Shown here in pieces: positions 1-64,000 of a DNA stretch of 64,000 nucleotides. Positions within the stretch are counted from its first letter, which is position 1, and the number at the start of each line of letters is the position of its first letter. The DNA is from Acetomicrobium hydrogeniformans (GTDB lineage Bacteria; Synergistota; Synergistia; Synergistales; JAFGMB01). The DNA is taken from contig JAENYO010000003.1 of the NCBI GenBank assembly GCA_016841745.1, positions 1 through 64,000 of the forward strand, read 5' to 3'. A model generated the notes under the pieces. It was not told the origin of the DNA. It saw nothing but the letters and a program-made list of their open reading frames with translations, and did not search any database. Both the position numbers and the translations under genes were made by a program.

Positions 1-7305: not shown

Positions 7306-8499
7306 TTGAATCTGGATAACATTATTTCCCATGTAGATGTTCATCAGAAAAAAGCCACAGTATTTCCGGGAACTCCTCTTGCGGATCGGATGAGACAGCC
7401 CTTCACAATAGAGTACGATGCAGATATCGATCTTCGGGAACTGGATCTCTCCATAGTGATAACACCTTTTCTACTCAATGTTATTCCTCTTCTCTGGTTT
7501 CTGGGCGGAACATATAAGGTGGATTCCATGGATGAGGATCTTTTCTCCAGCCTTGAACTTGTTAGGGATGGATTCCGAACCCTTTATCCGGATGTACCCT
7601 GGGAAGGCCAGCTTATCCCGGAAACTTTAACTTCTACTTCCAGGAGAAAAAATAATACAGACCTGTCTCAGGTTCTTTTCTTTTCAGGAGGGGTGGATTC
7701 TACCTATTCGGCTCTACAGGCAGATCCTGACAGGACTATACTTCTTACTATACGCGGTCACGACATTGCCTTGAATAATGACCAGGTGTGGGAAACAGTA
7801 TGTGCCCAGGTGGATTCTTTTGCTTCCCGGTTCGACTTCAGGACTGCCAAGGTCAGTGCAAATGTTTTTGGACTTTTAAGATGTGGGGATATCCATAAAG
7901 AATACCCGATTCTTAAACCATGGTATGGAACAGTACAGCATGGCATAGGTCTATCGAGTCTGGGTTTTCCCCTAGCAATTTACAATGGGTGGGACAGGGT
8001 GATCTTTTCTTCTTCAGAGGGTGTTAAAGCAAAGCATGTTCCGTGGGGGGCACACTATTTTCTGGAGCCTAATCTAAAGGTTAGCGGAATAGAGGTATTT
8101 TCAGAAGGTGCAGAACTCACCTGGCCAGACAAGGTTGCAGCCATGGTCGAATTCTTCAAACAGAATCCGGAACAGGAAAAGCCTTTACTGAGGATATGTC
8201 TTGATGATATGAAGGGGAGTGCTGTAAAAAACTGTACTTCCTGCGAAAAATGCCTCAGGGGTATCCTGTCGTTGATAGTAAGGTGTGAAGATCCTGCGGA
8301 TTGGGGTATTCCAGTTTCGAAAACATTGTTTGAGGTTCTAAAAAAAGATCTTCCCAAAATTTCTATTGAACCTGGGTGGATATATATATGGGATCGAATT
8401 CATGAATTGGCTTTACTGGTTTTACCAGAAAGCAATGGAGAATACAGGCAATTTCTCAACTGGTTTATTGACTGGTACGAAAACAAATACATGGTTTAA
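7306..8499 (+). CDS. PP-loop ATP-pyrophosphatase-like protein, copy 1
   Basis: 397 residues. A PP-loop nucleotide motif FSGGVDSTYSA (SGGVDS at 127-132) marks the adenine-nucleotide alpha-hydrolase superfamily, which activates carboxyl or carbonyl groups by adenylation (QueC, asparagine synthetase, GMP synthetase). A cysteine cluster CTSCEKC (Cys310, Cys313, Cys316) near the C-terminus resembles the QueC zinc site. The start is TTG 7306, eight bases after GGAGAG; the same TTG is conserved in the two tandem paralogues, and an ATG alternative is absent. First of three tandem copies, 112 bp before the next. The substrate is unknown; a tailoring role in a small natural-product or nucleobase-like pathway is a guess. 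Confidence 0.8.
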   Translation: MNLDNIISHVDVHQKKATVFPGTPLADRMRQPFTIEYDADIDLRELDLSIVITPFLLNVIPLLWFLGGTYKVDSMDEDLFSSLELVRDGFRTLYPDVPWEGQLIPETLTSTSRRKNNTDLSQVLFFSGGVDSTYSALQADPDRTILLTIRGHDIALNNDQVWETVCAQVDSFASRFDFRTAKVSANVFGLLRCGDIHKEYPILKPWYGTVQHGIGLSSLGFPLAIYNGWDRVIFSSSEGVKAKHVPWGAHYFLEPNLKVSGIEVFSEGAELTWPDKVAAMVEFFKQNPEQEKPLLRICLDDMKGSAVKNCTSCEKCLRGILSLIVRCEDPADWGIPVSKTLFEVLKKDLPKISIEPGWIYIWDRIHELALLVLPESNGEYRQFLNWFIDWYENKYMV

Positions 8500-8611
8500 G
8501 TGGAAAGATAGGATCTTGTTTTCTAATAGATAGTGTTATGCAAGGCTATTTATTATCAGTCAGCCAGGAAGATCAAAAATCAGAGATCTGGGATACAAGT
8601 AGGAGAATTTA

Positions 8612-9820
8612 TTGAGAATGAATAATATTATTTCCCATATTGATATAGGAATAAATAAAGCCACGGTTTTTCCGGGAGCTCCTCTTGCTGAACGGATGAG
8701 ACAGCCCTTCACCGTTGAGTATGATGCAGATATCGATCTGAGAGAACTGGACTTCTCAATAGTGATCACCCCATTTTTACTTAACGTAATTCCCCTTCTC
8801 TGGCTTCTTGGAGGAAGTTACAAAGTGGATTCCATGGATGGAGATCTTTTCTCCAGTCTTGAGCTCGTAAAGGAAGGGTTCAGGGCCATTTATCCTGATG
8901 TACCCTGGGAAGGCCAGCTTATCCCGGAAACTTTAACTTCTACTCCCAGGAGAAAAAATAACACAGACTTGTCCCAGGTCCTTTTCTTTTCCGGAGGTGT
9001 GGATTCTAGCTATTCTGCAATAAATGCAGATCCCGCCAGGACGGTTCTTCTGACCGTTTGGGGTCATGATATTGCCCTGAATAACGACAGTGCGTGGGAA
9101 ACAGTATGTTCTCGAGTGGGCAGCTTTGCCTCCTCGTTCAGTTTCAGAACCGCAAGGGTAAGGGCTAACGTGTTCCGTCTTTTAAGATGCGGAGATATAC
9201 ACAAAGAATACCCCATTTTAAAACCATGGTATGGAATGGTGCAGCATGGGCCGGGATTAGTGGGTCTGGCCTTCCCCCTTGCCGTCTACAATGGGTGGGA
9301 AAGGATCCTCTTTTCCTCTTCAGTGGGAGAGAAAGTGACCCATGTTCCATGGGGTTCCCATCCTTTTCTTGAACCGAGGCTCAAAGCAAATGACACGAAG
9401 GTGATCTCGGAAGGAACAGAGTTGATCTGGGCAGATAAAATCATGGCAATTGTTGATTTTTACAGGAATAACCCTGGCTTAACCAGGCCTTCCATGAGAA
9501 TATGTCTGGATGACATGAACGGCAATCCTGTTAAGAATTGCACCCTTTGTGAGAAGTGTCTCAGAGGGATAGTTTCGTTGATTATCAGGTATGAAGATCC
9601 CTCAGATTGGGGTTTTCCTGTTCCTGATCCGGTATTCAACAGTGTGAAGAACTGCCTTTTAACCATGACTATTCCCAGGTCCAATAAATATATCTGGGAC
9701 CGCATCCACCATCTGGCCTTACAGGCTTTGCCGGAAAGCCATGGAGAGTACAGGGAATTCCTCAACTGGTATATTGACTGGTATGAAAAGAGATATATTC
9801 TTCAGTTGGAGAAAATATGA
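8612..9820 (+). CDS. PP-loop ATP-pyrophosphatase-like protein, copy 2
   Basis: 402 residues, close paralogue of its neighbours throughout. It shares the N-terminal PGAPLAERMRQPFT block, PWEGQLIPETLTS, FSGGVDSSYSA and the CTLCEKC cluster. Sequence differences are spread over the gene and concentrate in the segment between the PP-loop and the cysteines, as expected if each copy has its own substrate. Start: TTG 8612 (aligned with the other copies) or ATG 8618; AGGAGA at 8601-8606 is better spaced for the ATG, so the first two residues are uncertain. The C-terminus is slightly longer (LQLEKI). Confidence 0.8.
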   Translation: MRMNNIISHIDIGINKATVFPGAPLAERMRQPFTVEYDADIDLRELDFSIVITPFLLNVIPLLWLLGGSYKVDSMDGDLFSSLELVKEGFRAIYPDVPWEGQLIPETLTSTPRRKNNTDLSQVLFFSGGVDSSYSAINADPARTVLLTVWGHDIALNNDSAWETVCSRVGSFASSFSFRTARVRANVFRLLRCGDIHKEYPILKPWYGMVQHGPGLVGLAFPLAVYNGWERILFSSSVGEKVTHVPWGSHPFLEPRLKANDTKVISEGTELIWADKIMAIVDFYRNNPGLTRPSMRICLDDMNGNPVKNCTLCEKCLRGIVSLIIRYEDPSDWGFPVPDPVFNSVKNCLLTMTIPRSNKYIWDRIHHLALQALPESHGEYREFLNWYIDWYEKRYILQLEKI

Positions 9821-9919
9821 CTTTATTGTGCTGAAAAATCCTGTAAATAAAATTATTCATAATTATGGGCCCTGAAAGAATGAAAATTCTGGATCATGGT
9901 TCCTGCAGGGAGGACTTAA

Positions 9920-11113
9920 TTGAAAATAGATAACATTATTTCCCATGTAGATGTTCATCAGAAAAAAGCCACAGTATTTCCGGGAACTCCTCTTGCGGAT
10001 CGGATGAGGCAGCCCTTTACCCTAGAGTACGATGCCGATATCGACCTTCGGGAACTGGATCTTTCAATAGTGATAACACCTTTTCTACTCAATGTTATTC
10101 CCCTTCTCTGGTTTTTGGGCGGAACATATAAGGTGGATTCCATGGATGAAGATATGTTCGCCAGCCTGGAACAGATAAAGGAAGGTTTCCGGACCCTGTA
10201 TCCGAATGTACCCTGGGAAGGCCGGCTTATTCCAGAAACTTTAACTTCTACTTCCAGGAGAAAAAATAATACAGACCTGTCTCAGGTGCTTTTCTTTTCC
10301 GGAGGAGTGGATTCGACCTATTCGGCTCTACATGCAGATCCTGACAGAACTATACTTCTTACTATACGCGGTCACGACATTGCCTTGAATAATGATCAGG
10401 CTTGGGAAACGGTATGTTCTCAGGTCGATAATTTTGCATCTTCTTTTGATTTTAAAACAGAGAGGGTAAGCGCAAATGTTTTTCGCCTGTTGCGGTGTGG
10501 TGATATACATAAGGAACACCCTGAACTGAAACCCTGGTATGGTACAGTGCAGCACGGTCTTGGCCTTTCCGGTCTGGCTTTTCCCCTTGCTGTTTATAAC
10601 GGCTGGGATAATGTTATTTTTTCTTCTTCTATAGCAAATAAAGTGGCATATATCCAATGGGGGGCTCATCCTTACCTGGAGCCCAGGTTAAAAGTTAGTG
10701 GTATCAGGGTAGTTGCGGAGGGAATTGATTTTTTTTGTGCGGATAAGGTTCAATCTATTGTAGATTATTGCAGGAGCAAACTCGGACAGGATAAGCCCTT
10801 TATGAGGGTATGTCTGGATAACATGAGTGGTAACGCTGAAAAGAACTGTGGTCTTTGTGAAAAATGTTTGAGAAGTATCGTTTCGCTGATAATCAAATCT
10901 GAAGATCCTTCAGATTGGGGTTTTCCTGTTCCGCTGCCATTATTTGAAGTTCTAAAGGAACGTCTTGAGGATATGTATATCCGACTCGGATGCATAAATC
11001 AATGGGATCACATCCATCATCTAGTTTCAGAGGCCTTACCGGAAAGCAGAGGAGAGCACAGAGAATTCCTGAATTGGTATATTGACTGGTATAGCAGAGA
11101 ATATCTATCATAG
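9920..11113 (+). CDS. PP-loop ATP-pyrophosphatase-like protein, copy 3
   Basis: 397 residues, TTG start at 9920 six bases after GGAGG (9909-9913). At the DNA level its first third is nearly identical to copy 1 (shared blocks run through codons 8-70 and 105-150), whereas its second half diverges, as if a recent duplication or gene conversion had kept the N-terminal ATP-binding half uniform. SGGVDS and CGLCEKC are intact, so nothing suggests inactivation. Last gene of the plus-strand triplet; the next gene is convergent. Confidence 0.8.
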   Translation: MKIDNIISHVDVHQKKATVFPGTPLADRMRQPFTLEYDADIDLRELDLSIVITPFLLNVIPLLWFLGGTYKVDSMDEDMFASLEQIKEGFRTLYPNVPWEGRLIPETLTSTSRRKNNTDLSQVLFFSGGVDSTYSALHADPDRTILLTIRGHDIALNNDQAWETVCSQVDNFASSFDFKTERVSANVFRLLRCGDIHKEHPELKPWYGTVQHGLGLSGLAFPLAVYNGWDNVIFSSSIANKVAYIQWGAHPYLEPRLKVSGIRVVAEGIDFFCADKVQSIVDYCRSKLGQDKPFMRVCLDNMSGNAEKNCGLCEKCLRSIVSLIIKSEDPSDWGFPVPLPLFEVLKERLEDMYIRLGCINQWDHIHHLVSEALPESRGEHREFLNWYIDWYSREYLS

Positions 11114-11185
11114 ATATCAGGTTTTTACCTCCTGGTGCTCTGTAGCAGATTTCTTTCTCTTGAAGGTTGGCCTTGTGTCCTTGTA

Positions 11186-12127
11186 TTATTTTTTCTTCAT
11201 TGACCTCAGATAGAACACCTTTTCCCGGTAGTGCAGTTCCAGAAGCTTTCCTTCAGATACCAGCTGTTTTACAACGCTCCAGTTTTCTCCCGAGTTCTTC
11301 AGCAGTTCCTCCACTGCATCCGATCTCATGGGGTGGACGGCGGTAATGCTCAGAATATCATCAGAGGCATTGCCCGTGGCGGCGAATTCATTTCCTTCGT
11401 AACCGAATAACAGTTCCACCTTGTTCAATCGTTCAGAGAAGATATGAAAGGCTCTGTTTAAAGTCTCCTCATCAGCCGGAAGGACCTTTTCCTCTGCCGG
11501 CGGTCTGGTGGGGATGGAAATATAGGCAATGTCCGGGTCGAGATCGGCCAGGAAGGCAGCTGTCTCCTTAAGAGAATATTCCGAGTCGTTTATGCCATTG
11601 ACAAGCATGGTCTCCGTATTCAGTTTACCCTTGTATTTTTCTGCAAAATCCAGGTAACCATCAAGGATCCTCTTAAGGTCCAGCTGACCATGCGGGCGGT
11701 CAACCCTTTTCCATGCATCCTTTACCACCGAATCGGTTTTGAGTGAAATCCAGTCCAGTTTTTGCAGGTCGGCCTGGACATCTTCCATCCATATGAGAGA
11801 ACCATTGGATATGGTGGCCAGGGGGATACCGGTATCTTTGAGCATGCCAGCCATAAGGCCCAGGTTTACATCAAGGGTTGGCTCCCCGTCGGGAACGAAG
11901 GTAAGGTAATCTATCTGTTCATCCTTTTCCCTTGAAAGGGCTATTTTATTTTTAACCTCGATAACCACAACTTCAGGGTCGTAAAAGGCTTTCCGGTCGA
12001 TGATCATGGTGTTTGTCCTGCCCACCTGGCAGTAGATGCAGGAATAGGGGCAGGTCTTTGGCGGAATATGGTTTATTCCAATGCTTTTCCCAAGCCTTCT
12101 CGAAGGAACAGGTCCGAAAACAAGCAT
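11186..12127 (-). CDS. Radical SAM protein (COG0731-like)
   Basis: 313 residues. The cluster motif CPYSCIYCQVG (Cys26, Cys30, Cys33) follows the family-typical FGPVPSRRLGKSIGIN start, as in COG0731 radical SAM proteins. The middle carries DGEPTLD and ISNGS, SAM-contact elements. An in-frame ATG at 12145 exists, but an AGGAGGT ribosome-binding site lies between it and ATG 12127, which is therefore the start. The C-terminal 80 residues look like a winged-helix-like extension. The gene is downstream of the RND pump on the same strand, about 120 bp away; no functional link is evident. The substrate is unknown. Confidence 0.85.
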   Translation of the reverse strand: MLVFGPVPSRRLGKSIGINHIPPKTCPYSCIYCQVGRTNTMIIDRKAFYDPEVVVIEVKNKIALSREKDEQIDYLTFVPDGEPTLDVNLGLMAGMLKDTGIPLATISNGSLIWMEDVQADLQKLDWISLKTDSVVKDAWKRVDRPHGQLDLKRILDGYLDFAEKYKGKLNTETMLVNGINDSEYSLKETAAFLADLDPDIAYISIPTRPPAEEKVLPADEETLNRAFHIFSERLNKVELLFGYEGNEFAATGNASDDILSITAVHPMRSDAVEELLKNSGENWSVVKQLVSEGKLLELHYREKVFYLRSMKKK

Positions 12128-12247
12128 GCAGATACCTCCTGACATTCGATGTGTCTTGAGTATATCTCTTTTTAATAGAAAAGTAAGGAACCAGAAGTCA
12201 AACCAACAGTCATAAAATTGGACTTCAAGAATGGGGAGTTATGGAGA

Positions 12248-15200
12248 TCAGAATGGTTTCCGGCTCTGACGCCATTCCCGGAAAGCCCAGACCCTTTCGT
12301 AGACAGGGGGTATTACAAAAAGTGCAAGGGTTCCGCCAGCAAGGAGACCTCCTATTACAACGATGGCCATGGGCTGCCGGAAGGGACCGCCTGCTCCGAG
12401 CCCCAGGGCCAGAGGCATCATCGCGATGATAGAAGTTATGTCAGCCATGACTATGGGGCGAAGCCTTACCCGGCATGACTCCAGGATGGCATCGTAAGGT
12501 CTCATCCCTTCCCTTCGCTGTCTTTCCGCATAGTCGATTATGACGATGGCGTTGTTCACCACCAGTCCCACGAGCATGATGACTCCCAGGAGTCCGTATA
12601 CTGAAATGGCTATATCCGTTAGGAAAAGGAGAGGTATTACCCCAATGGCCGAAAGAGGGATGGTGAGCATGATTATGAATGCGAAAAGGTAGGATTCCAG
12701 GATAGCTGCAATGACCATAAAGGTAAGCACAACTGCCATACCGAAGGCCAGGAGCATGAACCGGAAATTTTCCTGAATGCTTTCCACCTCTCCGGCAAAG
12801 TCGAACCTGTAACCTGGAGGTAGCTCTATCTGCTGGACCCTTGGCAGAAGTTCGTTGAAGGCCTCGCCAACGGTTATTCCCGACACGTCGGCTTCAACGG
12901 CCATGTAGCGGTTTCTGTCTTTTCGAAGGATGGTGGTGGGACCCAGTCCGTATTCCACGTTGGCCACCACACCCAGAGGAACAAAACCGCCCTTTGCCGG
13001 TACTGGGAGGCCAGGAAGGTCAAATACATTATCCAGCTTGGACGGTTCCAGTTTCACCAGGATATCGTATTCCTTGCCGCCTGTCCGGAAGACACCTGCC
13101 TCCTTGCCGGTAACATAGGCTCTCGATGTATCAGCCAGTTCCGAAACGCTCAGATCCAGTTGGGCCAGTCTCCACCTATTCACCTCAAGCTTGATCTCGG
13201 GACGGCCAATTTCCCAGTTCACATCTGCATCCACAATTCCCCGGGTGCTTCTCATTATTTGAAGCACTTTTTGTGAGATGTTGTTTAGTTCATTGACTTC
13301 ATCCCCGATGACACCTATCTGCAGGGCTCTTCCGGGAGGGCCTCCACTGGTGGATGCGCTTATTACCGGGGTGACATTCGGCAGTTTGGCCAGAAAAGGT
13401 CTTATAATGTCTGCGATCTCGAAAGTCGTTTTTCGCCCCTTTCTGTCGTTCATGAAGAGTCTTATCCTGGCCTGGTTAACTCCCTGTTCTGCACCAGTAC
13501 CTCCTGTCAGGACCTCAACTGCTTTTACGTCAGGCAGTTCCTGTGAAAATTTTTCTATCTGGCTGGACACCTTCTCTGTGTATTCCAGGGATACTGCAGA
13601 GGGAAGGGATATCTGGACCGTTACTACTCCCTGGTCGGCTCTCGGTACAAATTCCATACCTAATTTTCCGCTGATCATTATTGAACCTGTAAAAAGAAGG
13701 AGGAAAAGAAGAAGTGTCAGGAAGGGGTGGGCAAGGGTTTTTTTCACAAGGACATGATGGAGCCTGTCAAAATGAGAGTATATCCACTGGAACCATCCCG
13801 TCAGAAACCTGCTGATCCTGGAAGGTTCTCCGTACTGTATCCGCGCAGCAACCATGGGTGTAAATGTCAGGGCAACCCAGAGAGAAAAAAGAGTGGCGAA
13901 GACTACCGTGATGGCAAAGTCGCTGAAGAATTGGCCTACTATCCCTCCCATGAAGGCCACCGGAATGAATACGGCCAGGTTGGTGACGGTGGTGGAGAGA
14001 ACCGAAAGTCCTATTTCACCGGTACCTCTCTCCGCTGCTTCCATGGGATCCAGGCCCATATCGCGGAACCTGAAAATGTTTTCGAGTACAAGGATAGCGT
14101 TGTTGACAAGTATTCCAATGGATATGGCTAATCCCAGGGTACTCATGATGTTCAGGGATGTTTCGCTTGTAAAGAGCGGAATAAAAGTTGCTATCACGGC
14201 TGTAGGCATGGAAAGAGCCACCACCAGGGTAACTGAGAACCTCATGAGGAACATATAGAGAATAAGGGCTGTGAGAAGGATTCCGAACCCCATATCACGA
14301 AAGACGTTTCTCACGGCCTCGGAAATGAAACTCGATTCATCGTTGGTGATAATTATCTCGTACATTGGAGGCATGTATTTTCTTATCCTGTCCAGCTCTT
14401 CTCTTATTTTGCTGCTTATTTCCACTATGTTGGCATTGGGGCTGGCTATGCAGTCGATGAAGATGGCACTTTTCCCTTTGTAACGCGCAAATCCTCTTCT
14501 TTCCTCTGTAGTGTCAACAACCCTGGCGAAGTCTCCGATCCTGACGGAATAACCGTTCTGAAAGGGAATTCTGATATCCGCCAGCTCCCTGGGGTCTTCT
14601 ACCTCACCAAGGACACGGATGGAGAGTTCTCTTCCTCCCTTGGCTATATGGCCGGAGGGATCGTTCAGGTTGTTTGATGCCAGAACACGGGTAATGTCAT
14701 GGATGCTGATACCGAACTGTTCCAGATCGGTAGGATCTACATAGACATGTATCTCCCGTTTTATACCTCCAAGGATATCGGCCTTGGCCAGGCCTTTTAT
14801 CTGGGTGATCTGTCTCTGTATCCTGTCTTCCACCACAGTGTACGCTTCTTCAGGAGGGGCAGAGGAAAGAATGGCAAGGGTCATGAACGGCTGGGCATTT
14901 ATATCGAATTTCTCCACGATGGGATCATCGGCATCATCGGGCAGGAGGCCGACTATAGTCTTCACCCTGTTTGAAACATCCAGCGTTGCTTCGGAAAGGT
15001 TTATATCATATTCAAATTCCGCTACCACGAAGGAAACACCCTCGATGGAGTAGCTTTCGATCTTCTTTACTCCCTCCACCTGGGCCAGGGCATCCTCAAC
15101 TGGTTTGGATACCAGGTTCTCTATCTCGTTGGGTCCGGCACCCCTGTAGGAGGTCTGGACTACAACCACGGGAATATCTACCCGGGGAAGAAGTTCCACT

Positions 15201-15298
15201 CCCAGTTCGAAGTATGCGTATATTCCTATGAATACTGCCATTAGGACCGTTACGCTTGTTAAGACCGGCCTGCGGATGAAAGCCCGGATTAAACCCAT
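12248..15298 (-). CDS. RND efflux pump (HAE1/AcrB-like)
   Basis: 1016 residues with the duplicated RND architecture: TM1 at about 10-30, a large periplasmic porter half, TM2-6 (about 335-470), a second porter half and TM8-12 at the end. Substrates of this class are drugs, bile salts, dyes or lipids exported through a TolC channel. TM4 reads GILVNNAILVLEN: Asn399-Asn400 replace the Asp pair that relays protons in AcrB, and TM10 reads GLVVNNAIVIID where AcrB has Lys940. The start ATG 15298 follows AAAGGAG. Upstream adaptor and TolC genes are on the same strand, but 580 bp of repeat-containing DNA intervenes. Confidence 0.92.
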   Translation of the reverse strand: MGLIRAFIRRPVLTSVTVLMAVFIGIYAYFELGVELLPRVDIPVVVVQTSYRGAGPNEIENLVSKPVEDALAQVEGVKKIESYSIEGVSFVVAEFEYDINLSEATLDVSNRVKTIVGLLPDDADDPIVEKFDINAQPFMTLAILSSAPPEEAYTVVEDRIQRQITQIKGLAKADILGGIKREIHVYVDPTDLEQFGISIHDITRVLASNNLNDPSGHIAKGGRELSIRVLGEVEDPRELADIRIPFQNGYSVRIGDFARVVDTTEERRGFARYKGKSAIFIDCIASPNANIVEISSKIREELDRIRKYMPPMYEIIITNDESSFISEAVRNVFRDMGFGILLTALILYMFLMRFSVTLVVALSMPTAVIATFIPLFTSETSLNIMSTLGLAISIGILVNNAILVLENIFRFRDMGLDPMEAAERGTGEIGLSVLSTTVTNLAVFIPVAFMGGIVGQFFSDFAITVVFATLFSLWVALTFTPMVAARIQYGEPSRISRFLTGWFQWIYSHFDRLHHVLVKKTLAHPFLTLLLFLLLFTGSIMISGKLGMEFVPRADQGVVTVQISLPSAVSLEYTEKVSSQIEKFSQELPDVKAVEVLTGGTGAEQGVNQARIRLFMNDRKGRKTTFEIADIIRPFLAKLPNVTPVISASTSGGPPGRALQIGVIGDEVNELNNISQKVLQIMRSTRGIVDADVNWEIGRPEIKLEVNRWRLAQLDLSVSELADTSRAYVTGKEAGVFRTGGKEYDILVKLEPSKLDNVFDLPGLPVPAKGGFVPLGVVANVEYGLGPTTILRKDRNRYMAVEADVSGITVGEAFNELLPRVQQIELPPGYRFDFAGEVESIQENFRFMLLAFGMAVVLTFMVIAAILESYLFAFIIMLTIPLSAIGVIPLLFLTDIAISVYGLLGVIMLVGLVVNNAIVIIDYAERQRREGMRPYDAILESCRVRLRPIVMADITSIIAMMPLALGLGAGGPFRQPMAIVVIGGLLAGGTLALFVIPPVYERVWAFREWRQSRKPF

Positions 15299-15877
15299 CA
15301 GTTTCTCCTTTTACAGAAAGAATCCAGAAATCATGTGCATTCCTGCTTCCTTTGTTTTTGCTGGAAGCATACTGTTAATTTTGGATTTTAGATTTTGGAT
15401 TAAAACCATAAAACCCAAAATCTTTTAAACATATTTACCGCAGAGGACGGGGAGGTTTCGCAGAGGTACGCGGAGGAAACCCAAAAAACATTTGTCCTGC
15501 TGCATACTTATTCTTGATATTGTCCATCCGGACGGTTTACTACCTTGTTAATAGTTTTGTGTGCCACATAATCGTAGATTTGTGGCAGGTAATGCTTAGA
15601 ACCGGAGGTCGCTGAGAAGACCTCCAGATCTTAAAACCTAATACCTCAATAGATTTTCCAAAGCCAATTCATTAACAATTATTTAATGTTTTTACTCTGT
15701 GTACTCTCAATCCATTATTTTCTCGTGCAAAATCGAGTCTGATTTTGAGCAGTAGATTTGTATCAAAAAAGCTCTGTTCTTTTACCTCCATGTTCTCAGT
15801 GGTAAATCAATTTTGGATTGTTGATTTTGGATTCCCTCTGCGCCCTCTGTGTCCCCTGCGGTAAAACAGGTTCTGAT
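15299..15877. repeat. Repeat-bounded intergenic insertion in the efflux operon
   Basis: No gene is visible in these 579 bp. A CTCTGCG/CGCAGAG repeat occurs twice in opposite orientation: 15424-15476 (ACATATTTACCGCAGAGG...) and 15834-15866 (...CCCTGCGGTAAAA). Together they bound about 440 bp like terminal inverted repeats. Between them is a hairpin (15724-15752: GCAAAAT...ATTTTG, also AAAATC/GATTTT) that matches the one at 1195-1224. The same repeat family is at 1246-1287. It separates the RND adaptor gene from the RND pump gene. Confidence 0.65.
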
Positions 15878-16981
15878 CTATTTCTGGACCCATACCTGAG
15901 CGCTGTCAAAGACGTCATCTACCCCGTCTACCACAATGATCTCTCCTGCAGATAATCCATTAACGATCTCCATCATCCGGTCAACTCCTTCTCCCACCTG
16001 TACGTACCTTTTGAAAGCCCGGTCATCTTCTATGACATACACGAAAGAACGACCATCTTCCCTGTCAATGATCTCGTAGGGTATCTGTACAACTTGAGGC
16101 CTGTCATCTATGAGAAATTCCGTTTCCACGTATGATCCGGGAGAAAAGTCTGCTCCAGGGGTGAGCTCCACTATACATTTGTATAAACCGGTGCTGGGAT
16201 CAGCCTCGGGGTCGAGTCTGAGAACGGTTCCCTCGCATACCTTCATCTCGGGGCAGGTTCTGTCCTGTAGACTTATTCTTACAGTGATCCCTTTTTTAAT
16301 GCGTCCTATTTCCAGAGGGGGAAGAAGAACTTCAACTTCCAGATGCTCCGTGTCGGCGATGGCCATTACCCTCTTGCCCGACTCCGCTATTTCTCCCACC
16401 TCGGCATCCCGATAGGTTACGGTCCCATCTATCTTTGCATATACCTTTGTACGTGAAACCTTGGTCTGTACGTCCCTCACAAGGGATCTTTTCTGTTCCA
16501 TGGTTACGTAGGCTTTTTCAACTTCCTGTTTTGATAAACCACCGGCCTTGCTGAGAGCAAGTTTTCTTTCGTAGTCCCTTTTTGCTTCCTGGTAGTCGGC
16601 AACCCGGGCAGAAAGATCAAAGGCCTGAGTTTCAGTTGACAGTTCAAGAAGAACGTCTCCGGTCCTGACCTTATCTCCCACATCGGCGGGGACTTCAACG
16701 ATGAATTCCCTCACGAAGGATGTAACGTCCTGTGTCCGGGATGCCCGGACCTGTCCGTAATATCTTTTCCAGACCTGCCATGGCAGGGCTTCTACTGCAG
16801 CGACCTTGACAGGAATGCCCTTCTCAGCCCGGATGTCAGCAACGCTGGGAGGGACTTCCTTCTTTGCTCTTCTGGCAGCAATAAAACGAAATCCTGTAAA
16901 AAGTCCACCGAGGATCAATAAAATGGCTATAAAATAAAATATCCTGGTTTTTCCCTTGTTCTTTCTCACGGAGATCACCAC
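15878..16981 (-). CDS. RND periplasmic adaptor (membrane fusion protein)
   Basis: 367 residues. One N-terminal transmembrane anchor (about 13-32) is followed by the adaptor order barrel-sandwich, alpha-hairpin, lipoyl-like and beta-barrel: VPADVGDKVRTGDVLLELST opens the lipoyl half-motif and AKIDGTVTYRDAEVGEIAESG closes it, with a heptad-like helical hairpin at about 115-170. It bridges the inner-membrane pump and the outer-membrane factor. It starts at GTG 16981 (or GTG 16978), overlapping the stop of the TolC-like gene, so the two are translationally coupled. Confidence 0.9.
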   Translation of the reverse strand: MVISVRKNKGKTRIFYFIAILLILGGLFTGFRFIAARRAKKEVPPSVADIRAEKGIPVKVAAVEALPWQVWKRYYGQVRASRTQDVTSFVREFIVEVPADVGDKVRTGDVLLELSTETQAFDLSARVADYQEAKRDYERKLALSKAGGLSKQEVEKAYVTMEQKRSLVRDVQTKVSRTKVYAKIDGTVTYRDAEVGEIAESGKRVMAIADTEHLEVEVLLPPLEIGRIKKGITVRISLQDRTCPEMKVCEGTVLRLDPEADPSTGLYKCIVELTPGADFSPGSYVETEFLIDDRPQVVQIPYEIIDREDGRSFVYVIEDDRAFKRYVQVGEGVDRMMEIVNGLSAGEIIVVDGVDDVFDSAQVWVQK

Positions 16982-18279
16982 TCCCGGTATCTTATTGCAT
17001 TCCTGTCCGTATACTCACTGGCATAGGTCCCGCAGGCCCGCTTCATATCCACCAGAGCCAGGTACAGTTCCTTTATGGTATTAAGCCTTTCTGTATTAGC
17101 CCGGACCTGTTCCGTCTGGGCATTAAGAAGATCCAGCTGGCTTCCCAGTCCTTCAGTGTAAAGAAGAGTAGTTATTCTCAATTCCTCTTCTGCGAGTTGG
17201 GCCTGCTTTTCCCGACTTTTTCTGAGAGCGAGAGCCTTTTCCCATCTGTTCTCTGCGAGGGTTATCTCCTCCCTGGCAATATCCTTGCGTGCCTCAAGTT
17301 CCCTTTTCGCACCCCTTATGGTTTCCTCTTTTTCTCTTACCTGGTTTTTTGTGTTATTTCCATCAGTGAGGGGAACATTAAGAGTTAAGGAAAGAAGGAT
17401 CTCGTTCTCGGCAGGGGATATACGTTCCGAGTCCGACCACGCTGTCCATCCCAGGAATGCGTCCAGGGTGGGGGAAAGACCTTTGGCGGCAAGACTGAGG
17501 TCTCTGCCTGCCTTTTCCAGGGCATATTCCAGAGACCTTATGTCCGGCCGGTCTGAGCAGGCTTCTTCAACATCCCCGACCCTTGGCATATCTGGAGGAA
17601 TGAGACTGGTTTTCAAGGGTGATACTTCGAGTCCCGCTACAAGGGTTGAGAGTTGGGCAAGGATATCTCTGTAATCTGATTCTGCCTGGGTAAGAAGGCT
17701 TATACTTTCCTCCACCTTTGTTTCAGCCCTTATCACATCAAGCATGGGAATAAGGTCCTGCTTGAACTGTTCTTCAGTTATACGAAGATTTTCCTGTCTC
17801 TGTTTCAGGATGTTCCTGTAAAGGTCTATGTTCTCCAGGGCCATAACACCCCTCCAGTAAAGAGATTCCGCAGAGGAGAGGATATCGTTGACCAGGTTCC
17901 TGTGGATTTCAGCCTGTACCAGATATCCGTAAATGGCACTTTTTTCCTGTTTAGAGTAAATCCCGGAGATATCTATGCGGTGGGTTACACCTGCCGAGAT
18001 AGTGTTTTCAGCATTTTCGCTTGTTATGCTGTTGGTGGTACCCTGAATTACCAGAGCCGGTCTTTGGGAAGACACGGCAGCTCTCACGGCGTAATAGGTC
18101 GATTCAAGCCGCGAGGCGGATGATTTGAGAGTTTTATTTTCAAGCTGGACAAGGAGCAGAAATTTTTCTAAGGAAACCTCCTCCGACGAAGTGAAAACGG
18201 CCATGGGTCCTGTTAGGAAAAGTATTATAAGTAAAAACAGGAAATACCGTAATAATTTCTCTCCCCTGAAATTTTTCAT
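16975..18279 (-). CDS. TolC-family outer-membrane efflux protein
   Basis: 434 residues with an N-terminal hydrophobic signal (about 10-30) and two repeats of long amphipathic helices, the TolC/OEP pattern (for example NDILSSAESLYWRGVMALEN and REEITLAENRWEKALALRK, and the TEGLGSQLDLLNAQTE element that recurs in these proteins). It makes the channel through the outer membrane for a tripartite exporter. It sits between the ABC exporter genes (165 bp upstream) and the RND adaptor (overlapping), so it may serve both pumps. Confidence 0.9.
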   Translation of the reverse strand: MKNFRGEKLLRYFLFLLIILFLTGPMAVFTSSEEVSLEKFLLLVQLENKTLKSSASRLESTYYAVRAAVSSQRPALVIQGTTNSITSENAENTISAGVTHRIDISGIYSKQEKSAIYGYLVQAEIHRNLVNDILSSAESLYWRGVMALENIDLYRNILKQRQENLRITEEQFKQDLIPMLDVIRAETKVEESISLLTQAESDYRDILAQLSTLVAGLEVSPLKTSLIPPDMPRVGDVEEACSDRPDIRSLEYALEKAGRDLSLAAKGLSPTLDAFLGWTAWSDSERISPAENEILLSLTLNVPLTDGNNTKNQVREKEETIRGAKRELEARKDIAREEITLAENRWEKALALRKSREKQAQLAEEELRITTLLYTEGLGSQLDLLNAQTEQVRANTERLNTIKELYLALVDMKRACGTYASEYTDRNAIRYREW

Positions 18280-18315
18280 GATCCAGATCCCTTCTTTATA
18301 GAATAAATATTTTTA

Positions 18316-18327
18316 TTAGCTAGCTAA
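18316..18327. promoter_or_regulatory. 12-bp palindrome upstream of tolC-like gene
   Basis: TTAGCTAGCTAA is a perfect 12-bp palindrome 37-48 bp before the TolC-like start codon, in the 165-bp gap after the ABC permease gene. It may be a regulator site for an internal promoter; no clear -35/-10 pair was identified. Confidence 0.3.
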
Positions 18328-18444
18328 AGAGTTGATTAAGGGGATAGATTGAATGATACCCCAGATTTATAAGATCATCAAGTCAGGTTTTTTGACTGTG
18401 ACTTTTCTGTTTCAAACATTCTCTCAGATCTGAGTTTCAGTTTG

Positions 18445-19557
18445 TTAATCAAGAGTTTTTCTGAATTTGATCAGGCTTACCGTCAGGAAAAAGGATATAA
18501 GGATCACAAGAGCTCCGAACTGGGGCCATAGGTAACTCATTCCAACTCCCTTGAGCATGATCCCCCTGGTTATCTGGAGAAACCAGGTCAGCGGAAGAAT
18601 GTTGCTTATGACCTGGAAGAACCGGGGCATTCCCTCCCGGGGAAAGACGAATCCCGAAAGAAGGATGCTGGGCAGAAGACCGAATATGGACATTATCATG
18701 GCCTGAGTCTGGGTCTTGGCCATGGTTGATATGAGTATGCCCCAGGCCAGGGTTGCCACTATGAAAAGAAGGGTAAGTACATAGAGCAGGGTCATGCTGC
18801 CTCTCATGGGAACCCTGAAAATGAATTTGCCAACCAGAAGTCCCAGGGTCAGCTGAACGTACCCAACGGTTATGTAGGGAATGATCTTTCCAAGCATGAG
18901 TTCCCAGGATCTCATGGGAGTTACGATAAGCTGTTCAAGGGTACCCCTTTCCCTTTCCCGGACGATGGCCATGGAAGTTATCATGAGCATGGTCATGGTC
19001 AGAATGATGCCAAGGATTCCAGGAACGATAAACCATGTGGATCTGAAGTCCCTGTTATACCAGGCTCTTACACGGATATCATAGGCTGGGTCCGCCTTTC
19101 CTTTCATAGCGCGGAATCTTAATTCTTCCGATCTTTTCAGACCCACCAGTTCCGCGGCATTTATGGCGGAGGCCGAAGACATGGAGTCCGTTGCGTCCAC
19201 AAGTACCTGTACCTGGGCCGGAGTCCCTTTCTTCAGGTTTTGGGCGTGATCGGGAGGGATCACTATTCCCACCTTTACGGTTCCCATCTGGATCAGTTCG
19301 GTGACCCCTTCGTAGTTTTGGGCATAGTGCTCTATGTCAAAATACTGTGTTGCCACGAAAGATATGATCAGGTCCCGGCTTTCCTGGGTCTGGGACTGGT
19401 CGAACACCACCGTTGAAAGGTGTTTAACATCGGTATTTATGGCGAAGCCGAAAATAATGAGCTGTACAACCGGAAGCATCATCATAAGGGCCAGTGTTAT
19501 CCTGTCCCGCCTCATCTGAATGAATTCTTTTTTTATCAGGGCCAGAAGTCTTCTCAT
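18445..19557 (-). CDS. ABC-2 type permease (YbhS/YbhR-like)
   Basis: 370 residues. One N-terminal transmembrane helix (about 20-42), a long extracytoplasmic domain (about 45-170) and a C-terminal bundle of five helices follow the ABC-2 exporter plan. The motif REREKGTLEQLIVTPM-type element before TM2 is present (RERERGTLEQLIVTPMRSWE). With two ATPase genes 14 bp upstream and a HlyD adaptor it forms an exporter resembling E. coli YbhGFSR. Only one permease gene is present, so the permease presumably works as a homodimer or the second subunit is elsewhere. Confidence 0.9.
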   Translation of the reverse strand: MRRLLALIKKEFIQMRRDRITLALMMMLPVVQLIIFGFAINTDVKHLSTVVFDQSQTQESRDLIISFVATQYFDIEHYAQNYEGVTELIQMGTVKVGIVIPPDHAQNLKKGTPAQVQVLVDATDSMSSASAINAAELVGLKRSEELRFRAMKGKADPAYDIRVRAWYNRDFRSTWFIVPGILGIILTMTMLMITSMAIVRERERGTLEQLIVTPMRSWELMLGKIIPYITVGYVQLTLGLLVGKFIFRVPMRGSMTLLYVLTLLFIVATLAWGILISTMAKTQTQAMIMSIFGLLPSILLSGFVFPREGMPRFFQVISNILPLTWFLQITRGIMLKGVGMSYLWPQFGALVILISFFLTVSLIKFRKTLD

Positions 19558-19571
19558 TTTTATCCTCTTCC

Positions 19572-20498
19572 TCAGGCTGCGTTTCTTTCTGTTTTTCTGC
19601 CTTCTCTGACATAATGAACGAAAACATCCTGAAGGGAGGGCTTGATTTTTTCTGACGGCATTTCTCCCGGGATTAACAGTTTTTTGCCCCTTGTGAGTAT
19701 TCTTACAGACCTGCCGTAGAGATAGGCGTCAATGATCCCCTCATTGCTATCTCTTATGTGTTCAAGGAGGGTTACAGGGTTTTCAGTGTTTATGGAGAAG
19801 AGATGGCCAGGGAGTTCTTTTTTCAGATCTTCAGGCGTATCACATGCCAGAAGCTGTCCTGAGTACATAAGTCCCAGGCGATCACAGTGTTCTGCTTCAT
19901 CCATGAAATGGGTGGTAACCATGATAGTGGTGCCCTTTTCTGCAAGGAAATAGATGATCTTCCAGAAATTTCTCCTGCCTGCCGGGTCGACTCCGCTTGT
20001 GGGTTCGTCCAGAAATAGTATGGAAGGTTCATGAAGGATGGAGCAGCAGAGGGCCAACCGCTGTCTTACCCCGGAAGAAAGGTTTGATGCCAATTCATTT
20101 TCCATTCCTTCAAGGTTGGATAATTTTATCAGTTCACCTATCCTCGACGAAGACGTCTTCGGTCCGAGGCTGTACATGCCCGAGTAAAATTTCAGATTCT
20201 CCATAACCGAGAGATCGGAGTAGAGGCTGAATTTCTGGGACATGTAGCCTATATCTTCCCTTATTTTTTCACCTTCCGCTGAAATATCCATTCCAAGAAT
20301 AAAGCCCTCTCCTTCGGAAGGAGAGAGAAGTCCGCAGAGCATCCTGATGGTGGTGGTTTTACCGGATCCATTGGGGCCGAGAAAACCGAATATCTCTCCC
20401 CGGCTTATTTCCAGGTCAACTCTATCCACTGCGGTAAAAGTGCCGAACCTTTTCGTGAGTCCTCGAGTTTTAACGGCAGTTTCTTTCATAATGATCAA
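19572..20498 (-). CDS. ABC transporter ATPase, second of a pair
   Basis: 308 residues with a complete nucleotide-binding domain: Walker A GPNGSGKTTT (about 42-51), signature LSSGVRQRLAL, Walker B LFLDEPTSGVDP and the switch His in MVTTHFMDEAEHCDRLG. The C-terminal extension ends in LQDVFVHYV, typical of YbhF/DrrA-like ATPases. It starts with ATG overlapping the stop of the preceding ATPase gene by four bases. In E. coli YbhF the two ATPase halves are fused in one polypeptide; here they are separate genes. Confidence 0.93.
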   Translation of the reverse strand: MIIMKETAVKTRGLTKRFGTFTAVDRVDLEISRGEIFGFLGPNGSGKTTTIRMLCGLLSPSEGEGFILGMDISAEGEKIREDIGYMSQKFSLYSDLSVMENLKFYSGMYSLGPKTSSSRIGELIKLSNLEGMENELASNLSSGVRQRLALCCSILHEPSILFLDEPTSGVDPAGRRNFWKIIYFLAEKGTTIMVTTHFMDEAEHCDRLGLMYSGQLLACDTPEDLKKELPGHLFSINTENPVTLLEHIRDSNEGIIDAYLYGRSVRILTRGKKLLIPGEMPSEKIKPSLQDVFVHYVREGRKTERNAA

Positions 20499-21388
20499 TC
20501 CTTTGAAAACTCAACAAAAACATCTTCCAGGGAAGGGGATATCTCCCTGATGGAATAATCCCCAATCCCGGAATCGGCAAAAATATGTTCTATTTCACGG
20601 GTTTTTTGAAAAGCATCCTCCACTGCAACATGAATGGTATCTCCGAAGGAGTTGATATCATGACTGGAGAAACCTTCGAGTTCTTTCTGGATTCTTTTTT
20701 CAGGGGAGCGTATTTCCAGGACCTTCCAGGAATATTGCCGGCATATTTCATTTGGTGATCCGGAAAGGAGTATCCTTCCATGATGCATAAAGGCAAGTTG
20801 AGAACATAGTTCCGCCTCGTCCATGTAGGGGGTTGAAACAAGTACTGTTATTCCTTCGCTGTTCAATCTGTAGAGGATCTCCCAGAATTCCCTTCTGGAT
20901 ACAGGGTCTACCCCTCTCGAAGGTTCATCCAGGATAAGCAGCTCTGGTTCGTGGAGCAGAGCGCATGCCAGTGCCAGTTTCTGTTTCATGCCTCCGGAAA
21001 GCTTGCCGGCAGGACGGTCTGTGAAATTCAGAAGTCCTACAAGGGAGAGAATTTCCTCTCCTTTTGTTCCGATATTTCTTCCCGTCACACCGTACATGGA
21101 TCCTACGAAATCCATGTTTTCCCATACGGAGAATTCCTCGTACAGACTGAAGTTCTGCGGCATGTAACCCATTCTCCCAGGAACTGCCTTACCATTCTTC
21201 TGGTCCGACAGAAGAATCTCTCCACCAGAAGGTTTCATTACTCCAGCTATCATCCTGAGAGTTGTCGTCTTGCCGGCGCCGTCGGGCCCGACTATCCCAT
21301 AAATTTCCCCCTTATGGACTGTGAAGGAGATGCCTCTCACAGCCTTTACCTGTCCGAAATCCTTTTTCAGTTCCCTTACCTCGATCAT
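20495..21388 (-). CDS. ABC transporter ATPase, first of a pair
   Basis: 297 residues: Walker A GPDGAGKTTT (about 34-43), signature LSGGMKQKLALACALL, Walker B LLILDEPSRGVDP and C-terminal SLEDVFVEF. The H-loop position reads VSTPYMDEAELC: the histidine that normally triggers hydrolysis (STH in the partner) is Pro-Tyr, so this half may have a degenerate catalytic site while the partner hydrolyses ATP, as in asymmetric ABC pairs. It overlaps the HlyD-like gene upstream and the second ATPase downstream by four bases each. Confidence 0.92.
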   Translation of the reverse strand: MIEVRELKKDFGQVKAVRGISFTVHKGEIYGIVGPDGAGKTTTLRMIAGVMKPSGGEILLSDQKNGKAVPGRMGYMPQNFSLYEEFSVWENMDFVGSMYGVTGRNIGTKGEEILSLVGLLNFTDRPAGKLSGGMKQKLALACALLHEPELLILDEPSRGVDPVSRREFWEILYRLNSEGITVLVSTPYMDEAELCSQLAFMHHGRILLSGSPNEICRQYSWKVLEIRSPEKRIQKELEGFSSHDINSFGDTIHVAVEDAFQKTREIEHIFADSGIGDYSIREISPSLEDVFVEFSKD

Positions 21389-22401
21389 TTCTGTTCCTTC
21401 TTTTCTATGATCACGTCAGCGGGCATTCCCGGTTTAAAGATACCCTCATTGTTATCCAGGGAGATCTTGACCCTGAAGACCAGATTGGCTCTTTCCTCGG
21501 GAGTGATGCTTGCCCTGGGAGTATATTCGGCTCTTTCCGCGATCTCCGAAACTTTTCCGGTAAAAGCGGTTTCTGGCCAGGAATCTACCCTGACGGAAGC
21601 CTCCTGTCCTGGATACACAAAACCCAGCAGGCTTGAGGAAACGTATATGTTGATCCAGCAATCTGTGTAATCCCCTATCGTCAGAATAATGGAACCTGCC
21701 GAAGCAAGCTCGCCTTTCTCGTAATTCTTTAAAAGGACAACCCCAGCAAGTGGACTTGTTATCCGCGTATCTTCTATTTCTGCTTCGGTTATCCCTATGC
21801 TGGCTTCAAGTCTTTTTATTTCCTCTTCCTGGGCCCTTATCTGATCATCCCTTGCACCCAGGAGAAGAAGGTCTCTCTTTTCCCTCAGGGCTTTTACTTC
21901 TTCAAGGGCAACATTCCTGTTGAGACGGAATCCCTCCATCTGTTTTGAACTGACCACGTTATCCTCGTAAAGTCTGCGATAACGTTCATAGTCCTTTTCT
22001 GCCTGGCCGTAACGGGACAAAGCCGCGTTGATCCTGGCATCTATCTCTGCGATCTCCTCTTTCCTGGCACCTTTCTGTATATCCGCAAGTAATGCCCTTG
22101 CCTTTTCCAGAGAAGCTCTGTCCAGGGCCAGCCTTGATATAAGATCTGGCCTCTTGATGACTGCCAGCAGTTGGTCTTCTTTCACCAGGTCGCTTTCCTC
22201 GACAAGGATATTTTCAATATATCCTGTCATTTTTGATGAAATATCAACTTCCTGGATCTCTATTGTTCCGGTGGCCCGCAGGGTGGTGTTATCTTCAGTG
22301 TTCATGGGCAGAAATTCCAGAAGCCTGTCCCCGTAGAGGTATCCCGTAACAGCTGCTGAAGCAATTAAAATAGTGAAAAAAATGACCCCTGTCTTTTTCA
22401 T
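21385..22401 (-). CDS. HlyD/YbhG-like membrane fusion protein
   Basis: 338 residues. N-terminal membrane anchor (about 5-24), barrel-sandwich halves around EVDISSKMTGYIENILV and RITSPLAGVVLLKNYEKGE, a long coiled-coil hairpin at about 75-185 (rich in Glu, Arg, Ala, Leu) and a C-terminal beta-barrel. It links an ABC-2 exporter to a TolC channel. ATG overlaps the TetR gene stop by four bases, so regulator and exporter are one translationally coupled operon. Confidence 0.92.
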   Translation of the reverse strand: MKKTGVIFFTILIASAAVTGYLYGDRLLEFLPMNTEDNTTLRATGTIEIQEVDISSKMTGYIENILVEESDLVKEDQLLAVIKRPDLISRLALDRASLEKARALLADIQKGARKEEIAEIDARINAALSRYGQAEKDYERYRRLYEDNVVSSKQMEGFRLNRNVALEEVKALREKRDLLLLGARDDQIRAQEEEIKRLEASIGITEAEIEDTRITSPLAGVVLLKNYEKGELASAGSIILTIGDYTDCWINIYVSSSLLGFVYPGQEASVRVDSWPETAFTGKVSEIAERAEYTPRASITPEERANLVFRVKISLDNNEGIFKPGMPADVIIEKKEQK

Positions 22402-23000
22402 CTTTTCTCTATTCCTTCCAGGAGTATTGAAATAAGGCTTTCCGTTCTGACCTTTGAAACATTAAGGTTATCCATTATCGTTGAAAGGAGCCCGGAGAAG
22501 ATGAACTGGTAGTTCACCATGGAGGCCAGGGCATAGGACATTTCAAAACTTTTCAGGTCAGAACGGAATATCCCCTTTTCAATTCCTTCCTGAAAGGTCA
22601 TTCTGAAAGTTTCGGCCAGAAGGGAGACTCCCTTCACTATCTTTTCGGAGTACATTCTGGTGGGGTGGAGCATTTCATGGTGGAGCAGCCTGGCCAGGTC
22701 CGGATGTTCCGTGTGCATTTCCACGATCATGTCAACCAGGTGGATTATCCTTTCACGGGGAGGCATTTTTTTGAGGGTCTCACTGTCACTGAGGAAACGG
22801 ATCATGGACATGAATTCACTATCAAAGATAGCCTCGTAGAGACCATCCTTGCCCCCAAAGTAGTAGGAGATCATGGAATTATTAACTCCTGCCTCGCCTG
22901 TAATGTCCCTTACGGAGACTCCTTCGAACCCCTTGTCAGCAAATAGTCTCTTTGCCGTATCCATTATCCGGTCTTTCGTATTCATCTCTTCCATGGTCAT
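22398..23000 (-). CDS. TetR-family repressor of the ABC exporter (CecR-like)
   Basis: 200 residues. Helix-turn-helix at about 27-50 (VRDITGEAGVNNSMISYYFG) and a C-terminal ligand/dimer domain with FxxxxxHEMLHPT, as in the CecR/YbiH group that controls ybh-type exporters. It is the first gene of the operon and probably represses its own promoter (operator 23036-23050). The ligand is unknown. Start ATG 23000; GGGAG is 11 bases upstream, and ATG 22994 would be an alternative. Confidence 0.92.
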   Translation of the reverse strand: MTMEEMNTKDRIMDTAKRLFADKGFEGVSVRDITGEAGVNNSMISYYFGGKDGLYEAIFDSEFMSMIRFLSDSETLKKMPPRERIIHLVDMIVEMHTEHPDLARLLHHEMLHPTRMYSEKIVKGVSLLAETFRMTFQEGIEKGIFRSDLKSFEMSYALASMVNYQFIFSGLLSTIMDNLNVSKVRTESLISILLEGIEKR

Positions 23001-23035
23001 CTATGTTCATCTCCCTGAAATTTCTGTCAAACAAA

Positions 23036-23086
23036 CGTTTGATTCAAACGATTATTTGATTCTATTCCTTTATCCTGTTTTGTCAA
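23036..23086 (-). promoter_or_regulatory. Promoter and TetR operator of the export operon
   Basis: On the minus strand TTGACA (23086-23081) and TAGAAT (23064-23059) are 16 bp apart. Just downstream is the perfect palindrome CGTTTGA-T-TCAAACG (23036-23050), with a further half-site to its right-hand side (CAAACGTTTG at 23032-23041). A repressor bound there would block transcription start. Confidence 0.65.
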
Positions 23087-23102
23087 GATGGCTGTCCCAA
23101 AG

Positions 23103-23129
23103 AAAAAAGACCCCGCAAGTTCCGGAGTC
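23103..23129 (-). terminator. Terminator of the ion-channel transcript
   Basis: On the minus strand GACTCCG and CGGGGTC (23129-23123 with 23115-23109, one mismatch) form a hairpin followed by six T. It ends the transcript of the channel gene whose stop is at 23183, just before the TetR promoter. Confidence 0.6.
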
Positions 23130-23182
23130 TCAAGGGATAAAACAATGGATCTGTCAGGTATATTTCCATTTTAACTTTCTTG

Positions 23183-24229
23183 TTAGAAGATCACCAGCAG
23201 GGAATAGACAGTCATTGAAATGAATAGCAGTGGAAAGAAGATCCTGCAGAAATTGTCCATGTCAGTTGCCCTTTTCATCTGATTTTTGTCGGCCAGCATA
23301 CTTGTAAATACGGTTTCTACTATGGCCAGGAATATGAGCAGTGTTGAACCTATCACGAAAATATCCATTCTTGTCAGGTAGGAGATGGGGGGCAGGAGTT
23401 CGCCCATGGAAAACTGGAAAGCGAAAAGGCTCAGAAGAGCAGTGGCAGAAACACCAATCTGTGCTTCAAGATGAATAGGGTTGATCCAGAATACCATCCA
23501 GGACATGAACACGATTATGGATAGAGGAAACACTATCCGCATGATGAAAAAACCGGGACGTCTGCTGACCTCAATTTGCAGGTTGAACCTGCTTCTATAC
23601 TTGTTCTGAGGGGCCATATGAGAAGTATCTACACTGTATCCTGATGACAGTACCTTCCAGCCGGTAAGGGTTAACACCGGATCGACCCCTGTTATGGATG
23701 TGTCTGGTATCAGCAGAACTTCGTGGATGTCGTGGGGATATGAAGAAGCACTTAATGCCATGATATGATCGTCAAAGGGAAAGTCCCTCAGGTCCATGAT
23801 AAAATGTACCTTTCCTGAGTAGCGTTGAGAGTATTTGACTTGTCCAGAGGGTGTAACTTCAACGAAATCTTTGTAATGACTGACAATATCCTCCTGTTGG
23901 ACTATTCCGATAAATGGATGCCATACCTCATTCAGGGAGAGAACTCTCAGGGGAGATTTCTCTTTGTCTGGATCAAAGGCGAGTCTTGGGTCATGCCATG
24001 TGAGACGCAGAACAAAATCTGTGGAAAATAACTGGTTCGCATCATCCACTCTGGAGATGTCCACAATATATATTCCTACGTTTACTTCTGTAGGCTCCTT
24101 TTTAGGTTCAGGCCGGGAGAGATCATAGGATGCTTCCCCATAATGGCAGATAATAAGAGAGACAGAAAACAACAACATCAGCGCCAGAAACCTGCAGAGG
24201 AGAATGACCCCATACATTGGTTTATTCAT
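23183..24229 (-). CDS. Pentameric ligand-gated ion channel homologue 1
   Basis: 348 residues. Signal-like N-terminal helix, an extracellular beta-sandwich starting at VNVGIYIVDISRVDDANQLF, the prokaryotic Cys-less Pro-loop with FPFD (about 150-153), WxxF/WHDPR, and four C-terminal membrane helices; MxxYLTRMDIFVIGSTL precedes M3. M2 begins EAQIGVSATALL: aligned with GLIC, a Glu occupies the -2' position that makes that channel cation-selective. Start taken at ATG 24229; an in-frame TTG at 24235 is possible. Ligand unknown. Confidence 0.9.
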   Translation of the reverse strand: MNKPMYGVILLCRFLALMLLFSVSLIICHYGEASYDLSRPEPKKEPTEVNVGIYIVDISRVDDANQLFSTDFVLRLTWHDPRLAFDPDKEKSPLRVLSLNEVWHPFIGIVQQEDIVSHYKDFVEVTPSGQVKYSQRYSGKVHFIMDLRDFPFDDHIMALSASSYPHDIHEVLLIPDTSITGVDPVLTLTGWKVLSSGYSVDTSHMAPQNKYRSRFNLQIEVSRRPGFFIMRIVFPLSIIVFMSWMVFWINPIHLEAQIGVSATALLSLFAFQFSMGELLPPISYLTRMDIFVIGSTLLIFLAIVETVFTSMLADKNQMKRATDMDNFCRIFFPLLFISMTVYSLLVIF

Positions 24230-24252
24230 AGGCAAACCTTAACTACCCTTCA

Positions 24253-24723
24253 TTACTCTTTCAATATCTCAAGAAGGTCCTCAGCCATGCCCACTTTTGG
24301 CGATTCTACTATCCTCCCGAGTTCTTTCCCGTTCTGAAAGAGAATAAAGGTGGGTATGCGGGTCACTTCCTTTTCCTCAAAATAGTATTTCTGATCATCC
24401 GAACTTTTTCTCTCCACTTCATAGAAAGTGACATTTTGAAGGTCCATTTCTGCCATGTCCATGATCTTGAGAAAATGGGGGAGTTCCCTTTTGGAATCGG
24501 AGCACCAGAAAGCGAAATAGACTTCAATGATATCCACCTTTCCCAGCTCAGATTTCAGATCCTTTAACAGGTTCTCCTCGACAGGGAATGTGTCATATAC
24601 TTCCTGCCAGCCTTCCTCTGAAAGTATCCTTTGAGGTTCCACCACGGGAAATGCAAGTGCAATGGAAAAGAAAAGCAGCATAATTATGATGCTCAGGACA
24701 GATATTGTTCCTCTTTTCCACAT
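24253..24723 (-). CDS. Thioredoxin-fold protein, membrane-anchored or exported
   Basis: 156 residues. N-terminal hydrophobic helix (about 7-27), then a thioredoxin-like fold whose active site reads WCSDSKRELP, that is CxxS rather than CxxC, and cis-proline in TRIPTF. CxxS proteins usually cannot complete the disulfide cycle alone and act in glutathionylation, mixed-disulfide or chaperone roles. The open frame extends to ATG 24792, but GGAGGT just before ATG 24723 fixes the start. It lies between a channel gene and a SYLF gene on the same strand with short gaps. Confidence 0.85.
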   Translation of the reverse strand: MWKRGTISVLSIIIMLLFFSIALAFPVVEPQRILSEEGWQEVYDTFPVEENLLKDLKSELGKVDIIEVYFAFWCSDSKRELPHFLKIMDMAEMDLQNVTFYEVERKSSDDQKYYFEEKEVTRIPTFILFQNGKELGRIVESPKVGMAEDLLEILKE

Positions 24724-24788
24724 TTTTATTACCTCCATTATCCGTAGATCCGGAGAATTTCCCCGGCTCCGTATTTCTGGGAACAGGA

Positions 24789-25493
24789 TCATTTTGCTTT
24801 TTTGATCAGTTCCTCAAGTTTGTCGATAAGGGGTTTGACTCTCTTGTCTGTCGCTTCCTTTGCCAGGGCTTCCTTTGGAGGGGTAGCCTTTCCCCAGTAG
24901 GCAGTATTGGCATTCTGGTCGATTCGGAGAGTTGCCCCTTCCAGCGACAGTCCTGCAAAAAGTCCCTTCGACATGGAGTAGCTGTACATGGCCGCCTTCG
25001 CCTGGATATCCGTGGCTGCTCCAGCCGTTCTTCCCACAGGCCCCGCAGCAACACCCACATCGCCTCCTATGGTTACATTGTCACCCTTTGTAAAGGGTTC
25101 CATCCCACGGTCGTTGTTGATGACAAGAACAAGGGATATGACCTGGACACCGATCTGTATCCCCCATGAAGCGCCAAGGATATCGGTGAAGCTGGGGCCA
25201 TACCATTTTCCTGTGGCAGGGTCCCGCTGCAGGATCAATCCCTTTCCCCGTTTGGTGCCGAAACCCATCCCTGTCTTTAACACCGAAGGGTAGAGAGCTA
25301 CACCTATTCCTTCCTTTATGTACTGCGCCATGGATCCAGCGTCGCTCTGTTTAGACATTTCTTCCAGCATCTTGATCGAAGAGTCGATTCTTTCTTCGGG
25401 CGTACTTCCATATGCAGGAAATGCCTGGATCATCATGAAAGAAGCGGTTATTACGACCATTAAAAGGATGAACATTCTGTTAAAGTTCTTCAT
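24789..25493 (-). CDS. SYLF-domain (Ysc84/DUF500) lipid-binding protein, secreted
   Basis: 234 residues with a signal peptide (about 7-29, cleaved near AYG). The rest is the SYLF domain: GxGxALYPSVLKTGMGFGTKRGKGL, an SFTDILGASWGIQIGVQ core and the DVGVAAGPVGRTAGAATD repeat typical of Ysc84 proteins. Family members bind phosphoinositides or other lipids; bacterial ones are exported to the periplasm. AAGGAGGAA precedes ATG 25493. The neighbouring outer-membrane proteins and channels suggest an envelope role. Confidence 0.9.
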   Translation of the reverse strand: MKNFNRMFILLMVVITASFMMIQAFPAYGSTPEERIDSSIKMLEEMSKQSDAGSMAQYIKEGIGVALYPSVLKTGMGFGTKRGKGLILQRDPATGKWYGPSFTDILGASWGIQIGVQVISLVLVINNDRGMEPFTKGDNVTIGGDVGVAAGPVGRTAGAATDIQAKAAMYSYSMSKGLFAGLSLEGATLRIDQNANTAYWGKATPPKEALAKEATDKRVKPLIDKLEELIKKAK

Positions 25494-25525
25494 TTTCCAT
25501 TCCTCCTTTTTTCTGAATCCAAACC

Positions 25526-26347
25526 CTATTTCGGGTAGAGCAGTGTAAATTGCAGCCTTATCTGCCAGTCATCGACATATTCCGGTTTTTCTACGTTGTA
25601 ATAGGCCGCAGCTGATATGTTGACGGGCTGTTTTCCCAGGGTCATGACACGTCCAACGCCCAATCCCAGGGGTACCGTCCACTGATTACCTGAGTCGGCC
25701 TCCCAGTTTGCGGTGATAACGGGAGAGAAGGAGTAATACCAGCCTTTTGGCAGATTATAGTTTATGAAGGGCTGTATAAGCATCTGGTTTACATCATCCC
25801 TGTCATCATCTCCAGCGAAGGACCATATATTGTTTATAAGGGCACCATAGACCCAGGGTCCCTTCATCTTCAGGGCTACCCCTGCTATGCCGGCACACCA
25901 TTTATCCGCTCCCAGCCGATCGTCAGTTGCTGTTGGAAACTGAAAGACAGGGCCAATACCCCAGATAAGCTTTTCCGCCTTCCTGGGAGAGAAGAAAAGA
26001 GTCATATTAATATCTCCCAGTCCTGTTTCCCGCCCCTGCCCGGAGATAAACTGGGGCTGGCTTATTACCGGGATAATAGTACGGGCTATGATGTTCCAGT
26101 TTTCATTCAACTGAAAAGGCATTACCGGCTGGATATTCAGTACGTGTAAAGGCCTTTCATAAGGGCCTGTCTGCGGTGAAAGATTATACTGAAAGGGCAC
26201 ACTGATCATGTTTGCAATGGGATTCTGTGATTTCCTGGCCAGTTCTCCAGAATCGACCTCTGCAGCCGATGAACCGCAAAGAACAAGAAGGACAAATATC
26301 ATCACGATGATGAATTGTAGAAGGGATTTTTTAATAAACCTTAACAT
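25526..26347 (-). CDS. Outer-membrane beta-barrel protein (MetA-like, PF13557 type)
   Basis: 273 residues: signal peptide (about 8-29) and a series of amphipathic strands ending in aromatic/hydrophobic QLRFTLLYPK-like sequence. NPIANMISVPFQYN is the hallmark start of the transporter-like family sometimes mis-named neuromedin U and related to MetA of phenol degradation. Probably a porin-like barrel for hydrophobic compounds; the substrate is not visible. AGGAGATGAT precedes ATG 26347. Confidence 0.8.
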   Translation of the reverse strand: MLRFIKKSLLQFIIVMIFVLLVLCGSSAAEVDSGELARKSQNPIANMISVPFQYNLSPQTGPYERPLHVLNIQPVMPFQLNENWNIIARTIIPVISQPQFISGQGRETGLGDINMTLFFSPRKAEKLIWGIGPVFQFPTATDDRLGADKWCAGIAGVALKMKGPWVYGALINNIWSFAGDDDRDDVNQMLIQPFINYNLPKGWYYSFSPVITANWEADSGNQWTVPLGLGVGRVMTLGKQPVNISAAAYYNVEKPEYVDDWQIRLQFTLLYPK

Positions 26348-26378
26348 TCATATCATCTCCTTTATGTCTGTTGTGCCA

Positions 26379-27134
26379 TCACCAGCTATATGTCAGCGCC
26401 AAAGCAGGTCCGTCCATCTGGACGTCGAAGGCTTTCCTGTTAGTTCCGCTGCCGTCTTCGTAGTCGATATCAAGGATCCTGTAACCGATAAGCAGGGACC
26501 AGTTTTCTTTCCATTTGTAATCAAAGGCAGCGACGGCGTTCCATGTGAGGTCAGAACCTCCGAAAGCAAGGTCTCCCCTCAAACGGAAAGTCCATTGCTC
26601 AGAGAGAGGATAGGCGAGCCTTCCTCCAATGACAAAGTCTATCCAGTCTGTTCCCGATGACAGATCGCCAACTTCCACAGCAAAGATATCGGTACCGAAG
26701 TCGTAGTAGCGTATACCGGCGAGAAGGTCAAATACTCCCGTTAGATCCTTATCGGTAACGAATTCGTATATCCGGTAGCCCGCTCCAAGGTCGATTATCC
26801 ACATGTCTATATCCACTTTTAGAAGAAGGGTTCCATCGGCGTTGACCCTGGATTTTGCATCCAGATAAAAAGCTTCCAGGTAATAACCCCATTTTGCTTT
26901 CCATGCCTCAAAACGGAACATGGTGGCAAAATTAAGGTCGTCCCAGACATCACTGAAACTTACATCTACCGGGGAGGTATTTTCACCGATAGTGACGTCC
27001 CCATTCATTCCAGCAAACCACATGTAGGGAGAAAAGGAGTACTTCCAGGCGTTATCCCGGGTTGAAGCCTGGACTGAAAGTGGAACCAGTGATATGCAGA
27101 TCACCACGGCTAGAATTATGGTTTTTTTCTTCAT
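26379..27134 (-). CDS. Outer-membrane beta-barrel protein of unknown role
   Basis: 251 residues with a signal peptide (about 3-22, cut near VQA). The rest alternates short strands with turns (KYSFSPYMWFAGMNGDVTIG, YYLEAFYLDAKS, LLAGIRYYDFG), ends in a C-terminal Trp (ALTYSW) as BAM-dependent barrels do, and resembles 8-10-strand OmpA/W-like proteins. GGAGGG precedes ATG 27134; the upstream frame to 27179 lacks support. It lies directly downstream of channel homologue 2. Confidence 0.82.
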   Translation of the reverse strand: MKKKTIILAVVICISLVPLSVQASTRDNAWKYSFSPYMWFAGMNGDVTIGENTSPVDVSFSDVWDDLNFATMFRFEAWKAKWGYYLEAFYLDAKSRVNADGTLLLKVDIDMWIIDLGAGYRIYEFVTDKDLTGVFDLLAGIRYYDFGTDIFAVEVGDLSSGTDWIDFVIGGRLAYPLSEQWTFRLRGDLAFGGSDLTWNAVAAFDYKWKENWSLLIGYRILDIDYEDGSGTNRKAFDVQMDGPALALTYSW

Positions 27135-27218
27135 TACTTTTCCCTCCTTTTTTGATCTCAATATTTTTTCCTGGAACAATATTTATAAAATTTATGAATT
27201 TAATTCAGTTCTGTTGAT

Positions 27219-28388
27219 TCAAGCAAAAATAAACCAGCTAAAAAAGGCAAGATAGACTGCTGGAAAGATCAAACGGGCTGTCATATCGATCTTTTGGGTT
27301 CCTTCTTTTTTCTGCTTCCCCACAAGAAAGGCTGTCATTATCACAGTGACAAGAGCCAGAAACACAAGGATAGTACTCCCCACCGTAAAATAGTCCAGCC
27401 GTGTCATATAGGGGAGACGGGGAAGAAGACTTGCCAGGAGAAAGCGGTTAGCTATGAGTGTCAGAACGGAACTGGTTGCAATACCTATTCTCACACCCAC
27501 ATGTTCAGGTCCTACCCAGAAGGCTGTCCAGGACATGAATACAACAATTGCGAGGGGCAATACTACCTGCCATAGATAATAGATGGAGTACCTCTTCGCT
27601 TCAAAACGGAAGGCACAGCCTGCATTGTCTATTCCTTCAATTGGTTTGTAGGGAAGATTAAGAGCTTTATATTTGAGAATTTCCCAGTCTGGGAGAGAAA
27701 GTTCCTTTGCCATGGCTCCTCCGGTAAACGTGCCCATTTCATCGGGGATAAAATCAAGTTCATCTGCAGGATAACCGGCTGCGACAAAATGGATGCTGAA
27801 GGTGTGTCTGTCAATGGGAAAATCCTTCAACGTCAGGGGTTGGGATAATCTCCCGCTGTAGCGCTGACGATAAAAAACCGTTCCGTCAGAATTGACCTGG
27901 GCCGCCTCTGGCAGGGATCTGGAAACCAGGCCTTGACGGTTGGATATAAGGATTCTGGGATTCCAGATATCTTCCATGGGTATCTGACGGGTAGTTCCGC
28001 CTGGGTTAACAAGGCGTTCGTCCTGCCAGCGAAGTTGAAGATAGACATTGGCCATAAAATTCTGGTTGGCATCATCTATTTCATCGATATCAAGAACAAA
28101 GATAAGGAAGTGGATCTTTGTGGGACCTCTCCATTCGCCAGGACGCCTGGCTGTAAGTTCCGCCTTTTCAGCTTCCTCTTCTTCCTCCTTTTCAGCGGCT
28201 TTTTCTACGGCTTTTTCAGCTGCCCTTTCGGCGGTTTCTTCCTCTGAAGTCTGTTCAGTCCCCTGCGCTGTGACTTCTGAGGGAATCAAGATCACTGGTG
28301 TCACCAGAAGTCCAGAAAGGATCATTACGAAGGTGAAAGTATGTATTATGGCTATTATTGGTCTATTTTTGTTTTTTCTTCCACACAT
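27219..28388 (-). CDS. Pentameric ligand-gated ion channel homologue 2
   Basis: 389 residues. Signal-like helix (about 10-32), then an unusual 40-residue segment rich in Glu, Ala and Lys (about 43-80, repeats of AEKA/EKAA) before the ligand-binding fold (IHFLIFVLDIDEIDDANQNF). FPID occupies the Pro-loop; four membrane helices follow, with TRLDYFTVGSTILVF before M3. The M2 start aligns as GVRIGIATSSVL, with Gly at -2' and Arg at 0', so the pore mouth differs from homologue 1. A promoter is visible at 28527-28554. Confidence 0.88.
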   Translation of the reverse strand: MCGRKNKNRPIIAIIHTFTFVMILSGLLVTPVILIPSEVTAQGTEQTSEEETAERAAEKAVEKAAEKEEEEEAEKAELTARRPGEWRGPTKIHFLIFVLDIDEIDDANQNFMANVYLQLRWQDERLVNPGGTTRQIPMEDIWNPRILISNRQGLVSRSLPEAAQVNSDGTVFYRQRYSGRLSQPLTLKDFPIDRHTFSIHFVAAGYPADELDFIPDEMGTFTGGAMAKELSLPDWEILKYKALNLPYKPIEGIDNAGCAFRFEAKRYSIYYLWQVVLPLAIVVFMSWTAFWVGPEHVGVRIGIATSSVLTLIANRFLLASLLPRLPYMTRLDYFTVGSTILVFLALVTVIMTAFLVGKQKKEGTQKIDMTARLIFPAVYLAFFSWFIFA

Positions 28389-28526
28389 CTAAAAGGCCTC
28401 CTGGCAAAATTCGTTTATTTCACAATTCGTTGGGTAGAACATTTTCAAGAGAGCAAAAAACAGTTTGGCAGGATGAAATCTACTGTAACATGGCATTGTT
28501 CTAAATAGCCATCTAAACAAAGTTAT

Positions 28527-28554
28527 TTTATACCAAAGTCATGCGAGTTTGCAA
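28527..28554 (-). promoter_or_regulatory. Putative promoter of channel homologue 2
   Basis: On the minus strand TTGCAA (28554-28549) and TATAAA (28532-28527) are 16 bp apart, about 140 bp before the ATG at 28388. The rest of the 304-bp gap (28389-28692) is AT-rich, with no gene and no strong hairpin seen. Confidence 0.4.
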
Positions 28555-28692
28555 TCAGAGTGTTATTTTTCTCGTCTTCCGTGTTGCTTATCCATTCTGA
28601 AACATTATTTCCATTATCCTTCCTGGTTTTATTACTGCTGTTTTTTCATTTATTGAGCCTCGTTCAAGCTTCAGCTTTGATACGACAGGGTC

Positions 28693-29709
28693 CTAAAAGA
28701 GGAACCTGAAGAGCAGGGACTCAAGTGCTACCACAAAATAAAGGGCAGGATAGATAACCCTGCACCATCTGTCTATCTTCAGGGCTTGCTCCAGATGGCC
28801 TTGATTAACGTAGGACTTGGTAACAACCACTTGTACAAGTGAAATGAAGACCAGCAGTGTAGAGCCCATGATAAAATAGTCCATTCCTGTCAGGTAGGAA
28901 ACATTAGGTATATCCTCACCTATGGAGAACCTGTAGGCTATCAGTGTCAGCATGGCTGTTATGGATACGCTAACATTTGTTCCGGATTCAGACGGGTCTA
29001 TCCAGAAAACTGTCCAGGACATGGCAACTATTAGAAGAAGAGGAAGGATGATCTTTAAGATGAAATGTCCGGGAATTCTTTTCATCTCGAAGAGGAAAGA
29101 AAATCCTGCAACACCGGGTTCTCCCTCAACGGGCTCATATGTTTTTGGCGCGGCTTTCCATTGAATCAGATTCCAGTCGGGAATAGATAATTTTCTGGCA
29201 ATCCCAGCCCCCGCAAGGGGAACTACTTCAAGTTCCTTATCCGAGTATCTTGCAGATGCCATGCTGATCTCGAAGCTCTGACTGTCAAAGGGAAAAGCTT
29301 TCAGGTCAAGAGGTTGGGAGAAACTTCCCCAAAGGTGCTGACGATAAGTCACCGAACCATCCTGTTGTATGTAAACCATTTCAGGAAAGGAATGCCAGGT
29401 TCTCTGGTCGTTGGTGAACATCATCTGGGGATTCCAGACATCATAAAGGGATTTACCGATCTTTCTGGAGTCACTGTGGGCCATTCGGGGATCCTTCCAG
29501 TGGATCTCAACAAAAAGGTTAGCCTCAAAGCTCTGGTTCACAGTATCGATGGTGTCCACGTCCATCACTACTATGCCAATCTCCACGCGAGTTGGACCTT
29601 TATCTTTTTCAGGACGGCTGATATCGGCCATCGCTTGAGAACTGGCCACACCCGAGAAAATGAATATCCAAAGAATGCTGATCAGACACACAGGAAAAAT
29701 CTTTTTCAT
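28693..29709 (-). CDS. Pentameric ligand-gated ion channel homologue 3
   Basis: 338 residues from ATG 29709, which follows GGGAGGGGGG; the frame is open to 29802 without a ribosome-binding site. Signal peptide (about 3-25), extracellular domain (VEIGIVVMDVDTIDTVNQSF), FPFD Pro-loop, four membrane helices. M2 aligns as GTNVSVSITAML, with Gly at -2', and its outer end has acidic residues (SIGEDIPNVSYLT). Closest in arrangement to homologue 2, its downstream neighbour, from which it is separated by a promoter-bearing gap. It lies downstream of a sulfatase gene (95 bp). Confidence 0.88.
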   Translation of the reverse strand: MKKIFPVCLISILWIFIFSGVASSQAMADISRPEKDKGPTRVEIGIVVMDVDTIDTVNQSFEANLFVEIHWKDPRMAHSDSRKIGKSLYDVWNPQMMFTNDQRTWHSFPEMVYIQQDGSVTYRQHLWGSFSQPLDLKAFPFDSQSFEISMASARYSDKELEVVPLAGAGIARKLSIPDWNLIQWKAAPKTYEPVEGEPGVAGFSFLFEMKRIPGHFILKIILPLLLIVAMSWTVFWIDPSESGTNVSVSITAMLTLIAYRFSIGEDIPNVSYLTGMDYFIMGSTLLVFISLVQVVVTKSYVNQGHLEQALKIDRWCRVIYPALYFVVALESLLFRFLF

Positions 29710-29804
29710 GATAGCCCCCCTCCCTCTCTGCGCACTGTCTCTGAGCCTTAATGACCTGTCCCTCCTGTTTAGCATTAACAGGTGGGACAGGTCTGTTAAC
29801 ATCC

Positions 29805-32162
29805 TTACTGTTTTGCCATTAACCTGCGATATTTGAGTTCCTCTGACTCCTTATGGCTTACATCGTCGTCCTCAAGATCGATACGTACCCAGTTGATCTT
29901 GCCCTTGAAGCGATTTTTCTCACCTTCGGGATAATCATCTGCTACAGGCAGGGCGAGATCATGGCCGATATCAAGGGTTTCGTCTGCTGAGAAAACAAAG
30001 GGTACGGTCTTCTCGATTCGGCCTTCTCCGAACAGTTCATCGTTCACGTAAAGCCGACCGGTTCCTCCGCCTCCTGGTTTGTCACCATCGAAGTTGAAAT
30101 GGTAACGTATGTTGACTTTTCCGGGAGGGAGCGGTTTCGCTGCCTCCACGTAGTAGTAATTGACGTCGAACCAGTTGTGAACGTATTTGACGATTCCCTC
30201 TTTAACGTAAAGGCTCCAGCCGGCGAAACGTCCGCCCTGGGCGATGATCACACCATCTGTCTTGTCCTTGGTGACTTCCACCTCTGCAGTCACAGTATGG
30301 GACCGGTTTTTAACGTTCAACACAGTGTTCTCCATAAGGGTGTCCATTCCGGGATAGAAGGTCATGGTCTTACGTCCGCCAGGAAGATCCGGCCGTCCTG
30401 CAACAGCAGCGTTGAAGCGCTCGTATCGCCTGTCGTCGAGTGGGAATACACCGTATTTGGCCGCTTCGATCATGAACAGGTACTGCAGTTCACGAAGTTT
30501 ATCGGGCATCTCCTTCGAAAGGTCATGGGCCTGGCTCCAGTCTTTGGTAGTGTCGTAGAGTTCCCAATCGTCTGCATCGAAGGATGGCCACTCACGTGTG
30601 AGCCATGGTGTACTGTGATGGGTGACTGCAGTCCAGCCATCACAGTAGATACCTCTATTTCCGAAGATCTCGAAATACTGGGTCCTGTGCCGATCCTCGG
30701 CGTTGGGTTTATCGAAGGTGTAAACCATGCTGACACCCTCGATGGGTTTCTGGGCACTTCCATTGACCATATAGGGTTGGGGCAGTCCTGCTGCCTCCAG
30801 GATGGTGGGTACGATGTCGATGACATGATGGAACTGCTGGCGGATCTCCCCTCTGGCTTTGATTCCCTTCGGCCAGCTGATGGCCGTGGCGTTACGGGTG
30901 CCGCCGAAGTGCGAGGCCACCTGCTTGGTATACTGGAATGGAGTATTCATGGCATGAGCCCAACCCACAGGATAGTGATTGAAAGCCCTCGGACCACCAA
31001 TTTCATCGAGCTTGGGCAGGACCTCCTCCAAAGTCTGGGGGATACCATTGAGGGCCATGAGCTCGTTTAAAGTGCCGTCCAGGCCGCCTTCGGCGCTGGC
31101 ACCATTGTCCCCGGCAATGTAGATGAACAGAGTATTATCAAATTTGCCCATTTCTTCGAGCGTCTCTATCACCCGCATTACCTGGGTATCGGTGTGTTCT
31201 GCGAAGCCAGCATAGGTTTCCATCAGCCGGGTAAAGACCTTCTTCTCAGTATCGTTCAGCTCATCCCAGGCCTTGACCCCTTCCGGGCGTGCAGTTAGAA
31301 GGGTGTCGGGAGGAACCAGTCCTTTGGCCTTCATGTTTGCCAGGGTCTCTTCCCTGATGGCGTCCCACCCCTTGTCGAATTTGCCCTTGTACTTGCTGAT
31401 CCACTCCGGGGATACATGGTGGGGGGCATGGGTGGCACCAAAGGACAGGTATAGGAAGAAGGGCTTGTCTGGAGTCATAACGTCCAGGCCCCGCATCCAT
31501 CCTATGGCTTTATCGGTTATGTCCTCCGAGAAGTGGTAGCCTTCATCGGCCGTGGCCGGGGGTTCTACCGGGCTTGTGCCCTTGAACAGGGTGGGGGACC
31601 ACTGGTTTGTCTCGCCGCCCACAAAGCCGTAGAATTTTTCAAAACCTTCGCCTGTGGGCCAACGGTCGAAGGGGCCCGACATGCTGACTTCCCAGGTAGG
31701 GGTCTGGTGTGCCTTCCCCACACAACCGGTGCTGTATCCATTGAGTCGAAGCATCTCGGCAATGGTGGCAACGGTGTTCGGTCGAATGCTGTCGTTTCCA
31801 GGTGCGCCGGTGGCAACTTCACATACTGAGCCAATTCCTGCGGAGTGGTGATTTCGCCCGGTCAACAGTGCTGCCCGGGTGGGGGAGCATAGTGCGGTGG
31901 TGTGAAAGCGGTTGTAGGTCAGGCCCTGGTTCGCTACCTTCTCCATGGCAGGCATGTTACAGGGACCGCCTGTGAGGCTCGGAGCACCGAAGCCCATATC
32001 GTCTATAAGGACAATTACCACGTTTGGCGCGTTCTTTGGTGGACGCAGCGGTTCGATGGGCGGAAATTCAGCATTTCGTGCGTCCAACGCCATCTTGCCT
32101 TTGGACGGGACATCAGGGATCGGTAGTATTTCCCGTCCTGTTACTTCCGGTTTCTGTGCCAT
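29805..32162 (-). CDS. Sulfatase 1 (arylsulfatase family, 785 residues)
   Basis: Formylglycine-dependent sulfatase. The substrate site CSPTR (Cys92) is followed by ALLTGRNHH; metal-binding Asp54-Asp55 (LIDDMG) and AGDNGASAEG (second metal site) are in place. A C-terminal beta-rich domain (about 600-760) resembles a concanavalin-like lid found in the 780-residue subgroup. There is no signal peptide, so it is probably cytosolic. Cys92 would be oxidised by the anaerobic maturase encoded at 51958. It is a paralogue of the enzyme at 54970 and could also act on phosphonate or phosphate esters. SD AGGAGA. Confidence 0.9.
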   Translation of the reverse strand: MAQKPEVTGREILPIPDVPSKGKMALDARNAEFPPIEPLRPPKNAPNVVIVLIDDMGFGAPSLTGGPCNMPAMEKVANQGLTYNRFHTTALCSPTRAALLTGRNHHSAGIGSVCEVATGAPGNDSIRPNTVATIAEMLRLNGYSTGCVGKAHQTPTWEVSMSGPFDRWPTGEGFEKFYGFVGGETNQWSPTLFKGTSPVEPPATADEGYHFSEDITDKAIGWMRGLDVMTPDKPFFLYLSFGATHAPHHVSPEWISKYKGKFDKGWDAIREETLANMKAKGLVPPDTLLTARPEGVKAWDELNDTEKKVFTRLMETYAGFAEHTDTQVMRVIETLEEMGKFDNTLFIYIAGDNGASAEGGLDGTLNELMALNGIPQTLEEVLPKLDEIGGPRAFNHYPVGWAHAMNTPFQYTKQVASHFGGTRNATAISWPKGIKARGEIRQQFHHVIDIVPTILEAAGLPQPYMVNGSAQKPIEGVSMVYTFDKPNAEDRHRTQYFEIFGNRGIYCDGWTAVTHHSTPWLTREWPSFDADDWELYDTTKDWSQAHDLSKEMPDKLRELQYLFMIEAAKYGVFPLDDRRYERFNAAVAGRPDLPGGRKTMTFYPGMDTLMENTVLNVKNRSHTVTAEVEVTKDKTDGVIIAQGGRFAGWSLYVKEGIVKYVHNWFDVNYYYVEAAKPLPPGKVNIRYHFNFDGDKPGGGGTGRLYVNDELFGEGRIEKTVPFVFSADETLDIGHDLALPVADDYPEGEKNRFKGKINWVRIDLEDDDVSHKESEELKYRRLMAKQ

Positions 32163-32303
32163 TTTCTAGCATCTCCTTTTATCTTTTTTCCCTTTTCCTG
32201 AGGTAGATATCTATGTAAAATCTGTTCCTCAGGAATCTGCTGGTATCTGTTGCTTAACCAAATCGATCAGATCCGGTTATTCCCTTTATTTTTCACTCTC
32301 CCT

Positions 32304-32350
32304 GGAGAAGAAGCCGGGTTCAGGGTTTTTCATATTCGGGCTTCTTCTCC
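32304..32350. terminator. Strong hairpin after the 105-residue gene
   Basis: GGAGAAGAAGCC (32304-32315) pairs perfectly with GGCTTCTTCTCC (32339-32350) around a 23-nt loop. It lies downstream of the minus-strand gene ending at 32385 and before the sulfatase start at 32162. There is no long U-tract on either strand, so its terminator role is tentative. Confidence 0.5.
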
Positions 32351-32384
32351 AAAGTTTCAGCCTTTTGCGCTCTTAATGTTCTTT

Positions 32385-32702
32385 TCAATCGATGTAAACT
32401 ATCACGTACTGGTTGTTATAGGGCTGATAGTATGAACCACCGCAAAGATACAGGGTGGTTCCCTCCACTATGACGGTGCTGCATCCTCCTGGCAGAGTTG
32501 GTGCATAGGAGGAGGACCGTCGGATTACCCTGCGGCTTGTCCTGCGGGCTACACCGGCTACACTGACCGGTGTCCGGGGCCTGCCGACGCGCGCCTCTGC
32601 TTCAGTTATCGGAAAAACACTGCTGTTGGATGCAACATCTGTCAAAAGGCCGACGGCCAACAGGCAGCAACCGATCAGAATAACAGTTATCACACTTTTC
32701 AT
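32385..32702 (-). CDS. Small secreted protein, unknown function
   Basis: 105 residues: signal peptide (about 1-24), an Arg/Ser-rich middle (about 42-66) and a C-terminal motif GCSTVIVEGTTLYLCGGSYY with two Cys (about 74 and 88) that may form a disulfide, ending in a Tyr/Asn-rich strand. I know similar short exported proteins next to DUF2092 genes but no function. It starts two bases after the DUF2092 gene stop, so both are co-transcribed. Confidence 0.75.
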   Translation of the reverse strand: MKSVITVILIGCCLLAVGLLTDVASNSSVFPITEAEARVGRPRTPVSVAGVARRTSRRVIRRSSSYAPTLPGGCSTVIVEGTTLYLCGGSYYQPYNNQYVIVYID

Positions 32703-32704
32703 GA

Positions 32705-33505
32705 TCAGGGTCCCTCCTCTTTAGATGTAAATTCGTGCATTTCGTCAACCGGTATGGTATCCAGCCTCGTGGCTCCATCCGGAACGGAAAAACTGAACTC
32801 CTCATCACTGATTTGAGGATTTATTACCCAGTCCCGCAAACGGATCTCGTATTGCGGGGCAGCGGTATGCCATATAGTTGTAATGACGTATTTTATGGGC
32901 AGCGGCTCATTGCCTGTTTTCACCCATAGCTGCCAGTCCACCTTGTCTTCGCGGAATGCCAGGTGATGGCACTCCGTGCCGTTAACATAAGCGGTGCCGA
33001 GATAGGTGCTGCTTTCAGCGCCCGAAGAGAGGATGGCATAAGGATTGGCAAAAAGCAGATCTGCCCCTGGAGCAGGGATGCCAGTCTCCAGTTCGTAAGC
33101 ATAGATAGCATCATCGATTGTTCCAGGGACTTCTATCTGAGCATAGACATTTAGCCTCTTCCCATACAGGGTCAGCATTTTCCCGTCAAATATAAACTCG
33201 GCGTCCGCTATCATTCCCTTACGCTGGATATGAAATTTTGCCGGCCGTTGAAGGACTGTTGTTGCAAAGCTGCTGAACTGAAGCTTCTGACCATTTTTGG
33301 TGACCACCTCAAAATCGATATCAGCGTTCATGCTGAAGGCTTTCACCTCTGCCATATAGGAAGACATGGATTTAAGGATCTGATCAGCCTCGGGATCGAT
33401 CGCATCCGCACTAAATGCCGGGGCGGCGGTAATGCTTATACTGAGAGCGATACCTAAAATCAGCCAGATCAATCCACTTAAGGCAATAGATCTTGTTTTT
33501 TTCAT
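32705..33505 (-). CDS. DUF2092 secreted LolA-like protein
   Basis: 266 residues with a signal peptide (about 7-32, cut near FSA). The remainder matches the DUF2092 plan: ADQILKSMSSYMAEVKAFSM start, LQRPAKFHIQRKG, FIFDGKMLTLYGK, WQLWVKTGNEPLPIKYVITT. This is the half-barrel fold of LolA/LolB/LppX, which carries lipids or hydrophobic ligands across the periplasm. AGGAGG precedes ATG 33505. It lies downstream of the DUF1254 array on the same strand. Confidence 0.85.
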   Translation of the reverse strand: MKKTRSIALSGLIWLILGIALSISITAAPAFSADAIDPEADQILKSMSSYMAEVKAFSMNADIDFEVVTKNGQKLQFSSFATTVLQRPAKFHIQRKGMIADAEFIFDGKMLTLYGKRLNVYAQIEVPGTIDDAIYAYELETGIPAPGADLLFANPYAILSSGAESSTYLGTAYVNGTECHHLAFREDKVDWQLWVKTGNEPLPIKYVITTIWHTAAPQYEIRLRDWVINPQISDEEFSFSVPDGATRLDTIPVDEMHEFTSKEEGP

Positions 33506-33629
33506 AATGGATTCCTCCTGTTTTAAGAATTTTCCTTTGGTATCACTTTTTCTGCTTCATTCATATTTCTTGCCTTTTTACAAGCTCCGGATCGCTTAAC
33601 CAAAGGCATGTTCTAATTTCTTCTTTCCT

Positions 33630-35159
33630 CTATTCCACCAGCTCGATCTCACCTGGACGCCAGGTTCTGTTGATCCATGGTTCAAGCGGCCCGTAGGCGC
33701 GCAGGATGATAAACCAGCTCTTGCCTGGAATCGTCTGTATCCAATTGTTTTCCTGACCTTCAGGTGCTTTCGGGGCGAAGTAAATATTGAAAGAACTGTC
33801 ATCGTTTTTCTTCAATTCTGTTCCTAAACTGTTGATTCCAGCGTATCTTTGATCGGTCTGGAGCATGCAGCGGGTCTGGGTGTCATAGATGATCACCGAC
33901 CAGTTGTCCTTCACGGGAACATTGGGCGGCAGGTGCAGCTTGTATGTTTTGGCGCCGTCCAGAGTCTCGTGTCTGGAGTCCAGACCTGCAATAGCATATT
34001 GTGATCCTGCACCTGGTTTGGTGAGTGCCATGGCGGGTGTTACAGCGATGGCATTGTAATGCATCCACAGACGTGAATCGAACCGCCGGGCACCGTCCTT
34101 AAGAAAATAGGTATCATTATCAGCAAAGGCCATGACCCATTCGCTGCCGGTGTCCGGGTAGTAATAATGACCCGGATCGCGTGGAACGATCGTGTTGGCC
34201 CGGGCGTATGCATTGCCTATTGCAACCGCCTCGGTAAGGATCCGCCTCATGCGAGGATCGGGGTTGAACTGTTTGTCCTTTACAATCCCGATAGATGCGA
34301 TCTGGCCTCTTGTTTCAGGATCGAGAAAATCGAGAGGTTCCTCCTGGATCAAAGTGTTCAGGTCTTCGTAGAAGCTGAAGTCGTTGGGCGGAACTGTGTT
34401 GTACTCATCCCTGCCGGTCATGTTTATGAACACCATCTTTGGGGGATTATCCTGTTTTGCCAGCGGGTACACTTTCAGATTGTTCTTGATATTGTCGGCG
34501 GCGGCCTTTACGCTGTCTCTGACGTATCCGCGCATCATGTTCCATACGCCGTAAGTCTTTGACTTCACCACGTAATACCCGTCAGGAACGTCGCCTGTGT
34601 AACCCGGGGGAAGAACCAGGTATTTCCCGCCCTTGCCCTTGTCGGGGCCGGCCGCGCCCATGTCAGCAATGTAACGGAAGTACATGTCGTCCAGGATGCC
34701 CAGCACATCAGGAGGCAGTTTGATAACGGTGGGGCCGTCCTTTTTGAGATCGAGAAAACCCCAGGTGTAAAGGGAGGTGTTATTGCCGGTAAGCACCAGC
34801 GACTTGGAATCCATCAATTCTTCCCAGATGAGGATCTGGTTGTATTCCATTGCACCCATATCGCGTTGTCCCTTACGTAGATTGAACATGGAAACTGCCG
34901 GTATCATGTTGATGAACACCTCAACCGCCCTTGCGCGGTCTACATAATCATAAACTGTTTCGATAGTTTCCCTGGTGGGTACCCCATCAAAGAAATGGAA
35001 TGCTCCGACAGGTGTTTCCACCTTGTCATTAGTGGTAATCTGATGAGGTGTTGGCATGGTCATCTTCATTGTGGGCAACTCCGCATAGATGGTGGATGTC
35101 ATGCAGATGAGGATCAGCCCGGCCAATATAAGCGAGAATATTTTTCCCTTTTTCATCAT
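33630..35159 (-). CDS. DUF1254/DUF1214 secreted protein, type A copy 1
   Basis: 509 residues. Signal peptide (about 7-26), leader PTMKMTMPTPHQIT, DUF1254 (about 50-215, with YDYVDRARAVEVFINMIP and GPDKGKGGKYLVLPPGY) and C-terminal DUF1214 (about 390-505, WSVIIYDTQTRCMLQTDQ and WINRTWRPGEIELVE). The fold is a beta-sandwich protein family of unknown activity, widespread and often clustered. I cannot assign a substrate. Start ATG 35159 after AAAGGAG. First gene of the array as read left to right, last as transcribed. Confidence 0.88.
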   Translation of the reverse strand: MMKKGKIFSLILAGLILICMTSTIYAELPTMKMTMPTPHQITTNDKVETPVGAFHFFDGVPTRETIETVYDYVDRARAVEVFINMIPAVSMFNLRKGQRDMGAMEYNQILIWEELMDSKSLVLTGNNTSLYTWGFLDLKKDGPTVIKLPPDVLGILDDMYFRYIADMGAAGPDKGKGGKYLVLPPGYTGDVPDGYYVVKSKTYGVWNMMRGYVRDSVKAAADNIKNNLKVYPLAKQDNPPKMVFINMTGRDEYNTVPPNDFSFYEDLNTLIQEEPLDFLDPETRGQIASIGIVKDKQFNPDPRMRRILTEAVAIGNAYARANTIVPRDPGHYYYPDTGSEWVMAFADNDTYFLKDGARRFDSRLWMHYNAIAVTPAMALTKPGAGSQYAIAGLDSRHETLDGAKTYKLHLPPNVPVKDNWSVIIYDTQTRCMLQTDQRYAGINSLGTELKKNDDSSFNIYFAPKAPEGQENNWIQTIPGKSWFIILRAYGPLEPWINRTWRPGEIELVE

Positions 35160-35237
35160 TATCTCTCCTTTGTTCTCCAGATTTTTGCAAGCTGTGGCTT
35201 GCTTATCGAAGATCTGTTGCCTGCTTTTTTTGATTTT

Positions 35238-36782
35238 TTATTTCAGCAGTTCAAAGTCGTTCATCACCCAGGTCTTCTCGATGTAGCCCTCCAGTGGCCC
35301 GTAGAAACGGAAAACCACGAAGAAGCCCTTGTCGGGATCGGTCTTGATGAAGTTTTTCTCCTTGTCCTTGGGTGCTTTTGGGCCGAAATAGACATCCACC
35401 GAGCCGTCCGGGTTGGCATCCACCCCGCGTGTGCTGCTGATCGTGATGTTGCCGCCTGAATCCAGCAGGCTGCGGCTCATGGGATCGTAAGCCGTGACCG
35501 CCCAGAAACGTTTGACCGGCGGGTTGGGCGGAACGCGCAGCCGGTAGGTCTTGTCGCCCAGCAGGTAGGCGCCGTCCTTGTCCCGAAAACAGGTCAGGTA
35601 GGCAGTACCCACACCCGGAGTGGTGGAGAGCAGATTCGGTGAAACACAAATGGCCTGGTAGTGCCAGAGGGTCCGGGCATCAATATCACTGTGGCCGTTG
35701 ATCATGAACGCAGTATTGCGAATAAACATCTTTTCCCAGTGCCTGTTGGACCAGTAGTTGATCTCCGGGTCCCTTGAGGCGTAAACGATGGCACGAGACA
35801 TGGCTACCCCCTGTTTTGCAGCCTGGTCAAAGATGCCTTTCATCCGCACATCCGGATTGAAGGGCTTGCCCTTCTCGATGCCCAGTGTAGCCAAACGACC
35901 AAGCAGTTCCTTGTCAAAGAGCGATGTGGGCTCATACTGGATGATCTCGTTGAGCATTTCAAAGACAGAACCGTCTTCCAGCGGTAGTGTGTTGGCGCCG
36001 ATGCCGGATGTATTGGTGGCTGTGTGTTCCCGAGGCCTAGTGAACAAGGGATAAACCTTAAGACGATCCTTGAACCACTGAACGGCCTGCTCGCCGGTAC
36101 CGACCTCACCGAAGCCCCGCATCATGGCCCAGATCCGGTATCCGGGGGATTCCAATACAAAATATCCGTCCGGCACCTTGCCCTTGTACCCCGGGGGCAG
36201 GAACAGGTATTTGCCGCCCTTGCCCTTGTCGGGTCCGGTGGGTCCGAAGTCGGTGAGGTACTTGAAGATGGCGTCGTTGGCATTGCCGTACATGCCGGGC
36301 GGGATCTCCACCACCGTGGCTCCGTCCACCTTCAGGTCGAGGGTGGCGAAGGCGTAGACCGTGACGTCGTTGCCGGTCAGGTAGTTCTCGCTAGGCTTCA
36401 TGAAGTCTGCCATCACTCCAATGTCTGAAGGGGTCTTGAACCCGAAGTCCCGAACCTGCGACTTGACGATGCCGTAGAGCGAAAGGGCTGGAAAGAAGTC
36501 CATGTAGGTCTGGGTGGCGCGCTGCAGATCCATTTCGTCGTATATCTTCTGCACAGAGGCTTTATCCGGAAACGCGCCGCCTTTGAATTCCAGCGTACCG
36601 AAATTTGTTTGAATCTTGTCTGGTGCCGGTTTGAAGTCCTTTGCAGTCTGCTTCTGACCAGCGGTCTTAAACAGGTTTCTCGTTTCTGCTGAATTGTCGG
36701 CCTTCTGCGCCCACACGGGGGCCATCAGGCAAACGGCAATAAACAAGATTAGGATTGCTGTGGATAATTGTTTCATTTTCAT
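35238..36782 (-). CDS. DUF1254/DUF1214 secreted protein, type B copy 1
   Basis: 514 residues. Signal peptide (about 5-25), a linker containing FKPAPDKIQTNFGTLEF, DUF1254 with YDEMDLQRATQTYMDFFPAL and GPDKGKGGKYLFLPPGYKG, and DUF1214 ending YIEKTWVMNDFELLK. Together with the copy at 42274 it forms a subgroup (shared DLQRATQ and FKPAP) distinct from the YDY/YDF-type copies. The final motif (VMNDFELLK) departs from the TWRPGEIELV consensus. 78 bp separate it from the next gene downstream. Confidence 0.88.
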   Translation of the reverse strand: MKMKQLSTAILILFIAVCLMAPVWAQKADNSAETRNLFKTAGQKQTAKDFKPAPDKIQTNFGTLEFKGGAFPDKASVQKIYDEMDLQRATQTYMDFFPALSLYGIVKSQVRDFGFKTPSDIGVMADFMKPSENYLTGNDVTVYAFATLDLKVDGATVVEIPPGMYGNANDAIFKYLTDFGPTGPDKGKGGKYLFLPPGYKGKVPDGYFVLESPGYRIWAMMRGFGEVGTGEQAVQWFKDRLKVYPLFTRPREHTATNTSGIGANTLPLEDGSVFEMLNEIIQYEPTSLFDKELLGRLATLGIEKGKPFNPDVRMKGIFDQAAKQGVAMSRAIVYASRDPEINYWSNRHWEKMFIRNTAFMINGHSDIDARTLWHYQAICVSPNLLSTTPGVGTAYLTCFRDKDGAYLLGDKTYRLRVPPNPPVKRFWAVTAYDPMSRSLLDSGGNITISSTRGVDANPDGSVDVYFGPKAPKDKEKNFIKTDPDKGFFVVFRFYGPLEGYIEKTWVMNDFELLK

Positions 36783-36847
36783 TTTCTCCTTCTTCCGTTT
36801 GGTGGGATGAGCGCTAACCCCACCAACTTTTATTTGGTTCTGTTAAG

Positions 36848-38386
36848 CTATTTAACCAACTCGATCTCACCCGGCCGCCAGGTCTGGTCGATCCACGGCT
36901 GTTCGGGGCCATAGATGCGCAGGGCGATGAACCAGCTCTTGCCGGGGATGGTCTGGAGCCAGTTGCCTTCCTTGCCTTTGGGTGCTTTGGGCGCAAAGTA
37001 GATGTCCATGGAGCCATCCGCATTCTTCTTGATCCCTTTGTCCTGGCTGCCAAGCGTCGGGAACTGCTGGTCGGTCTGCAGTTGCGAGCGTGTCTGGGTG
37101 TCGTACATGGTGATTGCCCAGAAGTCTTTCGCAGGCGGGTTCGGCGGAATCCGGAGGCGATACGTCTTGGATCCATCCAGAACCTTGCCCTCGGAATCGA
37201 GCATTCCCATGGAATAGTCCGATCCTTTGCCGGCAACGGTCATGGCCATGGCGGGAGAAACGCAGATATAGCCGAAGTGGAAAAGGACGCGCGGATCGAG
37301 GCGATAGGCACCGTTGCGTGTGAAGGTGGTGTCCTTGTCGGCGTAGGCGGTAACCCAGGCATTGCTGTTCTTGAAGGTCAAATTGCCGGGGTCACGCGGG
37401 AAGTAGCTGATGGAGCGGGCGGCTCCGTTGCCGATGGCGGCAGCATCGGTCAGGATTTTCTTCATGCGGGTGTCAGGATTGAAGTCCTTACCCTTTTCGA
37501 TGCCGATGGCAGCCATCATTCCCCTTGCCTCCGGACCAAGATAGTCATCCGGCTCGGTCTGGATCAGAGCATGCAGTTTCTCAAACGCGCTGTAGTCATT
37601 GGGGACGATCACGTGCATGTCCTTGCCGGACACGTTGATGAACTCCGTCGCTGGCGGGTTTTGCACGGTCGACAGCGGGTAAACCTTCAGTGTGTTACGA
37701 ATGTTTTTTGACGCGGCCGGGATAGCCTTCTCGATCGGCAGGGTCTTATCGAGATAGCCGCGCATGAATACCCATACACCGCTGGTTTTGGAAGGGACTT
37801 CGAAGTAGCCTTTGGGAATTTCGTCTTTGTATCCGGGAGGCAAGACGAGGTACTTTCCGCCTTTGCCCTTGTCAGGGCCAGCGACGCCGAGGTCAACCAT
37901 GTACTTGAAAGCCATGTCATCAAGAATTCCAAGCATCCCCGGTGGCAGATCTATGACAGTTGGACCGTCTTTGAGGAGGTCAAGGAACCCGAGAGCGTAC
38001 ATCGTTGATGTATTGCCGGTCAGCAGGATGGTCTTGGAGTCCATCAGGTTGTCAAAGATGCATATCTTATTGCAGGTATCTGCGCCCATGGCGGCCTGTC
38101 CTTCGCGCAGGGCGTTCATGGACAGGGCGGGGATCGAGTTGAGAAAGACGTTCACGGCCCGCGACGTGTCTAGATAGTCGTAGATGGTCTCGGTGCTTTT
38201 CTCGCTGGGTACTCCATCGAAGTAGTGTAGCTCCCCGATTGAGGTCTCAACCTTGTCAGGTGCGGTATAGGTTTTCGGAATGTCGGTGGTCATCTTCATT
38301 TTGGGTGGAGTCGCCCATGCCCCTGCTGTAAGAGTTACAATAATTGAACAGGTTATGATGACCAGTTTAATTTTTTTCATATTCAT
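36848..38386 (-). CDS. DUF1254/DUF1214 secreted protein, type A copy 2
   Basis: 512 residues with a signal peptide (about 7-26), leader PPKMKMTTDIPKTYTAP, DUF1254 (YDYLDTSRAVNVFLNSIPAL, GPDKGKGGKYLVLPPGYKD) and DUF1214 (WAITMYDTQTRSQLQTDQQ, WIDQTWRPGEIELVK). Close to the copy at 33630. The leader is nearly the same as that fused to the HAD hydrolase at 39572. An AGGAGG-type site lies before the ATG at 38386. Confidence 0.88.
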   Translation of the reverse strand: MNMKKIKLVIITCSIIVTLTAGAWATPPKMKMTTDIPKTYTAPDKVETSIGELHYFDGVPSEKSTETIYDYLDTSRAVNVFLNSIPALSMNALREGQAAMGADTCNKICIFDNLMDSKTILLTGNTSTMYALGFLDLLKDGPTVIDLPPGMLGILDDMAFKYMVDLGVAGPDKGKGGKYLVLPPGYKDEIPKGYFEVPSKTSGVWVFMRGYLDKTLPIEKAIPAASKNIRNTLKVYPLSTVQNPPATEFINVSGKDMHVIVPNDYSAFEKLHALIQTEPDDYLGPEARGMMAAIGIEKGKDFNPDTRMKKILTDAAAIGNGAARSISYFPRDPGNLTFKNSNAWVTAYADKDTTFTRNGAYRLDPRVLFHFGYICVSPAMAMTVAGKGSDYSMGMLDSEGKVLDGSKTYRLRIPPNPPAKDFWAITMYDTQTRSQLQTDQQFPTLGSQDKGIKKNADGSMDIYFAPKAPKGKEGNWLQTIPGKSWFIALRIYGPEQPWIDQTWRPGEIELVK

Positions 38387-38468
38387 TATTTTCTTACCTC
38401 CTTAAAATCAGTAATAACAAACATTTTCAGGGTTCTTTGCTCCTCTTTGACCCGGATTGCAGTTATGA

Positions 38469-39437
38469 TCAATCAAGCCAGCTGTTTTTGCGGAAGAACA
38501 TGAGCATACCCCACCCGATAAGCAACATCAGTGATAGCGCCATAGGATAGCTGTAGGGGTATTTCAACTCAGGCATGACCGCAAAATTCATGCCCCATAT
38601 ACCGGCAAGAAGAGTGGCAGGGTTGAAGATAGCTCCAAGAATGGTAAGAGTGTTCAGTTTTTGGTTTGTTTTCTCCTGTCCGAGCATGTCAAAACTGGAG
38701 CGCAGGGCGTTTATGCGGCCATCCATCCAGCCCAGGGTTCCCTCCAATGACCTCAGATCTGCAAGTGTGCACTTGAGATAATCCCTTGATTCCGATGGTT
38801 TGAAAAAGGGCTTCTCGGTGCAAGCCAAAGTGTCTATATTGGGCAACTGATCGCTTACCATGATTCCCAGGGTCAGAAATTCTGTTCTGAGGTCAAGGAT
38901 GTCATCTCTCCTGATACTCTCAGGTTCACTGTCCATTCTTCCTTCCATGGTGATAACAGAATTTCTGAGGATGTTGTTCCGCTTGAGAAGATCCTGGGAA
39001 AGGTTGATGAGTATTGTGGATATCAGGCCTTCCACATTATCTTCGGGCAGCCATGCCTCGCTGATAAGCATTTTTGCAAGATTTTCAAGGCTTGGTATCC
39101 TTTTCTGACGAAAGGTAACAAGCAGTTTTTCCCTGATCAGAAAGGCAAGGTGATCCATTTCCTGGGGGGTCTGTTCCTCAGGAAGTACCGGTATAACAAG
39201 GAACAGATCTTCCCTGAGAGGGTAGAAACCTGAGTGGTTCCGGGCTTCCAGGCAAAGCCTTCTGGACAGTGCTGTCAATCCTAACGTATCCAACCATTCA
39301 TGGATACTTTCTTTCAGGGAAGCCTGAATATCTATCCAGACCCTTTGATTATCATTTCTGTAGACTTCAATTGCCCTTTCGGGATCAATGGCCTCGATCT
39401 GCATAGATCCTGTTATCAGGTAACTGCTAACTTGCAT
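38469..39437 (-). CDS. CorA-family divalent cation transporter
   Basis: 322 residues. A cytosolic alpha/beta domain and long helices are followed by two C-terminal membrane helices (about 265-282 and 296-315); the signature GMN (282-284, WGMNFAV) ends the first. CorA pentamers carry Mg2+ (or Zn2+/Co2+ in ZntB relatives). The loop between helices reads MPELKYPYSYP, with one acidic residue (Glu290) as in CorA. GGGAGG precedes ATG 39437. It sits inside the DUF1254 array and has no obvious link with it. Confidence 0.88.
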   Translation of the reverse strand: MQVSSYLITGSMQIEAIDPERAIEVYRNDNQRVWIDIQASLKESIHEWLDTLGLTALSRRLCLEARNHSGFYPLREDLFLVIPVLPEEQTPQEMDHLAFLIREKLLVTFRQKRIPSLENLAKMLISEAWLPEDNVEGLISTILINLSQDLLKRNNILRNSVITMEGRMDSEPESIRRDDILDLRTEFLTLGIMVSDQLPNIDTLACTEKPFFKPSESRDYLKCTLADLRSLEGTLGWMDGRINALRSSFDMLGQEKTNQKLNTLTILGAIFNPATLLAGIWGMNFAVMPELKYPYSYPMALSLMLLIGWGMLMFFRKNSWLD

Positions 39438-39470
39438 TTTAGATACCTCCCGTTTTTTTCGGTATCTTAT

Positions 39471-39533
39471 CTATTCCACCAGTTCAAAATCACCGGGTTT
39501 CCAGGTCTGGTCGATCCAGGGTTGTTCGCTGTT
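39471..39533 (-). pseudogene. C-terminal stub of a DUF1254/DUF1214 gene
   Basis: After the HAD stop (39572) the minus strand still encodes EQPWIDQTWKPGDFELVE followed by a TAG (39473-39471), the last 18 residues of a DUF1214 domain, without a start. A stretch of about 30 bases here matches the 3' end of the intact gene at 40694. So a DUF1254 gene once occupied this spot and its body is gone. Confidence 0.75.
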
Positions 39534-39571
39534 TGGAGTCGCCCTGAAATCTACTGCGCCTTGACGATGGT

Positions 39572-40618
39572 TCATTCTTCTTCTGTAGAAAAGACCACAG
39601 CCCAGTCCTTTTTCATGCTTACAACGATCCAGCCATTCTCTTTTGCGGCCTTCAACGACCCGCCATCCTCTTCTGCATAGGAATACTCACGAACGTCGTC
39701 ATCGTGATTGACGAGCAACTGCAGTGATGGCCCCTTCCTGCCTTGCGAGTACGCGCACATCGCGATGTCCCCATGGGAACGGACATTTCCCATTGCAATC
39801 AGCGGACGGCGACCAATATGGAGATCAATATTGACCGCTTTGACATTCGTATCGTTGAAGGAAGAAAGTTCTCCGGTTCGCGTCATGGACCACCCTTCTT
39901 CGCCCTCTGCGAACACCTTCTTTCCTGAACTGCCAATGACTTGCTCTGGTGGAATTCCATATAGGGGCTCGGAAATGGCGCGCATAAAATCAATTCCTCC
40001 TCCCGAACAAATGAAGGTCTTGAATCCGTGTGAGCGCAGGTACTCGAGCAGTTCGATCATGGGTTGATAGGTCAATTCTCCAAACCCTCTTCCAAACTTC
40101 GGATGTTTCGCGGCTGCCATGAACTCCCGAACCTCCGCACTGAATTCCTCGTCAGTCATTCCCGCATGAGTGGCACTGAACAGCTCCAGGCTTGCAGGCA
40201 TGCCTTCTGTTTTCAAATATGCTTTGTCGTTCTCGAGTGCAGCCTTGAAGGGCTGGCGCTCCTTGAGGGAAGGGTCATTCTCTACCATTTTCGTCAGACG
40301 GTATAGTATGAATGCGCCTTGGACGACTGGTTGTTCACACCAGAGCGTGCCGTCATTGTCAAAGGTGGCAATCCGTTCCGCAGACGCAACGTATTTTGGG
40401 CTACCTTTGGTTGTGACCGCGGTAACGAAACCCATGATTTTCTGTTTTGCTGAATGATCGTTCCACGACGGAAGTGGGCCTGCCTGGGCCGGAGCCGTAT
40501 AGGCGGAAGGAATCTCCGACGTCATTTTCATTGTTGGCGTTTGTGCTGAACTGATACTTGTCAAACTAGCCAGCATCATTAAGCCCAAGGCCAATGTTAA
40601 TAATTTGTTTCTTTTCAC
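39572..40618 (-). CDS. Secreted HAD-family hydrolase with a DUF1254-type leader
   Basis: 348 residues from GTG 40618 (SD GGAGGAGAAA). Residues 1-25 are a signal peptide, and 28-43 (PTMKMTSEIPSAYTAP) copy the start of the mature DUF1254 proteins (compare 36848). From about 50 on it is a haloacid-dehalogenase-type phosphatase: DNDGT with Asp87 and Asp89, the Ser/Thr motif in FICSGGGID, and a Lys and GDxx motif region at IAMGNVRSHGDIAM. The downstream stub (39471-39533) is a DUF1214 end. So a HAD domain appears to have replaced the middle of a DUF1254 gene while keeping its export leader. Confidence 0.82.
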   Translation of the reverse strand: MKRNKLLTLALGLMMLASLTSISSAQTPTMKMTSEIPSAYTAPAQAGPLPSWNDHSAKQKIMGFVTAVTTKGSPKYVASAERIATFDNDGTLWCEQPVVQGAFILYRLTKMVENDPSLKERQPFKAALENDKAYLKTEGMPASLELFSATHAGMTDEEFSAEVREFMAAAKHPKFGRGFGELTYQPMIELLEYLRSHGFKTFICSGGGIDFMRAISEPLYGIPPEQVIGSSGKKVFAEGEEGWSMTRTGELSSFNDTNVKAVNIDLHIGRRPLIAMGNVRSHGDIAMCAYSQGRKGPSLQLLVNHDDDVREYSYAEEDGGSLKAAKENGWIVVSMKKDWAVVFSTEEE

Positions 40619-40693
40619 TTTCTCCTCCTTAATTTATCCCTCATCGACTGCAACCTAGCAGACGGCGCGGGATGTATTGTTCTCTAACTTTCT

Positions 40694-42202
40694 CTACTTC
40701 ACCAGTTCAAAATCACCGGGTTTCCAGGTCTTATCAAACCAGGGTTGGAGCGGGCTGTATAACCTCAACAATACGTGGAATCCCTTGTTTGGCATGGTCT
40801 GCACCCAATTACCCTCTTTTCCCTTTGGTGGTTTAGACGCGAAATAAACCGTATATGAACCATCTGCATTGGCTTTAAGGTCTTTGGCCATACTGTCTAG
40901 ACCGCCGGTTTTTTGATCGGTTTCCAGAATAGAGCGGGTTTGAACGTCATAAACCATAAATGACCAAAAGGCTTTCGCCGGCACTGGAGCAGGAAGCGTC
41001 ACCGAATAGGTGTTGTTGCCACTCAGCATTTTACCGGTAGCATCGGTTGCTGCGATCTCATAAACAGAGCCGGAACCAGGTGTCGGGGAGACCATAAAGG
41101 GAGTGATGCCCGTTGCGAAGTAGTGAAATCCAATACGACGATCGAGCATCCGGGCGCCATTTTTATCCAGGAAAGCAGAACTCCCATCAGCCAGGGGTGA
41201 GAACCATTGGCGATCAGGGTAAAAGTATTCTGTTCTATCGCGGGGCTTAAACATGACTGCGCGCGAAGCTGCGTTTCCGATAGATGCGGCTTCATTCAAA
41301 ATTTTCTTAATTCTCGCGTCAGGAGTGAAGGGCTTGCCTTTACTGATTCCCAGCTCGGCAGCCAAACCCAGCATTGCAGGATCACCTGAATTAGCCGGTT
41401 CATACTGAATCACTTCATTGAGTTCATCGTAAATAGAGGCATCGCCTGCATGAATCGTGTTATATTTTTTGCCCGAAATATTGATATAGTCATTGGGTTC
41501 AGGATTTTTTGCTTGCGCCAGGGGATACAGTTTAAAGCCGGCTTTAAAGGCCGTAAGCGTATCTTTAAGTGACTCGCCCGGTTTTCCTACAGCCCTGAGG
41601 AACAACCAATGGCGGTACGTATTGGTGCGAAGGACAAAATATCCTTCAGGTATTTCCCCTTTGTAATCCTTTCCTACCAACAGGTATTTTCCGCCTTTGC
41701 CTTTATCAGCGCCGCCAAGACCGACATCTGCAACATATAAGAAAAAGGCATTATCAACGATCCCGATAACAGGGGTGCCCACCTCGAATACGACCGGACC
41801 ATCTTTAACATTCAGTTCAGCATGAATGTAAGGTGTTGTTGTGTTTGGCGTTAGCCATAACGATCTTGCGTCAAGCAACTCTTCAGTGATCGCAAGCGTC
41901 TTATTCGGTTTAACGCCGATGTCTCTATGCCCTTTTAGCAAGCCGTGCATGGAAGCCGTTGGAATACCGCTGGTAAAGAGCTGCACCGCCCTGGATGTAT
42001 CCAGAAAGTCGTAGCTCTTCTTAAGTGTTGCGTCTGTTGGGAATCCATCGACAAACTTCAGATCTCCCAGATACTTTGTCTTTACGGTATCTGGGGTGAT
42101 CAGTGACGCGGGCACGTCGGCCTTGTAGTTGGGATCAGCGGCAAAAGCCGATGTCGCGACAGTCAATGCCAGGCAGGTAGTTATAAACTTTTTCATTTCC
42201 AT
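40694..42202 (-). CDS. DUF1254/DUF1214 secreted protein, type A copy 3
   Basis: 502 residues. Signal peptide (about 5-21, cut near AFA), DUF1254 (YDFLDTSRAVQLFTSGIP, GADKGKGGKYLLVGKDYKG) and DUF1214 (WSFMVYDVQTRSILETDQK, WFDKTWKPGDFELVK). It is a variant of the A type: PPGY is replaced by KDYKG in the conserved loop. Its 3' end is the apparent source of, or twin to, the stub at 39471. SD GGGAG. Confidence 0.88.
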   Translation of the reverse strand: MEMKKFITTCLALTVATSAFAADPNYKADVPASLITPDTVKTKYLGDLKFVDGFPTDATLKKSYDFLDTSRAVQLFTSGIPTASMHGLLKGHRDIGVKPNKTLAITEELLDARSLWLTPNTTTPYIHAELNVKDGPVVFEVGTPVIGIVDNAFFLYVADVGLGGADKGKGGKYLLVGKDYKGEIPEGYFVLRTNTYRHWLFLRAVGKPGESLKDTLTAFKAGFKLYPLAQAKNPEPNDYINISGKKYNTIHAGDASIYDELNEVIQYEPANSGDPAMLGLAAELGISKGKPFTPDARIKKILNEAASIGNAASRAVMFKPRDRTEYFYPDRQWFSPLADGSSAFLDKNGARMLDRRIGFHYFATGITPFMVSPTPGSGSVYEIAATDATGKMLSGNNTYSVTLPAPVPAKAFWSFMVYDVQTRSILETDQKTGGLDSMAKDLKANADGSYTVYFASKPPKGKEGNWVQTMPNKGFHVLLRLYSPLQPWFDKTWKPGDFELVK

Positions 42203-42273
42203 CGATAAGTCTCCCCTTTCTTTTTGGCGAAGCGAGTTTTAACCCGCCTCGCCGCTTATTTTTCTTGAGCGAA

Positions 42274-43824
42274 TTATTTCACCAACTCCACATCATTCGG
42301 GATCCACGTCTTTTCGTTAAACGCCTTGAGCGGACCGTAGTAGCGCATGTAGACAAAGAACCCCTGATCGGGAAGAGCCTTTACCCAATTCGCTTCCGAA
42401 ACCCTGGCTGGTTTCTTGACGGAGAAATAAATATCGATAGAACCATCTTCATTAGTAGTCGGTGCCGGTTTCTGCTGGCTGCTGATGCTTGGATAGGGCT
42501 GGCTCTGGATTTCGCAGCGAGTCCATGGATCGTAGACCGTCACCGCCCAGAACAGCTTGACCGGAACATTGGGCAGCATGTGCAGCTTATAGGTCTTATT
42601 GCCGTCAAGGTATTTGCCATCCTTATCCTTGTAAGTGGTCTGGTATCGGGAACCCAATCCATCCGGCATCTGGGCCGCCATGGCGGGCGTGATACCGTCG
42701 GCCGTGAAGTGGAACGTTGTCCGTGCCTCCAGATTAAAGTAGCCATCCGGATCGAAGCTTGAGCTGTCGCCGATGTAGGGACTTTCCCACATGCGATTCG
42801 GATAGACTTTCGCGATATCCTGGCGGCTGTCGAATGCGATCACGCGGGACATTGCCACGCCTTCTTTTGCGGCCTGGTCCAGGATCTTCTTCATGCGGTC
42901 GTCGGGGTTGAACGGCTTGCCCTGTACAATGCCGATGGAGGCGAGGCGTCCCAGTTTTTCTTTGCCGAAGGCTTCGGCCGGCTCGTAGTTGATGATCTCA
43001 TGCATCCACTCGAAAGCGGTGGCACTCTCGGGAACCAGGGTATCGATCGGGACTCCGGAAACGTTGGTGAAGGTACTCTCTCTGGATGCATCCTTCAGCG
43101 GATAGACACGGCAATTCTTGCGAAAAAATTCCATCGCTTTTTCGCCCATTCCGACCACCTCCGCATTAGCGCGGACAAAGGAGAAAAGACGATAGGTCGG
43201 CGATTGAAACACAAAGTAGCCGTCCGGCACGTCACCCTTGTAACCAGGAGGGAGGATCAGGTACTTACCACCCTTGCCTTTGTCCTGGCCGGTGGGACCA
43301 ATATCGAAGGCAAACAAAAAGTTGGCGTCATCCACCGGTCCCATCAATCCGGGAGGTGCTTGAAAGACCGTGGGACCATCGGCCTTCAGGTCAAAGACTA
43401 TCATCGCATAGATACTCTCCGTATTGCCGGTCAGGAACAATGCACTGGAATCCAGTCTGTCGGCTGTCACCGCAACATGCGAGCAATCCTTCGAGCCGTA
43501 ATCCCGCACTGTACCGATCATCATTCCGCGCATGGACAGGGTGGGATACATATCGAGGAACAACTGGGTTGCGCGCTGCAGGTCCAATTCATCGTATACC
43601 TTCTGAACGGTTTCTTCTGTCGGGTAGCCGTTGGGGAATTTCAGCGTGCCGAACCGGGTCTTTATTTCCTCAGGTGCCGGCTTGAACCCCCCGGGGGTGT
43701 ATTTTGCTTCCGAGGCACCGAGTTCGAATATACTTTTTTCTCCGTCCTGAGCCAATCCGGTACAGGGAACACTTGCCATCATCAGGACAAGCAGTGCCAG
43801 AATGACTAAAGTTTTCATTTTCAT
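42274..43824 (-). CDS. DUF1254/DUF1214 secreted protein, type B copy 2
   Basis: 516 residues. Signal peptide (about 5-25), acidic linker GEKSIFELGASEAKYTPGGF, FKPAPEEIKTRFGTLKF, DUF1254 (YDELDLQRATQLFLDMYP, GQDKGKGGKYLILPPGYKG) and DUF1214 (WAVTVYDPWTRCEIQSQPY, FNEKTWIPNDVELVK). It pairs with the copy at 35238 in its B-type features, including the variant last motif (IPNDVELVK). Together with the stub at 43909 it forms a second A-B-A set. Confidence 0.88.
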   Translation of the reverse strand: MKMKTLVILALLVLMMASVPCTGLAQDGEKSIFELGASEAKYTPGGFKPAPEEIKTRFGTLKFPNGYPTEETVQKVYDELDLQRATQLFLDMYPTLSMRGMMIGTVRDYGSKDCSHVAVTADRLDSSALFLTGNTESIYAMIVFDLKADGPTVFQAPPGLMGPVDDANFLFAFDIGPTGQDKGKGGKYLILPPGYKGDVPDGYFVFQSPTYRLFSFVRANAEVVGMGEKAMEFFRKNCRVYPLKDASRESTFTNVSGVPIDTLVPESATAFEWMHEIINYEPAEAFGKEKLGRLASIGIVQGKPFNPDDRMKKILDQAAKEGVAMSRVIAFDSRQDIAKVYPNRMWESPYIGDSSSFDPDGYFNLEARTTFHFTADGITPAMAAQMPDGLGSRYQTTYKDKDGKYLDGNKTYKLHMLPNVPVKLFWAVTVYDPWTRCEIQSQPYPSISSQQKPAPTTNEDGSIDIYFSVKKPARVSEANWVKALPDQGFFVYMRYYGPLKAFNEKTWIPNDVELVK

Positions 43825-43908
43825 ATCATCTCAACCTCCTTATACGTTTTTAATAAACAGTCAGCAGCAGTTTTCCCCTGATGCCGACTGCCCGGCTCAC
43901 TATTTCAA

Positions 43909-44034
43909 TTATTTCACCATCTCAATTTCACTCGGACGCCAGGTTTTGTCGTACCAGACCTGCGTAGGGCCGTAGATGCGCCACAGCATGTTCCAGCCCT
44001 TGCCGGGATCAGTCTGGATCCAATTCACCTTTCC
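43909..44034 (-). pseudogene. DUF1214 C-terminal stub
   Basis: The minus strand encodes GKVNWIQTDPGKGWNMLWRI and then YGPTQVWYDKTWRPSEIEMV followed by a TAA (43911-43909): the last 40 residues of a DUF1214 domain with no start and a stop just upstream. Its 5' end overlaps the stop of the small gene at 44025, which occupies the position where the rest of the DUF1254 gene would have been. Confidence 0.78.
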
Positions 44035-44297
44035 ATCGGATCTTCATCGATGTTTGTGACTCTCAATATTGGAAGGTGGAGTTCAGCGAGGCTGTTCAAT
44101 ATACCTAAAAGCTCGGATTGGTCCACAACCTTACCAGTCAGTGTTGTGACCACCGACTGATCTTTTCTTTTTTCGGATCTGATCTGCATACCCCCAAATT
44201 GCTCTGACCACTTATCTTCCAGCCAGCCTTCGACTTCGACCAGATATGTTCCCGGTGACCAGGGATTTGCACGGTCTTTTTTTTCTATATCAGCCAT
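44025..44297 (-). CDS. Small conserved soluble protein, unknown function
   Basis: 90 residues from ATG 44297 (AGGAG seven bases upstream). No signal or membrane segment. A two-strand start (YLVEVEGWLEDKWSEQFGGM) and LTGKVVDQSELLGILNSLAELHL form a compact alpha/beta fold; I recall short proteins of this kind in several phyla but no function. The last codons overlap the DUF1214 stub in another frame, so it was probably brought in by the event that truncated that gene. A 35-nt element shared with the MscS gene lies upstream. Confidence 0.7.
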   Translation of the reverse strand: MADIEKKDRANPWSPGTYLVEVEGWLEDKWSEQFGGMQIRSEKRKDQSVVTTLTGKVVDQSELLGILNSLAELHLPILRVTNIDEDPMER

Positions 44298-44338
44298 GGC
44301 CGCGCTCCTTTCATTAGTCTGAAAAACCAAGATACATC

Positions 44339-44401
44339 ATCAGTCTATTAGTGAACTGATAAAATAGCATCATTCAAAAAGAATGATAAAAGGAGGATAT
44401 T
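44339..44401 (-). promoter_or_regulatory. Inverted repeats and shared 35-nt element upstream of the small gene
   Basis: Within the 319-bp gap 44298-44616 are two inverted repeats, ATCAGT/ACTGAT (44339-44344, 44355-44360) and ATCATTC/GAATGAT (44369-44375, 44381-44387, perfect, 5-nt spacer). The segment 44367-44401 matches 47235-47269 at 28 of 35 positions without gaps. Both copies precede minus-strand genes, and a LuxR-type regulator is encoded nearby. Nothing else is visible in the gap apart from an 8-bp stem (44598-44616) directly after the MscS stop. Confidence 0.4.
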
Positions 44402-44616
44402 AGATCTGTTATTGAAATTGAATAATGGATTGTTGGAAGAATTCATGAGTTAAAAGCGGATGAGCAAGGGGTAATGTAGAGATCTGGCCAAAATTTACAA
44501 CGTTCTGAGAGGTGATATTATCTGGATAAACTATGCTGTTAGGAGCACCAGGGAGATGGCTCTTATGAGTTTTTTCCGGTATTTCTCTGATGATCTGCTT
44601 CTCTTTTTAAGAGAAG

Positions 44617-47073
44617 TTAACTTGAAGCGTTATTTTTTTGCGGATCCAGGCTGTTACCCTGACTTCGGAGATGCAGGTCAAGCTGTGGAAAGGATACCTC
44701 AATATGAGCTTCCTTGAATATCCGGTCTATCTCCTGGTGAAGTTCACTCTTGACCTTCAGCATTTGATTTACATCCACTACCCAGACACGAAGTTCGAAG
44801 TCCAGCGAACTTTCTCCGAAATTCAGAAAAAGAGCCTTGGGTGCAGGAAAATCCACAACCATGGGGTTGGCTTTCGCAGTAGCCATCAATTTCTCCATTA
44901 CCAGGGAAACATCAGAACCATAGGCCACACCTACCGCTATGATGATACCCACTCTTCGATTACTCAGGGTCCAGTTGGTGACCTTGCCGGTTATCAGATC
45001 TGCGTTTGGAATTATCTGGTCTGCCAGATCGAAGGTCTGTACTGTTGTTGCCCGGAGTCCTATCGTTTTGACTTCAGCCCATTTCCCGTCCAGGTCGATG
45101 TAATCACCAACTCTTATAGGTCGTTCGAATAAGAGAATAAGGCCACTTACAAAATTGTTAACAATGGCCTGAAGGCCAAAACCTATGCCTATGCCGAAAG
45201 CACTGAGAAGGATGGTAAGTTTGGTCACATCTATGCCAAGTATCGAGAGGAGCATCAGAAATGCTATGAAGATGATCAGATAATGGATCAGGCGGGCTAT
45301 TGATATACGTACGCCTCTTTCCATTCTGTGGCTGAAGATATCTTCCTCAAGAAGGATTTGCTCGAAGATCCAGGATATGAGAAAAGATCCATACATTATG
45401 ACTGCCGAGATGAGCAGAAGTCCTACACTTATACGCTGGGAACCCACATTGAATCCGAGTTCAAGTAATCCCTTCAGAGCATCCTCCAGGCTACCGTAAG
45501 CTCCCCAGATCATAAGAATGGCAGGGATGATAACCAGACCCCACATAGCCAGGTCTATGAAGCGGGATATTTTATCAAAGATTTCTTCGACATTATTCTG
45601 GATCAGTTTGACCCGTTGCAGGGGAGAGACCCTTAATATCCATTCCAGGGCGCCATGAATAATGTAAATTAACAATTGGAAGGTAAGTATCAATCCCATG
45701 GAAGCCATAGAAGATGAGAACAGATTTTCTGATAAAGCCTGCTTGCCCCAAAGTTCGGCAAGAATAATTATGATAAAGATCAAAGAGCCCCACCTGAGAA
45801 GCGAGGCATAAAACCCAGGGTCTTTATCGAGAATGCTTTCCCGGGCCCAGTGCCAAAAGAGCAAAAGGCCGGCCAGAGCTGTTAAAAGCATGTATAACCT
45901 GAAAAACGGAAGGGGCAGATTGACAACATATAGCAGTTTTGTACTGATAATAATGACGACCAGGCAATAGACAAAGTGGATTTTCCATTTTTTTTCGACC
46001 AGGACGTCCGTAAGTCGGGCGAAAGAGATTGCTCCCATACTTATACATAAAAGTTCCCAGGTTGCCGGAGTTTCCCCAGATGTATAAATCAGAAGAGTGG
46101 GAATAAAGCTTAAAAATAATCCTGTGGAAAAGGGTCTTGAGAAAAGAAATCTCCAGTATTTCAGTTGATTCAAAATCTGCCGGTTCCGGTAAATGGTTAT
46201 TATAACAAGGAAGAAAAGGAAAACCTGAAGGAGAAGTATCCATTCATTTTGAAGGAAGAACTTTCTGTTAGGCCATGAAATCTCATCCAGACCCTGTTGT
46301 ACCGCATACCCCAACTCGCCCGAGAATTGAGAAAGGTATCTGAGAGAGAGCATGGGAGGTGATTTGTCGACCGTGATTCCGCTTCGTTTAACCAGGATCA
46401 AAGCGTTAAGATCTGTCGAAAGAGTCTCCATTTTCAGGTGGATGTCACTGGTTTTTTCCTGTAATTTCAGGATCGAATCAAGTTTTGGAAGAATAAGACC
46501 AAGGGCAGTGTCTAAAGTATTATTGACTTTTATGAAGGTTGATCTGATCTGATCGGATTCACCTTCATGGAGAAGAGAAGACTGCCATTTATGCCAGAGC
46601 TGTTTTTCTGAAAGCCAATCCTTTCTCAATGCTTCAAGTTGATGAATTACGTTGATAAGGATCTTTTCGATCTTTTCGAGTGATTCCTTCTCCAGATATA
46701 TTGAATTCCTTAACGTCACAAGCTTATTAAAGGTGTAATCCTTTGAAGCCTTGAGTTGTTCAAACTGATCTGCAAGAGTATTCAATCTGGTGTTGATCTC
46801 TAGAGAATCTCTTTCAATTTCATAAATATCCAGTACATCTCTGAGATGATTCCTGAGATCTGCTAAACGGCTATTCAATTGTGTCCCTGAGGGTATTATG
46901 TTAGCCAGGTCCAGTTCTTCTTCGGCCGCTTCCTTTTCTGCAACAGGGGGTTGAGCTTCATGGGGCTGAGTGTTTGCCAGGCCGTTTCCAGGAATATGAA
47001 GGAAACATAGAACCAGTATCATATAGAGGATCTTCTTTGTGGATATTTTTATTTCCAGAGGCCATGTTTTCAT
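44617..47073 (-). CDS. Large MscS-family mechanosensitive channel
   Basis: 818 residues. Signal peptide (about 12-33), a long periplasmic helical region (about 50-225), several membrane helices (about 275-560) and a C-terminal MscS core: the pore helix GIGIGFGLQAIVNNFVSG, the beta domain with FERPIRVGDYIDLDGKWAEV and IPNADLITGKVTNWTL, and an alpha/beta tail. This is the MscK/YbdG-like layout, a release valve for osmotic downshock. Start ATG 47073 after GAGG. The copy of the 35-nt element at 47235 lies upstream. Confidence 0.92.
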   Translation of the reverse strand: MKTWPLEIKISTKKILYMILVLCFLHIPGNGLANTQPHEAQPPVAEKEAAEEELDLANIIPSGTQLNSRLADLRNHLRDVLDIYEIERDSLEINTRLNTLADQFEQLKASKDYTFNKLVTLRNSIYLEKESLEKIEKILINVIHQLEALRKDWLSEKQLWHKWQSSLLHEGESDQIRSTFIKVNNTLDTALGLILPKLDSILKLQEKTSDIHLKMETLSTDLNALILVKRSGITVDKSPPMLSLRYLSQFSGELGYAVQQGLDEISWPNRKFFLQNEWILLLQVFLFFLVIITIYRNRQILNQLKYWRFLFSRPFSTGLFLSFIPTLLIYTSGETPATWELLCISMGAISFARLTDVLVEKKWKIHFVYCLVVIIISTKLLYVVNLPLPFFRLYMLLTALAGLLLFWHWARESILDKDPGFYASLLRWGSLIFIIIILAELWGKQALSENLFSSSMASMGLILTFQLLIYIIHGALEWILRVSPLQRVKLIQNNVEEIFDKISRFIDLAMWGLVIIPAILMIWGAYGSLEDALKGLLELGFNVGSQRISVGLLLISAVIMYGSFLISWIFEQILLEEDIFSHRMERGVRISIARLIHYLIIFIAFLMLLSILGIDVTKLTILLSAFGIGIGFGLQAIVNNFVSGLILLFERPIRVGDYIDLDGKWAEVKTIGLRATTVQTFDLADQIIPNADLITGKVTNWTLSNRRVGIIIAVGVAYGSDVSLVMEKLMATAKANPMVVDFPAPKALFLNFGESSLDFELRVWVVDVNQMLKVKSELHQEIDRIFKEAHIEVSFPQLDLHLRSQGNSLDPQKNNASS

Positions 47074-47234
47074 GGTTTTCCTCCCCCCGCGCGGAGCCTT
47101 TGTTTCAGTTTTGGTGCATCAGTTGAACCGAAACAGGGCCATTGTCCCCGATTTCCAGGAACATCGATCCCCTCTTTTATAATTCACAATTCTGCTACAA
47201 TGCAAAATCAGTATATTGATATAGCTGAAGAAAT

Positions 47235-47269
47235 GCATCATTCAAGAAGGGGGATAAATAGGGGATATT
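47235..47269 (-). promoter_or_regulatory. 35-nt element, copy upstream of MscS
   Basis: The segment matches 44367-44401 at 28 of 35 bases (GCATCATTCAA...ATAAA...GG.GGATATT). It is about 160 bp before the MscS start and 20 bp after the LuxR-type gene stop. Whether it is a regulator site or a small repeat is open. Confidence 0.4.
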
Positions 47270-47288
47270 CCGGGTTTTGTTGGGATCT

Positions 47289-49970
47289 TCAGTTCAGTAT
47301 TCCCATGGATCTGGCTTTGCTGACAGCCTGGCGGCGTTTTTCAACATGGAGTTTCTGGTAGATATGTTTAAGATGTGTTTTAACAGTGGTGGGTGAAACC
47401 GTAAGTTTTTCTGCGATCTCTTTGTCCTGGAGGTGTTCACAGAGCAGTTCCAGAACATCCATTTCCCGCTGGGTAAGGGAGTCTGCCGCTGATGAGAGAG
47501 GGGATATCCCGGGTTGATGATTTCTGAAAGCAGCCAGGACGATGGCCGGATAATCAGACGAGGGATTTCCCGACATGTATTCCTTTAATAGATCTTCCAT
47601 GGGAGATCCCAGTTCAATGAATGGACGTACCCATCCTCCAGGTTCGGCTATTTCTAGAGCCTCGTCAAGCATTTTTAGTGCATCATCCCTATGTCCCTGG
47701 AATTGAGCGACCATGGACTGTAGTACCAGGATCTCCATGGTCTGACATGTGTAATTCAGGGAAGTGCTTTCCAGGTAGAGTTGTTTGAGTTTTTTCGAAG
47801 CTTCTAAAAGGCTTTTCTGCTTTTTGAGTGCGGCCAGGACCCGGCACTCGGTAATGGATGGATTGGCCAGGAAGAATATGGAGCATGGCATATTGGAGAC
47901 TTTTCCGAAACACCTCTGCAGATTGACAGCCTGATCCGTATCTCCGCGAAGCAGGGCAGCCCTTGCCTCACCTGCCTGGACGACTTCCATGTTTTGTGGA
48001 TCCCTTGTCCATCGAGCATAGTCATAGGCCTCCCGGATGGCCTCATTGGCTTCGTCCTTCTGGCCGAGAAGCTGGCAGGTTATGGCCAGGCCAATCATAC
48101 TGTCAACGGCAGCACGGAAGTGGAAGGCATACCTGCTGTTAAGGATCGATCTGAAATGCTGCTGAGCCTGGACGAGATCTGACCAATGAAAAGAAACAGT
48201 TCCCAAGAGATAATTTCCCCAGAGTTCGATATAAGGTTTATCCTGTTGTTTCCCGTACTCCAGTAAACTATTACTTTCCCGAAAAGCCATGGGCAGGTTT
48301 CCAGATATAAGGTGAATAATGGCCAGCCCATATTTCAGTCTTTCCCATAGCTTTCCAGTACTGATGTTTCTCCTGTCTATCCAGTCATTGAGTTTTTCGA
48401 TGGCTTCATCCTTCTGTCCATTGATCAGGTAGGCTAGACCGGTGTATAGCTCTATCATGGATCTTAGATAGCAGGGAGGATTTTCTGGAACCAGTTTAAG
48501 AGCTTTACCCAGGAGAGTCTTGCTTTTACTGCCATTTCCCTGCCAGAATTGCATGAGACCCTGAAAAAAGAACAGTTCCCCATGAAGTAATGGTTTATTC
48601 TTTTTATCCTTAAGGTGGAGATTTGCCTGTTCAATAATTGGAGATAAGTCTTTCAGGTGGAATTCCGTTTCTTTAACCCTTGCCTCCAGCATCATTAGTG
48701 CAGGTCTGTTTTTTTTGTTCTCAAGGGGCAGATGATCGAGCCATCGTCTCACCTGGGGCCATCTATCTTCTTCACTCTGAATCCTTCCGTATTTTTCCAC
48801 CAGATCTGCGGCATCGTCGGTTTTCCCCGCAGATAAGGCATGTTGGATGGATTCGTCCATCAATCCCTGGTCTTCAAACCATTCACTTGCTCTGGAGTAG
48901 AGTTCATGCAATTCCTCGGAATTTTTTTCGAGTCTGAGCTGCCGTCTCAGGAAATCCTCGAACAGATGATGGTAGCGAAACCAGGTTTTTTCATTACCAA
49001 GGGATATTACAAAAAGATTGTTCTTCAATAGATGGTTTATAAACTCGGTTCCTTTCAGCTTTTCTTTGTCTTTATGCTGATATTTTCCCAATAGAGCATC
49101 GCACAGGGAAGCGCAGAACCGGTTAAGGAAGGATGTGCATAAAAGGCAATCGCGAATACCTGGGGGTTGTTTGTCCAGAACCTCACTGATAAGGTAATCC
49201 ATCATGGTTGCTGTGCTGCCCTTTAATTCCGTCAATTTCTTGTAGGATTCATCCTGGCCCTGCAATGCCAATGCCCAAAGACGCAGACCAGCTATCCATC
49301 CCTCTGCTTTTTTGATGAAAATGGAATCGAGGAAACTTTCAATATGCAGTCCAGTGGACCTATTGATAAATTCAACCGTTTCCTCAAGAGTGAATCGCAG
49401 GTCCTTCATGCGTATTTCCGTTAAAAGTCCCATGGCACGGAAAGAAGCGAGGGGGAGCATGGGGTCCCTGCGCCCCACGAGGACAAGTTGGATTGATTTA
49501 GATGGATGGCGCATCAAAAGATTGAGAAATTCGTGAACAGGTTTTTCGTGGATACGGTGGATATCGTCCAGAACGATAATGAATTTTTGATCTATATTTT
49601 CCAGTTCATTGATCAGGGTGGATGCAATGATCGAGAAAGGGGGAAGGTTTGAACCGTTGACAAGGGCAGTTGTTTTAAGGATGGATCCAGGAAAGAGGAG
49701 TCTAATGCCCACGGTCAGGTAGGAAAGAAACTGTTGAAGATCATTATCTTCTTCATCGAGGGAAACCCATGCAGAGGCTCTATCACATTGACCCAGCCAG
49801 GAACTGACCAGGGTGCTTTTTCCGTATCCCGCAGGGGCGGAGACAAGTACCAGGGGGAGGTTACTGTTCTTTTCAAGTTTATCCACCAGGTTAGGGCGAT
49901 GTACGTAATCGGAAGGTATGCCTGGTCGTTGGAGCTTGGTGCGAAGAATAATGATGCTTGATCTTTCCAT
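47289..49970 (-). CDS. LuxR-family large ATP-dependent regulator (MalT/LAL-like)
   Basis: 893 residues. An N-terminal STAND-type NTPase (Walker A APAGYGKST at 45-53, Walker B IIVLDDIHRI), a winged-helix region, a long stretch of helical repeats (TPR-like, about 400-800) that would bind an inducer, and a C-terminal LuxR helix-turn-helix (LTQREMDVLELLCEHLQDKE, then TTVKTHLKHIYQKL). Family members activate transcription as ATP-bound oligomers. ATG 49970 follows GAGGGGG. It lies divergent from the sulfatase-associated plus-strand genes and upstream of the MscS gene, which are plausible targets. Confidence 0.9.
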   Translation of the reverse strand: MERSSIIILRTKLQRPGIPSDYVHRPNLVDKLEKNSNLPLVLVSAPAGYGKSTLVSSWLGQCDRASAWVSLDEEDNDLQQFLSYLTVGIRLLFPGSILKTTALVNGSNLPPFSIIASTLINELENIDQKFIIVLDDIHRIHEKPVHEFLNLLMRHPSKSIQLVLVGRRDPMLPLASFRAMGLLTEIRMKDLRFTLEETVEFINRSTGLHIESFLDSIFIKKAEGWIAGLRLWALALQGQDESYKKLTELKGSTATMMDYLISEVLDKQPPGIRDCLLCTSFLNRFCASLCDALLGKYQHKDKEKLKGTEFINHLLKNNLFVISLGNEKTWFRYHHLFEDFLRRQLRLEKNSEELHELYSRASEWFEDQGLMDESIQHALSAGKTDDAADLVEKYGRIQSEEDRWPQVRRWLDHLPLENKKNRPALMMLEARVKETEFHLKDLSPIIEQANLHLKDKKNKPLLHGELFFFQGLMQFWQGNGSKSKTLLGKALKLVPENPPCYLRSMIELYTGLAYLINGQKDEAIEKLNDWIDRRNISTGKLWERLKYGLAIIHLISGNLPMAFRESNSLLEYGKQQDKPYIELWGNYLLGTVSFHWSDLVQAQQHFRSILNSRYAFHFRAAVDSMIGLAITCQLLGQKDEANEAIREAYDYARWTRDPQNMEVVQAGEARAALLRGDTDQAVNLQRCFGKVSNMPCSIFFLANPSITECRVLAALKKQKSLLEASKKLKQLYLESTSLNYTCQTMEILVLQSMVAQFQGHRDDALKMLDEALEIAEPGGWVRPFIELGSPMEDLLKEYMSGNPSSDYPAIVLAAFRNHQPGISPLSSAADSLTQREMDVLELLCEHLQDKEIAEKLTVSPTTVKTHLKHIYQKLHVEKRRQAVSKARSMGILN

Positions 49971-50145
49971 TTTATCCCCCTCTACGGGCGACTACGAACC
50001 ACCGGGCTATCCTCTTCTTGCTGGATGTGAATTATCAATTCATTATAGCAGTAATTCACCATGTAATAAATTTTTGAAAAAATACAACAAGCTATTCAAA
50101 TAGAAGAAACATTATTATGGTACCGCATGTAAAGAATATATCCGG

Positions 50146-50174
50146 TTGACAGTTACTAGATGACACATTAACAT
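50146..50174 (+). promoter_or_regulatory. Sigma-70-type promoter of the plus-strand block
   Basis: Consensus -35 TTGACA (50146-50151) and TAACAT (50169-50174) are 17 bp apart in the 369-bp divergent gap 49971-50339. Transcription would start near 50181, giving a leader of about 160-185 nt. The leader is AT-rich, with no riboswitch-like structure that I recognise. Confidence 0.7.
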
Positions 50175-50339
50175 AATAAAACAATGCTGTATTTAAATAA
50201 GCAATCAACATCTATCCCTGTATTTCTTCTTTTTTCTTTACCTTTCATTAAGCTTAATTCCTGAATTATATACGATTTCTGGTATAAAAATGTCTTTATC
50301 TCACTTGCTCTCGCAAGCCTTATCTGGTTTTACTGCAGC

Positions 50340-50774
50340 ATGCTGATTGTGAAGGGAGATGTAAATTTGGTTGAAGATGAACTGAAATTATCCGACAGGT
50401 TGGCACAGAAACGGACGGTTCTTGCCGCGGAGAGGACCATCCTTGCCGCGGAGCGCTCCCTTATGGCCTGGATACGGACAGGTCTCTCAATGATCAGTTT
50501 CGGTTTTACCATATATAAATTTCTCCAGTACATGAAGGAAGACATCGGAAGAATTGCTATCAGAACCTATGGACCAAGGAATATGGGACTTTTTCTTATC
50601 GGGCTCGGTACAGCATGTCTTGTTCTGGGACTATTGGAATACAGGGATATCATTTCACAGTTAAGAACTTATGGAGCACAGATACGCAAGTTCCCGGTGG
50701 TTGTGGCTTCTCTCATCGGGATCATGGGGCTTTTCCTTTTTCTCACCATAATTTTGAACAAGGAAGTTTTGTAA
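50340..50774 (+). CDS. DUF202 (YidH-like) membrane protein
   Basis: 144 residues at most. The DUF202 hallmark is clear: LAAERTILAAERSLMAWIRTGLSMISFGF, followed by three membrane helices (about 45-63, 88-106, 118-138). Function of the family is unknown; members occur near transporters. The ATG at 50340 has no good ribosome-binding site, whereas GGGAGA at 50353-50358 would serve TTG 50367, giving a nine-residue shorter protein. I keep the longer boundary because the choice is not decisive. Confidence 0.82.
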   Translation: MLIVKGDVNLVEDELKLSDRLAQKRTVLAAERTILAAERSLMAWIRTGLSMISFGFTIYKFLQYMKEDIGRIAIRTYGPRNMGLFLIGLGTACLVLGLLEYRDIISQLRTYGAQIRKFPVVVASLIGIMGLFLFLTIILNKEVL

Positions 50775-50780
50775 CGGGTC

Positions 50781-51557
50781 ATGGCTGATAACGATAACTT
50801 CCAGACCTTACTGGCCGCCATCATCTTTTCATCCATCTTCTTTTTCGGAGTGAAGCTCCATTTTCCCAGGAAGGGAGAGAAATATTATCGAAGATTCCTT
50901 TCCTTTGCCGGCGGAGTTTCGGTAGCATACATATTTGTGGAACTTCTGCCAGAGCTTGATCATGCAAGAAAATTATTTCTCCAGGCTACTGCCGGCCAGG
51001 ATTATCCTTTTGGAGAACATCGGATCTATATGGCTGCATTGGCCGGCTTCATCCTTTCCTATGGTCTTCACCACTGGGCCAGCCTGAGTCGGCTTTATAT
51101 CAATGATCAACCTCAAGGAAATAAGGGACTAAAGGAAACAAATAATGGATTGTACATAAGTATCACGGAATTTTTTCTCTACTCCTGGCTAATTACGTAC
51201 CTTCTGGGATTTCAGCTTCGTGAAGGTGCTGTTCCTGTAGTGCTCTACGTGATAGCAATGAGTCTTCATTTTATTCTGGTTGATTATTATCTACTTATGG
51301 AGTACGGCGCTATATATAAGAAAGCAGGGAAAAATGTGATTGCTTTAGCACCTATCGCGGGATGGGTCTGTTACAGGATGGTAACCATATCCCTTCCTCT
51401 TGTCCTCACTCTCGCATCTTTTGTGGCTGGTGCTGTGATCATGAATACCATGATCATAGAACTTCCAAAGCGGGAGGAAAGTAAATTCTGGGCTTTCCTG
51501 TTTGGTGCGCTGTTCTACACTGCAATTCTTCTGCTTCTTTTTCAGAGGGGGAAATGA
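50781..51557 (+). CDS. Polytopic membrane protein, unknown family
   Basis: 258 residues with about seven to eight hydrophobic segments (about 8-25, 38-56, 86-104, 128-146, 153-172, 190-207, 212-228, 237-254). FAGGVSVAYIFVELLPEL near the start is reminiscent of the first helices of ZIP metal transporters, and MSLHFILVDYY has a His in a later helix, but the HNxPEG signature is missing, so ZIP membership is only a suggestion. Starts six bases after the DUF202 stop and ends four bases before the next gene, so it is part of one operon. Confidence 0.65.
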   Translation: MADNDNFQTLLAAIIFSSIFFFGVKLHFPRKGEKYYRRFLSFAGGVSVAYIFVELLPELDHARKLFLQATAGQDYPFGEHRIYMAALAGFILSYGLHHWASLSRLYINDQPQGNKGLKETNNGLYISITEFFLYSWLITYLLGFQLREGAVPVVLYVIAMSLHFILVDYYLLMEYGAIYKKAGKNVIALAPIAGWVCYRMVTISLPLVLTLASFVAGAVIMNTMIIELPKREESKFWAFLFGALFYTAILLLLFQRGK

Positions 51558-51560
51558 TAA

Positions 51561-51971
51561 ATGTATATTTTCTCAAGTAAGTTTCTGGATGACCTGGCAG
51601 CTCGGATAACAGGCCCCATGAGTTTCAGGTTTTTCGTCCAGCCTATGGTGGCAATAATGCTGGGAATTCGTGATGGGAAGCTGGATTCAAAGGCAGGAAC
51701 GCCTCCCTTTCTCTATAACGTTATCTTTAAAAAAGAAAACTATAGAAGCCAGTTAAGAAATGCCCTTCATGCCCTTTTGAAACCTGTAATTGTAGGAATC
51801 GTCCTTGATGCCCTAGCTCAATACCTTATTTTCAAGCATATCCGCCCCCTCCCGGCACTATTGGTGGGAACCTTCATTATGGGAGTTCCCTATTCGCTTT
51901 CCAGGGGAATATCCAACAGGATCTTTTCAAAGATCAGGACAAAAAAGGAGACTTTTCATGATAAACCGTGA
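51561..51971 (+). CDS. Small membrane-associated protein, unknown function
   Basis: 136 residues. The N-terminal half is soluble, with basic stretches (FFVQPMVAIMLGIRDGKLDS), and the C-terminal half has two hydrophobic segments (about 68-88 and 93-110) ending in a basic tail. I do not recognise a family. It overlaps the start of the maturase gene by 14 bases, so the two are translated together. Confidence 0.6.
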   Translation: MYIFSSKFLDDLAARITGPMSFRFFVQPMVAIMLGIRDGKLDSKAGTPPFLYNVIFKKENYRSQLRNALHALLKPVIVGIVLDALAQYLIFKHIRPLPALLVGTFIMGVPYSLSRGISNRIFSKIRTKKETFHDKP

Positions 51972-53187
51972 TGACCGTCCAGCTTTTCATGTGATGTCAA
52001 AACCTACGGGAGCAAGGTGCAATATGAACTGCGCCTACTGTTTCTTCCTGAAAAAGGCCAACCTTTACCCGGGAAGCGATTTCACCATGTCCGATGAACT
52101 CATGGAAATGTACATAAGGCAGACCATCGAGGCCCACCGGATCCCCCGGGTGACCATTGCGTGGCAGGGGGGTGAACCTACTTTGATGGGAGTGGACTTC
52201 TACCGCAGGGCCATGGAAGTGGAGAAGAAGTATGCCAGGCCCGGCATGACCTTCGAAAATACCATCCAGACAAACGGTACCCTCATAGACGAAGAATGGT
52301 GCCAGTTTCTGAAAGAAAACAATTTTCTGGTGGGGCTGAGCCTGGATGGACCCAGAAAATTCCACGACATGTACCGTCTGGACAAGGCAGGAAAGAGTGT
52401 TTTCAAAAGGGTGGTCAAGGCTGCCAGGCTGATGCAGGAATGGGGTGTGGAGTTCAACATCCTTTGCACTGTGAATTCTGCCAACAGCAGACATCCCCTG
52501 GAGGTCTACCATTTCTTCCGCGACGAGATGAAGACCCCCTACCTCCAGTTCATCCCCATTGTCGAAAGGGACAATGAAACCGGAAACCAGGAAGGCACAA
52601 CCCTAACGGACCGGACTGTGGACCCTGATCAGTACGGCAGGTTCCTTAACACAATCTTTGACGAATGGGTAAGAAATGACGTGGGTAGTATGTTCATCCA
52701 GATGTTCGATGCCACCGTAGCTTCATGGATCAGAGGGTACTCATCCATATGCATATTTCGTCCCACCTGCGGCGACGGGGTCGCCCTTGAACACAACGGT
52801 GACGTCTATTCCTGCGATCATTTCGTTGAACCTGCCCATCTCCTTGGTAATATCACAGAAACCCCTGTGGGAGAACTGGTACGTTCGGAGAAACAGGCAG
52901 CCTTTGGCAGGGCCAAGTCGGAGACCCTTCCCAGGTACTGCCGGGAGTGCGAATACCTCTTCGCCTGTAATGGTGAATGTCCCAAGAACCGGGTACTGAA
53001 AACACCTGATGGAGAGCCAGGCCTCAACTGGCTCTGTTCGGGGCTGAAGGCATTTTTTGTCCATACTGCACAGCCCATGCAGATAATGGCGGAGCTGTTA
53101 AGTAAAGGACATTATGCCGACGAGATCATGGATATTCTGGCCATGGAGGAGAAGTCATCTGCAACTCCTCTGCGTAAGCAGATGTGA
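51958..53187 (+). CDS. Anaerobic sulfatase-maturating radical SAM enzyme
   Basis: 409 residues. Radical SAM motif CNMNCAYCFFLKK (Cys21, Cys25, Cys28), the family contact WQGGEPTLM and C-terminal SPASM-type cysteines binding two auxiliary clusters (CGDGVALEHNGDVYSCDHF, CRECEYLFACNGECPKNR, LCSGLKAFF). Such enzymes oxidise the sulfatase active-site Cys or Ser to formylglycine without oxygen. Three Cys-type sulfatases are in the window, two directly downstream on the same strand. AAGGAG precedes ATG 51958, which lies inside the previous gene. Confidence 0.93.
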   Translation: MINRDDRPAFHVMSKPTGARCNMNCAYCFFLKKANLYPGSDFTMSDELMEMYIRQTIEAHRIPRVTIAWQGGEPTLMGVDFYRRAMEVEKKYARPGMTFENTIQTNGTLIDEEWCQFLKENNFLVGLSLDGPRKFHDMYRLDKAGKSVFKRVVKAARLMQEWGVEFNILCTVNSANSRHPLEVYHFFRDEMKTPYLQFIPIVERDNETGNQEGTTLTDRTVDPDQYGRFLNTIFDEWVRNDVGSMFIQMFDATVASWIRGYSSICIFRPTCGDGVALEHNGDVYSCDHFVEPAHLLGNITETPVGELVRSEKQAAFGRAKSETLPRYCRECEYLFACNGECPKNRVLKTPDGEPGLNWLCSGLKAFFVHTAQPMQIMAELLSKGHYADEIMDILAMEEKSSATPLRKQM

Positions 53188-53335
53188 GCTATATTCCCAT
53201 CCTGAGCGGAAGGGAAAGATAGATGGTACAACTAGATAAAATGGAATAGTTCAAGCCGTAATAACATCCTTCTTACTGATGGTATCTATATTTTGCTCTG
53301 GTTTGACGATTTTTCAGAAAGGGAGGTGTAAAGAA

Positions 53336-54826
53336 ATGGCTAATAAAAAGCCGAATATCCTCATTATATGGGGAGATGATATAGGATGGTGGAACATAAG
53401 CTACAACAGCAGGGGGCAGATGGGGTACCGGACCCCGAACATTGACAGGATAGCAAACGAAGGGGTTGCCTTTACCGATTACTATGCCCAGCAGAGCTGC
53501 ACTGCCGGCAGGGCTGCCTTTATAACCGGCCAGAATCCCATCCGGACAGGGCTGACCAAAGTGGGCATGCCTGGAGCAGTTGTGGGTATGCCCGCAGAAG
53601 ATCCTACAATAGCAGAGCTGCTGAAACCCATGGGCTATAAAACGGGGCAGTTCGGGAAGAATCACCTTGGTGACAGAGACGAGTTTCTCCCCACCATGCA
53701 TGGTTTTGATGAGTTTTTCGGCAATCTGTACCATCTGAATGCTGAAGAGGAGCCTGAAGGTCCGGATTATCCAAAAGATCCTAAGTTCAGAAAGCGGTTC
53801 GGCCCCCGGGGTGTGTTACACTGCCATGCCGATGGAAAAGGCGGACAGAAGATCGAGGATACCGGGCCGCTGACCAGGAAACGGATGGAGACCATCGACG
53901 ATGAGGCCACCGGCCATTCCCTGCGTTTCATAGAGGATGCTCACAGGGAGGACAAACCCTTCTTTGTATGGTACAACACGACGGCTATGCATTTCCGGAC
54001 ACACGTTGCTGAAAAGCATAAAGGCAAGAGTGGCCAGGGATTCTACAACGATGCCATGGTTGCTCATGATGAACATGTTGGCGAACTGCTGAATAAGCTG
54101 GACGAACTGGGAATAGCGGATAAAACCATTGTAATGTACTCCACAGATAATGGACCACACTATAACACCTGGCCTGATGCCGGAATTACCCCCTTCCGCA
54201 GTGAGAAGAACACCAACTGGGAAGGCGGCTGGAGGGTACCAGCCTTTGTGCGCTGGCCCGGGAAGATCGAGGCAGGGTCGGTCCTGAACGGGATCGTGTC
54301 TCATCAGGACTGGCTGCCCACACTTTTGGCAGCGGCAGGAGATCCGGACGTGAAAGATAAGCTTCTCAAGGGCTGTAAGGTGGGGGAAAAGACCTTTAAC
54401 TGTCACATCGACGGTTTTAATATGCTGCCCTATCTCACGGGTGAAGTGGAAGGAAGCCCCCGGGAGAGCTTTTTCTACATCAGTGATGATGGTGATGTCC
54501 TGGCTATCCGGCACAAAGACTGGAAGGCTGTGCTCATGGAACAGCGAGAGAGACAATTATTCTGCTGGTTTGAGCCCTTCGTGAAGCTTAGAGGCCCCAA
54601 GATTTTCAATCTTCGCAGGGACCCCTTCGAGAGGGCAGACCACAACTCGAATACTTACTGGGACTGGCTGATCTCCCACGCTTACCTGATCTACGGAATG
54701 CAGGCACTGGTTGCGGATCAGATCGAATCCTTCAGGAATTTCCCTCCCCGGCAGAAACCGGCATCCTTCAATCTGGATGCAGTGCTTGAACAACTTGAGG
54801 ACAACAGCGGCAGCGGAAAGCATTAG
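53336..54826 (+). CDS. Sulfatase 2 (arylsulfatase family, 496 residues)
   Basis: Alkaline-phosphatase-superfamily sulfatase of standard length. The formylglycine site is CTAGR (Cys55), which fits CxAxR, followed by AAFITGQNP; metal Asp14-Asp15 (WGDDIG) and STDNGPHYNTWPDAG are as expected. No signal peptide. The start is fixed by GGGAGGTG in front of ATG 53336; the frame is open to 53279. Closest to the arylsulfatase A-like clade; the substrate is unknown. A clear terminator follows at 54832. Confidence 0.9.
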   Translation: MANKKPNILIIWGDDIGWWNISYNSRGQMGYRTPNIDRIANEGVAFTDYYAQQSCTAGRAAFITGQNPIRTGLTKVGMPGAVVGMPAEDPTIAELLKPMGYKTGQFGKNHLGDRDEFLPTMHGFDEFFGNLYHLNAEEEPEGPDYPKDPKFRKRFGPRGVLHCHADGKGGQKIEDTGPLTRKRMETIDDEATGHSLRFIEDAHREDKPFFVWYNTTAMHFRTHVAEKHKGKSGQGFYNDAMVAHDEHVGELLNKLDELGIADKTIVMYSTDNGPHYNTWPDAGITPFRSEKNTNWEGGWRVPAFVRWPGKIEAGSVLNGIVSHQDWLPTLLAAAGDPDVKDKLLKGCKVGEKTFNCHIDGFNMLPYLTGEVEGSPRESFFYISDDGDVLAIRHKDWKAVLMEQRERQLFCWFEPFVKLRGPKIFNLRRDPFERADHNSNTYWDWLISHAYLIYGMQALVADQIESFRNFPPRQKPASFNLDAVLEQLEDNSGSGKH

Positions 54827-54831
54827 TAATT

Positions 54832-54868
54832 TTGGGGGTATTAATAAAATGCCCCCAATCATTTTTTC
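54832..54868 (+). terminator. Rho-independent terminator after sulfatase 2
   Basis: TTGGGGG (54832-54838) pairs with CCCCCAA (54852-54858), followed by a T-tract (54861-54866). The next sulfatase, at 54970, must then have its own promoter or depend on read-through. Confidence 0.8.
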
Positions 54869-54969
54869 TTGTTGAGAGATACATATTTGACAACAATATC
54901 ATTTCCCTTTTCCTGTTTATAGAATTTTAATTCTCTCCTTGAAGAAAAAGTGGAAAGGAGATAATGGAA

Positions 54970-57336
54970 ATGGATGAGATAAGGGAATACAAGCCGGGAA
55001 CTCCTTTTCCCGGCAAAATAGGAAGGACTCTTGATGAATCCACATCAGCCTGGCCTTCACCTTTAAGGGCAAAGGAGGGTTCTCCCAATATCATTTTCTT
55101 CGTCCTTGACGATGTGGGTTTCGGGCAGCTTTCTCCCTTTGGCGGCCTGGTTGAGGTTCCCAACCTTGAGCGTCTGGCCAAAAGGGGACTCAGATATACC
55201 AATATGCACACCACAGCCCTTTGTTCCCCGACCCGAGGCTGTATTCTTACGGGCCGAAACCATCATACCCTTGGGCTATCTGCTATAACGGAACTTTCAA
55301 TGGGTTATCCCGCCCATAATGGCATGGTGGGCCTGGAACATGGTTTTGTTCCGGAGATCCTGCAGGAAAGAGGCTATAACACTTTCTGCATAGGTAAATG
55401 GCATCTTACCGCTCCTGAGGAAACGACCCCTGCCGGTCCATACCGCGGATGGCCCCTTGGACGCGGTTTTGAGAGATATTATGGTTTCATGGGTGGTGAT
55501 ACGGACCAGTGGTACCCCGATCTAACCTATGACAACCATAATGTAAATCCGCCTAAGACTCCTGATGAGGGTTATCATCTTAATATCGATCTGGCAGATC
55601 ACGCCATAGACTTTATCCAGGATGCCCATGTGAATGCCCCCGACAAGCCCTTCTTCCTTTACTACGCTACCGGTGCTGGCCATGCTCCCCACCATGTGGA
55701 GAAGGAGTGGGCCGATAAGTACAAGGGCAAATTCGACATGGGATGGGACAGGTACAGGCAGACAGTCCTGGAGAAACAGAAAGAAATGGGGATAGTCCCC
55801 CCCGAAACGATACTGTCCGAGAGAGATCCTGATGTAGCCGCCTGGGATAGTCTCTCCGATGTGGCAAAAAGAGTGTATGCAAGGCAGATGGAAGTATTTG
55901 CAGGATTTATATCCCAGACGGACTATCACTTCGGCCGGATACTGGATTTCCTGGAGAAGCTCGGGGAACTGGATAACACCATGGTGGTTGTCATATCCGA
56001 CAACGGAGCAAGTGCCGAGGGAGGTCCCGATGGTTCCATCAACGAGGGTCTTTTCTTCAACCATGTACCTGAAAAACTGGAAGACAACGTCGCTGCCATC
56101 GATCACTGGGGAGGTCCTGATACATTCTGCCATTACTCCTGGGGATGGACATGGGCCGGAAATACCCCCTTCCGCCGATGGAAGAGAGAAACCTACCGGG
56201 GAGGAATCAGTGACCCCTGTATTGTCTATTGGCCCAGGGGAATAAAGGCAGCGGGGGAAACCCGTGGCCAGTTTGCCCACGCAATAGATTTACTTCCAAC
56301 AGTTCTGGAAGCCCTGGAGATCGAACCTCCTGAAACAATAAGAGGGGTCGCCCAGTCCGACATCCAGGGGGTAAGTTTTGCCCATACCTTCAACAAAGGA
56401 TCTGCCGAGAGCAGGCACGTGACCCAGCATTTCGAGATGTTCGGCCATCGTTCCATCTACCATGACGGCTGGAGGGCCGTATGTCCCTTCCCCGGACCAA
56501 GTTTTGTCGAGGCGGCAACAAAGGGGAGGGCCTTTGGAAGCCCCCTTACGGCTGAAATACTGAAAGATCTTGATAAGAATGGCTGGGAACTCTATCATGT
56601 GGCGGAGGATCCTTCGGAGAGAAATAACCTGGCTGATAAGGATCCTGAAAAGCTGAATGAAATGATTCAGCGATGGTATACAGAGGCGGGCAAATACGGA
56701 GTACTTCCGTTGGCAACGGCAGATATGAGCCGTATGAACGTTCCAAGGCCCAAGATCTCAAAGGACAGGAGTACCTTTACCTACTATCCGGGCGGATCCC
56801 CCGTTCCCTTTGCAGCCACCCCCAGAGTTTTCAACAGGTCTCACAGCATAACTGCCGAAGTGGAGATCCCTGAAGCTGGTGCCGAAGGGGTTCTTCTGGC
56901 CCATGGAAACCGTCATGGCGGTTATGCTCTCTACATTAAAGATGGCAGACTCCATTATGTTCACAACTACCTGGCATTGGAGAAATTCAGGGTTTCCTCC
57001 CCTGACAAGTTGCCTGCTGGAAAGCTTTCTCTCCGCTATGAATTTGAGCCCACCGGCAAACCTGATTTTTCAGTAGGGAAGGGTTCGCAAGGAAAGGGAC
57101 AGCTCTATGTCAATGGAAAACTTGTTGCAAACGTTGAGTTCCCCTATACTGTTCCCTCAAGTTTCGGGATCATAGGTCTCAGCTGCGGTTATGATGCGGC
57201 AGATTCAGTGGTGCCTGAGGATTACAAGGGAGCATTTGAATTTACAGGCACCATAGATCATGTGACCATAGATGTTTCAGGAAACCTTATTCAGGATGAC
57301 GAGGCTGAAATGAATAAACTTATGATGAAACAGTGA
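54970..57336 (+). CDS. Sulfatase 3 (arylsulfatase family, 788 residues)
   Basis: Paralogue of sulfatase 1: CSPTR at Cys85 (TALCSPTRGCILTGRNHH), metal Asp in FFVLDDVGFG, SDNGASAEGGPDGS and a C-terminal beta-rich domain (about 615-785) with NGKLVANVEFPYTVP. No signal peptide. AAGGAG at 54955-54960 is nine bases before ATG 54970; ATG 54964 is three bases away and less likely. Its stop overlaps the open frame of the sulfate transporter gene, whose likely start is 68 bp downstream. Confidence 0.9.
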   Translation: MDEIREYKPGTPFPGKIGRTLDESTSAWPSPLRAKEGSPNIIFFVLDDVGFGQLSPFGGLVEVPNLERLAKRGLRYTNMHTTALCSPTRGCILTGRNHHTLGLSAITELSMGYPAHNGMVGLEHGFVPEILQERGYNTFCIGKWHLTAPEETTPAGPYRGWPLGRGFERYYGFMGGDTDQWYPDLTYDNHNVNPPKTPDEGYHLNIDLADHAIDFIQDAHVNAPDKPFFLYYATGAGHAPHHVEKEWADKYKGKFDMGWDRYRQTVLEKQKEMGIVPPETILSERDPDVAAWDSLSDVAKRVYARQMEVFAGFISQTDYHFGRILDFLEKLGELDNTMVVVISDNGASAEGGPDGSINEGLFFNHVPEKLEDNVAAIDHWGGPDTFCHYSWGWTWAGNTPFRRWKRETYRGGISDPCIVYWPRGIKAAGETRGQFAHAIDLLPTVLEALEIEPPETIRGVAQSDIQGVSFAHTFNKGSAESRHVTQHFEMFGHRSIYHDGWRAVCPFPGPSFVEAATKGRAFGSPLTAEILKDLDKNGWELYHVAEDPSERNNLADKDPEKLNEMIQRWYTEAGKYGVLPLATADMSRMNVPRPKISKDRSTFTYYPGGSPVPFAATPRVFNRSHSITAEVEIPEAGAEGVLLAHGNRHGGYALYIKDGRLHYVHNYLALEKFRVSSPDKLPAGKLSLRYEFEPTGKPDFSVGKGSQGKGQLYVNGKLVANVEFPYTVPSSFGIIGLSCGYDAADSVVPEDYKGAFEFTGTIDHVTIDVSGNLIQDDEAEMNKLMMKQ

Positions 57337-57404
57337 CATTGTGGAAGATGGCCTGGAACATTTCAACCGGTTCCGGGTCATCTTTTTTATCAGGGAGCGC
57401 TCTT

Positions 57405-59090
57405 ATGAAAATAAGTTCTGTAAAATTGTCAGATCTTTTCCCCATACTGGAATGGCTTCCGCGCTACAGGTCTGAGTGGTTTCCCTCCGATCTTATAGCG
57501 GGTCTTACCGCTTCTGCCGTGGTAATTCCCAAGGCCATGGCCTACGCCACAATTGCTGGTCTCCCAGTAGAGGTTGGACTCTATGTCGCTTTTCTTCCCA
57601 TGGTCATATACGTATTGATGGGGACTTCCAGGGTCCTGAGCGTGAGTTCCACCTCTACCATAGCCATTCTTGTTGCTGCTGAACTGTCCATGATCTCTAA
57701 AGGAATGGCTCCACAGGAGATCGTAGCAGCTGCTGCCATGCTGGCCTTACTTTCCGGGGTCTTCATGTTCCTCGCAGGTGTTTTGCACCTTGGTTTTATA
57801 GGGAATTTTATTTCCGACCCTGTCCTTGCGGGTTTTAAATCGGGTATTGGTCTGGTAATAATACTGGATCAGGTTCCCAAGCTTCTGGGGATCCATATCG
57901 ACAAGGCCGGATTTTTCAGGGATATACTTTCCATCCTTTATCATGTTCCGGAAACTGTCCCTGCTACTCTCTGTGTTTCTATACTTATGATAGCTCTTCT
58001 GATTTTCTTCAAGCATTCAATTCCCAAAGCCCCGGGACCTCTTTTTGCGGTCATAACAGGAATACTCCTTTCCTTCATTCTGGGTCTGGATCGATGGGGA
58101 GTTGAACTGATCGGCGAGGTTCAGGCTGGCCTCCCTGCCCTGAAAATGCCGGACTTGTCTCTTGCTCCCGTCCTTTGGCCTGCTGCTATTGGCATATCAC
58201 TCATGTCCTTTACAGAAACAGTTGCTGCCGGGCGGACTTTTGCCCGTCATGGTGATCCCCGGTCTGTTCCTGACCAGGAACTGAGAGCGCTGGGTATAGC
58301 CAATATGGTGGGGGCCTTTTCCCAGGCCATGCCCGCCGGAGGAGGAACATCCCAGACCGCTGTCAACAGTAATGCAGGTGCCCGTACCCAAGTCTCTCAG
58401 GTGGTCACAGTTGTTGTGGTTCTGGGGGTGCTCATGTTCCTTTCCCCTGTTATCGAGCTCATGCCCAAGGCTACCCTGGCAGCAGTGGTAGTGGCTACTA
58501 CCATAGGACTTCTGAACCCCAGAGATTTTCAAGCCATAAGAAGGGTGAGGGAAACCGAGTTCTGGTGGGGGATCGCAGCATTCGCAGGAGTGGTTTTTCT
58601 GGGAACCTTGAATGGGATCCTCGTGGCCGTGGCCATATCTCTCGTAACACTTCTGTACCAGGCCAACCATCCTCCCCTGTATGTGGTAGGCAGAAAACCT
58701 GGTACCCGGATATTCCGTCCCCTTTCCCAAAAGCATCCTGAGGACGAGACCTTGCCGGGCCTGCTTGTTGTTCGAACAGAGGGGCGTATGACCTTTGCCA
58801 GCGTACCAAGACTGGGTGAGAAAATGTGGGGTTTTATTCACAAATACGAACCCCGGGTTCTCATATTTGAAATGTCGGCTGTCCCGGACATAGAATATAC
58901 GGCCCTCAGGGTAATGACCGAATTCGAGGAAAAGCTGTCGGAAGCAGGCATAGAACTCTGGCTTGCAGGTCTGAACCCGGAACCTTTGAAGTTAATGGAA
59001 AACGCCCCTCTTGGAGAGATCCTTGGACAGGAAAGGATGTTCTACAACCTCAACAATGCAGTAGAGGTTTTTGAGAAAAGGGAGGGATGA
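57405..59090 (+). CDS. SulP-family anion (sulfate) transporter
   Basis: 561 residues. About 10-12 membrane helices with the SulP signature near the start (PKAMAYATIAGLPVEVGLY) and MGTSRVLSVSSTSTIAILVAAEL, then a C-terminal STAS domain (about 450-555, with IFEMSAVPDIEYTALRVM). Carries sulfate or another anion, usually with H+ or Na+. ATG 57405 follows GGGAG; a GTG at 57333 would overlap the sulfatase stop but lacks a good site. Genetic coupling suggests transport of the sulfate released by the sulfatases; direction (uptake or release) is not known. Confidence 0.9.
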   Translation: MKISSVKLSDLFPILEWLPRYRSEWFPSDLIAGLTASAVVIPKAMAYATIAGLPVEVGLYVAFLPMVIYVLMGTSRVLSVSSTSTIAILVAAELSMISKGMAPQEIVAAAAMLALLSGVFMFLAGVLHLGFIGNFISDPVLAGFKSGIGLVIILDQVPKLLGIHIDKAGFFRDILSILYHVPETVPATLCVSILMIALLIFFKHSIPKAPGPLFAVITGILLSFILGLDRWGVELIGEVQAGLPALKMPDLSLAPVLWPAAIGISLMSFTETVAAGRTFARHGDPRSVPDQELRALGIANMVGAFSQAMPAGGGTSQTAVNSNAGARTQVSQVVTVVVVLGVLMFLSPVIELMPKATLAAVVVATTIGLLNPRDFQAIRRVRETEFWWGIAAFAGVVFLGTLNGILVAVAISLVTLLYQANHPPLYVVGRKPGTRIFRPLSQKHPEDETLPGLLVVRTEGRMTFASVPRLGEKMWGFIHKYEPRVLIFEMSAVPDIEYTALRVMTEFEEKLSEAGIELWLAGLNPEPLKLMENAPLGEILGQERMFYNLNNAVEVFEKREG

Positions 59091-59878
59091 GTTTGAGATC
59101 AGGAAATGGAAAACCATTGTTAATTATTCTTGTTCTTCTCTCTATCTTCTTGATTGTACGGGCTGATATTTCCACTGCTACAGATTTTTCAGCGGAGATA
59201 TTTTACTGGGATCCGGATAACGATCTGACATCAGAGGCTGGGCGCTTTGGAAGGGAAGTGAATCTGACGAATATACTGGGATTTTCCGATGATTCTGTCC
59301 TTGGGCTGAGGTTAAGATGGATTTATGGGAGCGGAACAAACATGACCTTTGAATACCTGAGTACGGATAATTCCGGTTCAAAAAGACTGAAAAAGGATGT
59401 TGAGTGGGAAGATGAGATATATCCGATTGATTCCCTTGTAACAGGGACCTTTGAACTTGATCAGTTCGGAATAGACTGGGAGTTTCCCCTCAGAGAGTAT
59501 GATATGAACAAACGAAAGGGGCGGATTTACTGGCTTGCCGGAATCCGTGGATACCGCATCAGTGCTTCTCTTGAAGAGGTTGGAAACCTTAATACTAGAA
59601 GGGAGTTTAAGGATACCCTTTGGGGTATTCCTGTTATAGGACTGGGTTTTGACTGGCCTGTTTCCAGGGTCCTGAATCTGAACTTTTATTTTTCAGGGGT
59701 ATCTGTTGAAGATTATGGTTACATCTATGATGGAAGAGCTGTTATGGCATATTATTTTTCGGATAGAACATATCTTTCCATTGGTTACAGAAATGTAGTG
59801 ATAAAAGCAAAAGACAGCGGAGATTTTGCCCGAACTGATCTTGATGGTCTTTATGCCAGTGTAGGATATAGTTTTTAA
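59087..59878 (+). CDS. Outer-membrane beta-barrel protein, sulfatase block
   Basis: 263 residues with a signal-like helix (about 8-30) and alternating strands (FSAEIFYWDPDNDLTS, GLRLRWIYGSGTNMTFEYL, RIYWLAGIRGYRIS, YLSIGYRNVVIKAKDSGDFA) and a C-terminal Phe (ASVGYSF). No family recognised. The start ATG 59087 overlaps the transporter stop; TTG 59093 is an alternative with better spacing to GGGAGG. It could be the outer-membrane pore for the substrate or product of the sulfatases. Confidence 0.75.
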   Translation: MSLRSGNGKPLLIILVLLSIFLIVRADISTATDFSAEIFYWDPDNDLTSEAGRFGREVNLTNILGFSDDSVLGLRLRWIYGSGTNMTFEYLSTDNSGSKRLKKDVEWEDEIYPIDSLVTGTFELDQFGIDWEFPLREYDMNKRKGRIYWLAGIRGYRISASLEEVGNLNTRREFKDTLWGIPVIGLGFDWPVSRVLNLNFYFSGVSVEDYGYIYDGRAVMAYYFSDRTYLSIGYRNVVIKAKDSGDFARTDLDGLYASVGYSF

Positions 59879-59894
59879 GTTGTGCTGATCATAA

Positions 59895-59930
59895 GAAAGG
59901 GGGGATCCCTTCCTCCGGGTTCCCCCTTTC
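59895..59930. terminator. Bidirectional-type hairpin between convergent genes
   Basis: GAAAGGGGG (59895-59903) pairs with CCCCCTTTC (59922-59930), with a further partial stem inside. The hairpin lies between the stop of the barrel gene (59878) and the stop of the peroxidase gene (59948), so it can serve both. Confidence 0.75.
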
Positions 59931-59947
59931 TCTTAAGAATACTTCAG

Positions 59948-60568
59948 TTATCTGTAAAGCTTAAGTTCATCCAGTGCCATGGAGATCTCCTCGTAATTCA
60001 GGCTCTTTGAGAAGAGATCGTCATGGCTCACCTGGGTATACCGGATGATGTCATTTTCGTCGACGATAAAAAGTCCCCTGGCGAGAAGCCTTATCTCCTC
60101 CAGAAGAACACCCCAGTCCTTTCCGAAACTTCCGTTGAGGTGATCTGAGAGAAATACCGCATTTTCAATTGCTTTTTCCTCCCTGTATCTTTTGAGGGCA
60201 TAGGGAAGATCCACACTCACGTTGATGATGACCACATTCTCCTTGAGATCGCCAGCCTGACCGGCCAGCCACTGGATCTGGCTCATTCAGGTAGGAGTGT
60301 CGATGGAAGGCATGACGGAGATAACCATGATCTTTCCCTTGAATGTCTCTTTTGAAACAGTGTTACTATCCACATCAAGAAGTTCAAATCCGGGAGCCTT
60401 GTCTCCCACTTTCAGTTCTGAACCCGCAAGAGTCAGGGGTTTATCATTGAGGGTCACAAGGCCGCAACGGGAACTCGGTTCCTGGGCAAAGCCCCCAGTC
60501 AGTAAAAGTGCAGTTAGAATAAAAGTTACAAGCAATAGCAGAGCCGGAATTCTTTTAAGATCTATCAT
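59948..60568 (-). CDS. tpx: Selenocysteine thiol peroxidase (Tpx-like) with signal peptide
   Basis: Read through an in-frame TGA at 60289-60287, the gene encodes 206 residues with Sec94. The site reads SIDTPT-Sec-MSQIQ, where thiol peroxidases read SIDTPVC; the TGA therefore sits at the peroxidatic position. Thiol-peroxidase traits flank it: LAGSELKVGDKAPGFELLD before, NVVIINVSVDLPYALKRY and GLFIVDENDIIRYTQV after. The Tpx resolving Cys (in RFCG-like sequence) is replaced (RYREEK), so it probably works as a 1-Cys-type selenoenzyme. Residues 5-29 form a signal peptide, so it is likely periplasmic or lipid-anchored, unlike E. coli Tpx. SD AGGAGGG. Confidence 0.85.
60264..60282 (-). promoter_or_regulatory. 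Putative SECIS hairpin of the peroxidase gene
   Basis: Four bases after the TGA on the minus strand, GCCAG and CTGGC (60282-60278, 60268-60264) form a stem around a nine-nt loop, the size and position of bacterial SECIS elements. The stem is shorter than the one at 5758. Confidence 0.5.
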
Positions 60569-60635
60569 TTACTATCCCTCCTGTGTTTACATTATGCATA
60601 ACACTACTATGTTAAATTACAGAATAACAAAAGTA

Positions 60636-60663
60636 AAGGGGCCCGAAAAGATCCGGGCCCCTT
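60636..60663 (-). terminator. Terminator of the opine-dehydrogenase-like gene
   Basis: AAGGGGCCCG (60636-60645) pairs perfectly with CGGGCCCCTT (60654-60663). On the minus strand the hairpin is followed by ACTTTTGTTATT. It lies just after the stop at 60697 and before the peroxidase start at 60568. Confidence 0.8.
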
Positions 60664-60696
60664 CTGTTAATGATCTGATTGATTTTTGATATGTAT

Positions 60697-61929
60697 TTAG
60701 CAGCAGGTTTTGTTTAGATAATCCAGTAACTTTTCCTTTGTCATGTTATCTATGCCAAGATATTCAAGTGTGTAGCCTTCATTAAAGAAATCTTTTTTGT
60801 GCATTGCCCCTGCCAGAAGTATCATAGAATCAATTATAGGGGTTGGCACACCATAAGCCTTCCCAAGCTCATGATATATCTTACAGCCGACTGGAACATC
60901 TTCTGTTATATAGCGGTGATGGATACTGTTTGGACCAGTGTTAGACTCTGTTGTGGGCTCATCAAGTGGAAGCCACATGTTGTCTTTACCATCTTTATCA
61001 AGCCCCATATATTCCTGAGCAAGGATACTCCGACGGTTGAAAAATGATTCGTATGAATATTTAGGTACTCCTACCCCTATTTCCTCTGCTATAGCAATTT
61101 CTTCATTATAGAACTGGTATTGGACTTCACAGATCGCAGGGCACAGCGCGTGAGCGTACATTGAATAACCAGTTTTGTCAAAATTGCCAAAGATCTTACC
61201 CCAGTTCTGCATTGTAGAGACACCCAATAGTGAAGCTGGAACATGTATAACGGGATTAATGTTGGCAAAGCCGATATCAAGTACCGTATTTCCCTTCACA
61301 GGACCATCGCCCTGTGTAACAGCATCAATACATGGCAGATATTTGGAAGCTTCTTCAAAATCATTCCAATCTGTCATGGGTAGTGTCGCGCCACGTAATG
61401 ATATTGCACGGTACTTCACACCAACATGAGGAAGCATCATGCCTCCTACAGTTTCTATACGAGTGCCATATGGTGCACTTGACCAGGCACCGACTATGAT
61501 TTTTTTGTTACATCCCATTTCACGCATCATTCTCCTTAAGAGAAGGGATGCAAAGTTGTCGGTAAAGACGTTTATTACCTGCCCATCTTCAAGAACCGGG
61601 ATAAGCTCTTTGAAAAAAGGCTCATGGGCGAATGCAGGTGCACCAACTACAATATGTCCCGCTCCTTTTACTGCTTCTGCCATATTGCTGGTAATCATAT
61701 CGAATTTTGCATTTCCCGAGCGTTTGAATCCATAAAGATTTCTTTGTATACCATCAAGGTCTATACCAGTTTTGTTCAAATTGGCAAGTGTCTTTTCTGC
61801 AAAAGGCATCATGTCAAATAGACGTACTTCTCTTCCAGCCAGCTTCATATCTGCAGCGCAGGTTTTTCCTACAGCACCTCCACCAAGAACAGCGATTGGT
61901 TTGTCCTTCAAATAATCCATTTTGCCCAT
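60697..61929 (-). CDS. NAD/NADP octopine/nopaline dehydrogenase-family protein
   Basis: 410 residues. N-terminal Rossmann fold with VLGGGAVGKT (Gly16-Gly21 region), then a helical C-terminal domain carrying ILAQEYMGLD and HHRYITEDVPVG with the His-Asp-type catalytic neighbourhood (His near 330) seen in opine dehydrogenases. These reduce the imine formed between an amino acid and a 2-oxo acid, or the reverse, using NAD(P)H. The TAXI-TRAP transporter genes upstream suggest that the substrate or product is a dicarboxylate- or glutamate-like compound; this is inference. GGGAGAG precedes the ATG. A 42-bp palindrome lies 152 bp upstream. Confidence 0.85.
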   Translation of the reverse strand: MGKMDYLKDKPIAVLGGGAVGKTCAADMKLAGREVRLFDMMPFAEKTLANLNKTGIDLDGIQRNLYGFKRSGNAKFDMITSNMAEAVKGAGHIVVGAPAFAHEPFFKELIPVLEDGQVINVFTDNFASLLLRRMMREMGCNKKIIVGAWSSAPYGTRIETVGGMMLPHVGVKYRAISLRGATLPMTDWNDFEEASKYLPCIDAVTQGDGPVKGNTVLDIGFANINPVIHVPASLLGVSTMQNWGKIFGNFDKTGYSMYAHALCPAICEVQYQFYNEEIAIAEEIGVGVPKYSYESFFNRRSILAQEYMGLDKDGKDNMWLPLDEPTTESNTGPNSIHHRYITEDVPVGCKIYHELGKAYGVPTPIIDSMILLAGAMHKKDFFNEGYTLEYLGIDNMTKEKLLDYLNKTCC

Positions 61930-62080
61930 GTTGCTCTCTCCCTTATGATTAAGTTTATTCTATTCATTTCAAAATATTGGTAAATCTGTTCTGGACCATG
62001 TCCTGTTCCTATGCTTTACGGTAGTTATGAGAACGGGTTGTTTAACGTGATTTTAAGTTTGCAAGATACATACGTTTCAA

Positions 62081-62122
62081 TTTGTCTATATTATGGAATA
62101 TATATTCCATAATATAGACAAA
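62081..62122. promoter_or_regulatory. Perfect 42-bp palindrome between TRAP and dehydrogenase genes
   Basis: The sequence from TTTGTCTATA to TATAGACAAA is a spacerless perfect inverted repeat with 21-bp arms (core GGAATATATATTCC, 62095-62108). It lies in the 270-bp gap before the opine-dehydrogenase-like gene. Its length and AT content suit a dimeric regulator binding site or a cruciform; it is not followed by a U-tract, so it is not a typical terminator. Confidence 0.6.
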
Positions 62123-62157
62123 AAATAAAAGATCTTTTTTTCAGGATCCATTAAGGA

Positions 62158-62182
62158 GGGAGGCTTTACATAAAAGCCTCCC
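62158..62182 (-). terminator. Hairpin after the TAXI binding-protein gene
   Basis: GGGAGGCTTT (62158-62167) pairs perfectly with AAAGCCTCCC (62173-62182) around a five-nt loop, 18 bp after the stop of the minus-strand gene at 62200. There is no U-tract on the minus strand, so it may protect the 3' end rather than terminate strictly. Confidence 0.55.
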
Positions 62183-62199
62183 TGATCGTTATTTCAGTG

Positions 62200-63159
62200 T
62201 TATTTTAAAAGCCCTTTTTCTTTGTAGAATTTTACTGCTCCTGGATGAAGAGGTACATCTTTCAGACCGTCAAGAGCTGTTTCTACTGTAACATCCTTGC
62301 CTCTTGTGTGAGCTTTGACCAACATATCATGATTATCAAAAATGGTTTTCAACATATTGTAGACAAATTCTTCAGAAAGGTCTGCCCTTCCTCCGAGAAC
62401 TGCAGGAATGGCAACGGTAGTACAATCGTTATTCTGTCCTTTGTATGTACCTTTGGGGATAACCAGTTCCGTGCAAAAAGGCATTTTTTCAGTGAGGTGA
62501 GTTATCTTTGCGGGATCAATTGAAACAAGTGAAATTTTATTCAATGAGGCTAGGTCCATGATCCCAGCGGTTGGTACTCCAGCCCAGATAAAACCAGCAA
62601 CAATGGTTCTGTCTTTCAAGCCTGTTGAGGCTTCTCCAAAACCAAGAAAATCTTCATTGATATCATCATATGTAATGCCATCAAGGGCAAGAAGTTCTTT
62701 AGCCATCAGTTCGGTCCCGCTTCCGAAGGCACCTACTGCAACTTTTTTATCTTTGAGATCTGCAATTGATTTGATACCTGAATCTGCAAGGGTCACTATC
62801 TGAACTGCTTCGGGGTAAAGACTCATGATTCCGAGAACTTCCTTTACAGGTTTCCCGTCAAAAGCGCCTTTTCCATGTACTGCATCGAAGAATATGCTGG
62901 ATGCGGACATTCCCAGCTGGGATTCTCCTTTCCTCATAAGGTTGATGTTTGCCACAGAACCACCAGTCGATTCCACGGAACAGTTAACACCATCCATCTC
63001 GGTGTTCATTATGGAAGCCATGCCTCCTCCCAAGGGATAATACACTCCAGAAACGCTTCCTGTACCCATGGATACAAAAGTTTTTTTCGCAAAACATGTT
63101 CCAGTCATAACAGTTAAAACGAATACAGCCATGATAAGGATCGCTATTCTTTTTTTCAT
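62200..63159 (-). CDS. TAXI-family TRAP transporter substrate-binding protein
   Basis: 319 residues. Signal peptide (about 3-24, cut near CFA) and mature sequence starting KKTFVSMGTGSVSGVYYPLGG, the TAXI hallmark; later ADLKDKKVAVGAFGSGTELMA and AGVPTAGIMDLA. It delivers an organic acid or amino acid to the fused TRAP permease encoded directly upstream. GAGGAGG in front of ATG 63159 fixes the start, although the frame is open to 63240. Confidence 0.93.
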   Translation of the reverse strand: MKKRIAILIMAVFVLTVMTGTCFAKKTFVSMGTGSVSGVYYPLGGGMASIMNTEMDGVNCSVESTGGSVANINLMRKGESQLGMSASSIFFDAVHGKGAFDGKPVKEVLGIMSLYPEAVQIVTLADSGIKSIADLKDKKVAVGAFGSGTELMAKELLALDGITYDDINEDFLGFGEASTGLKDRTIVAGFIWAGVPTAGIMDLASLNKISLVSIDPAKITHLTEKMPFCTELVIPKGTYKGQNNDCTTVAIPAVLGGRADLSEEFVYNMLKTIFDNHDMLVKAHTRGKDVTVETALDGLKDVPLHPGAVKFYKEKGLLK

Positions 63160-63253
63160 TACTTTACCTCCTCTTGAAATAAGAAATATAGTTGTTTTCC
63201 CATTCTGTGAATCCTGAAAACAAGAAATCCCCCTTTTCACCTCCTGTGTAAAC

Positions 63254-64000
63254 TTAATTTCTGACAGTTTCAGCTATCAATTCCCCTTTTCCAGATCTGT
63301 TTTTCTGGAGAAGATAAACACCCAGTAATATCCCCACGCCGAGAATATCCCCAAGCATTCCTACTGAAAGAAGAAGAAGAGAACCTGTAACAAGAGCTAC
63401 CCTTTCGTAGAGTCTGCAATGTGTGATGAAATATCCTCCCAGTCCCGCTCCAAGGGAGATAACACCTACAACTGCTGTGGCAAGGGCAAGCAGAAGGGTC
63501 GGAATAGTTACATCAATAAAAAGAAGAGTGGGAGAGTATACGAACAGGAATGGCAGGAGGAAACCTGCAAAGGAAAGCCTGAGTCCGGCAAAAGCAGTTT
63601 CCATACCTGGAGCCTTTGCTACGGCTGCACCAGCATAGGATGTCAATGCTACTGGTGGTGTAACTTCTGCAATTATGCCGTAATACAGAATAAAAAGATG
63701 AGCAGCGATCATTGGAACGCCTATCTGCATCAAGGCGGGAGCGGCTATAGTTGACAGAACAATATATTTGGCAGTGGTTGGAAGTCCCATACCAAGAATG
63801 ATGGAAGCTATCATTGTAAGGAATAAGGTAAAAAAGAGTTTGCCTCCAGAAATGAGAAGTATGATCTGTGCCATCTTGAGACCCAGCCCGGTAAGGGTGA
63901 TAATTCCTGTTACGACTCCACATACAGCACAGGCAGCGGTTACAGCTACTGAATTAAGCGCTGATTTTTCAAGGCACATAATGAACTTTTTAGGTGTCAA
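63254..64000 (-). CDS. Fused TRAP transporter permease (partial, C-terminal part)
   Basis: The last 248 residues of a DctM/DctQM-fused TRAP permease; the 5' end is beyond the window. Conserved blocks: LGMGLPTTAKYIVLSTIAAPAL, IAAHLFILYYGIIAEVTPPVALTSYAGAAVAK (TRAP large-subunit signature), and at least five further membrane helices to the C-terminus. It works with the binding protein encoded 94 bp downstream. Ion-driven (Na+ or H+) uptake is known for the family. Confidence 0.92.
   Translation of the reverse strand: MTPKKFIMCLEKSALNSVAVTAACAVCGVVTGIITLTGLGLKMAQIILLISGGKLFFTLFLTMIASIILGMGLPTTAKYIVLSTIAAPALMQIGVPMIAAHLFILYYGIIAEVTPPVALTSYAGAAVAKAPGMETAFAGLRLSFAGFLLPFLFVYSPTLLFIDVTIPTLLLALATAVVGVISLGAGLGGYFITHCRLYERVALVTGSLLLLSVGMLGDILGVGILLGVYLLQKNRSGKGELIAETVRN

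Follow-up and report, generated by a model that had tools for sequence, protein, structure and literature searches.

Three tandem genes within a 64,000-nucleotide stretch of Acetomicrobium hydrogeniformans DNA (the window) encode PP-loop ATP pyrophosphatases that belong securely to the QueC superfamily and look like a separate, undescribed subfamily of it. QueC is the maker of a tRNA base and QatC an anti-phage enzyme. The triplet enzymes likely activate a carboxylate, in keeping with the activation chemistry that a preliminary description had read from the DNA, and the neighbourhoods of their relatives suggest a role on surface glycans. The same description had reported three paralogues of roughly 400 residues in a row, and these are indeed present as follows:

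7306..8499, forward strand: copy 1, a QueC-superfamily PP-loop enzyme of 397 amino acids (open reading frame, alignment, motif scan)
8612..9820, forward strand: copy 2, 402 amino acids (open reading frame, alignment, motif scan)
9920..11113, forward strand: copy 3, 397 amino acids (open reading frame, alignment, motif scan, structure model)

All three open reading frames start with TTG, with the ribosome-binding site AGGAG before copy 2 and GGGAGG before copy 3, and they repeat at a spacing of 1306 and 1308 nucleotides, far beyond chance. Copy 1 consists of an N-terminal extension of about 116 residues, SGGVDS at residues 127-132, a cysteine cluster found by motif scan (C298-x11-C310-x2-C313-x2-C316) and a C-terminal helical extension. 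Alignment and motif scan agree with the earlier statement that SGGVDS and CxxCxKC are kept throughout: every copy has SGGVDS and CxxCEKC, the latter with a fourth cysteine ahead of it (C-x11-C-x2-C-x2-C). Pairwise identity is 70-74%, distributed as had been described, with a near-identical front (80-89% over residues 1-230) and a divergent rear (53-59% from residue 231 to the end); copy 2 is the furthest diverged of the three. Between the copies dN lies far below dS, which implies purifying selection.

The likeness of the front halves of copies 1 and 3 extends to synonymous sites and so reflects recent gene conversion. Among codons that specify the same residue in both copies, 133 of 157 are identical before about codon 170 and 66 of 137 after it (permutation p ~0.001). 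The tracts, delimited by the synonymous-site breakpoint and by sliding pS, are:

7306..7824, forward strand: gene-conversion tract over the front of copy 1, up to roughly codon 173, and common to copy 3
9920..10438, forward strand: partner tract at the front of copy 3

Copies 1 and 3 have swapped their front halves by gene conversion, and their rear halves, with the substrate pocket and the Zn region, have diverged. The proposal that a single activation chemistry is applied to three substrates had been argued from front-half identity; since that identity stems from gene conversion in copies 1 and 3, the proposal loses that footing.

The assignment to the QueC superfamily draws on both sequence and structure. 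In a motif scan of 24 family members, all contain an SGGxDS-type PP-loop and, near the C-terminal end of the core, a C-x(n)-CxxCxxC cluster with n of about 6-11, a putative Zn-type site; the conserved motifs are SGGxDS, W-G-[SA]-H-P-x-x-[DE] and C-x(6-11)-CxxCxK-C. The family profile matches the solved QueC 2pg3 with E 9e-4 in one comparison and 0.0042 in another, and QatC 9vlk with E 0.012. An AF2 model of copy 3, built from window, own-genome and viral-contig sequences, reached a pLDDT of 88.2 and a pTM of 0.88, a first model from five near sequences having been discarded at pLDDT 39. A Foldseek search of the PDB with the model gave nothing at E <= 0.001, and the fold was assigned from a second look with VIA-align together with the sequence profile. 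The model aligns with QatC 9y02 (chain 9y02_B) at Z 13.5 and rmsd 5.0 Å over 304 residues within 3..393, with the QueC core of 2pg3, the comparison that had been proposed, at Z 13.0 and rmsd 3.8 over 192 residues, and with Cap9 9nto at Z 10.8 and rmsd 3.2 over 166 residues; weaker matches include LarE and TtuA, with LarE scoring below QueC and QatC. The alignment to 9y02_B spans nearly the whole model and covers both extensions that surround the QueC core in QatC, so that the predicted architecture is QatC-like: an N-terminal extension, a QueC core with a CxxCxKC Zn-type site and a helical C-terminal extension. Description as PP-loop ATPases with a zinc-type cysteine cluster is therefore upheld, Zn itself being probable. 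The comparison with asparagine synthetase, also proposed, gave no such backing: PF00733 has no match in the window members and reaches E 0.043 in one viral member.

The triplet family looks like a subfamily of its own because no member passes the QueC, QatC or Pfam cut-offs and the catalytic signatures are missing. Canonical QueC (TIGR00364/PF06508) has no match among the window members, and the best PF06508 score in the family (E 0.0023) lies under the gathering score. The QueC catalytic signatures YxQxHxxE, VPxRN and YPDC (PMC13329287) each occur in 0 of 24 members. The triplet proteins share with QueC the SGGxDS PP-loop, the CxxCxxC Zn-type motif and the core fold; unlike QueC they are twice its size and have no queD or queE alongside. 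Identity as a housekeeping QueC was rejected because this genome has five copies, 184 other genomes of the phylum have no close one, and the signatures are missing. With QatC of the qatABCD anti-phage defence system they share a length of about 400 residues, the N-terminal extension, the QueC core and the C-terminal helices, but they score 10.6-12.5 bits against the 280-bit cut-off of NF041925. The parts of the QatC signature, DxxxxRx7WxR, P-x4-TK and C-x19-CGxCxxRR (PMC13329287), are found in 0, 1 and 0 of 24 members, respectively. The Zn spacing is C-x(6-11) rather than C-x19, the homologues lie in glycan rather than defence contexts, and no qatA, qatB or qatD was seen beside the triplet, qatB, which has no model, being judged by reading. 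Cap9, the type IV CBASS deazaguanylase, has the same core fold, but at about 185 residues it keeps the QueC substrate motifs (PMC13329287) that the triplet family is without.

Two further groups come close. The N-terminal region together with SGGVDST aligns to DUF6395 (PF19932) by hhalign with a probability of 91% and E 1.2e-6, and one DUF6395 protein is encoded on the same Priestia glycan plasmid as a triplet homologue; window members nevertheless score 12.6-13 bits against a gathering score of 25 bits, and DUF6395 is itself uncharacterised. We found no paper on either family in the literature library used. WbpG-type N-sugar amidotransferases are PP-loop enzymes grouped in cluster 5 of PF06508 (PMC13329287) and are located in O-antigen clusters, but their cysteine motif CxxC(x)6CxC occurs in 0 of 24 members and no amidotransferase partner genes were seen in the homologue neighbourhoods read. 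No characterised family thus fits, in line with the earlier remark that no known pathway with this arrangement could be named.

Homologues are scattered across bacteria, archaea and prophages. On plasmids they lie in surface-polysaccharide clusters (Priestia, haloarchaea, the cyanobacteria Gloeothece and Nostoc, Azospirillum, Gemmobacter, Pseudobutyrivibrio), often adjoining a polysaccharide pyruvyl transferase, in a sample that is mostly plasmids and in which several loci (haloarchaea, Priestia) are not mutually independent. In five control stretches, from other parts of five of these plasmids, no polysaccharide-assembly gene was present. On phage-derived contigs the homologue travels as cargo next to genes for tail or lysis proteins; there it also has a Polysacc_synt flippase gene (L086) as direct neighbour and a Wzy_C O-antigen ligase gene (L084/L085) close by. 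Such phage-borne copies come from IMG/VR contigs alone: tblastn of 50,697 phage records gave no match, whether the query was the window protein or one of three viral members. Scans of the genome collection with back-translated peptides also returned no relatives and are uninformative, since plasmid tblastn later found some.

Since the family sits mostly within surface-sugar clusters, it probably makes an ATP-driven link on sugars rather than serving an antibiotic assembly line. We tentatively favour, at somewhat short of even confidence, an undescribed QueC subfamily of QatC-like architecture whose members are ATP-dependent, carboxylate-activating (amide-forming) enzymes that tailor surface glycans. 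ATP would adenylate a carboxylate on a sugar, a nucleotide-sugar or a glycan-attached group with release of PPi, the acyl-adenylate would be captured by ammonia or an amine, and the resulting amide would alter the surface glycan. It is conceivable, though we lean against it, that the QueC/QatC scaffold has been repurposed here a third time, unrecognised so far: an ATP-dependent enzyme would place an amide or a nucleobase-like conjugate onto surface glycans, as a surface-converting function borne by bacterial plasmids and prophages and by archaeal plasmids. Two anti-phage systems were recently found to use the QueC scaffold, and in them protein modification has been shown or proposed. A third branch that accompanies surface-glycan genes in bacteria, archaea and prophages would carry this chemistry to the cell surface. 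Being too distant for PF06508, it was not covered by the 2026 survey of that family (PMC13329287). The substrate question can be tested on plasmid-borne examples such as the Priestia tandem pair.

In this genome the PP-loop gene is present in five copies at three loci with mutually unrelated contexts. The triplet lies by an arsenic-type operon and RND efflux genes (flanks LMWPc/ArsC-like, thioesterase, radical SAM, RND), the copy on contig C8 by DUF364 and other metabolic genes, and the copy on contig C2 by a Sir2-like gene. No glycan cluster adjoins any of the five, which counts against the glycan reading, as does the defence function of QatC, the closest structural match over the whole length. 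In favour of the glycan reading, remote homologues from a different genus of this phylum are near LicD, TPP-enzyme and NAD-epimerase genes.

Such unrelated neighbours, the lack of a close homologue in the 184 other genomes, a GC content slightly under that of the flanks (0.43 vs ~0.48) and the gene conversion between copies would also suit a relic expansion, in which the tandem copies were recently transferred or merely amplified without a locus-specific function here; the five intact open reading frames with conserved motifs and the purifying selection make this improbable. A modifier of the QatC/Cap9 kind, joining an acid, nucleobase-like or otherwise, to a partner protein's N-terminus for anti-phage defence or prophage exclusion, is unlikely, if less so. 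It would explain the near whole-length QatC match, extensions included, and the position beside phage tail and lysis genes, a usual location of exclusion genes, and the genome has a PTPS/QueD-like gene, so that a deazapurine pathway may start here. The best defence-model E for QatC is, however, 0.034, neither the QatC signature nor the YPDC/YxDC substrate motif of QueC/Cap9 is present, the genome has no canonical QueC above cut-off, no recurrent partner gene was seen and the homologues' neighbours are glycan genes; the QueE model matches in the genome, but likewise in all 14 controls. Sulfur transfer or another small-molecule reaction, with the cysteines serving thiolation rather than structural Zn, draws on the cysteine-rich motif and the LarE and TtuA matches. 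We give it little credence, as the C-x(6-11)-CxxCxxC spacing resembles the QueC Zn site (C-x8-CxxCxxC) and not LarE's [4Fe-4S] motif of three cysteines (PMC13329287); LarE also scores lower.

The remaining alternative is that the enzymes activate small acids for carrier-bound peptide or polyketide biosynthesis, as the preliminary description proposed from a divergent neighbour:

5940..6908, reverse strand: thioesterase (PF00975, Pfam E 1e-28) of 322 amino acids, apparently the C-terminal remnant of a carrier-thioesterase protein

The thioesterase is real, but an intact carrier is not seen. The first start codon that it could use (ATG at 6908) is downstream from the carrier serine (GTDS, ~6930-6940). 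The carrier itself can be read in no frame but a short one, closed by a stop at 7119-7121 and lacking any ATG, GTG or TTG; for want of a usable start before the serine, the gene looks from its reading frames like a truncated remnant. Truncation and non-recurrence led us to reject the thioesterase as part of the system, outside which it probably stands. The survey of homologue neighbourhoods for biosynthetic genes likewise turned up mostly surface-polysaccharide genes, with NRPS genes nearby in one of about nine lineages (Gloeothece), and no NRPS/PKS genes lie near the C2 copy. The NRPS/PKS link is thereby weakened, and we consider carrier-bound tailoring a poor prospect, although the model also matches the nitrile synthetase ArtA (Z 9.7, rmsd 3.5, 159 residues) and one part of the link stands: an A-T-TE (adenylation-carrier-TE) gene lies about 4 kb from the C8 paralogue. 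Its product shares 29% identity with the window thioesterase over 143 residues.

The window stands at the beginning of its contig in a host genome of 3.04 Mb and carries three PP-loop genes in tandem, separated by gaps of 99-112 nt, together with a thioesterase gene:

5940-6908, minus strand: thioesterase gene, PF00975 (Pfam match)
7306-8499, plus strand: copy 1, PP-loop gene, 397 aa, TTG start
8612-9820, plus strand: copy 2, PP-loop gene, 402 aa, TTG start
9920-11113, plus strand: copy 3, PP-loop gene, 397 aa, TTG start

The copies are 70-74% identical in alignment and share SGGVDS and C-x11-CxxCEKC. Intact paralogues lie on two other contigs of the genome, C8 (399 aa, 54% identity) and C2 (408 aa, 44%); no close homologues were found in 184 other genomes of the phylum. 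No window member reaches the Pfam or NCBIfam cut-offs, the weak touches being the anti-phage protein QatC and DUF6395, which profile comparison links to the family over the N-terminal part and the PP-loop. A profile of 21 relatives matches the solved QueC 2pg3 (E 9e-4), and one of 24 members matches QueC (E 0.0042) and QatC (E 0.012). The structure model of copy 3, built from 13 sequences (mean pLDDT 88.2, pTM 0.88), has no Foldseek match in the PDB at E <= 0.001. Re-aligned, it gives QatC 9y02 (Z 13.5, rmsd 5.0, 304 residues, model 3..393), QueC 2pg3 (Z 13.0, rmsd 3.8, 192 residues), QueC 3bl5 (Z 12.2, rmsd 3.6, 185 residues) and the CBASS deazaguanylase Cap9 9nto (Z 10.8, rmsd 3.2, 166 residues), with nitrile synthetase ArtA and LarE below all of these at Z 9.7 each; QatC and QueC are tied in Z, and QatC spans both extensions. 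The tandem copies very probably belong to the QueC superfamily.

Signatures have been defined for QueC (YxQxHxxE, VPxRN, YPDC) and likewise for QatC (PMC13329287). A motif scan found the QueC signatures in none of 24 family members and the QatC signature in none except for one chance-like P-x4-TK. Most members instead carry a WG[SA]HPxx[DE] segment, after which comes a cysteine cluster with a spacing of 6-11 before CxxCxKC; from chain order, the WG-H-P segment would occupy QueC's YPDC position. The preliminary description could name no pathway with this arrangement, and comparison with characterised families likewise gives no clear match. What is new is a branch within the QueC superfamily that is mobile, mostly associated with glycan genes and so far undescribed; it lies below PF06508 detection and so is not in the 2026 survey. 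Among the host and 20 relatives, no genome has a QueC match over the cut-off; a PTPS/QueD-like gene is present in 19 of the 21, the host included, possibly with a role in queuosine salvage or folate.

The preliminary description had proposed searching homologue neighbourhoods for biosynthetic genes, and a survey places the plasmid relatives, every one annotated hypothetical, mostly near surface-polysaccharide genes. A polysaccharide pyruvyl transferase adjoins the family gene in Priestia (PF04230 confirmed) and in Azospirillum, Gemmobacter and Gloeothece plasmids, and lies two genes away in Pseudobutyrivibrio; in Nostoc a flippase adjoins it, with an O-antigen ligase near, and in haloarchaea it clusters with flippase, polysaccharide deacetylase, Gfo/Idh and epimerase genes. 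Polysaccharide-assembly genes occur in none of five control stretches (Azospirillum, Gloeothece, Halomontanus, Nostoc and Gemmobacter plasmids); the Halomontanus stretch has carbohydrate-degrading genes. Distant relatives in another genus of the phylum have LicD, TPP-enzyme and epimerase genes near, one locus with two neighbouring matches. In Priestia megaterium S1, the 2633 nt circle pS3 carries, from that plasmid's tandem pair, the tail of the first copy and the whole of the second, and pS2 a shortened first copy near the record start, reflecting either recombination that excised a circle or a split in the assembly.

Nine contigs carrying a family member emerged from scans of IMG/VR. The gene stands by itself, adjoining baseplate, tail-fibre or endolysin genes and usually lying on the strand opposite to them. 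One contig (L086) has a Polysacc_synt flippase as its next gene, and two others (L084, L085) have a Wzy_C O-antigen ligase just downstream. Lysogenic-conversion genes occupy such a position, and so do exclusion genes. A glycan role for the family is a tentative reading, just short of an even bet, and its main weakness is that no glycan genes stand beside the window copies, which are flanked by an arsenic-type operon and, on the opposite side, by radical SAM and RND efflux genes. If the enzymes follow the established chemistry of PP-loop proteins and of the QueC superfamily, ATP would adenylate a carboxylate (or amide), and ammonia or an amine would then capture the adenylate; the neighbour genes suggest a sugar acid or glycan-attached acid as substrate.

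The near-identity of the ATP-binding halves, which the preliminary description ascribed to one activation chemistry applied to three substrates, is real (80-89% over residues 1-230 versus 53-59% over the remainder), but that cause is not supported for copies 1 and 3, whose synonymous sites are alike too. Same-residue codons are identical at 133/157 positions before codon 173 and 66/137 after, a contrast reached by none of 1,000 shuffles. Since a constrained ATP-binding half alone would not keep synonymous sites alike, recent gene conversion is the simplest explanation for these front halves. Copy 2 is older, as its rear-half synonymous differences from both are near saturation. dN is well below dS along the whole length, so the copies are under purifying selection. 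By eye, the Priestia tandem pair has no comparable breakpoint.

The neighbour described earlier as a carrier-thioesterase gene keeps its thioesterase and has probably lost its carrier. In-frame sequence upstream reads as a carrier-domain end (DDFFDLVGTDSAAV), closed by a stop at 7119-7121; ATG, GTG and TTG are all absent from this frame, so the first start falls after the carrier serine. We take this gene to be a remnant, though it may instead use an unusual start codon. The genome has just one other relative of it, an adenylation-carrier-thioesterase protein of 839 residues on C8, which stands alone at 14754-17273 of its locus (L010), ~4 kb from the PP-loop paralogue there.

Elsewhere in the window, a candidate selenoprotein gene (5578-5868, plus strand; BFD-like [2Fe-2S], PF04324 E 2.5e-5, just under cut-off) adjoins an ArsC-like LMWPc gene, with an ArsP permease upstream. 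Its in-frame TGA (5752-5754, codon 59, NPSGTUCAGD) is directly followed by a strong hairpin (-23.5 kcal/mol, z -5.1) resembling a bacterial SECIS, and the genome has a tRNA-Sec gene (77.9 bits). A row of ~500-residue paralogous exported proteins occupies 33630-43824 (minus strand), one tested as DUF1254 + DUF1214 and the rest judged by reading. Sulfatase genes lie at 29805-32162 (minus strand) and 51958-57336 (plus strand; 54964-57336 confirmed as PF00884), and a radical SAM/SPASM gene in their vicinity is of the anaerobic sulfatase-maturase type.

Follow-up and report, generated by a model that had tools for sequence, protein, structure and literature searches.

The tpxU locus

The window analysed here is a stretch of 64,000 nucleotides from Acetomicrobium hydrogeniformans (Synergistota), and the gene under study, tpxU, lies on its minus strand at positions 59948..60568, with an ATG at 60568 and a TAA at 59950-59948. 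Translation from 60568 to 59948 gives 206 codons with a sole in-frame TGA, codon 94 (60289-60287), and then the TAA stop. The 206-residue product (TpxU) was delimited from this translation, a match to the thiol peroxidase (Tpx) family NF001808 and an ortholog (L041) from another genus of the same family (genome G001), which is 75% identical and has TGA at the same codon. The TGA (60287..60289, minus strand) stands at the peroxidatic position of the motif, PxxxTxxU, where selenocysteine (Sec, U) is predicted, and the ATG of codon 95 (Met) directly abuts it. The preliminary description, which gave no strand, had put a TGA at codon 94 in place of the peroxidatic Cys; this position is exact, while the motif it quoted, SIDTPV-C, reads PSIDTPT-U.

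Upstream of tpxU are genes for an opine dehydrogenase and a TRAP-type binding protein, and downstream those for a sulfate permease and an unassigned 263-aa protein. No conserved operon was found around tpxU, its neighbours in G001 not being those of the A. hydrogeniformans genome. A terminator-like hairpin (60635..60664, minus strand) lies between tpxU and the upstream opine dehydrogenase gene, and a 13-nt block upstream of tpxU, TGTAATTTAACAT (60609..60621, minus strand), is identical in G001 and has one exact match in the window; together these suggest that tpxU is a single-gene unit. The block is possibly part of a promoter or operator. A sigma-70-like promoter for tpxU was sought on the coding strand and none was found. 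An Rfam search of the window at the gathering threshold returned no match, and a phage-family search returned one weak match, to a family without a name.

Elsewhere in the window, a radical SAM/SPASM protein, two sulfatases and a SulP-type sulfate permease are encoded in a row at 51958-59090 (plus strand), in what looks like an anaerobic sulfatase-maturation cluster, and a further sulfatase lies at 29805-32162 (minus strand). At 33630-38386 (minus strand) three DUF1254/DUF1214 paralogs, each about 510 aa long, follow one another in tandem.

TpxU as a thiol peroxidase

The assignment to Tpx made in the preliminary description is borne out by NF001808 (NCBIfam thiol peroxidase), with 135.6 bits against a cut-off of 123 for TpxU and 144.4 bits for the ortholog. 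The best PDB sequence matches of TpxU are all Tpx, and its predicted structure (mean pLDDT 89.8) aligns with the Tpx crystal structures of E. coli (3hvv) and S. aureus (3p7x) with Z 26-27 over 163-164 residues; Foldseek likewise points to Tpx. Residues P87, T91 and R164 of the PxxxTxxC motif and its associated Arg are retained, with Sec in place of the Cys. Arg164 (60077..60079, minus strand) is invariant in 15 aligned peroxiredoxins (Prx), and presumably has the active-site role of this residue in the superfamily. In known Tpx structures the resolving Cys (C_R) lies in helix a3 (PMC5302317). Alignment places Arg129 (60182..60184, minus strand) at this site in both Sec forms, in agreement with the reported loss of the resolving Cys. 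TpxU is a Tpx by sequence and fold and, judged from these residues, not an atypical 2-Cys Tpx by mechanism.

Compared with Tpx proper (NF001808 / PRK00522), TpxU shares the common fold, the PxxxTxx(C/U) motif with its Arg and the N-terminal hairpin, whereas it has Sec for the peroxidatic Cys, Arg for the resolving Cys, a signal peptide and an extra Cys35. Like Prx-SUH (NF045827) it is a Sec-containing Tpx relative, but it scores 85.3 bits against a cut-off of 298 for that family, and the motif, CxxU in Prx-SUH, is TxxU followed by Met in TpxU. A table of 119 selenoprotein families has one thiol peroxidase, Prx-SUH (CxxU), and a generic peroxiredoxin (TxxU) (PMC13188914). PrxU and the TxxU Sec peroxiredoxins of the Eubacterium acidaminophilum type also have Sec at the peroxidatic position, with TxxU in common, but are of another Prx subfamily (TpxU scores 33.4 bits with NF040737, cut-off 270). 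Two proteins from a Deltaproteobacteria MAG (L024) and a Nitrospira MAG (L034), again of another Prx subfamily and at 25-31% in alignment, carry TGA as the peroxidatic codon and begin with a probable signal peptide; on these predictions, TpxU is not unique simply in being an exported Sec peroxiredoxin. Two exported Cys Tpx lipoproteins (L151, L152) share with TpxU the Tpx domain, export (lipobox identified by eye) and the loss of the resolving Cys, but they have Cys rather than Sec, are lipoproteins, form a separate lineage in the tree and have no Cys35.

Tpx relatives with Sec (Prx-SUH) already exist, as do exported Sec peroxiredoxins from other subfamilies, and what appears to be new within Tpx is the combination of Sec, export, a lost C_R and a gained Cys35, with a cytosolic Cys paralog alongside. 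No literature on a Sec Tpx of the TpxU type was found, which is not proof of its absence in print.

The resolving cysteine and Cys35

A strongly hydrophobic N-terminal extension was present in 4 of 98 Tpx loci surveyed (97 distinct genes, L146 and L200 being the same gene; L155 was omitted as a copy of L137), namely the two Sec forms, L151 and L152, in a sample that was not random, as loci were picked for a long N-terminal match, for being a second copy or for a low rank among the matches. The resolving Cys is absent from all four exported proteins, which represent two lineages and not four cases since the lipoprotein pair is separate in the tree, and it is present in 92 of the 94 non-exported proteins and absent from two; a Fisher p for this association ignores shared lineage. 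L151 (G213) and L152 (G425), the lipoprotein Cys thiol peroxidases without a resolving Cys, belong to a second phylum, that of genome G185.

TpxU had also been called a secreted, 1-Cys-type enzyme. This is upheld in part, by the signal for export and by the absence of the canonical resolving Cys, and the '1-Cys' label is not certain, because the conserved Cys35 (60464..60466, minus strand), absent from cytosolic homologs, could be a relocated resolving residue. It is the sole further Cys of the mature protein, is Thr in the cytosolic paralog of the same genome and is kept in the G001 ortholog, which has one additional Cys near its C-terminus. TpxU might then work as a two-residue peroxidase of an atypical kind: Cys35, which sits in a flexible N-terminal tail just before strand bN1, would form a selenylsulfide with Sec94 of the same or a neighbouring subunit, to be opened by thioredoxin. 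Conservation of Cys35 in the two Sec forms, which have also lost C_R, is in keeping with this, as is its alignment with residue 2 of E. coli Tpx and, in a Yersinia Tpx crystal, the lack of density for the first two residues (PMC3288085). The tail is nevertheless distant in sequence from Sec94, and the exported lipoprotein Tpx of the second phylum have also lost C_R yet have no such Cys; we regard the arrangement as possible, if on the unlikely side.

Predicted export signal and location

The predicted signal peptide (residues 1-28; 60485..60568, minus strand), claimed in the preliminary description and again recognised here, contains a 20-residue hydrophobic run with a best 13-residue Kyte-Doolittle mean of 2.96, and residues 4-24 are a helix in the model. 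By inspection, a plausible signal peptidase I site with small residues at -3/-1 is present, GFA|QE in TpxU and TFA|Q in G001. A BamA-like match in the genome, though under the family cut-off, suggests that the organism is a diderm cell; the 'periplasmic' of the preliminary description, taken to mean a soluble form, is tentative. If the N-terminal helix were left uncleaved, TpxU would stay tethered to the inner membrane on its outer side, in the manner of the thioredoxin TrxU described below. The model helix and the uncleaved-looking anchor of TrxU itself (by eye) are compatible with tethering, but the small -3/-1 residues in both genomes suit signal peptidase I, and we think it rather unlikely that the helix is retained.

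Predicted selenocysteine at codon 94

The literature presents Synergistota as rich in selenoproteins (PMC13188914, PMC9312934). The check for Sec machinery proposed earlier found it complete in the A. hydrogeniformans genome, with tRNA-Sec(UCA) (77.9 bits, anticodon TCA), SelB (361.8 bits), SelA (556.1 bits, its gene adjoining that of SelB) and SelD (327.6 bits), the last itself with one in-frame TGA. A tRNA-Sec is present in G001 too. The in-frame TGA of tpxU is aligned with a redox Cys and is kept in this second species, as expected of a bacterial selenoprotein.

Bacterial SECIS (bSECIS) elements follow a rule for the distance of the loop from the TGA and for a G in the loop. A hairpin of this kind lies at 60251..60269 (minus strand), with a 7-bp stem and a 5-nt loop, GGUCA, situated 24 nt after the TGA, and the G001 ortholog has a SECIS-like hairpin as well, along with its signal peptide and lost resolving Cys. 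A bSECIS-like score was defined by a loop 13-37 nt after the TGA, G in the first two loop bases and a contiguous stem; it was devised after both Tpx hairpins had been seen and was then applied unchanged to thioredoxin loci. Among 39 Tpx loci, the two with TGA scored -10.6 and -10.0 kcal/mol, TpxU being the top, and the best of 37 Cys loci scored -5.3. All 17 TGA thioredoxin loci scored from -5.5 to -8.7, while 10 of 11 Cys thioredoxin loci were at -3.8 or weaker and one at -6.1 (two further loci did not match the pattern); the selD gene of the same genome scored -8.4. In the window as a whole, 16 of 2349 TGA triplets reached -10 kcal/mol, and the tpxU TGA scored best among those with at least 45 open codons before and at least 60 after. 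In dinucleotide shuffling the 47-nt tpxU fold was not unusual (z -0.55), the 31-nt hairpin segment gave z -1.91 and the 47-nt G001 stretch with its hairpin z -0.31. As these z-scores are weak, the evidence for the hairpin, which had been noted behind the TGA from the outset, is comparative. In the A. hydrogeniformans genome an alternative pair of hairpins competes with it.

Nei-Gojobori (NG86) estimates between tpxU and its G001 ortholog were dN 0.18 and dS 1.08 before the TGA (65 codons, from residue 29) and dN 0.18 and dS 1.60 after it (112 codons). The low dN/dS after the TGA indicates that the downstream half is constrained as protein. Relatives with a true stop at this codon, named beforehand as what would speak against Sec, were looked for, and the G001 ortholog keeps the TGA. 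A broken or split tpxU, with the TGA as a real stop and the second half dead or re-initiated at the following ATG, is highly improbable and was rejected, for although the 112-aa downstream frame opens with that ATG in both genomes, no purine-rich ribosome site precedes it (by eye), neither half amounts to a complete fold, the genome has Sec machinery and the gene a SECIS-like hairpin, and the TGA at the catalytic codon is kept in two genera with purifying selection on both halves.

Distribution and origin

A search of 185 Synergistota genomes gave a Tpx match at E <= 1e-15 in 68, and TGA at the peroxidatic codon was found only in A. hydrogeniformans and G001, two of these 68 Tpx-bearing genomes. 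Four other Synergistota Tpx with an internal stop (L056, L057, L066, L090) proved on reading to have Cys. In the search for Sec Tpx in other phyla, which comprised 24 contig loci, the three of Tpx type (L016-L018) have Cys. In the phylum of G185, 183 of 395 genomes had a Tpx match at E <= 1e-18, and among the matches listed, three were flagged for TGA (G233, G341, G550); each has Cys as its peroxidatic residue, and the flagged TGA precedes the start.

Both genomes with a Sec Tpx also encode an ordinary cytosolic Tpx with both cysteines (L077, L078). In a tree of 58 rows the Synergistota Tpx clade (support 99/96) includes the Sec pair, whose branch has a length of 2.2, and because of this long branch its exact placement is unsure. 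Horizontal origin of tpxU is not favoured, as the Sec pair falls inside the clade. Our reading is that tpxU is probably a fast-diverged duplicate in which Sec, Cys35 and a signal peptide were acquired and C_R disappeared.

A candidate reductant

The preliminary description proposed a look for an export-compatible reductant nearby. Nothing redox-related adjoins tpxU, but an operon of CcdA and an anchored selenothioredoxin lies elsewhere in the genome. The selenothioredoxin gene, trxU (L096, contig C10, 2597..2187, minus strand), is directly upstream of ccdA, the only CcdA/DsbD-type match in the genome, and encodes 136 aa with a thioredoxin fold, an N-terminal membrane anchor and a TUPAC motif with U from TGA. 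On the same contig piece, at about 815..265 (minus strand), two near-identical tandem T-box-like leader stretches (GGTGGTACCGCG) were seen by eye ahead of a semialdehyde-dehydrogenase-like gene.

The G001 trxU locus likewise has U and ccdA. Of the best 30 TrxU relatives in the phylum, 17 carry U and the other 13 carry Cys, and at 26 of the loci there is a match to ccdA; Sec and Cys thus vary at this site across the phylum, and the trxU-ccdA operon is a good system for the study of Sec/Cys exchange. In two genomes of other genera (G069, G085) a TGA-bearing Prx lies 2-5 kb from trxU-ccdA; that of G069 has a likely start, MVEKKK, which gives no signal peptide, and a longer reading would give one. 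No literature was found on a CcdA-selenothioredoxin pair, which again does not prove its absence in print.

TrxU (UPAC), predicted to lie on the right side of the membrane, is a credible best candidate for the reductant of TpxU, and a relay from CcdA through TrxU to TpxU is offered as a hypothesis. TrxU-CcdA is common in the phylum, including genomes without a Sec Tpx, and is not near tpxU; because it is so widespread there, TrxU is not a dedicated partner of TpxU and the link is circumstantial.

Proposed function

The best explanation, and in our judgement a probable one, is that TpxU is a Tpx made with Sec, exported and reduced by an external donor, most likely TrxU/CcdA, with a cytosolic 2-Cys Tpx for the cytoplasm. 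The peroxidatic TGA and its conservation, the Sec machinery, the predicted export signal and the missing canonical resolving Cys can all be read from the genome sequences; that only two of the genomes searched carry a Sec Tpx bears against the explanation. SelB with tRNA-Sec would read the tpxU TGA by means of the hairpin behind it. Sec94, placed by the Pro87/Thr91/Arg164 active site, would reduce H2O2 or organic peroxides to water or alcohol outside the inner membrane and would itself become a selenenic acid. Since helix 3 offers no canonical resolving Cys, reduction of the oxidised Sec94 would have to come from a thiol or selenol outside the protein, or in a first step from Cys35. The likeliest donor would be membrane-anchored TrxU (UPAC), held in its reduced state by electrons that its operon partner CcdA passes across the membrane, while the cytoplasm would be served by the separate cytosolic 2-Cys Tpx.

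More tentatively, and short of calling it probable, we suggest that CcdA, TrxU (UPAC) and TpxU may form an all-selenium peroxide relay outside the inner membrane of an anaerobe, in which the resolving residue was given up as a selenol donor replaced it; with the Cys lipoprotein Tpx of the second phylum, loss of C_R on export would then be a rule for exported Tpx in general.

The use of selenocysteine carries a high cost, and there is debate over the selective advantage that it brings. In a single genome, a Cys Tpx of the cytosol stands here beside an exported Tpx with Sec, so that Sec was gained together with export and the resolving Cys was lost along with them. This offers a natural test of whether Sec persists in places that demand resistance to hyperoxidation and in which reduction depends on a thioredoxin fed through the membrane and not on the pool in the cytosol, and it is a pointer to how anaerobes may handle peroxide in the envelope.
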